Assembly (NCBI GenBank): GCA_001460835.1
Contig: CYKH01001399.1
Location: 1-47,701 of the forward strand
Source: Bodo saltans
Lineage: Eukaryota > Euglenozoa > Kinetoplastea > Eubodonida > Bodonidae
Direction: 5' to 3'
Length of the DNA: 47,701 nt
The position numbers and the translations under genes are program-made. Positions 1 to 47,701 of the stretch are shown in pieces; the stretch's first letter is position 1; every line of letters starts with the position of its first letter. The notes under the pieces were generated by a model. It did not search any database. It had not been told where the DNA came from and saw only the letters and a program-made list of their open reading frames with translations.

Positions 1-4
1 GTGC

Positions 5-200
5 AAAATGGCACTGCCCAACGGTAATGTTTGCCAAACCGTTTTGTGAGACACGAAGATGGCACTGTCCAACGGTAATGTTTGCCAAACCGTTTTGTGA
101 GACACGAAAGGCACTGTCCAACGGTAATGTTTGCCAAACCGTTTTGTGAGAATCGAATGTATCTGACAGTAATGTTTGCCAAACGGTTTGGCTACACGAA
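5..200. repeat. Short direct repeats with palindromic cores upstream of beta-COP
   Basis: Three tandem units of about 50 bases begin near 10, 61 and 110, each opening with GGCACTG and carrying the core AACGGTAATGTTTGCC. Each core is an imperfect hairpin, with AACGGT pairing with ACCGTT (20-43 in the first unit). A fourth degenerate unit lies at 376. The array ends in a near-perfect palindrome, GCCAAACGGTTTGGC, at 178-192, which recurs at 448-462. No coding function is seen. The sequence could be spacer or 3' UTR of a gene to the left, or the remnant of a small repetitive element. The window start cuts the array, so its full extent is unknown. Confidence 0.75.
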
Positions 201-300
201 AACAGGAGATAAAGAGAGAGTTTTACTGCGACTTGAGATTGCAGTATTGTTTCTGAAATGAACATTGTGTGTCAGACTCCAAGCTTTTTGTCTTAATTGA

Positions 301-337
301 TTTTGCATTTTGGTTTTGTTTGTTTGTTGATGTGGAG
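301..337 (+). promoter_or_regulatory. Duplicated upstream spliced-leader acceptor (copy A)
   Basis: This T-rich tract ends in AG at 336-337, seven bases before the decoy ATG at 344. It is the duplicate of the tract at 571-607 that serves beta-COP. If used, it would give an mRNA whose first ATG opens a 60-codon ORF (344-526) and not the beta-COP frame. Confidence 0.5.
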
Positions 338-343
338 TAGAAA

Positions 344-526
344 ATGTCAACTCAAGAAGCTCAGAGTACGAAAATGGCACTGTCCAACGATAATGTTTGC
401 CAAACCGTTTTGTATGATACAAAAACGAATGTATCTGAGAGTAATTTGCCAAACGGTTTGGCTACACGAAAACAGGAGATAAAGAGAGAGTTTTACTGCG
501 ACTGGAGATTGCAGTATTGTTTCTGA
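344..526 (+). pseudogene. Truncated duplicate of the beta-COP start (short upstream ORF)
   Basis: The first nine codons match beta-COP exactly. The reading frame then enters the repeat at 371 and ends after 60 codons without joining the real gene. I read it as a non-functional by-product of the tandem duplication. It could act as an upstream ORF if the copy-A acceptor at 336-337 is used. Nothing in the remaining 51 residues resembles a domain. Confidence 0.55.
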
Positions 527-570
527 AATGAACATTGTGTGTTAGACTCCAAGCTTTTTGCCTGAATTGA

Positions 571-607
571 TTTTGCATTTTGGTTTCGTTTGTTTGTTGA
601 TGTGGAG
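571..607 (+). promoter_or_regulatory. Spliced-leader acceptor for beta-COP
   Basis: A T-rich tract is followed by AG at 606-607 (a second AG lies at 609-610), a few bases before the ATG at 614. This is the usual kinetoplastid arrangement for trans-splicing. Confidence 0.6.
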
Positions 608-613
608 TAGAAA

Positions 614-3427
614 ATGTCAACTCAAGAAGCTCAGAGTACGGTGCTGATTGCGTATGAAGGGGCAAGTGTTACATCGAAAGAATTGAAGGAGAACCTTGAA
701 AAGGGTGATGTCGCGACAAAAACAGCTGCACTGAAGAAAATGATTCTGCTGCAACTTAATGGTGAACCGCAAGGTCAACTCATCATGACTGTGATCAAGA
801 ACCTCGTTCCACTGGAAGACCATGCTGTCAAGAAGTTGCTTTTGTATTTCTGGGAGGTGGTTGACAAGTCTGACTCCAACGGTAATTTGCTGCCGGAAAT
901 CATTCTGCTTTGTTCTTTCCTTCGCTCCGATTTGCAGCATCCGAACGAGTACATCCGTGGTGTCACCCTTCGATTCTTGTCCAAGCTGAAAGAGCGTGAC
1001 ATTTTGGAACCACTCATTTCGAGTGTTGTGGCGAACCTTTCCCACCGTGTTACGTATGTTCGCCGGAGCGCAGTGCTGGCTGTCCATGCAATTTTTGCCA
1101 AGTTCCCACAACTCTTACCTGACGCACCAGAGATGGTCGAAAAGTTCCTCTTAGAGGAAAATGACGTCTCGGCCAGACGTAACGCTTTCAACATGCTGTT
1201 CCAATGTTCACAGGAACGGGCGACACGCTTCCTTGCTTCGTTTAGAGAGTCCAACGACATGTCACAAGCTGGTGATGTTTTTCAACTTTCAATTGTTGAA
1301 TTTGTCAAGCACATGATCCAAGTGAACCCCTTCGAAAAAGCGAAGTACGTTCCAATCCTTTTCGCTGTTCTACAATCGAAGAGCCCCGCAGTCTTGTACC
1401 AATGCGCATCCACATTGTTGACACTGTCATCGTCTCCTACGGCCATTCGTCACGCTGCAAATACGTTCATCCATCTGTTGACTACTCACTCAGACAACAA
1501 CGTGCGATTGATTGTTCTCGAGCGATTGAACGAGATGAAGGGTCTGTTCAACGACATTCTTCAAGAGTCGCTGATGGATATCCTTCGTGGGCTCGCCACT
1601 GGCAACGTTGACATACGCCGTGAGATTATCCAGCTTGCCCTTGACCTTGTCAATCACAAGAACATCGACTCCTTTGTGCAGTTTATGAAGAAGGAACTTG
1701 TGCGCTCGCAAAGCGAAGATGAGATGGGTGATGCGGCAGCTCAGCAAGAGTACCGCCAACTCATCGTCAAGGGAATCCACAAGACAGTGATGAAACACAC
1801 TTCAGTCGCCGCTTCAGTTGTACCTGTGCTCATGGATTATATTTGTGAACCTGGTGCCTCCAGCTACGACGTCATTATTTTTATTCGTGAGGTCATGCAG
1901 TCGCAGTCGGAGTTACGTGCTGATCTTCTCTCTCGCATGTCAAACTCCTTCCAAATGATCTCATCTCCCAAGGTCATGCGGGCAGTCCTTTGGTTATTTG
2001 GCGTCCACTGCAAGTCTGCCGAGCACATCACCAGCATTTTTGACCAACTCAAACAAAGCCTCAATCCATTGCCTCTCGCTGCGGCCGTCACTTCAGCGCA
2101 AACCATTGAAGACGATGGTCCCTCCACCGTTGCAACAACGACTGTCCGCGAGGACGGAACGTATGTCATGAACATCGTCCTCGCTGACAAGCGAAAGGAA
2201 GCTGAGAGGAGCGACTTGACTGGTGTGAGATCCCAGATTGTTGCTGGTGACTTTTTCCTTGCTGCTGCATTTGCCAACACGCTTGCGAAACTTGTTGTTC
2301 AATTGTTCAAGCTTCCCATTTCACCGAGCGTGCGTCACTCGGTCCAATCCGACGCAATTGCACTTATGCAAGAGATTATTCGATTCGGTACCAGCAAGTC
2401 TTCACCAACCCCTCTCGATGACGATGCACATGAGCGCCTCCGCCTGGCAATCACCGTCGCGCAAAATCCCCACAACGATTTCTTAGTGTCAATCGTCGAC
2501 GACAGCTACGAAGCTTACAGCAGCGTTCACGCTGTCTCATCTGAAGAGGAATCTAAAGAGACACACGTGCAACAGCTCACCCGCGCTGACCAACCAATCA
2601 CATTCACTCAGCTGAACCGCGGAAGAAACGCCGTGCTTGAGTTTGAGGCAACAGCTGACGAGGTTGGTGTTGCAGTTGCAAACGAGTCGATTGAAAAAGA
2701 TGAAAACTTTTTGGGTAAGTTGCAACGCGCGTTGCCACTTTCAGGGTTCAACGATCCTGTGTATGTCGAGGCTACAGTCACTGTCCATCAGTTTGACATC
2801 CTGATTGAGTGGTTGCTTGTGAATCAAACGTCAGAAACACTAAACAACCTCACTGTCGAGCTCGCAGCTCTGAATGACATGAAGCTCTGTGAGCGGCCTC
2901 AGTCACACACTCTTCTCCCACACGCCACCCTTCTGACACGATCATCACTGAAAGTCAGCAGCACTGAATCTGGAGTGATCTTTGGGACGGTGCTTTACGA
3001 CTCTGCAGGCTCCGACAGGAGCTGTGTCCTCCTGAATGAGATCCATGTTGACATTATGGACTACATCAAGCCAGCTACGTGCCAGCTCTCGGACTTCCGT
3101 ACTATGTGGAACGTGTTTGACTGGGAGAACAAAATTGTTGTCAACACCGATCTTACTGACTTGCGAGAATTTGTTGAGCGCATTGTGGTGGAAACTAATA
3201 TGCGCCCACTAGACCCAATTCCACATGGCAACTGCGATTACTTGAGCAGCAGCTTGTATGCACGCTCTGTATTTGGAGAAGATGCACTTGCGAATGTCTC
3301 ATTGGAGTTGAATGAAGACGGAAAGATTGAGGGTGTTGTGCGCATTCGTTCGAAGACTCAAGCAATCGCGCTGGGCCTTGGTGAGAAGGTGAGCAGCCGA
3401 CAAAAATGCACAGAAAACAGGAAGTAG
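614..3427 (+). CDS. COPB1: Coatomer subunit beta (beta-COP)
   Basis: Beta-COP is part of the heptameric COPI coat that buds vesicles from the Golgi for retrograde traffic. The 937-residue product is close to the roughly 950 usual for the family. The N-terminal two-thirds is the adaptin-like HEAT solenoid. It includes a hallmark segment near residues 115-160 (RGVTLRFLSKLKERDILEPL, then a stretch with YVRRSAVLAVHAIF). A linker with acidic stretches follows near 640. The last 270 residues form the beta-type C-terminal and appendage region, with the family-typical WNVFDWENKIVV near 835. The start at 614 follows a T-rich tract and AG. Its leader and first nine codons are duplicated 270 bases upstream. 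The C-terminus ends in a short polar tail (SSRQKCTENRK). Identification is secure. Confidence 0.95.
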   Translation: MSTQEAQSTVLIAYEGASVTSKELKENLEKGDVATKTAALKKMILLQLNGEPQGQLIMTVIKNLVPLEDHAVKKLLLYFWEVVDKSDSNGNLLPEIILLCSFLRSDLQHPNEYIRGVTLRFLSKLKERDILEPLISSVVANLSHRVTYVRRSAVLAVHAIFAKFPQLLPDAPEMVEKFLLEENDVSARRNAFNMLFQCSQERATRFLASFRESNDMSQAGDVFQLSIVEFVKHMIQVNPFEKAKYVPILFAVLQSKSPAVLYQCASTLLTLSSSPTAIRHAANTFIHLLTTHSDNNVRLIVLERLNEMKGLFNDILQESLMDILRGLATGNVDIRREIIQLALDLVNHKNIDSFVQFMKKELVRSQSEDEMGDAAAQQEYRQLIVKGIHKTVMKHTSVAASVVPVLMDYICEPGASSYDVIIFIREVMQSQSELRADLLSRMSNSFQMISSPKVMRAVLWLFGVHCKSAEHITSIFDQLKQSLNPLPLAAAVTSAQTIEDDGPSTVATTTVREDGTYVMNIVLADKRKEAERSDLTGVRSQIVAGDFFLAAAFANTLAKLVVQLFKLPISPSVRHSVQSDAIALMQEIIRFGTSKSSPTPLDDDAHERLRLAITVAQNPHNDFLVSIVDDSYEAYSSVHAVSSEEESKETHVQQLTRADQPITFTQLNRGRNAVLEFEATADEVGVAVANESIEKDENFLGKLQRALPLSGFNDPVYVEATVTVHQFDILIEWLLVNQTSETLNNLTVELAALNDMKLCERPQSHTLLPHATLLTRSSLKVSSTESGVIFGTVLYDSAGSDRSCVLLNEIHVDIMDYIKPATCQLSDFRTMWNVFDWENKIVVNTDLTDLREFVERIVVETNMRPLDPIPHGNCDYLSSSLYARSVFGEDALANVSLELNEDGKIEGVVRIRSKTQAIALGLGEKVSSRQKCTENRK

Positions 3428-3520
3428 AGAGGACAAATAATGAAATTCTGCTAGCTAGGAAAATATCGACAATCAAACGGTTTACTTTAGCTATTGACCT
3501 GAATGAGAAGATCGAATGTA

Positions 3521-3554
3521 TTGCTCACACTTTTTTTTGCCTTTCATAAACCAG
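3521..3554 (+). promoter_or_regulatory. Spliced-leader acceptor for the exosome subunit gene
   Basis: A run of eight T within a pyrimidine tract is followed by AG at 3553-3554, six bases before the ATG at 3560. It lies downstream of an in-frame ATG at 3503, so the tract decides the start in favour of 3560. Confidence 0.65.
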
Positions 3555-3559
3555 TCGAC

Positions 3560-4489
3560 ATGTACCGCACTAGCGTCAGTGACAGTGAGGGTTCACACAT
3601 TCGCAATTCTCTTCTTGGTGGAGTCCGAAGAGATGGAAGAGGCTTGCTTGAACATCGTGTGCCACTCGTCACTCCTGGAGTTGTTCCGCACACCGATGGT
3701 TCTTGCAGTGTCGACATTGGTGGAACGCATGTTTTAGTAAACCTTGTTGTCTCTGTTGCTGAAACTGCCAGTGGCCAAGGTGAGCTTCGTGTCCACCTCG
3801 ATTGTGCCCCATCAGTAATTTCGTCATATGCGCAAACTCTTGGTGGTGCAGACAATAGATACAGAAAAACATTTGTTTCATGGCTGTCAAACACCGTTTC
3901 GAAAGTCTTTGGAGCTGAAGTCGTCGCTGCTGAAGAACAAGGCCTCGCCGAGGCGATTCTCGATGATGAACTTGAGAGCGAAAGTGAGGAACGTAATCAA
4001 AACAGAGATTTTCCTTCGCACGCACTGGCAATTGGCAACGGTTATTCGTTTGTGATTGACGCCGATGTCCAGATCTCTGAATGTATGGGTGGCAATGTTG
4101 TTGGTGCAACTGCGATGTGCATCTCGTCAGCGCTAAAAACTGTCAAACTACCCCACGTGACACTTCACGAAACGCCCAACGGAATCTCTGTTGAGGTCGA
4201 CAAATCAAGAAGCTTCAGTGGCGTTGTTGATTGGTCCGTGCTGCCAACTGTGGTGGTTGCACACTGGACCGCTTCCACTTTCCTAGTCGATGCTACGTTT
4301 TCAGAAGAAGCCTCGATTCCGCGCTTTTTAGTTGTCGCCAGCACCCAGAGTGGTCGTGTGTCGCACTGGATGTTGCAATGTTTTCCAAGCAAGCAAGGCA
4401 TTCAGTCACTTGGGCTTTCTCCAGTGGATTTACGTTCGTTAATAGGAGACTCGCTGCTTGTTTGCGATCAGCTGCGAGAGTCTCATTAA
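3560..4489 (+). CDS. RRP42: Exosome RNase PH-like subunit, Rrp42/EXOSC7 type
   Basis: This is a predicted subunit of the six-membered RNase PH ring of the RNA exosome, which threads RNA for 3'-5' processing and decay. The 309-residue protein opens with the family signature RRDGRGLLEHRVPL (residues about 21-34), followed by the Rrp42-like strands around TDGSCSVDIGGTHVLVNLVV. The second half keeps the VDATFSEEASI-type strand expected before the last RNase PH helix. No phosphorolytic arginine/aspartate set is obvious, as is usual for this non-catalytic subunit. An acidic insert (about residues 130-155) separates the two halves. The frame is open back to an ATG at 3503, but those 19 codons lie in the splice-acceptor tract. 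An Rrp43-like or EAP-type paralogue is the main alternative. Confidence 0.8.
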   Translation: MYRTSVSDSEGSHIRNSLLGGVRRDGRGLLEHRVPLVTPGVVPHTDGSCSVDIGGTHVLVNLVVSVAETASGQGELRVHLDCAPSVISSYAQTLGGADNRYRKTFVSWLSNTVSKVFGAEVVAAEEQGLAEAILDDELESESEERNQNRDFPSHALAIGNGYSFVIDADVQISECMGGNVVGATAMCISSALKTVKLPHVTLHETPNGISVEVDKSRSFSGVVDWSVLPTVVVAHWTASTFLVDATFSEEASIPRFLVVASTQSGRVSHWMLQCFPSKQGIQSLGLSPVDLRSLIGDSLLVCDQLRESH

Positions 4490-4556
4490 TCAAGTCGAGT
4501 AAACAGTAAATTCGCTTGTTATTGAAATTTTATGATCAATTCTTACGTTTCTCATT

Positions 4557-4586
4557 GTGCCTTTCTTTTTTGTTTCATTTGTTTAG
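4557..4586 (+). promoter_or_regulatory. Spliced-leader acceptor for the RING/TRAF gene
   Basis: A pyrimidine tract (TGCCTTTCTTTTTTGTTTC core) is followed by AG at 4585-4586, 18 bases before the ATG at 4605. Confidence 0.6.
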
Positions 4587-4604
4587 CACTTTGGTTGAAC
4601 AGTC

Positions 4605-6344
4605 ATGCCTTGTTTCGGAAGAGGCGACTTTTTGTCACCTGTGGAGTCGGAGTTACTGTGCAACGTTTGCGGTGGCGTGATGGATGATCCAATGCAGCTT
4701 CCTTGTGGTCACGATTGCGGCTTAAATTGCATCACTAGCCAACGCTGTGGCGTACCCGACTGCAACGCCGGAGCATCTGACGCACAACCAATACGTGTTG
4801 CAGCAAAGCTGATCGCCAAATTGTCCATCAGATGCGGTCGGCATTGTGGGTGGGAGGGTTGTTGCGGTGATGTTAAAGCTCACAAGTGCCCATTGGAAGT
4901 TGTGCTGTGCAATTTCAAGTGCGGTGCAAGCTTTCCGAGAGGGGAAGTTGCGTCTCACTCGCTGGTTTGCCCACTCCGAGTGGAGGCATGCTCATATTGC
5001 TTTCAACAAATCAGAGCTCAAGACGCGCCACTTCACGAATCAAAATGTTTACTCGTACCCATAACCTGCACAAATTGTGCAGCGACTGTGCGACGCAAGG
5101 ACCTCGAAGTTCATGCGGCAAGCACTTGTCCCGCTGTGATTGTAGCTTGCCCATTTGCAGAGTTCGGCTGCACAAACTGGAGCGCCCGAAGTGAATTGGA
5201 GAATCATGTTTCACAGTCACTGGCACACCATTGTGAGCTGCTGGTGAAACACGTTCAACATGAAAAAGATTCCAGCAGAGAGCAATTGCTACAGCATGAA
5301 AGGAAGATAAATGAACTCGAGAATATTTTGAGAGGAACGTTCTCCGTGGCTGGTGTACCTATTTCAGATGCAGTTCAGAAGTTGGAAGCGCAGCTCTCAA
5401 CACAGGAATCACGAACGGCATCAATACTCGAGGGTAGACTGCTGACGGTTGATCCTAGTGGCCACTGCGGTAACTTCCGGACAATCGCTGAAGCCCTGAC
5501 GAAGTATCGCCCTGGCGACTCAGTAGTCTTGAGACCTGGAGTATTTTCTGAAACGGTGGAGATCAACGAGATTCATAGCGGTGTCACAATTCGTGGTTCA
5601 GGAAGTGATGTGACGTTCATCAATGGCCGTTTAGTTCTGCGCACAGATGCACTTATCCAAGATTTGTCAGTGATCAACCGCCTTGACAGAGATTCTCCCG
5701 CAGTGCGTATTCTATCTGCTGAGCCTCACTTTTCTCGCGTTCACATAACATCAGTCAACCTTTCGTGCGCAGCTGTAGATGGTGGCGCTCCAGTTTTTGA
5801 CGAGTGCATGATGAGCGGTTCCAAGCAACATTGTGTTTCTTGGAAGTCCAAAGGGCGAGGTTTGTTGAAGAAATGCACTCTTTCCGATTGTGTGGGGTCT
5901 GTCATCAATGTGGAGCAGGGCGAGCTGTCCCTCGAGACGTGCGATCTATTTGGATCTGATAGCAATGGTTTGACGGTTCTTGCAGCTGCTCGTTGCGTGG
6001 TAACCGACTCGGCTGTTCACGATAACCGCTGCTCCAACATCGATTGTAGAGCTGGGGGATGCGTTGCGATATTTCGGAGCTCCATATTCAGATCCACAAA
6101 ATGCGGTTTGTTTGCTAGCGGTGAGTGTACACTAGAAGCAACAAAGGTCTTCGAGAACCAACTTCCGAATGTGTTTGTTGTGAGTGGTGCCCTCGTGTCT
6201 ATGTCTGACTGCAAAGTTCTCTGTGGCCTGCAGCATGGTATTGTTGTCAAACGCGATGGGATCCTGCGGCTGTCTAGCTCCATTGTGAGCGGAAACTGCC
6301 TCGAGAACATTATCGCAGAGGAGGGCTCGAACGTGTTTTTGTAG
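4605..6344 (+). CDS. RING-like / TRAF-type zinc finger / right-handed beta-helix protein
   Basis: The 579-residue protein has an unusual domain order. Residues about 19-60 form a RING-like finger (CNVC, then LPCGHDCGLNC). Residues about 75-205 carry repeated Cys/His modules of the TRAF zinc-finger type, for example CPLEVVLCNFKCGASF and CPFAEFGC. A short coiled coil follows (about 210-245). From about 278 to the end there is a right-handed parallel beta-helix (pectin-lyase-like fold). It opens with LTVDPSGHCGNFRTIAEAL and PGDSVVLRPGVF and continues as short repeated coils such as GLTVLAAARCVVTDSAVHDN. The fold is typical of sugar- or protein-binding helices. RING plus TRAF fingers suggest a ubiquitin ligase adaptor, with the helix as substrate binder. 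In the RING one ligand is shifted by a residue compared with the usual C-x-H-x2-C. E3 activity is therefore uncertain. Confidence 0.75.
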   Translation: MPCFGRGDFLSPVESELLCNVCGGVMDDPMQLPCGHDCGLNCITSQRCGVPDCNAGASDAQPIRVAAKLIAKLSIRCGRHCGWEGCCGDVKAHKCPLEVVLCNFKCGASFPRGEVASHSLVCPLRVEACSYCFQQIRAQDAPLHESKCLLVPITCTNCAATVRRKDLEVHAASTCPAVIVACPFAEFGCTNWSARSELENHVSQSLAHHCELLVKHVQHEKDSSREQLLQHERKINELENILRGTFSVAGVPISDAVQKLEAQLSTQESRTASILEGRLLTVDPSGHCGNFRTIAEALTKYRPGDSVVLRPGVFSETVEINEIHSGVTIRGSGSDVTFINGRLVLRTDALIQDLSVINRLDRDSPAVRILSAEPHFSRVHITSVNLSCAAVDGGAPVFDECMMSGSKQHCVSWKSKGRGLLKKCTLSDCVGSVINVEQGELSLETCDLFGSDSNGLTVLAAARCVVTDSAVHDNRCSNIDCRAGGCVAIFRSSIFRSTKCGLFASGECTLEATKVFENQLPNVFVVSGALVSMSDCKVLCGLQHGIVVKRDGILRLSSSIVSGNCLENIIAEEGSNVFL

Positions 6345-6428
6345 AGTAAAAATTCTCTTGTGTATCGTTGATATTGCCCCTCCTCACACTTTGCACATAA
6401 ATGCTGTTTACTGCTGTGTGATAGGAAG

Positions 6429-9400
6429 ATGATCTCTCTGGTCAACACATATCCAACCAGTGATACAGTCATCGCTTGCGCTGTTGACAAGGATACTGTG
6501 TGGACAGCGGAGCTCAATGGATGGGTAAGGGGTCGCAACTCCTCGGACTGCTCGATTGTGCGGCATTACCGTCTACCACATGGCGTAGATCCAACAAGCT
6601 TGGTAGTCATGCACAACTGCCTGTGGGTTGGTCGCTCAGACGGCGCCATCACAGCTCTTGACACGGACACTTTGGAGCAAGTACGTGAATTCCACCACCA
6701 CGATGAAAGCGTCACTTCGCTGTGCGTGTTGCCAAATGGTCGTGTGGCAAGTGCTTGCGCTGCGGGAGTCGTTGCCATGTGGGATGAAGAAACGTTGAAC
6801 TGCCTCGCTTCACGTCAAATTCGACGGGTCGGCCCTGTTAACTGCATTGTCTACTCCGCACAGCAACGATATCTCGTCACACATGATGATGATCATCAAC
6901 TTGTGTTCTTGGCGTTAGGTGACGCGAACGCGTTGCCACTTTCTACGATAACTCGGGTGATTGGTCATCAACTCGAAATTCTATCTTTAGTTGCAATGAC
7001 AAGCCGGGTTTGGAGCAGTTCGCAAGACGAAACAATACGTTGCTGGGATTTTCAAACCTCATCATGCCTCTTTACTTTGGTCCACCATCGAGCCCCCGTT
7101 CATCATATTTCGCTTGTTGGCACAGAGTTGCTGTTCTCTGCATCACTTGATGGCGCATACGTTTTGTGGGACATCGAACGCGGCTCTGTGAAGCACAGCG
7201 AGACCATCGTTCCCATTAATCGTAATGAATCGCCGATGACTGGGAGTGAGAAGACGGCAAAACAGTTTGTCTTTTGTGCAGCACATGTCGGGTACTGTGC
7301 CGTGCCGCGTCTGTGGGCATCGGTCACAAATGGGAGTATTTTGGGATTTTCTGCAAATGCAAGCATCACTGCAAGTGGGTTCGACCTTGCAAGACGTGAC
7401 GAGTTGTCTGTGCTCAGAAACCGTGTTCCGTTCACTGAGCAGGAACTTGGAATATTCATGCTTGAGAAAAAATCGTTGTTTGAAGCAACTCTTCGCAGAA
7501 CACAGTTTGACTCGTCCGTGTTGCTCCTTTTTCAGGAAGAGCAATCCCTACGCTCCGAGCTCTGCACGCAGCACCATGCTCAATTGTTGGGATTCCGTGA
7601 TGCCACCGTTGCATTTTTGCTGGCGAGAGTATTGGACCTCGACGTCGCTCTCTCAGCACTCCACGAGGAGTCATCGGCTGAGCATCGCGGTTGGGTTGAC
7701 GAGTTGGACTCAACCAAGAGGGCTCTCCACAACACGCAAGTAGAGCTTCAACGTCTTGAGCTGGACCGATTGGAGCAGAGCAAAGCAGCCCAAACGCATC
7801 ACTCGAAGATAGTTGAGCTTGAAGCCGAGCTTTCTCGTGTTTCTGCAGGCGAAAAGTCACTCGCATTGGTGTCCGAGAGCCTTCAATTGGTACAAGATAA
7901 GTTGCTGGCAGTTGAGGCTGAGTGCATCGCTTCGAAAGAGCAGCTGTCTGCCTCATACAAAATGCTCAGCGACGTTACGGAAAGTGAGAGCCGCAAGGAG
8001 CAGTACATCATTGAACTTGAAGATGAGCGATCCAATCTTTTCGCGAAGTTTTCTGTATTGGAAGAGAGCTTCATTGCCCTTGACAGGTACAACAAAGGTA
8101 TTGCAGCTGAACTCGCTGCAGCGAAAGCCGATTGCAGTACGTGGCAGTCACGGTGTACGAAGCTTGAGATGGATGCATCTATCCTTCAAGAAGAGCGCTC
8201 GAATGCTTTGGCGCTGAATGAACAACTGCGCCTTGCAATGAGAGAGTTAAATGATTCAACACAGTGCAACGCCGAATTAGGTGCAAGTGCCGTCGCCCAA
8301 CTTGAGTTGCTAGTCGCTGATACTGCACGGAGGGCTGACGCACTAAGCAAAGAATTATTGCAATCAAGACTTCAGATTGACAAACTGGAGTGTGAAGCGG
8401 AAGTTTCGCGTCTTCTGAGCGAGGAGAGGGAAATGCGTTCAAATCTTGTCAACGAACATGCATTCGTTCTAATGCCCGCCCAACATGACTTCGTGTTGTC
8501 CACGGTTTCACTGGACGTAGCGACGCTTCTTGCGCCACACACAAAGTCATCTTCTCGAGATGCCAAGACTCAGTGCAAAATGATGTCTGAGCGATGCGAG
8601 ACATTCGTTGCGTTGAGTGAAGCACTTGTGATTGACCGCGATCAATGCCGGAGTGCGCTTCGCGATGCCGAATCGAGCATTTCCCTTTTGACGTTGCGTG
8701 GAAATCAACTTGCGGCTGACATTGCAGCTAGCAAATCCGATGAAGTTGCGCGATTAAAAGAATTGCATGACAGCTTTGATTGCGAAATGAAATCGCGTTC
8801 CCATGAGTTTGACGCTTCACTCAGCCATGCGCTTGCGATGCAAAAAATGGATCTCGAAATGAACCACAGCGCTCTTGTTGAGCGAGATCGTGCTGATTAC
8901 GAACTTCGAATGCATCAGATCCTTGACGAAAGAGACTCGCATATTGAGGCAGCGAACCTTGAAATTCGCGCACATATACGCCAGATTCAAGACCTTGAGG
9001 ATGATGCGATGCGAAAACATCGTGATCATGAGTCTTTGCTGACGGAACGCCGGCGTGAAATGAACGACATGGCCCATGAACTAAAAACTCAAGTTGTGCG
9101 AATAACTGCGGATCGCGACCAACTTCGATCGCTGGTTTCGCAAGCTCAGCAACGCTTGAGTGTGGAAGAGTCAGCCTGCAGATTGTTGAGAGAAGAGAAC
9201 AGCCAACTGCAAGAGAACAACGATCTCATTTCGAAGCACGTTCTTGAAGTAGAATCCGCACTGGAAGAGAAGCTTACCTCTGCTCACGTGGAGATCAATC
9301 GCTGGCACGATCGATTTCAAGCTCTGGTAGCAACCAACAGGAAGCTTGAACTTCAATGCTCAACGTTGGAATCGCGATGCACTGCCGAGGAAAATGTCGC

Positions 9401-10223
9401 CGCGTCACTCCGCCAAGAAAATATTGAAATGATGTCCAAGCTCGGTTTTGTGAGCGCTCACATGCGCGATACTGAAACGGCGGTGACTGAACGGCTACTT
9501 CAAACTCAGCTACAACTTAATGAAACGTCCGAGAAGCTTCAATCTGCATTGGCGTTATGCGCTCAACACGAAGTACAATTGAGCAATGCTGACGCAGTTT
9601 TGTCTCGGCAGCAATCTGACATGCAATCACTTCGTGAGGAACTTGAGCACGCAAGAAATACTGAACGTCAACTTTCGCATAACTTGAAGGAATCGACGAT
9701 GGAAGTTGACCGTGCCATTTCAAAACTCGACCACGAAGGAACGCTGCGTGAACGAGCTGTAAGCGCGTTAGATGCATCAAAGCATGAATGCTCTCGCTTG
9801 AGCCTCATCATTAACGAAGAGGCTGCGCGGCATCGTCGAAAGGAAGCAGATCTTACAGCGCAGCTGGACGAAGCACACCGGACTTCACGGGCTGGGGAGT
9901 CCAGTTTGCGCCTTGTCGAAGCAGAATTGCTTGATGCGCGCAGGAAAGTGGAGCGCAGCGAGTTTGCTCGCTTGTCAATAGAGAAAGAAGCATCAGATGC
10001 CGCGCGTCGATTCGAGGAAGTCTCGCAGCGACAGCGAGACGCATTGCACGAAGCCAATCAAAAACTTATGAGTATGCAAGATGAAATATCGAGGATTTCA
10101 ATGCGCCTTGCAGCCTCTGATATGGCTTCGTCAAAGCTGCGTGCGTCGCATCGGGATAAAGATGAACTTTTGTCACTTCTCGCGAGTGAAGTTCGGCATC
10201 ACCCCAAAGTTGCTAGCTACTGA
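6429..10223 (+). CDS. WD40 beta-propeller protein with a very long coiled coil
   Basis: In this 1264-residue protein the first 300 or so residues are WD40-like repeats, for example NCLWVGRSDGAITALDTDT, VWSSSQDETIRCWDF and LLFSASLDGAYVLWDIERG. From about 320 to the end the sequence is almost unbroken heptad coiled coil rich in Glu, Leu, Gln, Ser and Arg, with few prolines. No transmembrane segment or enzymatic motif is seen. The form fits a structural or tethering protein of the cytoskeleton, basal body or Golgi, with the propeller as a docking head, but I cannot name an orthologue. The start is the first ATG after AG at 6423-6424. The stop at 10223 leaves under 100 bases to the next start. 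Confidence 0.8.
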   Translation: MISLVNTYPTSDTVIACAVDKDTVWTAELNGWVRGRNSSDCSIVRHYRLPHGVDPTSLVVMHNCLWVGRSDGAITALDTDTLEQVREFHHHDESVTSLCVLPNGRVASACAAGVVAMWDEETLNCLASRQIRRVGPVNCIVYSAQQRYLVTHDDDHQLVFLALGDANALPLSTITRVIGHQLEILSLVAMTSRVWSSSQDETIRCWDFQTSSCLFTLVHHRAPVHHISLVGTELLFSASLDGAYVLWDIERGSVKHSETIVPINRNESPMTGSEKTAKQFVFCAAHVGYCAVPRLWASVTNGSILGFSANASITASGFDLARRDELSVLRNRVPFTEQELGIFMLEKKSLFEATLRRTQFDSSVLLLFQEEQSLRSELCTQHHAQLLGFRDATVAFLLARVLDLDVALSALHEESSAEHRGWVDELDSTKRALHNTQVELQRLELDRLEQSKAAQTHHSKIVELEAELSRVSAGEKSLALVSESLQLVQDKLLAVEAECIASKEQLSASYKMLSDVTESESRKEQYIIELEDERSNLFAKFSVLEESFIALDRYNKGIAAELAAAKADCSTWQSRCTKLEMDASILQEERSNALALNEQLRLAMRELNDSTQCNAELGASAVAQLELLVADTARRADALSKELLQSRLQIDKLECEAEVSRLLSEEREMRSNLVNEHAFVLMPAQHDFVLSTVSLDVATLLAPHTKSSSRDAKTQCKMMSERCETFVALSEALVIDRDQCRSALRDAESSISLLTLRGNQLAADIAASKSDEVARLKELHDSFDCEMKSRSHEFDASLSHALAMQKMDLEMNHSALVERDRADYELRMHQILDERDSHIEAANLEIRAHIRQIQDLEDDAMRKHRDHESLLTERRREMNDMAHELKTQVVRITADRDQLRSLVSQAQQRLSVEESACRLLREENSQLQENNDLISKHVLEVESALEEKLTSAHVEINRWHDRFQALVATNRKLELQCSTLESRCTAEENVAASLRQENIEMMSKLGFVSAHMRDTETAVTERLLQTQLQLNETSEKLQSALALCAQHEVQLSNADAVLSRQQSDMQSLREELEHARNTERQLSHNLKESTMEVDRAISKLDHEGTLRERAVSALDASKHECSRLSLIINEEAARHRRKEADLTAQLDEAHRTSRAGESSLRLVEAELLDARRKVERSEFARLSIEKEASDAARRFEEVSQRQRDALHEANQKLMSMQDEISRISMRLAASDMASSKLRASHRDKDELLSLLASEVRHHPKVASY

Positions 10224-10295
10224 GTTCACTGTACAACTGCCACCACCTCCACCTCTGTGTTTGTTTTCTCCAATGTGCTTGAAACCCCTCAGTGC

Positions 10296-10316
10296 TTTCG
10301 TTTTTTACTGCGCAAG
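10296..10316 (+). promoter_or_regulatory. Spliced-leader acceptor for the J-domain gene
   Basis: A short T-rich tract ends in AG at 10315-10316, directly before the ATG at 10317. An alternative AG lies at 10291-10292 after a C/T-rich tract. Either one places the start at 10317 and excludes an in-frame upstream ATG at 10257. Confidence 0.5.
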
Positions 10317-11609
10317 ATGGAAAGTCAAGGCTCATTCTACAAAGTCCTTGGTGTGCAACGGACGGCAAGTGAGAAGGATTTGAGAGACGCTTACAAGAAC
10401 GCTGCGATTAAAGCACATCCTGACAAGGGTGGATCACATCAGGAGTTTTCTGCTCTGCAGAAGGCCTACGAGACGCTTCGAGACACTGAAAAGCGGCGAG
10501 AATATGATCGGGAGCTGCAGCAAAAACGCCAAGCAAAATATTTCCGTCGGCCACCTCCCGTGCAACCAGTTAAAGCGCCTACAAGCTTCGTGCTTCAAGA
10601 CGGCGAACAGTACATCTTCGAAACGGCACCGGACCGACTGCGCTGCAAATTTCGACACGGGGACATTGTTTCGTGCGCAGGCTCCACTGGGTGCTTCATT
10701 GGACTTGGTGCGTATGAGACACTGTACTGGGTGAAGCAGGGGCAATCGTACGCAAGTGCTCTATTCTCACTTGGGATGGGGGACGATTTGGTGAAGATCG
10801 TGATGCGCGCAGCAGCTCATTCCGCCCCCCAGAGAAAGCCTTCGTTTGCAGCTCCAGCACCTTCGGGCCCACAAAATGCACCCAATACGCCAAGGCGAGG
10901 ATCTTCAGCAGTTGATGAGCGAGTCCAGCGGCTTAGAGACGAAATTATTCGTGACGAGAAGCTGCGACGAGCAGATCAACGAACACTTCGAATGCAATGT
11001 GAAGAGCGTGACCGGCGAAACGAAGTGGAGACACTTTTTCGAGAAACGCTGGGCGACATGAAGCACCAGTTTGTTGCGGGAATTCGTCGTCTGAGGTTGC
11101 TGCACCCAAGGACAGATGTTGACCCGCTGCGTGCTCCGAATCGTGTCGTGTCGCGGTCTCCTGTCAGGGACTACATCCGAGGGAAGAGCCCGATGGTTGC
11201 ACGGTATAACACAACTACGACAGCTGCTCGACCTCAGCCTAGCCCTATGCGACCACCCCGTGCTCAAACACCAGTTGCACCAGCCAGGAAAGCGTCAGCT
11301 GTTGCGCATACTTCTAGAACACCGCTTCGCTCGGTGACTCCACTTGCCAGAGCAAGGAGCGGCAGTGCTACTGCAGTCCCGTTTTCCGCACTTTCGGGAA
11401 AGGCGATAGGGACTGGCGTGTCTTCGATCCGACGAGGCAGTGTCCAAGTCCGGGCAGGATGTTTTGTAGGGGAGAGTAGTACTGCTGCTAATGGAGCCTC
11501 GATCTCCGCGGTTCGGCGAGTTACCTCTGTCTCACCGGCACGGCGTCCGTCTACGCAACCAGCCGCTGAACCGGTTCCAGTCATTCGTTTTCGCCGCAGG
11601 GATGAGTGA
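10317..11609 (+). CDS. DnaJ/Hsp40 J-domain protein (class C)
   Basis: This is a J-domain co-chaperone that would stimulate the ATPase of an Hsp70 partner. The 430-residue protein starts with a complete J domain (residues about 6-66) with the essential HPD at 34-36 and a typical helix IV (TEKRREYDRELQQ). It lacks the Gly/Phe region and the zinc-binding CxxCxGxG repeats, so it is class C. Residues about 85-155 form a compact beta-rich segment (CKFRHGDIVSCAGSTGCFIG, then a YWVKQGQSY-like strand) resembling an SH3/KOW-like barrel. The last 200 residues are basic, rich in Ser, Pro and Arg with several RSP/SPVR motifs, and probably disordered. The start at 10317 was chosen because the 20 upstream codons fall in the acceptor tract. 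Confidence 0.85.
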   Translation: MESQGSFYKVLGVQRTASEKDLRDAYKNAAIKAHPDKGGSHQEFSALQKAYETLRDTEKRREYDRELQQKRQAKYFRRPPPVQPVKAPTSFVLQDGEQYIFETAPDRLRCKFRHGDIVSCAGSTGCFIGLGAYETLYWVKQGQSYASALFSLGMGDDLVKIVMRAAAHSAPQRKPSFAAPAPSGPQNAPNTPRRGSSAVDERVQRLRDEIIRDEKLRRADQRTLRMQCEERDRRNEVETLFRETLGDMKHQFVAGIRRLRLLHPRTDVDPLRAPNRVVSRSPVRDYIRGKSPMVARYNTTTTAARPQPSPMRPPRAQTPVAPARKASAVAHTSRTPLRSVTPLARARSGSATAVPFSALSGKAIGTGVSSIRRGSVQVRAGCFVGESSTAANGASISAVRRVTSVSPARRPSTQPAAEPVPVIRFRRRDE

Positions 11610-11680
11610 TGCCGTTCTTGTAAACTGTAAATTTTTAATTTGTTCACTCCAGTGTTACCCTTTCAAACAGAATCAAAAAC

Positions 11681-11706
11681 TACTTTCTGCTACTTCTTTT
11701 TCGAAG
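11681..11706 (+). promoter_or_regulatory. Spliced-leader acceptor for the GAF gene
   Basis: A pyrimidine tract (TACTTTCTGCTACTTCTTTT) is followed by AG at 11705-11706, four bases before the ATG at 11711. Confidence 0.6.
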
Positions 11707-11710
11707 AGAA

Positions 11711-13294
11711 ATGGTCGTCGGAACCTTCACCCCAGAGGTTGCCTCCAGCTTTGAGTACCTGCGGCACGCCATTGAGGACATTGGAGATGACCACGTTCGT
11801 AGCACCATCACGGCGATTGTAGACGGGCTCGTGTCCAACATCGAGAACCAGATGTTGCTTGTGTTTGCAAATTGTTCTATCCAAGAATTTGAACGAGAGC
11901 AGCTCCTGTTGAAGAAGCGCCAAGATGCCAACCTTCTCGAGTATTACGTGGAATCGGTGAAGAAGATGGAAGAACATGGCCTCACAGACCCAGCAAAACC
12001 CCAAGGCGTATCCGACGGAGGACGGGAAACGAAGCACCCAAAGACGACTGACGACTCGCTGCTTCGACAAATTGCTCCTGATACAGAAATCAGTAAAATG
12101 TTAATGGCAACGATGCATTGTGTTACTCAAGCACTGGCGCACAACACCAACGCCGAGCGTGCAATTCTTCACCTCAGCCATAAGAGCACAGGTAGCCTGA
12201 AGGCTCTGTGTTCCATACCAGACTACAGCATCGCGTTTCGTGGACTGACAACCCCAAACCACCAAGGTGTCATTGGAAACTGCTTCTCAACCGGCCTCGC
12301 TGTGCGAGTGGACGAGATCGATGCCGATAAGAGGAAAACAATGTACACCAACGCAGTCGATGTTCACAGCGTGCTGGCGTTCCCTATTCTAGAGCCTATT
12401 AGGAACACACCGATTGGAGTGGTGGAGCTCGTCAACAAGTCCCAAGGAGCCCCATGGACTGCAATGGACGAGGCACATGCATCACACTGCTCTTTGGTGC
12501 TGCAGTATTTCCTGCACACCTTCGGTGCCCATCTTGATATGCTAGCAGCACCAGTGTACAATGCAACGCAGCTTAACTTGGTCCATGGCTACCACCCTGG
12601 TCAAATACCTAATGACCTTGCCAGGCTGCCTGGTGGCGCCTCTGGTGCGTTCATAAAGACACAATTGGTGGCGAGAATTCATAGTGCAGAGCAGTTCCCA
12701 GCAAGGACTCGCCATACGAGTAACTTGTACCAGGTGGAGGTGCTCGCCAACGTTCGAGAACTTAGTGAGTATCTCGAACTGATGGATTTCAACATGAGGT
12801 CGAACATCAACGAGCTTGTAGCGCTTAAGCAGCGTGAGCTTGAGCTCAAAGATACAATTCAGAAATTGAATATTCGCGTCAAGGTTCAAGAAGAGAATGC
12901 ACAGCACCTCCAAGACCAACTAAACGATGCCAAGCGAGTTATCTTGGCTCAGAAGGTTAGCACAGGGGAGTCCACTAGCCGCCTTGACGGTATGAGCACC
13001 TACCGTGCAGGAATGACGACTCGCCAATCTCTTACGCAGCGTTCGCTTCAAAAGATGCCCCTCACTGCCCACAGCAACAAACAAGGCGCATCGTCAGCTT
13101 CCGTTGCTGATTCTGCTGGGAATCTACCCCCAATGAGGGAACCGCTTCGCCCATCCACACTTCATGATTTCTTGGCATCAGCAACAGTAGAGTTGCAGAA
13201 GTTACAAAAAAGAGCTATGGGGAATTCGAACGCCATGCAACGCCATCGTATGTTTTCAACTCCAGAGCCCACCAAGTCGCAGTTTCCAAAGTAG
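11711..13294 (+). CDS. GAF-domain protein with C-terminal coiled coil
   Basis: This 527-residue protein has a central GAF domain at about residues 125-280. It shows the typical order of an N-terminal helix, a GVIGNCFSTGLAVRVDEID strand-turn, a VHSVLAFPIL strand and a PIGVVELVNKS strand ending in an NKS turn like the NKxxxxF motif of phosphodiesterase GAF domains. GAF domains bind small ligands, often cyclic nucleotides, or mediate dimerisation. No phosphodiesterase, cyclase or kinase catalytic domain is attached. Residues about 1-110 are mainly helical. Residues about 345-420 are coiled coil (ELVALKQRELELKDTIQKLN). The remaining tail is Ser/Thr/Gln-rich. The likely role is a ligand-responsive scaffold, but the ligand cannot be named from sequence. 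Confidence 0.75.
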   Translation: MVVGTFTPEVASSFEYLRHAIEDIGDDHVRSTITAIVDGLVSNIENQMLLVFANCSIQEFEREQLLLKKRQDANLLEYYVESVKKMEEHGLTDPAKPQGVSDGGRETKHPKTTDDSLLRQIAPDTEISKMLMATMHCVTQALAHNTNAERAILHLSHKSTGSLKALCSIPDYSIAFRGLTTPNHQGVIGNCFSTGLAVRVDEIDADKRKTMYTNAVDVHSVLAFPILEPIRNTPIGVVELVNKSQGAPWTAMDEAHASHCSLVLQYFLHTFGAHLDMLAAPVYNATQLNLVHGYHPGQIPNDLARLPGGASGAFIKTQLVARIHSAEQFPARTRHTSNLYQVEVLANVRELSEYLELMDFNMRSNINELVALKQRELELKDTIQKLNIRVKVQEENAQHLQDQLNDAKRVILAQKVSTGESTSRLDGMSTYRAGMTTRQSLTQRSLQKMPLTAHSNKQGASSASVADSAGNLPPMREPLRPSTLHDFLASATVELQKLQKRAMGNSNAMQRHRMFSTPEPTKSQFPK

Positions 13295-13380
13295 TACTCT
13301 TGTTCAGTGTAGATTCAAGACGATTGAGTTTTTATGAAAGTAGTGCGAAGCTGCACGCGCTACAAATTTTTACTCTCTGG

Positions 13381-13402
13381 CTCCTTTTTTGTTTCTTGCC
13401 AG
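13381..13402 (+). promoter_or_regulatory. Spliced-leader acceptor for the NAGPA-like gene
   Basis: The tract CTCCTTTTTTGTTTCTTGCC is followed by AG at 13401-13402, 13 bases before the ATG at 13416. It lies inside the frame that opens at 13389, so the first nine codons of that longer frame are leader and not protein. Confidence 0.7.
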
Positions 13403-13415
13403 AACAGGGGAAGCG

Positions 13416-14741
13416 ATGAAGTTCCTGTGGTTCGCTGCTGTTGTGGCACCGCTCATCTTAATCGCCACTTGCCTCGAGGCAACGCCGCAAGAAAGGAAAC
13501 AAAGAACAACCGATGAAGTGCTTCCATTCTCTGTCGTCACCTTTCCGCGAACAGCATCTCGCGACAAGGAGTACCTTTCTAAGAGCATTCTTAAAGACCG
13601 AGTTCCAGGTGGATTTTCAACTTTTGTTGCCCACATGTACACCGCTAAAGATCCCATCCATCACTTTTCTGTGTTACAGCCTAAGAGAGGGTGCGGCACG
13701 TTAGACACGCCGGGGATGACTGCGGATGCAAGCGGCGGCTGTGATGTTGCCACCAACGGTGGTTTTTTCATCCCAGGCGACGATGTGGTTGACCACAAGT
13801 GCATTGGCCCTCTTGTGTCGAATGGCTATTGGAGGCACCACGAGCACCGCAACAACGTCATGTTTGGCGTTCGTGCACCACACGATGGAGATACGACTGT
13901 CTCGTACTTTTTCGGGTACATGGATGAAGAGACAATGGAAGCTTCGCGGTGGCTGCAGCTCGTCTCGGGTGTCGTTTGGCTTGTGAAAGACGGCAAAGTC
14001 AATGTACAGAATAGTATGAAGTATGAGAATTTCACAGCTGAGCGCAGTGGCACCGGCGAGACATTTCGCAATCTGCGAGCACCGAGGTTGGCTGTCGGGA
14101 TCACGAAAACTGGGGAATTGATCTTGCTGGCGATTGACGGCTCTGAGCCAGATTGGGAGGGGCTGACGTTAGATGACGTGGCACAAGTTCTTGTGGGACT
14201 TGGAGCCGTACAGGCGATTAATCTTGACGGTGGTGGAAGTGTCTCAGTGTTTGAGGGTGACGATATTGTCAACGTTCCGAGTGATGTGTGTCCAAACACG
14301 ACATTCCCAAAGTACCGCTGTGCCCGTAAGGTGAGCTCTGTCATGTGCTTACATGCGTATGCAAACCCTCGCATCACGAGAACTGCAACGCGCCACCGAT
14401 CGCAAACAATTCTTCCGTCATTCACCACCTTTACCGTCTCGGTGAGCCAACACGCACAACTGGAAGGGGCACCACAATCATGGATGTCAAGTGAAGGGCT
14501 GCAGCGTGGCGCTATTCTCGTCGCTGAAGTGATCATTCCCTTGGCAATAGTCATGTGGGTGGGGTGGCACCTCCTGCTAAAGTGGAGGCAGTACCATGCA
14601 GCTGCTGGTGATCGAGTGCGCCTTGCAGGTCCAGATACTGAGTCCGACGGGGAGGCATCTGACGTTGGTGGTGACGTTGCGGTGGAGCCAGACGTTGAGC
14701 TGCGGCCGGAACTAGCATCAAAAGTGGTCGAGACCGTGTAG
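13416..14741 (+). CDS. Phosphodiester glycosidase (NAGPA/uncovering-enzyme-like), type I membrane protein
   Basis: In animals NAGPA removes N-acetylglucosamine from GlcNAc-phosphomannose on lysosomal enzymes to expose mannose 6-phosphate. This 441-residue protein has a signal peptide (residues about 1-22), the NAGPA-type catalytic domain, one C-terminal membrane helix (about 365-390) and a cytoplasmic tail of about 50 residues rich in acidic residues. That is the same topology as the animal enzyme. Family motifs are clear: CDVATNGGFF with a downstream CIGPLVSNG (about 108-133), RAPRLAVGI, and INLDGGGSVSVF (about 268-279). Paired cysteines in the lumenal part suggest disulfides. Bacterial and protist members of this fold act on other phosphodiester-linked sugars, so the substrate is unproven. 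The short start is set by the acceptor at 13401-13402. Confidence 0.8.
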   Translation: MKFLWFAAVVAPLILIATCLEATPQERKQRTTDEVLPFSVVTFPRTASRDKEYLSKSILKDRVPGGFSTFVAHMYTAKDPIHHFSVLQPKRGCGTLDTPGMTADASGGCDVATNGGFFIPGDDVVDHKCIGPLVSNGYWRHHEHRNNVMFGVRAPHDGDTTVSYFFGYMDEETMEASRWLQLVSGVVWLVKDGKVNVQNSMKYENFTAERSGTGETFRNLRAPRLAVGITKTGELILLAIDGSEPDWEGLTLDDVAQVLVGLGAVQAINLDGGGSVSVFEGDDIVNVPSDVCPNTTFPKYRCARKVSSVMCLHAYANPRITRTATRHRSQTILPSFTTFTVSVSQHAQLEGAPQSWMSSEGLQRGAILVAEVIIPLAIVMWVGWHLLLKWRQYHAAAGDRVRLAGPDTESDGEASDVGGDVAVEPDVELRPELASKVVETV

Positions 14742-14878
14742 AATTAATCAAATCTCTGCTTGTTCGATCGATTCAACGAAAGTGTGAAGTTGGTACCACC
14801 TTAACTACTGATTTGCGTCTTAATGCTTTCACTTGTTTTCATTTCAACTTAACAAGCTCTGTTCGTCCGCAATAGTTG

Positions 14879-15586
14879 ATGAGCAGCGCACCGCGGCCTC
14901 CAAGCGCCAACAGAAGAGTCCAAGAAGCACTCCAGCTGTTTTCAGAGCTGCAGAGTGTTTCTATTGCAGACATCAACGATGGAGATAGGTTGCGCACGTC
15001 ATCAGCACCGTCAAATATAGTGCGACCTGCAGCCCCTGTGGCACCATCCAAACCCGTTGCAGGCAAGAAACTGCCGTCTCAAAGTCATGTCGAAGAGTTG
15101 AAGCACAAAGTGAATGTAGCTGACGCAATTATGAAAAGACTTCACAAGAAGAACCAGGAACTCATTGCCCAGCTGGAGTCGCGTGGCGATCAAAGCGCGG
15201 TTGTTTCAGGCGACATCAGCCATGTAGTTGCCCAGCTGCGAAAGGATATTGTCACAAGAGACAAAGAGATTCAGCAGTTGAAGTCGACACTGCGATCTAG
15301 TGGTCAGCGTGATGACCCCATTCCATCGTCGTCTCGAATTTTGCAGCAGCTGCATGACGCAGAGAGATCAAAGTTGAACAAACAATACAATTCACTTGCA
15401 GAAAGCAAGCTGGAGTACATTGCACAGGGTGAGTCGACTGGCAAGGTAAACAAAGAGGTGAAGCTTTTTTTCCAGGCAATGAAGCAGAAATTACTGGACG
15501 ATGCGATCTACTACGATGCGTCTAGAGCCGCACTGAACGAATCACTTTTCGACGCGGAGTACAAACTCGCGAGTGCCGCTTTGTAG
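14879..15586 (+). CDS. Small coiled-coil protein of unknown function
   Basis: I do not recognise this 235-residue protein. A short N-terminal helix (VQEALQLFSELQSV) is followed by a Ser/Pro/Ala-rich linker (about 38-65), a coiled coil (about 68-105), a second helical stretch (about 115-140) and a helical C-terminal third. The C-terminal third (GKVNKEVKLFFQAMKQKLLD and on) looks the most conserved by composition. There is no membrane segment or enzyme motif. It could be a flagellar or basal-body structural protein, and the next gene is the axonemal PF16, but adjacency is weak evidence in kinetoplastids. The start is the ATG at 14879. AGs at 14855-14856 and 14874-14875 are both possible acceptors. 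Confidence 0.65.
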   Translation: MSSAPRPPSANRRVQEALQLFSELQSVSIADINDGDRLRTSSAPSNIVRPAAPVAPSKPVAGKKLPSQSHVEELKHKVNVADAIMKRLHKKNQELIAQLESRGDQSAVVSGDISHVVAQLRKDIVTRDKEIQQLKSTLRSSGQRDDPIPSSSRILQQLHDAERSKLNKQYNSLAESKLEYIAQGESTGKVNKEVKLFFQAMKQKLLDDAIYYDASRAALNESLFDAEYKLASAAL

Positions 15587-15641
15587 AGTTGCTCAATTTC
15601 ATTGTGATTATCCTCCTCATCAAAAGATAGGTGTCTTGCCA

Positions 15642-15672
15642 ACTATTTTATTCCATTGCTTGATTGCACCAG
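15642..15672 (+). promoter_or_regulatory. Spliced-leader acceptor for PF16
   Basis: A T-rich tract (TATTTTATTCCATTGCTTG) is followed by AG at 15671-15672, 14 bases before the ATG at 15687. The reading frame is open back to 15573, overlapping the previous gene, but the acceptor removes those 38 codons. Confidence 0.65.
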
Positions 15673-15686
15673 AAGATAGTAGACAG

Positions 15687-17210
15687 ATGTCTCGACAAAT
15701 TATTCAGGTGTTTGAAGAGTATCAGAAGTCGCGTGTGAAGTTTGTGCAGACCGTTGCCGACCTCGCATCGCGCCCACAGCACGTAGAGGCTCTGCAGAGT
15801 GCCGGCGTGATGCAACTGTTGCGCCCGTTGCTGTTGGACAACGTGCCGTCGATCCAGCAGAGCGCTGCCCTTGCGTTGGGCCGCCTTGCAAACTACAATG
15901 AGGAGCTCGCCGAGAACGTTGTGTCTGGCGATATCCTCGGCCAGCTTGTGTACTCCCTCAGCGACCAGAACCGATTTTACAAGAAGTCCGCGGCGTTCGT
16001 TCTCCGAAGTGTGTCGCGCCACTCGCCCCAGCTTGCTCAGGCCGTTGTGGACAGCCAGGCGGTGGAAGCGTTGGTTGGTTGCCTGGAGGAATTCGACCCC
16101 AGCGTGAAGGAGTCCGCAGCATGGGCACTTGGGTACATTGCGCGCCACAACGGAGACCTCGCTCAGGAGGTTGTAGACAAGGGTGCCATCCCTCCACTAG
16201 TCCTCTGTGTGCAGGAGCCGGAGCTCTCGCTCAAGCGCATTGCCGCTTCGTCGCTGTCCGACATTGCCAAGCACTCCCCCGAGCTTGCTCAGGCAGTAGT
16301 CGACCAGGGCGCCATCGGCCACCTCGCCCCCCTCATCACCAACAGCGACAGCAAGTTGAAGCGTCAAGTGTGCCAGTGCCTCGCCCAGATTGCGAAGCAC
16401 ACGATTGAGCTTGCGGAGTTAGTTGTCGAGGGCGAGATCTTCCCCAAGATCTTCACCCTTCTGAAGGACGTGGACGATGTTGTGCGCAAGAACGCCGCCA
16501 CCTGCATCCGTGAGGTTGCAAAGCACACCCCCGAGCTGGCTCAGCTGATCGTGAACGCTGGAGGTGTTGGAGCCCTCGTAGACTACGTCAACGAGACCCG
16601 TGGCAACGCCCGCCTTCCCGGCGTGATGACCCTCGGCTACATCTCTGCATTCTCGGAGACGCTCGCCTTGGCAGTAGTTGTGTCGAAGGGTATCCCGCCT
16701 CTTGGCCACGCACTTGAGAAGGAGACTGAGGACCATATCAAGGCTGCCGCTGCATGGTCGCTTGGCCAGATCGGCCGCCACAGCGCTGACCACGCGAAGG
16801 CTGTTGCCGACTGCAATATTCTGCCGAAGCTCCTTGATGTCTACCTGAACCGCGAAAGCTCCGACGATCTGAAGACGAAGGCGAAGCGTGCGCTGAAGAG
16901 CATCATCCAGAAGTGCGTGCACCTTCCCGCACTCGAACCGCTGCTGCACCACGAGGCACCCCAGAATATCCTCAAGTACGTGTGCGGCCAGTTCGCGAAG
17001 ATCTTGCCGACCGACATCGGCGCAAAGCGCGAGTTTGTAGCGAACCGTGGACTCGCAACCCTGCAGAAGATCAAGCCAGAGCCTGGGTCCAAGCTGGCTG
17101 AGTACATCCAGACAATCAACAACTGCTACCCACCAGAGATTGTTCAGTACTACTCACCTGACTATGCCCAGACGTTCCTCGACAAGATTGAGAATTACCA
17201 GGTTCAGTAG
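15687..17210 (+). CDS. PF16: PF16/SPAG6 central-pair armadillo protein
   Basis: PF16 (SPAG6) binds the C1 microtubule of the axonemal central pair and is needed for flagellar motility. The 507 residues match the usual family length. It starts with the conserved MSRQIIQVFEEYQKSRVKFV, then has about eight armadillo repeats with the recurring pattern GAI/L-x2-L ... SAAWALGYIARH ... LAQEVVDKGAI. The C-terminal tail (YPPEIVQYYSPDYAQTFLDK) is also family-typical. The gene uses many C-ending codons, unlike the AT-leaning genes to its left, which fits a highly expressed structural protein. Its presence means the organism builds a 9+2 motile flagellum. Confidence 0.96.
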   Translation: MSRQIIQVFEEYQKSRVKFVQTVADLASRPQHVEALQSAGVMQLLRPLLLDNVPSIQQSAALALGRLANYNEELAENVVSGDILGQLVYSLSDQNRFYKKSAAFVLRSVSRHSPQLAQAVVDSQAVEALVGCLEEFDPSVKESAAWALGYIARHNGDLAQEVVDKGAIPPLVLCVQEPELSLKRIAASSLSDIAKHSPELAQAVVDQGAIGHLAPLITNSDSKLKRQVCQCLAQIAKHTIELAELVVEGEIFPKIFTLLKDVDDVVRKNAATCIREVAKHTPELAQLIVNAGGVGALVDYVNETRGNARLPGVMTLGYISAFSETLALAVVVSKGIPPLGHALEKETEDHIKAAAAWSLGQIGRHSADHAKAVADCNILPKLLDVYLNRESSDDLKTKAKRALKSIIQKCVHLPALEPLLHHEAPQNILKYVCGQFAKILPTDIGAKREFVANRGLATLQKIKPEPGSKLAEYIQTINNCYPPEIVQYYSPDYAQTFLDKIENYQVQ

Positions 17211-17514
17211 TATGCGTGTATGTGCAACGTGTTGATGTGTAGTGGTGTACAATGAAAGGCAATAATCAAGAAAAACCAATGTCAAATTGACAACGACAAA
17301 AAGAAAAGAAACAAGAAAAAGCATTTCATGGCTGAGCTGTATGTAGAGAACAATGCATGTATGATGCGCGTCTTGTGCAAGACGACATGAAAGCTAGAAG
17401 TACCCTTACTTGTGTTTGCTACCCCGCCCTTACAAACAACTTAAACCTTTTTGATTGAGTTACTTGTTCTGGTTGTACTGAGCTAATATTTCTTTGCTCC
17501 TCTTGTTGTTAGAC
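17211..17514. other. Intergenic region between PF16 and the cyclase-like gene
   Basis: These 304 bases have no plausible gene on either strand. The left part holds A-rich sequence (about 17265-17325) that may belong to the PF16 3' UTR and polyadenylation zone. The right end is the pyrimidine tract and AG for the next gene (17488-17512). I see no tRNA, snRNA or repeat. Confidence 0.6.
17488..17512 (+). promoter_or_regulatory. Spliced-leader acceptor for the cyclase-like gene
   Basis: The tract TTTCTTTGCTCCTCTTGTTG is followed by AG at 17511-17512, two bases before the ATG at 17515. Confidence 0.65.
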
Positions 17515-18717
17515 ATGAGCAATTTGAAACGTGTGCGAGTTGATGAAGTTGAAAACACCGTGCGGCATCCTTGTTTTGGGAGCCAGGCGGACGTGCTCGT
17601 GTCTGCCGCTTCGCGTGATCATCGCCGTATTGAGAGGTGGTGTGGCATCTACGGACTGATGGAGGAGTTGCGTGTTCTGCTTGAGAATGGAGGGCAAACC
17701 GACGACGAGAGCACCATCGCTGGTGTTCGCACAGCGTCAAGAGAAGCCCTCCACGATGTACTGCGTGTGACTTCGACGGCACTTTCATTCCGTGGAGGTC
17801 CAGGTGACAGCTTCGAACCGCTGGCAGCGTTGGATGGTCTCGCACGTCGTTTGCTGACGACATACGGTGCGTACCGTGTGACGGAGGGAAGCGTCTACCT
17901 TAGTCTTGACAGAGCTGACTCAGGCGCTCTGGGCAAGGTGGCCACATTGCGCTGCGCTGCAGCTCAACTCCTAGCCCGACTCGGCATTTCTGTTGGACTT
18001 GCGGCGCATACGCATCATTCCACCGTGCGCATCGGACTGAGTGGCGTCAACGGGTTCGGCTGGTATGATGGGCTGAATACTGTGCCGTCTGTTATTCATG
18101 CTGCCCGGCGATGTTTAACGGATGCACCCGCTGCTGCATTGTTGCTGTGGGACACGATGCTTACAGATTCTGGGACGCCCACGGTGGCTAAAGCACTTGG
18201 TTGGCGCTTTGCGGACGCCCATCATCGCTACGGTGTGGGTGTGGCAGCGTTGGGCCCAGTAGAGACGTCGTCAACCCTGTCGTTGGATGGTGTTGTGGCC
18301 CTTGCCGTCCTCTTCGCTCCCTGTGGTCCAATGATCGTTCACTGCCACTGCCCCTCTCACGCGCCACTGAGCGCAGAGGAGTTGCGACAGTTGCAGCTGT
18401 GGCTCTCACGGTGCTGCGAAGCACCGATTCCTACACTATTGGTTGTCTCTGGAATGAGCAACGCTACGGCAAGAATCGCTCCCCCTGCAGGGTTTCAACA
18501 GTGTGAGACTATTGAACGAAGTGCCTACGGTGTTGGTTACGTCTGGTGCCGTGGGGGGACAGCATCGCTGCTGCAAACGGACGAGCTGTGCACTGATCAA
18601 GACAGCGAACGAAATCCCCCTGCCCGCAGCCGCAGTCCCCTTCAAGATATAGAAGTTGTGGAACAGTTTTCCGGGGTAACAGTGTTCTCCACATGGGAGT
18701 TCCACTGTTCCACTTGA
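17515..18717 (+). CDS. Unknown protein with a possible degenerate nucleotide-cyclase fold
   Basis: In this 400-residue protein, residues about 100-215 loosely follow the order of a class III adenylate/guanylate cyclase domain. The segment YGAYRVTEGSVYLSLDR sits where active enzymes have a YEVKTxGDSF-like motif. It is followed by a helix, by ISVGLAAHT, and by GWYDGLNTVPSVIHAARR, which sits where cyclases have the YxxxGxxVNxAAR element. The metal-binding aspartate of the GDS motif is replaced by Ser, and no FxDIxGFT motif is evident, so any such domain should be inactive. The C-terminal part has hydrophobic strands (VVALAVLFAPCGPMIVHC and IPTLLVVSG) and no membrane helix I can defend. The assignment rests on weak pattern matching. 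It may simply be a lineage-specific protein. Confidence 0.4.
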   Translation: MSNLKRVRVDEVENTVRHPCFGSQADVLVSAASRDHRRIERWCGIYGLMEELRVLLENGGQTDDESTIAGVRTASREALHDVLRVTSTALSFRGGPGDSFEPLAALDGLARRLLTTYGAYRVTEGSVYLSLDRADSGALGKVATLRCAAAQLLARLGISVGLAAHTHHSTVRIGLSGVNGFGWYDGLNTVPSVIHAARRCLTDAPAAALLLWDTMLTDSGTPTVAKALGWRFADAHHRYGVGVAALGPVETSSTLSLDGVVALAVLFAPCGPMIVHCHCPSHAPLSAEELRQLQLWLSRCCEAPIPTLLVVSGMSNATARIAPPAGFQQCETIERSAYGVGYVWCRGGTASLLQTDELCTDQDSERNPPARSRSPLQDIEVVEQFSGVTVFSTWEFHCST

Positions 18718-18800
18718 ATGTTTATTTCACTTTCGTTTGTTGCAAACTCTTCACCATTGCCCGCTTGACTACATGCTCTGTGCAAATATTAGCAACAATA

Positions 18801-18827
18801 TTGTTCCTTGTTGTATTCTCATCCAAG
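18801..18827 (+). promoter_or_regulatory. Spliced-leader acceptor for the BILBO1-NTD-like gene
   Basis: The tract TTGTTCCTTGTTGTATTCTC is followed by AG at 18826-18827, seven bases before the ATG at 18835. This rules out the in-frame ATG at 18808, which lies within the tract. Confidence 0.65.
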
Positions 18828-18834
18828 AGGAGCC

Positions 18835-19920
18835 ATGGCGGCGCGGAGCGGTGCTTTTGTGGTCAATGTCGCTTGCGACTTTGGTCAAGGGAAGATTAAC
18901 ACCGGCATTGAGTTCCCTCAGCGCCCATCGGAAGTATCGGAGCTTGTTGCCGTGGTGGAGGAGCTGTACACAGCGGAGCTTAGACTACAGACCGGCAATA
19001 CAACTGTGACGTTCCATTGCGCCGTACTGCTCCTTCTGGTGGACGTCGTGAGCGACGGCAACGACCGAAAGGGAAGGTGGGTGGAGGTCGGCCGCATGGA
19101 TCAAGTCTCCCACGGCGCTCAACTGTTTGTGTTTGACTCAAACTCTCCTCCCCCCTCCAAAGGCACAATCCCCAAGGTGCAGCTTGTCGTGACAGCGGCT
19201 CAAGTTCTCCGTTTTCGCAACAATGCAGCTCGTGCAGCATCTACATCACCTCCCCAGGTGGCCTCTCGTGCTCCAACGGACACCGCTTCTCGCTCTATGG
19301 GAAGCATAGATCCGCCCCTTCGTGGTGGTAACGACTCGTACAGAAATGAATCGGCGTCGCACGTCAATCAGTCTCAATCATTCTCATCCTCTGGCGTCAA
19401 CGCGGAGGCTCGGGAGTATCTCTTTCAACAACTTTGCCGTGCGAGTGGATCGTCTGACGCCGTGTCTGCGTCTCGCCTTCACTCAATTTTAGCGGAGAAC
19501 GGCCTAGTACTTTCCACGGAACAGTTTACAGAGGTGACTAATGGGGAGCTCATGTTAGACCGACGACAGTGGACTGCACTGGAGAACAACTTTGTACCTC
19601 TCATTGACGCACTGTATGTAAGACTAGCGGCAAAGGCTGCTCATGGAAATGCAGAAGGCGCACTTCAGTCTCTGAAAGAGAAGCTGCAGCAGTTGCAGGA
19701 CGAGGAACACAGACTCCTTATCCGCCACGCTAACCTACGTGAAGAAATGGCAAAGGCGACGAGAGACGTGAGAGACGAGGAACAGCGAGTCAAGGGTTTA
19801 GAGAGCAATGATAAGCTCAAGGACTGGTCGATGGTTCAGAAGTTTATTTCATTGAAACTGCGCCAGAACCGTCTCCGACGAGAAGAAGATCAAATCAACA
19901 AAGAGCTGAGTTTGCTGTAA
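18835..19920 (+). CDS. BILBO1 N-terminal-domain-like coiled-coil protein
   Basis: Residues about 6-110 of this 361-residue protein resemble the N-terminal domain of BILBO1, the trypanosome flagellar pocket collar protein. The pattern is F-V-V-N-V-A-x-D-F at the start, then INTGIEFPQRPSEVSELV, FHCAVLLLLVDVV, a GRWVEV strand and AQLFVFDSNS followed by Pro/Lys. That domain is known to have a ubiquitin-like fold. A low-complexity linker follows (about 125-195). Next is a helical segment (about 200-265) placed like the BILBO1 EF-hands but without canonical DxDxDG loops, then a coiled coil (about 275-361) ending in RREEDQINKELSLL. It is much shorter than BILBO1 (587 residues in T. brucei). I read it as a paralogue or distant relative and not BILBO1 itself. 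The probable role is a cytoskeletal adaptor. Confidence 0.65.
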   Translation: MAARSGAFVVNVACDFGQGKINTGIEFPQRPSEVSELVAVVEELYTAELRLQTGNTTVTFHCAVLLLLVDVVSDGNDRKGRWVEVGRMDQVSHGAQLFVFDSNSPPPSKGTIPKVQLVVTAAQVLRFRNNAARAASTSPPQVASRAPTDTASRSMGSIDPPLRGGNDSYRNESASHVNQSQSFSSSGVNAEAREYLFQQLCRASGSSDAVSASRLHSILAENGLVLSTEQFTEVTNGELMLDRRQWTALENNFVPLIDALYVRLAAKAAHGNAEGALQSLKEKLQQLQDEEHRLLIRHANLREEMAKATRDVRDEEQRVKGLESNDKLKDWSMVQKFISLKLRQNRLRREEDQINKELSLL

Positions 19921-20034
19921 GTTGTATAGAATAGATCAAACGAGTGTCTGTTCACTGCCCTTGTGTAAGTGTTGTTTGACTGTTGCTTACCACAATACGT
20001 AATCGCTTGTTTCCATCACTACGAAAGTGGCAGG

Positions 20035-21300
20035 ATGCATCTCAAGGTAGTTACCGACAGAGGCGAGACACATAAAGTATCAATTGATGAGAAGACACGC
20101 GTGGGGCAAGTGCTGGAGCAGGTAGCGCACAAGGTGAGCCGTAAGCCGAACTTGCTGGAGGCGTCCCTCACCTACAATGGTGCGCTTCTACCTTTGGACA
20201 TGCGTGCGTGTGCGCTGCCTGCAGGTGCCACCATTGCGTTCCAAATGGCACACCACGAAGCGTCGTTAGCCAACACGACGATGGATACGTCGTTTCGGGC
20301 CGCGATTGCCACAAAAAATACTCTTCTTATTCAACTCCCTAATTCGACAGAATCACGAAGGGTTCATGTGAACAGCGGCGACCCTGTGAGCTGCCTCAGA
20401 GAGGTGCTAGCGATTCCCCAGTCGTTGTTGATACACTACAACAAGCGACCCATTTTAGACGAATCGAGAAGCATAGCGTCCCTGCGCATGACGGATAAAT
20501 ACCTCATTACCTTCGCCGCGTATCAGGACACCAGCTACCTCACCGCCACGTCTCCCTTCGCATCTGCTGCTCCTCGTGGCGTGGTCAAGCCTCCCTCACA
20601 GATGACATCTTATCATCTCTCAGAGCTTAAAAGTCCCAAGAGAGGCGACCGAGAAGAGGTCTCGTTCCAAGGGACTAGCTTCAACAATGCCAGCAAGAAT
20701 AAGCCGCTGCCAACACCCTTAGAGCGGTCCGCCTTTGAAGACTACCCCCAACAGCAGGTGGATCGTAGCATATCGTTCCACCCCCCTGCTCCTGGCATGT
20801 ACTCCCCAGAGAGATCTAGAGTCCCTTCTCGTCTAGGGAGAACTACGGATCGATCCGGTGCCCCACCAGTTGTCCGTGGAGATCTGTTCGGCAGTGCCAT
20901 ACGCAACACCAGGGAGGAGGAGTTTTCGGACCTGAGGCCAGTCCAAGCACAATCTGTGAGCGCCTCCCCCGCTCCATCGTGGAATCGATCTCCCCCTAGA
21001 CAGCAGGTTGTGATCACATCCACTTCTACTTCTAGTGCCGTCCATACAAAGTCTATTCGTATTTACGTGTCGGACCCTGAGGACGGTGGCTTCACGCACG
21101 ATCTCGAAGTGAACCCTGAAAGGAAGGTGGCGTCGCTACATCAGTTCGTAGAGCACCCCGAGGCGTACTCGCTCTACTGCGATACTCAACTTGTATCTGA
21201 TCCTGAACACACGACGTTTTGGGATGCGACAGGAGGGAAGCATGGCTCCCTGTTTACCTTCGAGCAGCGACGAGACTCTCGCATGTCTCGCTACCACTAA
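20035..21300 (+). CDS. Triple ubiquitin-like-domain protein
   Basis: This 421-residue protein has no named orthologue that I recognise. Residues about 1-72 are ubiquitin-like (MHLKVVTDRGETHKVSIDEK, then a LTYNGALLPLD turn like the ubiquitin IFAGKQLED). A second such domain lies at about 95-160 (TLLIQLPNSTESRRVHVNSG, LLIHYNKRPILDESRSI). A third is at about 337-415 (KSIRIYVSDP, YSLYCDTQLVSDPEHT). Between the second and third is a Ser/Pro/Arg-rich, probably disordered region with SPKR, SPER and SPPR motifs. No C-terminal di-glycine is exposed, so it should be a UBL scaffold and not a conjugated modifier. The next two genes carry the same kind of domain. The start is set by an AG at 20032-20033. 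Confidence 0.65.
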   Translation: MHLKVVTDRGETHKVSIDEKTRVGQVLEQVAHKVSRKPNLLEASLTYNGALLPLDMRACALPAGATIAFQMAHHEASLANTTMDTSFRAAIATKNTLLIQLPNSTESRRVHVNSGDPVSCLREVLAIPQSLLIHYNKRPILDESRSIASLRMTDKYLITFAAYQDTSYLTATSPFASAAPRGVVKPPSQMTSYHLSELKSPKRGDREEVSFQGTSFNNASKNKPLPTPLERSAFEDYPQQQVDRSISFHPPAPGMYSPERSRVPSRLGRTTDRSGAPPVVRGDLFGSAIRNTREEEFSDLRPVQAQSVSASPAPSWNRSPPRQQVVITSTSTSSAVHTKSIRIYVSDPEDGGFTHDLEVNPERKVASLHQFVEHPEAYSLYCDTQLVSDPEHTTFWDATGGKHGSLFTFEQRRDSRMSRYH

Positions 21301-21460
21301 TGAAATAGATGCTGTGAGATTACATTTGTACACATTACCAAACTGCAACGAGGTTCAACATACAACAACAACTTGAGAATGTAACGTGAATGATCCATAT
21401 TCTGCTGATCCATTTTCTGAAGCAAAGGTACCTTAGTATTTACATCTGAGCACACAGTCA

Positions 21461-21486
21461 CCTGCATTGCCTGACCGTTTCTTTAG
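21461..21486 (+). promoter_or_regulatory. Spliced-leader acceptor for the giant C2/UBL gene
   Basis: A C/T-rich tract ending CTGACCGTTTCTTT is followed by AG at 21485-21486, two bases before the ATG at 21489. Confidence 0.65.
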
Positions 21487-21488
21487 AT

Positions 21489-24400
21489 ATGAACGGCACG
21501 CTGCAGATTACCGTTGTGAAGGCCAATGGCCTCTTAGACCGCGATACATTCGGCCATAGTGATCCCTACACTATCGTGTTGGACCCTCAGGGAAAGGAGC
21601 TGCTCAAGACGAACACTATTGACGACAACTGTGATCCTGTTTGGCCAGCAGCGAAAGCGACAACAACATGGACGGTGGTAATGACCAGCGGTTCATTCCG
21701 CTTCCAAGTTTTCGATGAAGACGTGGGGGAGGATGAGATTTTAGGTGAAGGCACCTTGGCCGTGACGGAAATGATAGCGATGCCAAGAGGCGAGAGGACG
21801 TTGACGCTAGCGGCGCGAGCAAATGAGACGGACAAGACGGTCGCTAAGGCCAAACCTGGCAGCCTGGGAAGTATCACGATCTCGTGGATTTACACTGCCC
21901 CTGCTGGTCCCCCAGCACCTGTTCCCCAACCTGTTAACGCAGCGTACCCTCAAGCCCAAGCCCCTCCTGTTGCTAAAGCAGTCAACGCAGCCAACCCCCA
22001 GGCCGCCCCTGTACCTCAGCCAGTTCCAGGCTATCCTCAACCTGCGCCAGCTGCTGCCTACGCCCCCGTGCCGCAAGCTGGTTATGGTACTCAAGTGCCT
22101 CAGCCAGTTTCGCAAGCTGGTTATGGTGCTCCGGGACCTCAAGCCGCGAAAGGTTATCCAGCTCCTGCACCGGTGCCAGGGTACGGTCAGCCACCGTACG
22201 GTCAGCCACCAGGTGCCTATCCACAGGCGCCACCGGCACCAGCAGCGCCGCAGCGCGGGTCAATTCGCATCGTGGTGAAGAGGGGCGAGTCCTTGGCCAA
22301 CGTGGATGAGGGCATGTTTGGTGGTGGCGCCAGTGATCCCTTCTGTCAGGTGTTCGACCCTGCAGGCCGTGAGATCCTCAAGACGCCCCACGTCAACAAC
22401 ACTTTGAACCCTGCTTGGCCGGAAGACCGCTCTAGTGCTGTGTGGAAATTTACGTCGACCCCCAGTGGACTGTTCAAGTTCTTAGTGTGGGACGACGAAA
22501 CGGCAGGAGGCGACCAGTTCATGGGCGAGGGTCTCCTTGACGCTGCTGAGTTCCTGCGCAAACCGCAAGGCGACATCGTCATCAAGCTGAAGAATCGAGT
22601 TGGAGAAACAGACAAGAAGATCTTGAAAGCCAACGGTAACCTCGGCAACATTCACATTAGCTACGCACTGACTGTGGAACCTCCTACTCCTGCGAACCCG
22701 GTAGCCAACAATCCTGCGGCGCAGGCGGCCCTTAATGCTTCCATGGCGAGCGGCCAGATTCCCGCAGGAACGAAGCTGCGCGTTTTCGTGCGCAAAGGCA
22801 CCAAGCTGCTTAACCGAGATGGGATTGGTGCTGGTGACAGTGATCCGTACGTCATTGGAAAAGACCCCTCCGGAAAGGAAGTCATGCGCACGAAGCCGGT
22901 CATGGACAACCTCAACCCTGACTTCCCTGTAGAGCAAGCTACGATTGAGTGGCCAGTCCCACCCAACCAGCCAACCAATGGGTTCTTCCACTTCTCCGTG
23001 TGGGACTATGATCCTGTGGGAGGTGATGATTTCTTGGGAGAGGTGTTTATGAACGTACAAGACATGATCCGCACCAAAAAGGGAGAAAATGCTGTCCCTC
23101 TGAAGCCTCGACAAAATGAGCCGGACAAGGAGATCCAAGACAACGCTGCGAACCTGGGCACCCTCACCGTCCAGTGGGACCTTGTGACGGACCTTGGCGG
23201 CTCTTTGGCGAAGTCCATGAGCCTTGCCACTGGCGCCACAGCACAAACGCCCATCGCGTTCCCAGGCAATTTAAGTATTACGATTGTACGGGGAGCGAAA
23301 CTGTTTAACCGCGAAACATTTGGCACCAGTGACCCGTATGTCATTGCCTTTGGTTTAGACGCAAAGGAGGTGCACCGCACCCCGGAAGTTGAGGGGAACC
23401 TCAATCCTACATTCCCCACGTCCAAGTCTCAGTATATGATACGCGTAGAGTCACCGCAAGGAATGCTCAAGTTTCATGTCATGGACAAGGAGACCATCAG
23501 CGACAATTTCATGGGCGAAGGAGTCATCGATGTCAACGCTATCATTGCCCAACGAGGCGGCGCTGAGATTGAGGTTCCACTTCAGCCGCGACCCAATGAA
23601 CCTGAAAAGGATATTCGAAATGCCAAAGGCCTCGGATCTATTTTTATCAAAGCAGAATTTGAGAAGGCAGGCGTGTTAAAGCGTGAGGCGGATGATGGAT
23701 CGCGTGGCTTGGCAATGCCAAACGCACCGAAGAAGATCCCTCAGCGCGGTTTGCCCGGGAGCGTGACGGTGCTAGTAAAAGGTGCCATCAAGCTGAAGAA
23801 CAAAGAAACCTTCGGAACCAGCGATCCGTATTGCATCGTCAAAGGACCGGCAGGAGATCAGCTGCTCAAGACAACTACGATCGACGCGTGTTTGAACCCT
23901 GAGTGGCCCGCTGATAAGTCCAAGTTTGTGTTACGCCTCACGGAGGCATTCTTCCAGGGCAAGCTGACCTTCTCCGTATTCGACGAAGAGACGGTGAAAG
24001 ACCGAATCATGGGCGAGGGGTCCTTGCCGGTTGCACAAATTCTTACGCAGGAGAACGGAGACGTAGCCATTCCATTAGGAGCTGCCGGCTCTGGCGATGA
24101 GGGCTACGTCATTGTGAACGTGCAATATGCCCAAGACACCGCTGCTGCAGTACAACGAGTTAACGTTCAGCTTCCAGGCACGGTGGTCCTTACCATCGCC
24201 AAGGCCAACGGCCTCATGAACCAAGAGTCCTTCGGCACCAGCGACCCGTACGCAAAGGTGTTAGGACCGGACGCGAAAGAAGCACTCAAGACGCCCACAT
24301 CGAAGTCGACACTGAATCCCACGTGGCCCCCGGACAAATCAAAAGCCCTCATCCGTGTTGCGGACCGCAACGGCTCATTTAAGATCCAAGTTTGGGACGA

Positions 24401-27400
24401 AAATGTGTCGAGCGATGAGTTCATGGGCGAGGCCACCATTGAGGCGGCTGATCTCCTCAGCCGCCCGCATGGCGAGATCACCCTCTCCCTCCGTCCTCGG
24501 CCAACGGACGGCAAGGCACTGCAGCAAGCGTCGTCCTTAGGCACCGTAACCTTCAATTATTCATACCTTCCTGGAGGCGCCACCGATGCACAAGGGCGCA
24601 AACTGAACCTTCCCAAGATTACGGGCCAAGGTAGAATGATGCTTAAGGTCCTTAGCTGTGCCAACCTTATACCAATGGACTTCGCAACGAGCGACCCGTT
24701 CATTGCGCTTGTTGTCGATGGCCGAAGGGTCTACAAGAGTAAGATAATTGACAGCACCGTCAACCCAGTCTGGTCAGGCAGCGACGGCACAGGGGACATC
24801 TACGTACGCGATGCTTCTAAGCCCATCTTTATTGAAGTGTATGATCATGACGCGACAAGCGGCGACGATTTCGAGGGAAAGGTTCAGATCCTTCCCATGC
24901 AGCTTGACGAGAGTGGTGACAGCACCATGCAACTGCTAGACGAAAATATGCGCGCTGATAAGAATCGCGGCACGATCACCTTCCAGTGGGCCTTCACCAA
25001 AGAAACTCTTCGAAAGAATCCTCAGGCACCAGTCATCACCAAGCCCGGGCGTGTCACCGTGACGGTTGAATCGTGCGCTTCGCTCATATCTCGTTCCACT
25101 TTCAGTGACACCCCGCACGTGGCGGGTTTCTACAGCGGCTCGGAAGTCTTCCGAACGCCAAAAGGATCTGGGTTGAACCCCTCTTGGACGGCTGCCGACG
25201 CTACCTTTACGCAGTACATCACCAACCCGAATGCACCTATCGAGCTGTATGCCCAGGAGGGCGAAAAGTTCCTCGGAATGTGTGCTCTTCTCCCAGCAGA
25301 CATGAACCAACAGGGTAACGGCACATTAACGCTACTTCCCAGGCTGCAAGAGAGCGACACAACCATTTTAGAAAAGCAAGGCAACCTCGGCACGATTTCC
25401 TTCAAGTGGGTCTACGAAGAGGCAAAGGAAATCAAGGACGCTATCAACAAGCCTGGAACCATTCGCCTTCGTGTCATTGGTGCGTCCGGCCTTATCTCTC
25501 AAGATACGTTTGGTGAAATGGAAGTGTACGCCGAGGTCCATCTGCGCAACAAGATCATTCACCGAACCAAGGAAGTTGACTACAGCATGAAGAAGGGCTC
25601 TTGTGAGTGGAACGCTGGCGACGGAACCCACGAAGTTCAAATTGACGATCCCTCGACAGAAGTTCTTATTTTGCTGTGGGACAAAGATGCCACTTCGTCC
25701 GATTTCTTAGGCCGCGCAGTGTTCCGTCCCACCGAGAACGCTAAATCTGGTGAAATTGAAATGGTGCTGCGTCCTCGCCCCAACGAACAGGACAGCAAGG
25801 TGGCGAAAGCCCAAAGCCTTGGGCATCTGCGTGTGTCGTGGCTTTTCACTGAATCTCAGGAGCGCATCGACGTTTCGACGAAGCAGCCTGGAGTCGTCGC
25901 TCCTGTACCACCAGCAGCCTCGACAGGCCCACAAGGTGGCCCACAGTACCTTTACCAGAATCGTGCCGCCACTGACAACATGCCACCTCCCCCTCCCCCA
26001 GGTGGTGTGCGTGTGCGTATTCGTTTGTCCCAAGTGCGTGGCGTGCGCTTTGTGAACACCCGCCAAGACCCAGAAGTGTTAGTGTCGCTATTGTACAACG
26101 CTCAAGAGCTCCGCACCAACCCAGCTGTCTCCGATGGAAGGGACGCCACCGTTTTCCCGCTCAACGGCACCTTCACCATCACGCCCAAAGCAGACGACAA
26201 GATTGCTTTCCGCGTGTTCGATGCTGATGACCTTTGGGGCCGACCCCTAGGCATCGCGTACGTCAAGTGGGAGGAGTCCCTTGCAGCAAATGCACGAAGT
26301 TCTCACGCGCAACAAAGCGTGTTCGCATCTCCACTCGTGGATGAGCGCGGTGAGCCACGCGGTGAGGTTCTGTACATGATCTCCGCTGAGGACAAATCAT
26401 CGTCTGCAGGTGAACTTGAATATGAAGTGCGACAAGCCCAGGACATCAGCGGGATTCCTAGCGGCGCCCATGTTATGGTCCGCACCGCGATTGGCGGTGT
26501 AGAGCAGTACTCGAAACCTATTGCTGCGCTCTCCCGCACTATCTTCTTGGGCGCCAAGTTCAAGACCAGCTCCTTCACTGAATCCGATGTGATTACAGTA
26601 GAGCTGATGGATGCCCAAAGTGGTGCTGTGTACGCAGGAGGAACGCTGAGCATTGGACCTGAGCGGAAGGACGGCAATATGTGGATGCAGCTCATACAGC
26701 CTGCAAACAAGCAGAATGCTGGAACTGTCTTTGTAGACTGGCGCTTTGCCCCCGTCACTCGACGTCCACTGAGCGAGTATGTTACGTGTCCTGATGGTTC
26801 CCTTCTAGGCATCGTGGAAGTTCTGCAGGTGAAGGGTTTCGATGCCAACGACATCCATCACAGCGTTGCTGTGCAAGTTGAGCAGAATCAACAACCGATT
26901 GCAAGAAGCGACACGACGCCAGTGGTCACCAACTCTGTGAACATTGGCCATGTGTTCTATGCCCCTGTTGACGTGGCCCAGCAGGCCCCAGCAAGCCCTC
27001 AGCGTAGCTACAATCAGTCAGGGTACCAACAAAGCAACCTCTCCACCCACCAACCCAGCACCAACGCCAGCACCATCCTCCGGCTCGTCGAGACTCACTC
27101 CGGCCATTCGATCGGTGAGGCTGCCATCCCCCTTGGAAATCCCACCGAGGTAGAGTCGTGGGTTGCGCTCAGCGGTGGAAAGCATGCATTGGTCCGCACC
27201 ATGGTAATGCGTGGTCAGCCGGTAGGTGGGCAAGAAGAAAAGAACCTCGTCGTACGAGTCAAGAGGGTCGAGCCTAGTCAACACTTCAACACTCAGCGTG
27301 ACGTGGTGCTCAGCATGCAGGTAAACCCCGACTCCGGATCGTATGGGGGCGCGCCAAGCCTACAACGAACGGCTGCATTCAAACCACAAGGGGTTCAGAT

Positions 27401-29507
27401 CATTGACTCCAATTATTTCTTCCCAGCCCACTTGTTCCCACGCACCCAAAAGCGTTTCCCGCTTGAAGTGTGCTTGCTGGAGGCAGGAGATGCCACCATG
27501 GGTCACGGCCTCGGAGCGTGCTCAGCGAACATATCTCGCCTTCGACGAGGAGGTGACCTGACCTTAGACATGCATGACGGAACACGCGTCCTGCTGTCAT
27601 ACTTGTGGGTCGACCTCGCAGGCACCCAGATTGGCGACGTGCCCAACGTAAAGACGTTAACACTTGTGGAGGCCAATCTGCGCAACAACGTCACAACTCG
27701 CTACGAGTCGCTGATTGTGCAGCTTAGCACTGGAACGGGAGGTGCCGTCGTTCGCAGCACCCCAAGCGGCCACCCCACGCCTCAGAATCCAAGGTTCGGA
27801 GACCAGCCATTCAACATCGTCGAAGGCGCCATGACAATGCCCATCCGCGTGACCCTCATCGGAGTTCAACAAGGAAAAGAGGAGTCCATTGGCGTTGCTG
27901 ATGTGACGTCGGAGTCCTTTGCTGAGGGCCGCCAGCTGCTGGCCGTACGACGCCGTGCAGATGAGGTGGCGGCCATTTTATTTGAGACCACTGTGACACT
28001 TTCAGCCTCTGATAAGAACGGATCCTCGGTGGGTATTCGTAGGAAGGGTGCTGCGAAAGGCGATGAAAGTTATCCCATCAAAGTTCAATTCGTCGCTGGT
28101 CGCGCGTTTGGCACGCGCATGGAGCCCCATGAGACTCTGGATGCGCTGAGGCCGTACCTCTCCAGGCACTTCGCGGTGCTGGAGGAGGAGCAGCAGCTGA
28201 CGTGGAACAACAAGCCGCTAGAGTGGGACCGCACTGTCGCACAGAATAAAATTCGTCTTGGAGACGATGGCGTCGCAAACTTCGCACTTTCCAGCACAAA
28301 CAAGCGCAACTTGTACCTAAACGTGAAGACCCCAAGCGGAAAGGCGGTGGTCATCGGCGCTAATCCGCACACCTCTGTGAAGCAAGTGAAGACGCAGCTC
28401 ACCGAGCGTGACGACACGGAACTCGATATCGAGCCAGTGGATGGTATTTCACTCGTTTGCAACCGCACTGAGCTGGCCGATGATGAGTCCCTAGGATTTT
28501 ATCGCCTCCAGTCTGGTAACACACTCTTTGCTACGCTCAAGCCTAGGTCGAACAAGGCATCTAAGCTACGCTCACTACCACCGTCAGCAACCAGCGGACG
28601 CGTGACGCTCCGAGTTGAGGGACCATACGGCGATGAGAACATTGTGCAACTCAGCCTTGATGAACCTGTCGCACAACTGCGCGGCATTCTGTCGGAGGAG
28701 GACAACGTGAGGTCAGATATTTTTATCGATGGGCAACGGATCCTAAACGAAGAGGAGCGCCTTGGCAGCTTAGGCGTCACTCGAGGGACCATTGTGAAGT
28801 TTGTCCTGAATAAATTCCGCATTGGATCGCCTGAGAAGTCACGAGCAGGTCCCACTGGTAGCAAGATCGGCTCGTTTGATGTAGAGGGGGTCGATGGGAT
28901 GGTGGCTCGGCACGAGTTTAACTTTGACGAGCCCATCTCTGGAATCCGCCGCGTTGTTTCCAATGACCCAGCTGCCCAAATATTCTACAACGGCCGCATG
29001 ATCACCAATGAGAACCGAACCTTCAGGGATATTGAGGCGTCTCCCCACGGGGGCCACTTCCAGCTCCGCTACCCCCAGTCGCATGGAGGTGAGCGACGCC
29101 ACGGTACTGACCACGACCTCCTCATCCAGCGGCAACGAGCCACAGAAAGCCTCCAGTTTGCTGTTGTGGACTTGCAGCGGCAACTGGAGGCCTCGAAGGC
29201 GTCACAAAACGCAGAAAAGCAGCTTAGTCTGCGCTTGATGGATAGCGAGAGAGAGCTGGACGAGATGCACTTGCGCTACGAGAACGCACTCAGCCGCATT
29301 CGTGAGCTTGAGGACACAATCGATCGCCAACAGTCTCTTATGCAAAGAATGACGTCCACAAGTACCACCACCTCTAACCCATACTTTCAGCCGCATGTGT
29401 CGCTGCGTAACTCCTCCGGCAGCGCACTCCCCCTCCGCCCCATCGGAGGGTCTCTTCATTTAGACTCAAGCGGCCTTGGCAGTACATTCTACAACAGCCG
29501 ACATTAA
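21489..29507 (+). CDS. Giant multi-C2, multi-ubiquitin-like-domain coiled-coil protein
   Basis: This 2672-residue protein contains about nine clear C2 domains at residues about 1-135, 257-395, 426-568, 593-724, 757-881, 897-1028, 1048-1175, 1187-1311 and 1323-1455. Several more divergent C2-like units follow between about 1505 and 2174. Each clear unit has a FGTSDPY-like loop 1, an LNPxWP strand and a WDxD..xDxFxGE-like loop 3, and most end with a tail like RPNEPDKxIxxAxxLGxIxxxW. A Pro/Ala/Gln/Tyr-rich linker separates C2-1 from C2-2. Four ubiquitin-like domains follow (about 2195-2271, 2273-2353, 2370-2443, 2461-2531), then a short coiled coil (about 2538-2621). C2 domains bind acidic lipids, often with calcium. 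The likely role is a long membrane-cytoskeleton scaffold. Loop aspartates fade toward the C-terminal units. The acceptor AG is at 21485-21486. Confidence 0.85.
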   Translation: MNGTLQITVVKANGLLDRDTFGHSDPYTIVLDPQGKELLKTNTIDDNCDPVWPAAKATTTWTVVMTSGSFRFQVFDEDVGEDEILGEGTLAVTEMIAMPRGERTLTLAARANETDKTVAKAKPGSLGSITISWIYTAPAGPPAPVPQPVNAAYPQAQAPPVAKAVNAANPQAAPVPQPVPGYPQPAPAAAYAPVPQAGYGTQVPQPVSQAGYGAPGPQAAKGYPAPAPVPGYGQPPYGQPPGAYPQAPPAPAAPQRGSIRIVVKRGESLANVDEGMFGGGASDPFCQVFDPAGREILKTPHVNNTLNPAWPEDRSSAVWKFTSTPSGLFKFLVWDDETAGGDQFMGEGLLDAAEFLRKPQGDIVIKLKNRVGETDKKILKANGNLGNIHISYALTVEPPTPANPVANNPAAQAALNASMASGQIPAGTKLRVFVRKGTKLLNRDGIGAGDSDPYVIGKDPSGKEVMRTKPVMDNLNPDFPVEQATIEWPVPPNQPTNGFFHFSVWDYDPVGGDDFLGEVFMNVQDMIRTKKGENAVPLKPRQNEPDKEIQDNAANLGTLTVQWDLVTDLGGSLAKSMSLATGATAQTPIAFPGNLSITIVRGAKLFNRETFGTSDPYVIAFGLDAKEVHRTPEVEGNLNPTFPTSKSQYMIRVESPQGMLKFHVMDKETISDNFMGEGVIDVNAIIAQRGGAEIEVPLQPRPNEPEKDIRNAKGLGSIFIKAEFEKAGVLKREADDGSRGLAMPNAPKKIPQRGLPGSVTVLVKGAIKLKNKETFGTSDPYCIVKGPAGDQLLKTTTIDACLNPEWPADKSKFVLRLTEAFFQGKLTFSVFDEETVKDRIMGEGSLPVAQILTQENGDVAIPLGAAGSGDEGYVIVNVQYAQDTAAAVQRVNVQLPGTVVLTIAKANGLMNQESFGTSDPYAKVLGPDAKEALKTPTSKSTLNPTWPPDKSKALIRVADRNGSFKIQVWDENVSSDEFMGEATIEAADLLSRPHGEITLSLRPRPTDGKALQQASSLGTVTFNYSYLPGGATDAQGRKLNLPKITGQGRMMLKVLSCANLIPMDFATSDPFIALVVDGRRVYKSKIIDSTVNPVWSGSDGTGDIYVRDASKPIFIEVYDHDATSGDDFEGKVQILPMQLDESGDSTMQLLDENMRADKNRGTITFQWAFTKETLRKNPQAPVITKPGRVTVTVESCASLISRSTFSDTPHVAGFYSGSEVFRTPKGSGLNPSWTAADATFTQYITNPNAPIELYAQEGEKFLGMCALLPADMNQQGNGTLTLLPRLQESDTTILEKQGNLGTISFKWVYEEAKEIKDAINKPGTIRLRVIGASGLISQDTFGEMEVYAEVHLRNKIIHRTKEVDYSMKKGSCEWNAGDGTHEVQIDDPSTEVLILLWDKDATSSDFLGRAVFRPTENAKSGEIEMVLRPRPNEQDSKVAKAQSLGHLRVSWLFTESQERIDVSTKQPGVVAPVPPAASTGPQGGPQYLYQNRAATDNMPPPPPPGGVRVRIRLSQVRGVRFVNTRQDPEVLVSLLYNAQELRTNPAVSDGRDATVFPLNGTFTITPKADDKIAFRVFDADDLWGRPLGIAYVKWEESLAANARSSHAQQSVFASPLVDERGEPRGEVLYMISAEDKSSSAGELEYEVRQAQDISGIPSGAHVMVRTAIGGVEQYSKPIAALSRTIFLGAKFKTSSFTESDVITVELMDAQSGAVYAGGTLSIGPERKDGNMWMQLIQPANKQNAGTVFVDWRFAPVTRRPLSEYVTCPDGSLLGIVEVLQVKGFDANDIHHSVAVQVEQNQQPIARSDTTPVVTNSVNIGHVFYAPVDVAQQAPASPQRSYNQSGYQQSNLSTHQPSTNASTILRLVETHSGHSIGEAAIPLGNPTEVESWVALSGGKHALVRTMVMRGQPVGGQEEKNLVVRVKRVEPSQHFNTQRDVVLSMQVNPDSGSYGGAPSLQRTAAFKPQGVQIIDSNYFFPAHLFPRTQKRFPLEVCLLEAGDATMGHGLGACSANISRLRRGGDLTLDMHDGTRVLLSYLWVDLAGTQIGDVPNVKTLTLVEANLRNNVTTRYESLIVQLSTGTGGAVVRSTPSGHPTPQNPRFGDQPFNIVEGAMTMPIRVTLIGVQQGKEESIGVADVTSESFAEGRQLLAVRRRADEVAAILFETTVTLSASDKNGSSVGIRRKGAAKGDESYPIKVQFVAGRAFGTRMEPHETLDALRPYLSRHFAVLEEEQQLTWNNKPLEWDRTVAQNKIRLGDDGVANFALSSTNKRNLYLNVKTPSGKAVVIGANPHTSVKQVKTQLTERDDTELDIEPVDGISLVCNRTELADDESLGFYRLQSGNTLFATLKPRSNKASKLRSLPPSATSGRVTLRVEGPYGDENIVQLSLDEPVAQLRGILSEEDNVRSDIFIDGQRILNEEERLGSLGVTRGTIVKFVLNKFRIGSPEKSRAGPTGSKIGSFDVEGVDGMVARHEFNFDEPISGIRRVVSNDPAAQIFYNGRMITNENRTFRDIEASPHGGHFQLRYPQSHGGERRHGTDHDLLIQRQRATESLQFAVVDLQRQLEASKASQNAEKQLSLRLMDSERELDEMHLRYENALSRIRELEDTIDRQQSLMQRMTSTSTTTSNPYFQPHVSLRNSSGSALPLRPIGGSLHLDSSGLGSTFYNSRH
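21895..22257 (+). repeat. Low-complexity Pro/Ala/Gln/Tyr-rich linker inside the giant C2 gene
   Basis: About 120 codons between the first and second C2 domains encode repeated short motifs such as PQAGYG, PVPQPV, PGYGQPPYG and PQAPPAP. The DNA shows matching short imperfect repeats. It resembles annexin or synexin type proline/tyrosine-rich tails and is probably disordered. It lies in frame and does not break the gene. Confidence 0.8.
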
Positions 29508-29670
29508 CTCCCCCTCTTACTGTTGTACACCCACCACCCACATGCATACTTCGTTTGTTAGAGCGGTGAGGCAGTAGAAACCTTCCCCGCAGTTAGATAG
29601 AGCGCTGTTTCACTTTCATCCAAAGTTCTTACGTTGTGTAATGTCTATTGTTTTCGATGTTCTCGATGGA

Positions 29671-29714
29671 CTCTTGTTAACTCTTTTGTCTCTGGTCACA
29701 CTAACTAACGCAAG
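29671..29714 (+). promoter_or_regulatory. Spliced-leader acceptor that decides the start of the smaller C2/UBL gene
   Basis: A long pyrimidine-rich tract (CTCTTGTTAACTCTTTTGTC core) ends in AG at 29713-29714, with another AG at 29735-29736 directly before ATG 29737. The in-frame ATG at 29641 lies upstream of the tract and would be lost on trans-splicing. Confidence 0.6.
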
Positions 29715-29736
29715 ACACCTATTCACACATCGCCAG

Positions 29737-32238
29737 ATGTTTGAGCGCCACGTGAGGGTTGTGGTCAAGGGTTGTCAGGGGTTACTGAACACAGACTCAG
29801 AACATCTCAGTGAACTGACGGACCCAGTTGTGGCTGTGTTCAAGGACAACGTGCCCAATCCGGTGCTAATCACCCCATTGATCATTAACAGCTGCTATCC
29901 CACTTGGGAGGAGTCGTCGGCCTACGCAGATGTGTTCATCAGTGACGGCACGCTGCTCATCTTCCAAGTGTGGCATCAAAACGTGGATGAGAAGAAGGGT
30001 GTATTCTTAGGCGAGCTGCGACTCACCGGCGACCGGCTCACAGAGTTGGAGGGTAAAATTATTGACGTGCTGTCATCGCGGCCCAAAGAACCCAACGCGA
30101 AGGTGAAGGCGGCAAGTGAGAGTGAAACGAGATCCCTTGGCTCCATACAAATAGAGTACAAACCCGTCCCGGGGGAGGAACCCGTGGATCCCCTCGATGC
30201 CACAGGATCATTGATCCTCCTTGGTGGCCTCAGCGTTATCGAAGGTCGCAATCTTCTCAAGCGAGACAACGGCCCCGAGATGCTGAGTGATCCGTATCTT
30301 ACTGTTAGTTTTCGCACCAAGAGGCGTATTGTGCATCGCACAGAAACAATTCCTTGCACTCTCAACCCGAAATGGGCACCTAATCCGCAGACTGCGACAG
30401 TCGTCCAGCTGAGTGCCCCTGCCACCGAGCCCAACCCTGTGCTGTTTGTGGAGGCCTGGAATGCAAACCCGAAGCCTGAGAGAGACAGCTGCTTGGGTGT
30501 TTGCCACATTAAAATTGAAGATCTTGACGAGGGCGTGCAGCGGTTAGAGCTGCACCCCCGAGCCAATGAAGAGGACGGCGTGTTAAAGCGCATGGACGGC
30601 CAGCTTGGGTGGATTGTCGTGGAATGGAAGCCAGTCGGCCCTCTAGCGGAAAAGTGTCGGCTGAGGAGTGAGTCCAAACGTCTGGGGCTGATGAGCGGCT
30701 CTGATGGAATTGCGAAGATTGCACAGTGGTCCCCGACAGAACTCAATGAGTACCTCAAGCGGCTGCGGGCAGGTGCCCCGCCTGAGGCCACCAAGCCGGT
30801 GGGCACCGGTGCTGGCGGGACAACCACAACATCGGCGCTTCAGGGCGGTCTGCAGACAAACTCCTCCCCAATGCCGTTTGATGCACTGACTCCCTTCTCT
30901 CCTTACTATCCCCACGAAGACTCAAACACAAGGACGTCTCTGATTGCAACTGCAAGCGCACCCCAACACCACGCACTGATGGCACCTGCCTCAACGAACA
31001 GAGCTGATTATGAGGTTGGCGACCCGCGACTAGCAACGGTCGAGATGTCGGATGTCGTGCCTATTCGTGTGGCGTACGGAACTAGTTTCTACGATACTCA
31101 ACTTCGTCTTGATGATCCATTGTCTACCCTCCAAGCAGAACTTGAGGACGTGTTCCTAGTGCATAAAGACGTGCAATTGATCTTTCATATCGGTGAGCTT
31201 AAAGATGTTCGTGTTTCTCTCCGCCGTAACGGCTGTCTACTGCTGAAGGGAGATCCGCACATAAAGCTCACGATGAAGGTGGCCAAGGGTCCGCAGAGGA
31301 ACCTCATTTTTGTATTCCCCGACAAGCGTGAAGTAGCGCTGGCTGTGGGTGAATCAGAACTTGTTCGTGCAGTCAAGAATCAACTTTGCGATGAGTTTCA
31401 ACAAGAGCGAGGCCTTGAGGAACTCCTTGAAGACCCAAAGGAGATACGACTGCTTTGGCGCTACAATGAACTCAACGACCGAGCATCGCTGCAGTATTAC
31501 AACATTCCAACCAACGCGAAGGTGAACGTCGCAAGAAAGCCCAAGTTTTCCTTCGATCAAGGAAAACGAGAGGAGGAGGCGGCAGAAGCTCATTTCCGTG
31601 ATGAAGAGCGTCGTGCAACTTCTTATAGATCGTCGAAGGAAGTCAAACATACGGAGCATCATGGGGGAGGCGGCGGTGGCTACACAAGTGCCACCAGTGG
31701 CGGTGCATCTAAAACAACCACAAAGGAATACTCCTACGGCCCCTCCACACACACCGAAAGGAAAACGACGACTGTCTCTACTTCAGGCGGTGGTGTTGGG
31801 GGGAGCAGCGCACGTTCGAAGAGTGCCGATGTCAACAAACGTCGTCCTTCGCCAACCCGCAAGCCAACGGACTCACAAAACAAATCATCCACATCGAAGC
31901 CCCCTCGTTCAAGCGGTGCTGCTGAGTCAAACTCTGCGAACCAACGACCACGTGGATACTACGAGCTCGACCGGGATGGGACTGCCATCGACGACCAGGA
32001 GCTGGGCTTTCTGAGACGCACTGTGAATCAATTGGAGCAACAAGTCCGGCAGCAGACGTCGACCCAAGGAACAATTCAACAAGAGATGCAGGAGCGGCGC
32101 ATCGCTAAGCTTGAACACGATTTGACCGAGTCAGAGAACCGCTACCGTGATTCTCTTCTGCGCATAGCGGAGCTTGAGTCGAGTGTTGGACGATACCAGC
32201 AGCTCCTTCAACGTGCTACCCAGATGGGATTGCAATGA
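29737..32238 (+). CDS. C2/ubiquitin-like-domain coiled-coil protein, smaller relative of the giant
   Basis: In this 833-residue protein, two C2 domains at about 1-150 and 156-298 keep the layout of the giant neighbour. They include the LSDPYLTV loop and the tail RANEEDGVLKRMDGQLGWIV. The calcium-loop aspartates are mostly missing (for example WNANPKPERDSCLG), so lipid binding may be calcium independent. Two ubiquitin-like domains follow (about 438-518 and 521-603), the second with RNLIFVFPDKREVALAVGES and a LLWRYNELNDRASL turn. A Ser/Thr/Gly-rich linker (about 620-740) leads to a C-terminal coiled coil (about 754-833) whose ENRYRDSLLRIAELESSVGR parallels ENALSRIRELEDTI of the giant. The two genes are probably an old tandem duplication. 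Met at 29737 aligns with the start of the giant. The 32 codons upstream are read as leader. Confidence 0.8.
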   Translation: MFERHVRVVVKGCQGLLNTDSEHLSELTDPVVAVFKDNVPNPVLITPLIINSCYPTWEESSAYADVFISDGTLLIFQVWHQNVDEKKGVFLGELRLTGDRLTELEGKIIDVLSSRPKEPNAKVKAASESETRSLGSIQIEYKPVPGEEPVDPLDATGSLILLGGLSVIEGRNLLKRDNGPEMLSDPYLTVSFRTKRRIVHRTETIPCTLNPKWAPNPQTATVVQLSAPATEPNPVLFVEAWNANPKPERDSCLGVCHIKIEDLDEGVQRLELHPRANEEDGVLKRMDGQLGWIVVEWKPVGPLAEKCRLRSESKRLGLMSGSDGIAKIAQWSPTELNEYLKRLRAGAPPEATKPVGTGAGGTTTTSALQGGLQTNSSPMPFDALTPFSPYYPHEDSNTRTSLIATASAPQHHALMAPASTNRADYEVGDPRLATVEMSDVVPIRVAYGTSFYDTQLRLDDPLSTLQAELEDVFLVHKDVQLIFHIGELKDVRVSLRRNGCLLLKGDPHIKLTMKVAKGPQRNLIFVFPDKREVALAVGESELVRAVKNQLCDEFQQERGLEELLEDPKEIRLLWRYNELNDRASLQYYNIPTNAKVNVARKPKFSFDQGKREEEAAEAHFRDEERRATSYRSSKEVKHTEHHGGGGGGYTSATSGGASKTTTKEYSYGPSTHTERKTTTVSTSGGGVGGSSARSKSADVNKRRPSPTRKPTDSQNKSSTSKPPRSSGAAESNSANQRPRGYYELDRDGTAIDDQELGFLRRTVNQLEQQVRQQTSTQGTIQQEMQERRIAKLEHDLTESENRYRDSLLRIAELESSVGRYQQLLQRATQMGLQ

Positions 32239-32310
32239 GATCGATACATTAGAACATGATAGAAACTGAATTGTTGTCGTACTTCTCATTAATTCTACTC
32301 ACCTGTATGT

Positions 32311-32348
32311 CTCACCTATTGATCCTTCTTTTTATTGATTTTTCCCAG
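32311..32348 (+). promoter_or_regulatory. Spliced-leader acceptor for fibrillarin
   Basis: A strong tract (CTTCTTTTTATTGATTTTTC) is followed by CAG with AG at 32347-32348, 17 bases before the ATG at 32366. Confidence 0.7.
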
Positions 32349-32365
32349 CACGAGAGAAGTCGAAC

Positions 32366-33259
32366 ATGCGCGGAGGACGTGGTGGATTCAGCCGTGGTGG
32401 TGCTCCTGGCGGTCGTGGTGGCTTCGGTGGCCGCGGCGGTGCTCCTGGCGGTCGCGGCGGCTTCGGCGGCCGTGGTGGTGGTCGTGGCGGTGCTCGCGGT
32501 GGCCGCGGTGGCCGCGGTGGTGCTGGCGGTGCCGCTAAGGTTATTGTAGAGCCCCACTTCCGTCACCCCGGAGTTTTCATCTCCAAGTCGAAGGTGGACT
32601 CGATCTGCACCCTCAACATGGTTCCCGGAGTCTCTGTGTACGGAGAGAAGCGCATCGAGTGCGGCGCCACCCAGAGCGGTGACGAGAAGAAGGAGTACCG
32701 CCTGTGGAACCCCTACCGATCAAAGCTGGCCTCCGCCATTTACAACGGCGTGGAGAGCATCCATATGGCCCCCGGCTCGAAGGTGCTGTACCTCGGTGGT
32801 GCCAGCGGTACCACCGTCTCCCACGTTAGCGACCTCGTCGGTCCCGAGGGTATGGTCTACGCCGTGGAGTTCTCCCACCGCAGCGGTCGTGACTTGGTCG
32901 AGATGTCCAAGCGCCGCCCCAACATCGTCCCAATCATCGAGGATGCCCGCCACCCTATCAAGTACCGCATGCTGGTGCCTATGGTGGACTGCATCTTCAT
33001 GGATGTCGCCCAGCCCGATCAGGCCCGTATTATGGCCCTCAATGCCTCTTTCTTCCTCAAGAACGGAGGTCACTACGTCATCTCCATTAAGGCGAACTGC
33101 ATTGACTCCACCCTCGAGGCCCCCGTCGTGTTCGCTGCTGAGGTCGATAAGATGAAGAAGGACAAGCTGAAGCCCCTCGAGCAGGTGACGCTCGAGCCCT
33201 TTGAGCGCGACCACGCTGTGGTGGTTGGTGTGTACAGGTCCGTGAAGAAGACCGCGTAA
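32366..33259 (+). CDS. NOP1: Fibrillarin, box C/D snoRNP 2'-O-methyltransferase
   Basis: Fibrillarin is the catalytic subunit that methylates rRNA 2'-hydroxyls guided by box C/D snoRNAs in the nucleolus. The 297-residue protein starts with a glycine/arginine-rich (RGG) domain of about 55 residues, then the conserved core. The core runs from [14 protein letters not shown], through [15 protein letters not shown], to the SAM-binding [20 protein letters not shown] (about 141), [15 protein letters not shown] and the [10 protein letters not shown] strand with the catalytic lysine. Lysine in the NPYRSKLA segment and the MDVAQPDQ aspartate complete the expected active-site set. The codon choice is strongly C-biased, as expected for a highly expressed gene. 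Confidence 0.97.
32369..32535 (+). repeat. GC-rich RGG-coding repeat in fibrillarin
   Basis: This stretch is built from GGY/CGY codons and repeats the pattern GGTGGTCGTGG-like with imperfect tandem units of about 36 bases (two [19 protein letters not shown]-type units). It encodes the glycine/arginine-rich domain, the usual target of arginine methylation. Confidence 0.85.
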
Positions 33260-33564
33260 TTGCGGAAAGGATGAGGTGAGTGTGAGCATCTGTGAAGTGG
33301 AAAATTTCGCCGATTAAGTTAAGATACCATTTCTCGTAACCATGGCGCGATGGGGCGTTCAAGAGAGGCAACAGTCGTCATGAGCAAGAAAGCAACAAAG
33401 AAAAAAAAAGGATGCGAGCACGTGAAGTTTAAGCACAAAACCCAAAACAACAAATAACCATCTCCGTCTCTTTACTCACTTAGTTGTTGAAACCTTCTTG
33501 CTCATGAGAGGCTACCTGCTGTTTGTTTGTGATTGCTTGATAAGGTAGTGTGCTAATTGTCGTG
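33260..33564. other. Intergenic region between fibrillarin and the TSNAXIP1-like gene
   Basis: These 305 bases contain no gene that I can support. An A-rich stretch (33380-33415, including a run of nine A) is probably in the fibrillarin 3' UTR zone. A pyrimidine tract (33460-33482) with AG at 33481-33482 and a second T-rich tract ending in AG near 33543 are alternative splice acceptors. A 14-codon ORF (33504-33548) lies between them and would be an upstream ORF only if the first acceptor is used. Confidence 0.55.
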
Positions 33565-36195
33565 ATGTTACCGCTGCTGGGTAGTACGCCAGTTCAGCAT
33601 CAATTCGAGCGCAAAGGTCGGGTCCACACACGGAGGGCACTACGTGCGGAGGTAGTGCGCCGCAGCGTGTCCGCCATGGACAACTTCACCACCACCATCG
33701 GCAGTATTGTAGACAGCAACCGCCCAAAGGGTGAGCTTGACGTGTGGCCTGGAAATGTCTATCGCCCAACCATCGGTTTTGATCAGCGCCCGCATTCACA
33801 AGCAAGTGCGCCGACAAGACCTGCCGTGCTAGACCACATTGAGGGGGAGATGCGCGGCCAACTGAGCGTCTTGGCGGCAAGGTTCCCACAGTTCCGCAAG
33901 GCCGCGCTCCTACTGCCGTTCCACCTCGCAATCGAGGAGGGCGAGGACCCTGTTGGAGTCGGAGACGATGTTGAGATCGCACGTTGGTGGGATGACGCTG
34001 GGCAGCCTAGAAGGCCTGCAGTTGTCCTTGATCCTCAGAAAAGTGATGCGTACATCAGCGCAGCGATGCAAGGACGAGATATCTTTGCTGCAGATCGCCT
34101 GAACGTCTTTCGAAGCGCCGCCAAGCATCTCTGCACGGAGTTCCGAACGTACCAAGGTGTGCTGCGGTCTATCTTTATTGAATACGATCGATACATTCAG
34201 TTCTGCAATGAGTTTGTGCTCGAGGAGCGCAGTGCTTTGATGAACGTGCAGGATGATATGATTCAAGAACGCACATTGCTGCTCAAACAAATTGCCGACA
34301 TGAGGGACACGTTACTCATCGCGCAGCGCCGTGCTGACGATGCCGACGCGAGGTCAATCAAAGCAACTGGAGAAGCCAATGAAGCAAAGCGTGCCTTAGA
34401 GGAAAGTATTGCCAAGGTCAGTTTGGTCGACAAGATCATCGCTGATGCTGAGTCTGACAAGGGCATTCTCGCTCGAAAACTGATCCAAGCGGAGCGTGAG
34501 GTTCAGTCCCTCAACGAGCGGCTCAAGGCCCCTGAAAAGAAGATTGCCGCACTCCAATCACAACTTGAGAATAAAGAAACACTCCTGAAGGATATTAGCA
34601 GACGGTACGAGCGTTCCTGCAATCACCTGGATAGCCTCAAGAAGCAGCTCAAAGAGGAACAGGAAGTAGAACGCCAGCAGGAGGAGGAGCGAAAGGCCTC
34701 AAGGAATCGTGCAGCCCTAGGATCTAGTAGAACTGCACTCACCGGAGCAACTGCTGCCGTGCTGAGGGATGCCAATGAACGAATCAGCGCCCTGACGCTC
34801 AAATGCCAGCTGCTGGAGAGTCAACTGAACACCTTGCATCAACCTGGCCGGCAAGCACCAGTGGCAGGGGAAGACCTGGACGATAATTTTGGTGCAGGGA
34901 GCTCTCTCACAGACTCGGCCATCAGTTCCCCCCGCACTGCCAGGAGGCAGTCACCCCGTGACGCGAGCCAGCCCCTCATCAACGTCAAGCTCCCCTCGCA
35001 CGGCAACAACAGCATGACATCGGGCGCGGGAAAAGCTGGACCCAACGTTGTCGACAGTGCTGCGTTCATGAACCAACTTCGTGACGTGCGGCCAGAGGAC
35101 CGCATGCGATTCTGTATTGAGACGGTTTCCCTCTTGTTAGCCGACCTGCAAGAGGCGAGGGCTGCTGCAGACGCAGTGAGCGGTGGGTACCTCAAGCACG
35201 GCCCTGTAGAGTCCGCAATGCCGATGCGGATGCTGAACGGCACTGAGGATCCCCTGTGTCGTTTCTTCGTGGGCTCAGACCCACACCACCCGAACATATT
35301 CCTCCGATCGTCTGGTCGTGTACGAAACCAAAAGTTTTCGTTGATGTCCATTAAGACTCATATCTACACCTTCTTTGCGGACTGCACTGCAATGCAGCGG
35401 CAAGAGCGCAGCGTAGCGGAGAAGTTTCTAGAGTGGATGAGGCGCCGCTACGCCGAGGACACCAACGCCATGTGCTTTTCCTTCTTCAAAGCATTGTCAT
35501 GGTTCCCTGACGACATGGACGCGTATTTATTCCAGCAGGTCTTGGAGGACAAGGTGCCAGAGGAGTTCTGGAAACTGCCGTACGCAATCGTCAATCGCAT
35601 CCGTGAACTGCTGGAGAAGGTCTCCTTTCGGCACGGCGGGGCCACGGTGCCAAGGGCAGAGGTGCATCGCATTGTTTCCACAGAGCTGGCTGCATGGGAC
35701 TTGCTCGCTGTGGAAGACATCTGCGGACTGGTCACCTCCGAGGAGGTGGAGTGGCGGAAGTTGTTCTTGACTTCCAAAGGATTACATGAGCCGCTCCTTG
35801 CGCACAAGTTGCGGAAGTATTGGCTGTCGGAGGTGCTCACATTCCAGAATGAACTCTTTGAGAGTATGTTGGAGGACCCCCAATCGGGATCAGGCCAGGT
35901 GACCCCCATCACCCTAGTAAGAGCCCTTCTTTCGATAGACCGCAACTACCCCGAGGCCAAGGTGCTGGAGCTCGTCGGTCAATTGTTCGGAGACGTTGCC
36001 CTTGAGGAGGTGCAGGGACAAGAACACATCCCTCTTCGAGATCGGTTTACGTTATCATCCGTTTCCATCGAACTGCGGCCGTTGTTTGCCGCACTTGCAG
36101 CTGTCCCACTCATTCGTTCCCAACGGAAGGAGAAACGCAGCGGCGGTATCTTTGGACTCAAGCAGCTCAAAGTAGCTAACAGTGAGCGCCAGTAG
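33565..36195 (+). CDS. TSNAXIP1-N-like coiled-coil protein
   Basis: This is an 876-residue protein from ATG 33565. A second in-frame ATG at 33676 would give 839 residues and may be the true start, because the first 37 residues are basic and low in structure. After a short N-terminal region, residues about 165-235 (DRLNVFRSAAKHLCTEFRTY and VLRSIFIEYDRYIQFCNEFV) resemble the N-terminal domain of translin-associated factor X-interacting protein 1, a ciliary/testis family. A long coiled coil runs from about 225 to 375 and again near 395-425. A Ser-rich linker follows. The C-terminal 330 residues are globular and mainly helical (for example QERSVAEKFLEWMRRRYAED), with no enzyme motif seen. A flagellar role is plausible from the family but not shown. 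Confidence 0.6.
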   Translation: MLPLLGSTPVQHQFERKGRVHTRRALRAEVVRRSVSAMDNFTTTIGSIVDSNRPKGELDVWPGNVYRPTIGFDQRPHSQASAPTRPAVLDHIEGEMRGQLSVLAARFPQFRKAALLLPFHLAIEEGEDPVGVGDDVEIARWWDDAGQPRRPAVVLDPQKSDAYISAAMQGRDIFAADRLNVFRSAAKHLCTEFRTYQGVLRSIFIEYDRYIQFCNEFVLEERSALMNVQDDMIQERTLLLKQIADMRDTLLIAQRRADDADARSIKATGEANEAKRALEESIAKVSLVDKIIADAESDKGILARKLIQAEREVQSLNERLKAPEKKIAALQSQLENKETLLKDISRRYERSCNHLDSLKKQLKEEQEVERQQEEERKASRNRAALGSSRTALTGATAAVLRDANERISALTLKCQLLESQLNTLHQPGRQAPVAGEDLDDNFGAGSSLTDSAISSPRTARRQSPRDASQPLINVKLPSHGNNSMTSGAGKAGPNVVDSAAFMNQLRDVRPEDRMRFCIETVSLLLADLQEARAAADAVSGGYLKHGPVESAMPMRMLNGTEDPLCRFFVGSDPHHPNIFLRSSGRVRNQKFSLMSIKTHIYTFFADCTAMQRQERSVAEKFLEWMRRRYAEDTNAMCFSFFKALSWFPDDMDAYLFQQVLEDKVPEEFWKLPYAIVNRIRELLEKVSFRHGGATVPRAEVHRIVSTELAAWDLLAVEDICGLVTSEEVEWRKLFLTSKGLHEPLLAHKLRKYWLSEVLTFQNELFESMLEDPQSGSGQVTPITLVRALLSIDRNYPEAKVLELVGQLFGDVALEEVQGQEHIPLRDRFTLSSVSIELRPLFAALAAVPLIRSQRKEKRSGGIFGLKQLKVANSERQ

Positions 36196-36400
36196 CGACA
36201 TGATTTGTACATGAACGTTGGAAGGCTCAAATAAAGCCATCTGTTGTACAGTTTGAACGAAGTGTCTGCTCATTCTATTTCGTTTCTTGGCAAAGGCAAC
36301 CTTGGGCGAGCTCGCAATTCTTTTCTCTGTTTCCACGAAGGAAACACATTTCACATTAGGGAGAGATTCATAGGGACCAGGTAGGAAGTAGACACCACAG

Positions 36401-36426
36401 TTATATCTTTTTTGCATCGAGTGCAG
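36401..36426 (+). promoter_or_regulatory. Spliced-leader acceptor for the gap-interrupted gene
   Basis: A T-rich tract (TTATATCTTTTTTG) is followed by CAG with AG at 36425-36426, nine bases before the ATG at 36436. Confidence 0.6.
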
Positions 36427-36435
36427 GGTATTATT

Positions 36436-37836
36436 ATGAACGGTTTTGTGCTGGTGGATATGCTCAGTGGGCAATGCATCTTCAGCATGATGTTTGAAGA
36501 GGGCTTCGGCCTCGGCAGCCTCCAACAGGGCGGTGGCGGAGCCGTGGAGGAAGCGACGGTGGCTGCCCATTTCGCGGGCATGTCCTTCTCGCTTATGCTC
36601 CAGGCNNNNNNNNNNNNNNNNNNNNNNNNNNNNNNNNNNNNNNNNNNNNNNNNNNNNNNNNNNNNNNNNNNNNNNNNNNNNNNNNNNNNNNNNNNNNNNN
36701 NNNNNNNNNNNNNNNNNNNNNNNNNNNNNNNNNNNNNNNNNNNNNNNNNNNNNNNNNNNNNNNNNNNNNNNNNNNNNNNNNNNNNNNNNNNNNNNNNNNN
36801 NNNNNNNNNNNNNNNNNNNNNNNNNNNNNNNNNNNNNNNNNNNNNNNNNNNNNNNNNNNNNNNNNNNNNNNNNNNNNNNNNNNNNNNNNNNNNNNNNNNN
36901 NNNNNGGAGGAAGCGACGGTGGCTGCCCATTTCGCGGGCATGTCCTTCTCGCTTATGCTCCAGGCAATCAACTTGGTTGGCACAACAGACACAGTGCCAA
37001 CAACGTCCGCCTCTCGCAGTGCTTACTTCAAAGAGCTGCTTGATCGGCCTGCCCTACTGGACGAGGCGTACAATGCAGCCCCCATGCAGCTCGTGGAAGC
37101 GATGGAAGGCACGTCGTTGTGCTACTATCTCCACCCAAACCTTCCTGTGCTCAGTGCGGTGAGCACGACGTCACAAACAACACGTCTAGGCACATCGGTT
37201 GCAGAGGCCACTGTGAAGCTCTTCGTAAAGAGTCACGCCGAGGCGTACTTCACCTCAGGTCAACAAGGAGCAAAGAAGCTGCGGAAAGCATTGTCTGCCC
37301 CCATTAAGCTCATGTACCAAGAGCTCCTCAAGCAGGAGCTGGAGACACGATGCCAGCAGCAACTGCAGATGAGCGATGATACTTCTGAGGTGGGGGAGTG
37401 GAGGGTTACTCTCGACACATCCCATCAGAGCTTCGGTGCACAAGGCGACACACATGTCGCAACGTTGTGTGGCCTCCGCACAGCTGCGCATCAGTGGGAG
37501 GGTGGCTGGGGCGAACCATCGGTCCAAGGCTGTCGCATTGCTGTGCAGTCTGATCTCCTCATGAACACCGTAGGGCACTTGTTATTGGATCCCGTAAGCC
37601 AAGTCGTATCTGCGTTGACTCGTGACCCCCGCGGCCATTGCTCCGTGGTACTGTGCAGCCAGAGTTTTGCAATGATGCTGACCATCGCTCCTCACAACCA
37701 CCAAAGCAGTATCTCACCAGATACTGCCGCACTCCACTGCTCTTGGGCAGAGAGTGAGTTCTCCTTATGGGCTACCATCTTCCAGTTCGCCAGCACTCAT
37801 CGACTCAACCTCTCTTCACCTCAAGTTGCCTCATAG
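36436..37836 (+). CDS. Unknown protein interrupted by an assembly gap
   Basis: I do not recognise this protein. The frame is the same on both sides of the 300-N run, and the 60 bases left of the gap are repeated exactly on its right. If the gap is artificial and the copies are one sequence, the protein is about 346 residues. The N-terminus (MNGFVLVDMLSGQCIFSMMF) has the look of the first beta-hairpin of a longin or roadblock-like fold. This is weak. The middle has a helical segment (SAPIKLMYQELLKQELETRC). The C-terminal part has strands around HCSVVLCSQSFAMMLTIAPH. There is no signal peptide and no catalytic motif. Traffic complex subunits with longin domains would be worth testing. The start follows the acceptor AG at 36425-36426. 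Confidence 0.6.
   Translation: MNGFVLVDMLSGQCIFSMMFEEGFGLGSLQQGGGGAVEEATVAAHFAGMSFSLMLQXXXXXXXXXXXXXXXXXXXXXXXXXXXXXXXXXXXXXXXXXXXXXXXXXXXXXXXXXXXXXXXXXXXXXXXXXXXXXXXXXXXXXXXXXXXXXXXXXXXXXEEATVAAHFAGMSFSLMLQAINLVGTTDTVPTTSASRSAYFKELLDRPALLDEAYNAAPMQLVEAMEGTSLCYYLHPNLPVLSAVSTTSQTTRLGTSVAEATVKLFVKSHAEAYFTSGQQGAKKLRKALSAPIKLMYQELLKQELETRCQQQLQMSDDTSEVGEWRVTLDTSHQSFGAQGDTHVATLCGLRTAAHQWEGGWGEPSVQGCRIAVQSDLLMNTVGHLLLDPVSQVVSALTRDPRGHCSVVLCSQSFAMMLTIAPHNHQSSISPDTAALHCSWAESEFSLWATIFQFASTHRLNLSSPQVAS
36546..36965. repeat. 300-N assembly gap with identical 60-base flanks
   Basis: Bases 36606-36905 are exactly 300 N. The 60 bases 36546-36605 and 36906-36965 are identical (GGAGGAAGCGACGG to GCTCCAGGC). 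The offset of 360 is a multiple of three, so the frame is kept. This is what unmerged overlapping contig ends look like when a fixed-size gap is placed between them. Confidence 0.9.
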
Positions 37837-37976
37837 TTTTCACATCAATACAGTTGAATGAGTTCGATTCGTCGTGGATTTCATCCGCAACACCATTCAT
37901 GCGATACCATCTTGCCTCTATTTGTTGTTTCCTCTTTCGAGAGCATACTTACCCAAAATTACAGTAGACCTTAGAG

Positions 37977-38960
37977 ATGTGGACCCGCCGTGCAACGCTG
38001 CGCTGGAAGAGCAAGGAGATGATCATGTCGATTGCCTTCAGCGCCGATGATCGTTTTATTGCGACTGGCCACTTCGATGGTGCGGTGACGGTGTACGATG
38101 CGATGAGCGGCAGTGCAAAATTAGACTTCAATGTGTCCACCCCTGAGCGCCATCTCCCCGTCACCGGTCTGCGCTTCCACCCCACCCAACCTGTACTCCT
38201 CATCAGCACGTCCGCTGGAATCCTGGAGAAGCGTGATATTCGTACAGGTGAGCTGATCGTCCAGTGGAAGGAGGAGGGCAACGAAGTGTACTGCGTGGAC
38301 TACCGCCGTGATGGTCGCTACTTTGCTACTGCTGGAAGCGATGGGGCTATTCGTGTCTACGATGACGCCACCAACCATGTCACGACAATGTACTCCACGA
38401 TGCCGGAGTACTCTACCAACCACTCCGCCAACCGCATGTACTCTGTTCTCTTCGCCCCGGATGATCAGAATGCACTGTACGCTGGTGGCTGGGGGAACAC
38501 TGTGCACGTGTTCGACCTGCGCGTCACCACTGGAGAGAAGAAGAATCTCTTCGGTGCGTACCTCACTGGCGATGCCCTTGATGTTCGAAACGGCCTCGTT
38601 CTTGCTGCCTCAAGCCGACTGGACAAGCGCATTGAGCTCATTGACTCCGAGACCAATGCTGTCAATGAGATTGCATGGCCGTCTGTTCACAACTTTCTTC
38701 CTTCTGCGGCGAAGATGTCACGTGACGCGGGCGGTGAGTACATCGCCGTGGGAGGTGGAGGGACGAACGGTTTGGATCACGCCGCCTTCGTGCTCGAGAG
38801 GCGAACAGGCAAATGTGTTGTGGACCAAACGTTTGATGGGTCCATCAATGCCATCGCTTTTTCCAACAGCAAAGACGGCCTCCCCACGAGGGTCGTTTTC
38901 GGTGATGGCGTGGGCCACGCGCACCTGTTTGAGCGCCCCGCTCGTGCCCTCGCGAAGTGA
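37977..38960 (+). CDS. WD40-repeat protein
   Basis: This 327-residue protein is about the size of a single seven-bladed beta-propeller with no extra domain. Clear blades include MSIAFSADDRFIATGHFDGA with VTVYD, VYCVDYRRDGRYFATAGSDG with IRVYDD, and LYAGGWGNTVHVFDLRV. Later blades are degenerate (GEYIAVGGGGTNGLDHAAFV). WD40 propellers are interaction platforms and the partner is not visible. The start at 37977 follows a T/C-rich tract with AG at 37963-37964. Its codon use is biased toward C-ending codons, which suggests good expression. Confidence 0.85.
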   Translation: MWTRRATLRWKSKEMIMSIAFSADDRFIATGHFDGAVTVYDAMSGSAKLDFNVSTPERHLPVTGLRFHPTQPVLLISTSAGILEKRDIRTGELIVQWKEEGNEVYCVDYRRDGRYFATAGSDGAIRVYDDATNHVTTMYSTMPEYSTNHSANRMYSVLFAPDDQNALYAGGWGNTVHVFDLRVTTGEKKNLFGAYLTGDALDVRNGLVLAASSRLDKRIELIDSETNAVNEIAWPSVHNFLPSAAKMSRDAGGEYIAVGGGGTNGLDHAAFVLERRTGKCVVDQTFDGSINAIAFSNSKDGLPTRVVFGDGVGHAHLFERPARALAK

Positions 38961-39172
38961 TACAAAGTGAGAGGAGGGCTTAGGTTGTTTGAGTTGCAAC
39001 TATTTTTCATCAAAAAACAAACATTTACGTTCGGCATGCCCACCTCCTCATCATTGTGAAAAAGCCTCTGGCCACTCCTCCTAATTTAATGCCCGTTGCC
39101 AGTCTTTCCTGGTGCCCAATAAGTGTCTCTTCATTGTAATTCCTGCAGAAGTAGAGTGACGTTACTAGTATC

Positions 39173-40084
39173 ATGTCTATCAAGGTGTACTTTGTGTACG
39201 ATGGTGAGCCTGCCCAGGGCGAACTTGTCTCTACTCGCCAAGAGCGAGAGGCGTACAAGGCGAAGATCACCATTCCCGGCAAGTGGGTCGAGGGACCTTG
39301 CAGCCAACTGCACAGTTTCTTCTTGAAGACATACAACGCCAAGTTTCCAGAGAAGGTTCTTGCTGCAGAGGATGTGTACCTTAAGGTTGGTCAGATGATC
39401 CTGCCGATGCAAGATGTCGTCTCTCAGCACGTGCAGGAGTACAACGACATTGTCGTCCTCCACCACGTGAAGACTGCTGCTCAAAGCCGCCCCGAGGGCT
39501 CATTGTGCTGCACCAACTTTGGATGCGGGAAATACTTTGTGCCCACCGATAATGCTGAGGGCTCCTGCCACCACCATGCCAAAGGACCTGTGTTTCACGA
39601 TACGTACAAGTTCTGGGCGTGCTGCCCAGAGAAGAAGGCAATGGACTGGGAGGAGTTCGAGAACATCCCGTCCTGCGTGACCGGAACCCACAGCACTCAA
39701 AACGCGCCTATCACCTTTAAGCAGGAGGCCGTTGGCGCAGTGGCGCTTACCGATGCTCAACGCACTGCACTAGAGCAGGGAGCAAGCACCGCAGTGATGT
39801 ACGAGGGTAACGCAAAGACTGGCCCTCGTGAATTCGAAGGCGCAAAGCATGGCCAGGAGACGGCGCAGCAGGTGGTAGATGGCAAGGCAACGTGCCGTAA
39901 CTTTGGTTGCCAGCAAACGTTCGTCGTCGCGGACAATCATGCCGAAGCGTGCACGTACCACTGTGAAGGCCCTGTCTTCTGGGATACGTACAAGTACTGG
40001 AAGTGCTGCCCCCAAAGGAAGCACGCTGAGTTTGATGATTTTGTTAAGGTGCCCGGGTGCACCACAGGCCCGCACAAGCTGTAG
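39173..40084 (+). CDS. Two-CHORD-domain zinc-binding protein (RAR1/CHORDC1-like)
   Basis: CHORD proteins bind Hsp90 and act as co-chaperones with SGT1. In this 303-residue protein, CHORD1 (about 111-172) has the full pattern CTNFGC ... SCHHHAKGPVFHDTYKFW with ACC and a final SCVTGTH. CHORD2 (about 240-301) has CRNFGC ... ACTYHCEGPVFWDTYKYW with KCC and GCTTGPH. In CHORD2 the histidine of the usual FHD is Trp. The N-terminal 100 residues (MSIKVYFVYDGEPAQGELVS) form a separate beta-rich domain, possibly ubiquitin-like. There is no C-terminal CS domain, unlike animal CHORDC1, so two CHORDs without CS resemble plant RAR1. The start follows AG at 39147-39148. Confidence 0.9.
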   Translation: MSIKVYFVYDGEPAQGELVSTRQEREAYKAKITIPGKWVEGPCSQLHSFFLKTYNAKFPEKVLAAEDVYLKVGQMILPMQDVVSQHVQEYNDIVVLHHVKTAAQSRPEGSLCCTNFGCGKYFVPTDNAEGSCHHHAKGPVFHDTYKFWACCPEKKAMDWEEFENIPSCVTGTHSTQNAPITFKQEAVGAVALTDAQRTALEQGASTAVMYEGNAKTGPREFEGAKHGQETAQQVVDGKATCRNFGCQQTFVVADNHAEACTYHCEGPVFWDTYKYWKCCPQRKHAEFDDFVKVPGCTTGPHKL

Positions 40085-40170
40085 ACCAACCCTATTCACA
40101 TTCTTTAATTGACTCTGTTTCGTGGACCTCACTTGCATCAATCCCTCATCGTAAGTAACATGATTGGATT

Positions 40171-40210
40171 TGTGTCTTTTCCCTTTGCAACTATTTGACT
40201 ATTTGACTAG
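40171..40210 (+). promoter_or_regulatory. Spliced-leader acceptor for the FN3 giant
   Basis: A pyrimidine-rich tract (TGTGTCTTTTCCCTTTGC core) with a duplicated CTATTTGACT-like segment ends in AG at 40209-40210, 12 bases before the ATG at 40223. Confidence 0.65.
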
Positions 40211-40222
40211 GAGTTCAACAAG

Positions 40223-43200
40223 ATGGTAGTAACGTTAGACACCGCATCAGTCATGCGTGAAGGAGAGTACTGCAGCTACCCGCTCCCCTCATTAGGATTT
40301 CGCATTGTGTGCGTCACCGAGACGAGCGTCCACCTGTGTCGCGAACTGAGTTCTGCGACGCCACGTCGCTGTGTGCTAGCAGTGCGGGTTATTGAGTTTC
40401 TCGAACCCTCGTCACCCTCATCGGCCACATCGCGGCCTTCGAAGCACCAAACCACCGTCACCCCTCAAGATACTCTTCTTACTGTCGGAGAGACTGAGGA
40501 GTCTGTAGCGATAGCAGGCCACTTTGCGTTTCTTCCAGGGGCGGTGGCGCTGTTAGACATCCGAGAGCTGCACAATGGAGACGCTACGTCGAGCACTTAC
40601 TTCTCCGATGATGGAACGCTTCCATCACGCAGGCACTGCAAACTAGGGCGAGAACGTGTCATGGTCCAATTCGCCCCGTCTGTTGAGTGGCATCGATTGT
40701 GCGTCCTAGGCGAAACGGCAGCTGACGTAAATTGGGTGCAGCCACCATTCCCTATCACCACCAGCGACATCGAACACTCGTGTCCAGTCATGCGTGATAT
40801 GGTGAGGGCAGGTCATCCACTTGTGCGAAACGAACGTGACTGTGACGGCGTTGATATTGTCGTGAAGCGCCACGGGACAGAGGCCACTAATCAAGGTGCG
40901 GTCAAGACAAGAGTGCTCACGCAGGGAACGGAGTGCTTCAGTTGTCGATTTCCACGCAAGTCCACCTCTGGCTCGTTAGCCCCCCTCAACCCGATGGATG
41001 TGTACAGCGTGTTTATCAAAGGCGTTTACAGTGTGCGCAGCTCCATCAATGTATCAGCCACGTGTGCTGACGTGTTCGGCGTTGCGTCTAGCGGCCGATG
41101 GTTCGTGACCCTCGCCCCTGAGGTGATCACGATTGAGGCTCCCACGGAGAACTTAGTTCGCCTGCACAAACAGAGACACGTCCTCCCAGAGATTGCACTC
41201 GAAGACTTCGGGAGGAGGATGCGGAGCATCAGGAGGTGGGAGCCGTACTCGTTCGACATTCCCCCCACGACAATGCAAATGGTGAGTATCAAAGCGTCCT
41301 GGGCGGACAATGAACACCTTCGGGCCCAACGGCAAGAGGAGATAGAAGGCATCGATGAATTGCTAGACCTGACTCGCGCGTACCACGTCATTGAGCGGTG
41401 GAGAAAAATGATACGCAAGGTCAAAAGAGAGCGACGTAACTTTCGTCGAAGGCTTAGCAGCGAAAAGTTAGATTTAGAAGCGAGCTATGCCTCGATGGTG
41501 TCCCGCGCTGGTGGAAGCGACGCCGGCGTCAACACTGCACAATCGTTCGACGACGCTGCATTCGCGCGGCGGAAAACAGAAGTGAGCTTCCTGGTCGCGT
41601 TCCAGAAGTCGAGGAGAGAAAAGCTCCGTGTTATCATGGGCGGCATGTTTCTCCTCGAAAAGGAAATGCTGCTGCCCGATCGTTGGACAGTGTTCGACAT
41701 GCCGGACCTTCCGGCCCAAGCGATGTTCCGCGTCGTAGTCTCGGAGAACGATGGCACCCCCTCCCTTTCTTCAGGTATTTCAGTGGGAGATTCCCGTGAC
41801 CCTGCATCCATGACGCTGCACTCCATCAAGTGGAGGACGCTGGTGACGCTTCCAGTCCTGACCAAGACGGATGCAGGGCCGGGTGGCGTGCAGCAGCACA
41901 GTGCGTCGTTCTTGAGGGAGCTCCTGAGGCTGCAGGTGTCCAAGCACGTCATGGTGGAGCACATCAGTGACCGCACCTTGACGATCTCGTGGTCCCCTGT
42001 GGACTTTGATAAAGTTGCGCAGATTGTGTATGAACTACAGTCGTCGTCGTCAAATCCTATTTCTGGCGTGAACGCACGTAGCACGTCGCCTGCAGTGCGC
42101 ATGGTCACACCGGAAACGTCGTCCCACTCGCCCCAAGCGAGCCCCGTCGCTGACCAGAACGCGTTCCGACTTCAAGAGTTGAATGCAATGCGGGAGGATG
42201 TCACGCGTGCTCAGCAGCTTGAGGACAAGCGCATTCAGTTTGAATATGCTCTACTGATCACCCCAGTGGACGATAAGACGACCCTCAAATTCCAGACGGA
42301 TGACAACGTTGCCGGCAGCATCGATTTGAAAATTCCCAACGTTGGTGGTGCCGATGACTACAATGCTGCTGCTGGTGGTACAGGAGTGGGATCGGTGATC
42401 AGCGTGTTCTTATCTGGCTTAGCGTACGCACCGAATAACTCCCCCTCCCCCTTCCAGTCGGTGGAGCCAAACCCAATGGTGCCGCCCCCACGTGAGGAGC
42501 GGCTGCGCACCTACCAACACCACCATCACATCACAAATCTCATTCCCAACCAGAAATACTTAATTCAACTGTGCCAGTACAATATTATGGATGGCACCTG
42601 GTATGACCCATGTGCCCCCATCCTTACCTGCACTGCTGCTCCCTCATCGATCACAGTTTCTGAGTTCCCAGCAACGGGAGAACTGAATGCATCGTGCACG
42701 TGCACCGTGACAGAGGGTCTGCTAGGCCAGTTGGAGGCCACGGCAAAGAAGACGGTGTACGGCAACACGATATTGCCGCGTCACGCCTTCAGCTACTCCA
42801 ACTGCAGTTTGCTAGAGATCAAACTGTATCGTGTACGGGCTGGAAGCGGTGATGGCGCCACCAACAGCCCGACGATTGTCACCACCAGATCCTGTGCTCT
42901 CAAGGACGCTAGCAAGGGGGTGTCGTTTCGAAGTTTGGAGCCGAATGCAATGTACAAGGTGACGTGCCGACGAGTCACGTCGATTCCAGGAAGGTTCGGG
43001 GCGCAACCGTCGAGCACATCCGCTTCTGCCGCTGCGGCCCTTCAGCAGCAGTCCCCGCGGCGCTCCCGCAGCGCCTCGAAGCTTGCAGAAGCACTCACGG
43101 CACGCAACGAGGCCATCTCGATCACCTACTTCACTGTCCGATGCTTGCCGGTATTCTTGACAGATATCGAGACCACCGGTCTCAACGTCAAAATTAAGAA

Positions 43201-46200
43201 ACGCTGGTTTCCGGAGATGGACCTTACCCACCCGCAACTGGCGTCTCGCGGTAGCTCCTTCGCACACACGCAAAGTATTGGGTCAGGTGAGCTGAGCACG
43301 GCGTCCCCAACACATTCAACGGCTAGCTCGTACAACGTACCGTTGGCGTTCGTGCAGCAGGCGAGCGGCCCTTTTGGTGCGTTTGGAGTTCCCCCAAGTG
43401 AAGACAGTGACGAGGTGGCCAACCCAGACGATGATCCCTCAGCAGAGTACGCCATCCTCTCCCAAGGCTTCGGTATCGTCCTGCTGTCCAACACGGGCGA
43501 CTCAAATGTCGTCAACTTTGATCCGCTGGCCCTCACCGACAACACACTGCGGGTTGATACCGAAGGCTTTGACCGCATCGTGGTCATGGCTTGTATCGGC
43601 CGTTGCTACGGCTCCAACGAAGACGCTGCACTCGAAGATTTTGAACTGATGTGGCCACGCATGTCCATTGCGTTATCCCTCGTGGTCGACTGGTCCCTCC
43701 TGCCGTTTGCTGTGCGTGACGATTCATTGGAGTTGCTTCTCACACCAGTGCAGTGCACCCCTGATTTGAACTGGACCTCGTGGGAGGACGAGAGTGAGGA
43801 GAGAGTCGCGGAGTATCAAGAGGTCGGCAAGCACTTGAAGCGATTGATTGAGGCGCGGGAGGAGAACACAGCTCAGTTCCAAGGCCTGCATGCTGAGGTG
43901 CAGTGGATTGAAGGCAACTTCCCTGCAGAGGATCCACTAGAACTGTCTCCGCAAAGCACACGAAAGAGCCGCCGTCGCTCCTCCCAAGCCGTCACAAGGA
44001 GCACCAACGATAAGTCAACGGTGCGGCCTCACAGCAACCGTATCGCATGCAGCGGTCGCCCAGTGGTGGTGAAGGACTTGAAGGCCGACACCATCTACAC
44101 TGTGCGAATCAGACCGGTGATGGGAGGTGGTGCTGCTGGAAAAGAGTCATTCGGTGCGTGGAGCCCAGAGATCAAACTTCGCACCGCGTCGCCCCTCACT
44201 CTTGACGTTGAGGGGATTGACGACAGCAGCGTGTCGATTAAATGGCATCGTAGCTCTCCACACCCTGACCAGATTATCAATCAACTCCTGTCATACAGCA
44301 TGCCTCAACCTACCCTGCACCCAAACTTCGTGACTACCGTCTCTGAGTTTGTGTGCTTCCTGTACCGCCACATAATTTATGGCTCCGTGGTGGTGTGGAG
44401 GAAGGAGATTGGTCCTGAGGGTCCTGATGTTGGCGGTAACGGTCACCCCGATGACACTGTGCCTGGATCCCAGCACCACCAAATAAAGGACCTCCCTCAG
44501 GGGGTGCTTTATTTTGTGCGTGTTCAGCAGCGCTCTGCGATAGGAATGGTGGGTGACGCTGCAAGCATTTATGGCTCCGTGGTGGTGTGGAGGAAGGAGA
44601 TTGGTCCTGAGGGTCCTGATGTTGGCGGTAACGGTCACCCCGATGACACTGTGCCTGGATCTCAGCATCACCAGATAAAGGACCTCCCTCAGGGAGTACT
44701 TTATTTTGTGCGTGTTCAGCAGCGCTCTGCGATAGGAATGGTGGGTGACGCTGCAAGCGGTCCGGTTCGACACGATGGAGAGGTCGGCGGCGAGGGATCA
44801 GGCGTGCAAGTGCCCACATCTGACGTTGAGTTGCGTGTGGAGCCGCCGGAGAACTCTGATTCTGATGATGGTAACAGTGCCAGCCACAATCTTGCCATCG
44901 ATCCTCTCAACTACAGCGACGACCACAGTGCAGATGCCCCTCCTCCCTCGACCACCGATGGTTCGTGGTCTTCGACAACGGCGTGCGTGCGTACGGTGGG
45001 CGAGCTCAAGGCGCACATCACGCCACTGGGCAGCGATCGTTTTCAAATTATCGTCGCACGCCCTGGCTTCGAGGATGATAAGTACAACGGTACTACCGAT
45101 GAGCGTGATCGTATTGTTGTGGTGCACCGCCCCAAGGTCCAGCCACTGATTTTTGTCCAAGCTCGCGTCTTAAGTGGATTCCACCCCTCCCGCACTCGGG
45201 GTCACGTTGACGCAACGGATGACTCCGACTTGGTCCCGTCGTACCCAACCCTTGTCACGGATGGTGTGCCGTACTGGGCGAGCGTCGATGCGAACGCCGC
45301 ATCCCTCTATTGGACAGATCGCAGCGGGCTGACCGACCACAAGATGCCTTTCTACGACAACACGTCAGACATCGACATGAGCGCTATGCGTGAGGTGAAG
45401 CAGAACACAGGAGCTCGCGGTGGTGTGCTACCAGCGTACCACATCGTGAACCTAATTCCTAACACGACGATGACGTATGTCATGTGTGGCCTTCCTCGTG
45501 GTAAGTGCCATCAGATGCAAGTACGAAGTCGATGCTACCCATCCGTGGAGCGTGTCCCTTCGGCTGGGGTTGACCTCCGTGCGACGGCAGGGACTGTGCT
45601 GTCCCCGTGGAGCCAACCTGCGCTGCTTGTGACGTTCCAAGCCCCAAAGCTTCGCATCGGGCTCACCTCCGAGTCCACTGCAGCGGTTCACTGGTTGCCC
45701 CCAGAGAAGCCCGACTACTGCCCTCCCGGCACGGAGCAGCTGACTAGAGTCGAAATCGAAATTATTGGCTTCACAAGCGGTGTGGACGAAATCTATGCTC
45801 CTGGGACTGTGGGCGTTAATGACGCTGAAGATACGCCGCATCGGCCCCGTGCTCGTAAGTTTGTACGCTTGTGCAGCACATCACAGGCACCGTCAAGGGC
45901 GCCAACCCCACTCATTCAAGATGACGCGGACGATCGTAGCGAAACGGTGGTGGTAGATAAGCTACTACCCGGCGGCATCGGCGTGGCAGTGGCCACAGGC
46001 TTCTTTGGTGATCTGCGAGGCCCAACGTGCCCCATGTACGTCTTCCACACAGTGTGTCCGGTGGTGGTAAAGTTGACAGGCCTCAGTGCATTTTACAGCT
46101 CAGTGCTGGCCTATCGGCGTACACCTCTCTTGAAGGAGTGCATCGGTGGGCTAGAGCATTTTGTGCGGTACTTTACGAAGCGTATTGACCTCCTTACAGA

Positions 46201-47701
46201 GGCGGTGTGGTCATCTGCTGAGTCACAAGGAGCAGTTCGCTCGTTACAGCGAGAGTCTGCTGGCCAGGACGACGATGCGCAGCAGCTTACACGGGTCGTA
46301 GAGGAAGAAACATTCGATATTGAGCTGCGTGCCGTGAACAAGAACATGGAGGCTTCGCCAGTCAGCAATGCTCTGATTGTCCCAATCTTAAACTTAGCCA
46401 GCAGTGAACATTCCATCAAAGAAAAGGAGAGGGGCGGTTCATTCTTTATCACCCAGCTGCAACCAACGTCGCTGTACCGAGTACGGGCGCGTGCAACAGA
46501 GGCGAGTGGCAAGAACAACTCCAACGACAGCACCATGTCGTGGAGCCGCGCAACATACTTCGCCACTTTAGGGGAGTTGCTGCTCACGTTAGTGGCATCC
46601 TACGAGACTCAAAGTGTGTTTACTGTCACACGGAGACCTCCACTCGACTCCTCTATTCCTACATGGGCACGCAAAGACGTCGACAAGTCTCTTGTGGTGG
46701 CAAGGACAGCAGAGTGGATCGACTTAGGCTTACGAGAGCTTCGACCCCCTCACCGCACCTCCCACGGCGTTGTTGAGGCAGTAAGCACGTCGACCGTGCG
46801 CAGAGAGATTACCACCGAGCTTGCGCTCAGGCTCACCAACTTGAGGAGTGGGTGCACGTACCGCATCGTATCGCGTGCCCTGCCAACTGCCAACGGTGCA
46901 TTGCAGGACTGGGACAGCACCATGGATAGCAGCCACTCGTTTGTGTGGAAGGACCTCGGGACGGTGGTGACGTGCCCGTTTGCCCCCACGATCCCATCTC
47001 TGTACGAGGCGAGAGGAGGTCAGACGTTAGGCTTCTACTGGGGCTATGATGCACGGGAGGCACACCGCCTTGGATCTCTTCTCAAACAGCTTCCCATTGC
47101 TCAAGTCCTTACTCCAGACGATGTCCCTGAGGAGATCAGTACTCGTATGAAACAAAGTCGTGTGGCAACGGTCCACTGCACGCCGTCGTCTGATCGCCGC
47201 ACTTCAGACCAGCACCTCCAGCACTTGTCTGCTACGATCCTCTGCCCTGATGACTATCCGTTGACGCCGTACAGCGCCACAAGCATCACGTTCTCGATCG
47301 AGGCGGTTGTACTGGAAGCTGCCTCTTCCATCGAGGCCGCTGCAGGTGCGCCTTCTATTCGTCATGTCCGCCGGAAGATGTACTTGGGCTCCGTCTCTGA
47401 GGCATTTGCAAGACTAGAGTTTGCACTACCACATGAGAAGTTGTCGCAGTTGCTTCGTCTCCGAGTCAAAGCCGTTGCGTCTGTGCATGAGGCAAACAGG
47501 GACGTGGAGAGTGAGTGGAGCCCGTCGTTTACCTTCGCTCCCCCTCCTGTCCCCCTTGGGCCACCTACCCACGTGCGGCTGGTGGAGTCGTTAGGAAATC
47601 GAGCAGTGATTGCATGGGATGCTCCTGATGTCACTGGTCACTTCCAGTGTCGCTTCCAAGTAAGTATGCTGAGGCCTGGAGGGGGAGAGTGGCGAGACGC
47701 C
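40223..47701 (+). CDS. Giant FN3-like repeat protein, partial at the window end
   Basis: The frame from ATG 40223 is open without a stop to the last base, giving at least 2493 codons. I read the frame line by line and saw no break. Many segments look like fibronectin type III domains. Starting strands include LTISWSPVDFDKVAQIVYEL (about 585), VSIKWHRSSPHPDQI (about 1337), AVHWLPPEKPDYCPPG (about 1820) and RAVIAWDAPDV near the end. Closing strands include YTVRIRPVMGGG with WSPEIKLRT (about 1292), SLYRVRARATEASG (about 2085) and RVKAVASVHEA with EWSPSFTF (about 2420). No signal peptide or membrane segment is seen, so it is probably intracellular. Low-complexity linkers and a helical basic stretch (about 370-420) separate the domains. 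A 192-base in-frame duplication lies at 44376-44758. The identity is unknown. Confidence 0.8.
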   Translation, partial: MVVTLDTASVMREGEYCSYPLPSLGFRIVCVTETSVHLCRELSSATPRRCVLAVRVIEFLEPSSPSSATSRPSKHQTTVTPQDTLLTVGETEESVAIAGHFAFLPGAVALLDIRELHNGDATSSTYFSDDGTLPSRRHCKLGRERVMVQFAPSVEWHRLCVLGETAADVNWVQPPFPITTSDIEHSCPVMRDMVRAGHPLVRNERDCDGVDIVVKRHGTEATNQGAVKTRVLTQGTECFSCRFPRKSTSGSLAPLNPMDVYSVFIKGVYSVRSSINVSATCADVFGVASSGRWFVTLAPEVITIEAPTENLVRLHKQRHVLPEIALEDFGRRMRSIRRWEPYSFDIPPTTMQMVSIKASWADNEHLRAQRQEEIEGIDELLDLTRAYHVIERWRKMIRKVKRERRNFRRRLSSEKLDLEASYASMVSRAGGSDAGVNTAQSFDDAAFARRKTEVSFLVAFQKSRREKLRVIMGGMFLLEKEMLLPDRWTVFDMPDLPAQAMFRVVVSENDGTPSLSSGISVGDSRDPASMTLHSIKWRTLVTLPVLTKTDAGPGGVQQHSASFLRELLRLQVSKHVMVEHISDRTLTISWSPVDFDKVAQIVYELQSSSSNPISGVNARSTSPAVRMVTPETSSHSPQASPVADQNAFRLQELNAMREDVTRAQQLEDKRIQFEYALLITPVDDKTTLKFQTDDNVAGSIDLKIPNVGGADDYNAAAGGTGVGSVISVFLSGLAYAPNNSPSPFQSVEPNPMVPPPREERLRTYQHHHHITNLIPNQKYLIQLCQYNIMDGTWYDPCAPILTCTAAPSSITVSEFPATGELNASCTCTVTEGLLGQLEATAKKTVYGNTILPRHAFSYSNCSLLEIKLYRVRAGSGDGATNSPTIVTTRSCALKDASKGVSFRSLEPNAMYKVTCRRVTSIPGRFGAQPSSTSASAAAALQQQSPRRSRSASKLAEALTARNEAISITYFTVRCLPVFLTDIETTGLNVKIKKRWFPEMDLTHPQLASRGSSFAHTQSIGSGELSTASPTHSTASSYNVPLAFVQQASGPFGAFGVPPSEDSDEVANPDDDPSAEYAILSQGFGIVLLSNTGDSNVVNFDPLALTDNTLRVDTEGFDRIVVMACIGRCYGSNEDAALEDFELMWPRMSIALSLVVDWSLLPFAVRDDSLELLLTPVQCTPDLNWTSWEDESEERVAEYQEVGKHLKRLIEAREENTAQFQGLHAEVQWIEGNFPAEDPLELSPQSTRKSRRRSSQAVTRSTNDKSTVRPHSNRIACSGRPVVVKDLKADTIYTVRIRPVMGGGAAGKESFGAWSPEIKLRTASPLTLDVEGIDDSSVSIKWHRSSPHPDQIINQLLSYSMPQPTLHPNFVTTVSEFVCFLYRHIIYGSVVVWRKEIGPEGPDVGGNGHPDDTVPGSQHHQIKDLPQGVLYFVRVQQRSAIGMVGDAASIYGSVVVWRKEIGPEGPDVGGNGHPDDTVPGSQHHQIKDLPQGVLYFVRVQQRSAIGMVGDAASGPVRHDGEVGGEGSGVQVPTSDVELRVEPPENSDSDDGNSASHNLAIDPLNYSDDHSADAPPPSTTDGSWSSTTACVRTVGELKAHITPLGSDRFQIIVARPGFEDDKYNGTTDERDRIVVVHRPKVQPLIFVQARVLSGFHPSRTRGHVDATDDSDLVPSYPTLVTDGVPYWASVDANAASLYWTDRSGLTDHKMPFYDNTSDIDMSAMREVKQNTGARGGVLPAYHIVNLIPNTTMTYVMCGLPRGKCHQMQVRSRCYPSVERVPSAGVDLRATAGTVLSPWSQPALLVTFQAPKLRIGLTSESTAAVHWLPPEKPDYCPPGTEQLTRVEIEIIGFTSGVDEIYAPGTVGVNDAEDTPHRPRARKFVRLCSTSQAPSRAPTPLIQDDADDRSETVVVDKLLPGGIGVAVATGFFGDLRGPTCPMYVFHTVCPVVVKLTGLSAFYSSVLAYRRTPLLKECIGGLEHFVRYFTKRIDLLTEAVWSSAESQGAVRSLQRESAGQDDDAQQLTRVVEEETFDIELRAVNKNMEASPVSNALIVPILNLASSEHSIKEKERGGSFFITQLQPTSLYRVRARATEASGKNNSNDSTMSWSRATYFATLGELLLTLVASYETQSVFTVTRRPPLDSSIPTWARKDVDKSLVVARTAEWIDLGLRELRPPHRTSHGVVEAVSTSTVRREITTELALRLTNLRSGCTYRIVSRALPTANGALQDWDSTMDSSHSFVWKDLGTVVTCPFAPTIPSLYEARGGQTLGFYWGYDAREAHRLGSLLKQLPIAQVLTPDDVPEEISTRMKQSRVATVHCTPSSDRRTSDQHLQHLSATILCPDDYPLTPYSATSITFSIEAVVLEAASSIEAAAGAPSIRHVRRKMYLGSVSEAFARLEFALPHEKLSQLLRLRVKAVASVHEANRDVESEWSPSFTFAPPPVPLGPPTHVRLVESLGNRAVIAWDAPDVTGHFQCRFQVSMLRPGGGEWRDA
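44376..44758 (+). repeat. In-frame 192-base tandem duplication within the FN3 giant
   Basis: Copy 1 (44376-44567) and copy 2 (from 44568) encode the same 63 residues, starting YGSVVVWRKEI and ending GMVGDAAS. I count five base differences, all at third codon positions and all synonymous (TCC/TCT, CAC/CAT, CAA/CAG, GGG/GGA, GTG/GTA). The unit looks like the second half of an FN3 domain (LYFVRVQQRS). Confidence 0.9.

Follow-up and report, generated by a model that had tools for sequence, protein, structure and literature searches.

What kind of proteins do four consecutive genes in a 47,701-nucleotide stretch of the Bodo saltans genome (contig CYKH01001399.1; hereafter, the window) encode, and do these genes belong together? 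The preliminary description saw in all four a combination of ubiquitin-like domains (UBLs) and coiled coils, with arrays of C2 domains in two. This view proved too wide: no coiled coil was found in the gene 2 protein, and the UBL of gene 1 is of the BILBO1 type and unmatched by the others. The locus probably encodes C2 coiled-coil scaffolds, a known kind of protein, which would be unusual through their UBL arrays. The four open reading frames lie on the same strand and end at 19920, 21300, 29507, and 32238; the ATGs given for them at 18835, 20035, 21489, and 29737 (genes 1 to 4) are all present and in frame. Their features are as follows.

18835..19920, + strand: gene 1, 361 aa; BILBO1-type N-terminal domain, linker, coiled coil
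20035..21300, + strand: gene 2, 421 aa from the ATG at 20035; three UBLs (2A, 2B, 2C), no coiled coil found
to 20256, + strand: UBL 2A of gene 2; its alignment starts at 20026, three codons upstream of the ATG
20305-20532, + strand: UBL 2B of gene 2 (leave-one-out profile)
21034-21282, + strand: UBL 2C of gene 2 (leave-one-out profile)
21489..29507, + strand: gene 3, 2672 aa; nine C2s, residues 1504-2190 undefined, four UBLs, C-terminal coiled coil
21492..25847, + strand: the nine C2s of gene 3 (family C2 profile with hmmsearch, alignment)
28059..29084, + strand: the UBL array of gene 3, four UBLs (A1 profile, model of 3C, leave-one-out profiles)
28059-28298, + strand: UBL 3A of gene 3
28299-28556, + strand: UBL 3B of gene 3
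28587-28826, + strand: UBL 3C of gene 3, modeled
28857-29084, + strand: UBL 3D of gene 3
29217..29360, + strand: coiled coil of gene 3, residues 2577-2624, 48 residues (heptad scan)
29737..32238, + strand: gene 4, 833 aa from the ATG at 29737 (open reading frame from 29641); two C2s, weak UBL 4B, coiled coil
residues 463-550 of the 29641 frame, + strand: UBL candidate 4A of gene 4, unsupported (leave-one-out profile)
31285-31560, + strand: UBL 4B of gene 4, weak (alignment with 3B, Pfam score below cut-off)
residues 790-862 of the 29641 frame, + strand: coiled coil of gene 4, 73 residues (heptad scan)

The Pfam C2 model, with a cut-off of 22 bits, matched gene 3 at 399.1 bits (E value 8.4e-122) and the gene 4 protein (29641/29737) at 70.4 bits (E value 1.7e-19). 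The family C2 profile detected nine C2s in gene 3 (residues 2-135, 255-393, 428-565, 592-724, 756-872, 896-1026, 1047-1169, 1185-1309, and 1321-1453) and two in gene 4, in line with the about nine and two first described; the nine score 70.6 to 157.9 bits with a profile that was built from the clear C2s and so includes domains that it detects. Residues 1185-1309 were left out of the profile, and this C2 nonetheless scores 70.6 bits. A PDB search with gene 4 alone returned three C2 matches (E values of 0.039 to 0.079). The preliminary description also placed more divergent C2s in gene 3. The best match in residues 1504-2190 is a partial C2 of 3.8 bits (the highest of 200 shuffles reached 0.8), which drops to 1.5 bits in a whole-protein search, versus 70.6 to 157.9 bits for the nine, and we do not claim C2s in this region. 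As judged by eye in the alignment, C2s 1, 3, and 7 of gene 3 retain the aspartates of loops 1 and 3; in C2s 2, 4-6, and 9, Glu or Asn partly takes their place, and C2 8 has largely lost them. Neither C2 of gene 4 has kept the loop-3 aspartates.

The Pfam ubiquitin model exceeded its cut-off once, at gene 3 residues 2277-2353 (31.1 versus 25.4 bits; E value for gene 3, 2.1e-7). The A1 profile, made from the alignment of eight window UBLs, retrieved single PDB ubiquitins with E values of about 1e-7 to 4e-6; a profile of 3C, 3D, 2B, and 2C only had a best PDB E value of 0.42, yet all five of its matches were ubiquitin-like. Gene 2 alone gave one PDB match (E value 1.1). Leave-one-out profiles were scored for the eight core UBLs, each against 300 shuffles and 108 control segments. 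Five of the eight (3A, 3B, 3C, 2A, and 2B) scored above all shuffles and all controls, and 3D and 2C scored above all shuffles, with one of the 108 controls higher than each. UBL 4B fell within the control range (5 of 300 shuffles and 3 of 108 controls were as high); what supports it is its alignment with 3B (z score of 8.3) and a Pfam ubiquitin score of 16.8 bits at this position, below the cut-off. Candidate 4A scored 0.5 bits, a value reached by 22 of 300 shuffles and 11 of 108 controls. Thus, the four UBLs of gene 3 and the three of gene 2 (2A and 2B clear, 2C with its one higher control) were recovered as described, the coiled coil sought in gene 2 was not found by the heptad scan, and the claim of two UBLs in gene 4 did not hold: 4B is weak and 4A is unsupported, so the UBL part of this gene may be smaller than thought.

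Structure prediction had been named as a possible refutation of the UBL folds. Predicted with the eight-UBL alignment, 3C is a ubiquitin fold with a pLDDT of 87.3, and it is 9-25% identical to its PDB matches among those listed. A single-sequence AlphaFold2 model of gene 3 residues 2190-2535 had a pLDDT of 36.4 and was not counted as fold evidence. The window UBLs are predicted to be non-conjugatable, as originally proposed: none of the four proteins has a C-terminal Gly-Gly. Searching the genome with the Pfam ubiquitin model yielded 11 matches, all outside the window. Because one window UBL does pass the cut-off of this model, the search is no evidence for the rarity of such UBLs.

Comparisons within the locus support the relatedness of genes 2, 3, and 4 by domain duplication, which had been suggested for the last three genes. 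Genes 3 and 4 have in common both their C2s (blastp E value of 6.8e-18 between the C2 regions) and their coiled-coil tails (gene 3 residues 2555-2622 versus gene 4 residues 791-860; blastp E value 6.4e-6, z score of 8.4). Gene 2 joins them because its UBLs match those of gene 3, with z scores of 9.6 for 3D-2B, 6.5 for 3C-2B, and 5.8 for 3D-2C; plain blastp between these two genes reached only an E value of 0.009. The C2 tree, in which 0 of 16 inner branches are well supported, does not give the order of duplications. All coiled-coil calls come from a simple heptad scan made for this analysis and not from a published predictor.

Gene 1 stands apart. Its membership in the duplicated group was not confirmed: the best blastp E value against genes 2-4 was 0.42, and neither alignment nor UBL profiles matched its BILBO1-type UBL to the other window UBLs. 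The BILBO1-like domain reported for it is there: phmmer matched residues 7-102 to the BILBO1 N-terminal domain (PDB 6sjq_A, E value 1e-6; 2mek_A, E value 1.2e-6), and the heptad scan placed a coiled coil at residues about 276-328. Gene 1 thus resembles BILBO1, a protein of the flagellar pocket collar, in having a ubiquitin-fold N-terminal domain and a C-terminal coiled coil, although it is shorter (361 versus 587 aa). T. brucei BILBO1 has two EF-hands, a coiled coil at residues 263-566, and a leucine zipper (PMC4810094); in gene 1, no EF-hand was among the Pfam matches at E values up to 1, but it may have a degenerate pair. Because BILBO1 orthologs are reported for all sequenced kinetoplastid genomes, including that of Bodo (PMC4810094), gene 1 is likely an ortholog or relative of a known protein. 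It may participate in a system with genes 2-4 or be no more than a neighbor.

On the + strand, the long open reading frames of the window follow one another at short distances, and no tRNA was found in the window. Diverse proteins are encoded around the four genes: coatomer beta, an RNase PH-domain protein, a TRAF-zinc/beta-helix protein, WD40 proteins, DnaJ, GAF, NAGPA, an armadillo-repeat protein (which we take to be SPAG6/PF16), fibrillarin, CHORD, and a TSNAXIP1_N-like protein whose Pfam match is just below the cut-off. Together with the BILBO1-type domain, this set would fit a kinetoplastid. Coatomer beta and PF16 may hint at synteny with chromosome 1 of T. brucei, but the single literature mention matched by gene identifier lent this no support. 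With neighbors such as coatomer beta and fibrillarin, adjacency at this locus need not mean a common function, and in gene arrays of this type it says little about whether genes act together.

The union of C2s, UBLs, and a coiled-coil tail points to large, unusually designed linkers between membrane and skeleton. We give about even credence to a reading in which genes 3 and 4 encode multivalent, oligomeric C2/UBL scaffolds between membrane and cytoskeleton or a protein coat, with gene 2 as an adaptor. The C2 array would bind membrane, partly by Ca2+ in gene 3 and probably without Ca2+ in gene 4; the non-conjugatable UBLs would act as protein-docking modules; and the C-terminal coiled coil common to genes 3 and 4 would mediate homo- or heterodimerization, and a dimer of the gene 3 protein would then carry 18 C2s and 8 UBLs. 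Gene 2 would be a free UBL adaptor from the same module set. We infer membrane binding, oligomerization, and partner binding from domain type; any assignment to the flagellar pocket, the attachment zone, or the basal body, or to the cytostome named in the preliminary description, would be guesswork. Among the points against the scaffold reading, many C2s bind no membrane, the coiled coils are short, with 48 and 73 residues, and the UBL part of gene 4 may be small. On the other side are precedents in trypanosomes: depletion of CC2D, a coiled-coil C2 protein, inhibits assembly of the flagellum attachment zone (FAZ) (PMC4827413), and cAMP-BP1, with five C2s, is located at the flagella connector and the new FAZ tip (PMC11555346). 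Three of these five C2s are dispensable (PMC11555346), so the number of C2s need not mean membrane avidity. In a Leishmania FAZ survey, C2 was assigned to 3 of 96 T. brucei FAZ proteins (CC2D, FAZ22, and FAZ35) (PMC10953051).

Genes 3 and 4 might instead encode a scaffold of the basal body or flagellar base, like C2CD3 or RPGRIP1L of other eukaryotes, whose C2s would mainly bind protein in a ring, with membrane binding secondary. We consider this unlikely, even though ciliary proteins with several C2s are well established and the window also encodes armadillo-repeat and TSNAXIP1_N-like proteins (neighbors, however, say little in such arrays). Several C2s keep, by eye, the acidic loop residues expected for Ca2+ or lipid binding, which argues against this alternative; in its favor, C2CD3 is termed a luminal ring protein and organizer of the distal centriole (PMC12707624). 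More doubtful still is a role in membrane contact or vesicle tethering, as in extended synaptotagmins or ferlins, with the UBLs and coiled coil used for docking. The C2 arrays would fit this role, and an extended synaptotagmin with two C2s has been described from T. brucei (PMC8093936), but the SMP domain is absent among the Pfam matches listed, and the hydrophobic N-terminus of gene 4 exists only if translation starts at 29641 and is absent from the 29737 start. Least probable, in our judgment, are adaptors of the ubiquitin pathway, in which the UBLs would recruit the proteasome, p97, or ligases to membranes. Such adaptors would account for the ubiquitin-like sequences, one of which exceeds the Pfam cut-off. 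Against them, UBA, UIM, ligase, and other catalytic domains are absent among the Pfam matches listed, the UBLs are arrayed in four without a C-terminal Gly-Gly, and the identity of the modeled UBL to its listed PDB matches is low.

How new, then, is a membrane-to-cytoskeleton scaffold of this design? Multi-C2 proteins act in ciliary bases elsewhere, and ciliary scaffolds of the C2CD3/RPGRIP1L type have multiple C2s, or C2 plus coiled coil, as do genes 3 and 4, but to our knowledge no UBL array. Phospholipase C epsilon and PI3K each combine C2 with a ubiquitin-fold (RA/RBD) domain; these are enzymes, and we know of no C2 array or such coiled-coil tail in them. Within kinetoplastids, the FAZ filament protein CC2D (Tb927.4.2080) likewise joins C2 and coiled coil; compared by description only, a table in its report lists 105 kDa and a C2 domain and no UBL (PMC4827413). 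For cAMP-BP1 (Tb927.10.5240), no UBL or coiled coil is named in the passages on it (PMC11555346). No C2-UBL-coiled-coil family is described among the open-licence titles and abstract openings listed, and a paper or database annotation may exist elsewhere. Tentatively, and with clearly less confidence than in the scaffold reading itself, we suggest that the locus might represent a kinetoplastid or euglenozoan scaffold family, in which lineage-specific long-tailed C2s, non-conjugatable UBL arrays, and a common dimerizing coiled coil were tandem-expanded with a UBL-only partner into one membrane-to-cytoskeleton assembly system. C2 coiled-coil and multi-C2 proteins act in trypanosome flagellar attachment (PMC4827413, PMC11555346); a version with UBL arrays, if true, would offer fresh candidate linkers and would present ubiquitin folds as repeated docking modules and not as tags.

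The long C2 tail provides a searchable signature. It precedes the last strand, reads LxPRxNExDxxI...LGTI, and is seen in the alignment of most gene 3 and gene 4 C2s; it is shortened in C2s five and seven of gene 3. In the genome (29.3 Mb, 934 contigs), the C2 family search gave 47 matches on 20 contigs; matches elsewhere to gene 3 and gene 4 were confined to their C2 regions. The tail survey covered loci from 9 of the 20 C2 contigs, and matches extended to profile positions 135-137, where the tail ends, on three of the nine: C511 (the window), C236, and C166. Since these three also supplied the profile, the survey is biased, yet the tail can be seen directly in their sequences. Among the nine contigs examined, C2, UBL, and coiled coil occur together only in genes 3 and 4 of the window. 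In the stretches covered, the A1 profile found no UBL on C236 or C166; UBL/PB1 domains suspected by eye at the ends of the C166 protein were unsupported by Pfam or the UBL profile. C236 carries a 1635-residue frame with seven C2s, its first part coiled-coil by eye; on C166 there is a single C2 together with a region whose coiled-coil matches stay below the cut-off. The long-tailed C2 is also seen at these two other loci, in other architectures.

Long-tailed C2 domains (tail LxPRxNExDxxI...LGTI before the last strand) were also found on other contigs of the genome under study, and seven of them lie on contig C236:
C236, 4465-9372: seven long-tailed C2 domains (loci L021, L025 and L029)
A region that looks like a coiled coil by eye precedes these seven domains; the order is reversed relative to the C2 genes of the window, with the coiled-coil-like region first and the C2 domains after it. 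Contig C166 (locus L022) carries a single long-tailed C2 domain and a coiled-coil-like region. In the C2 tree this domain clusters with the fourth C2 domain of gene 3 (support 83/92, below the mark for a well-supported branch).

Within the window, the protein encoded at 4605-6344 has a right-handed beta-helix fused to a TRAF-type zinc finger; a RING-like match, below the cut-off, was also seen in it. The open reading frame at 36412-37836 is broken by a run of N. Because the same peptide, EEATVAAHFAGMSFSLMLQ, is present on both flanks of this run, the gap probably falls on a small duplicated stretch or on a misassembled spot.

Repeats also occur in the window:
within 6-640: 51-base tandem repeat, 2.9 copies
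within 6-640: 270-base tandem repeat, 2 copies
44375-44758: 192-base unit, two copies, 97%, within a long open reading frame
The tandem repeats of 6-640 stand directly ahead of the coatomer beta gene and extend to its start, and the open reading frame holding the 192-base unit continues past the window end.
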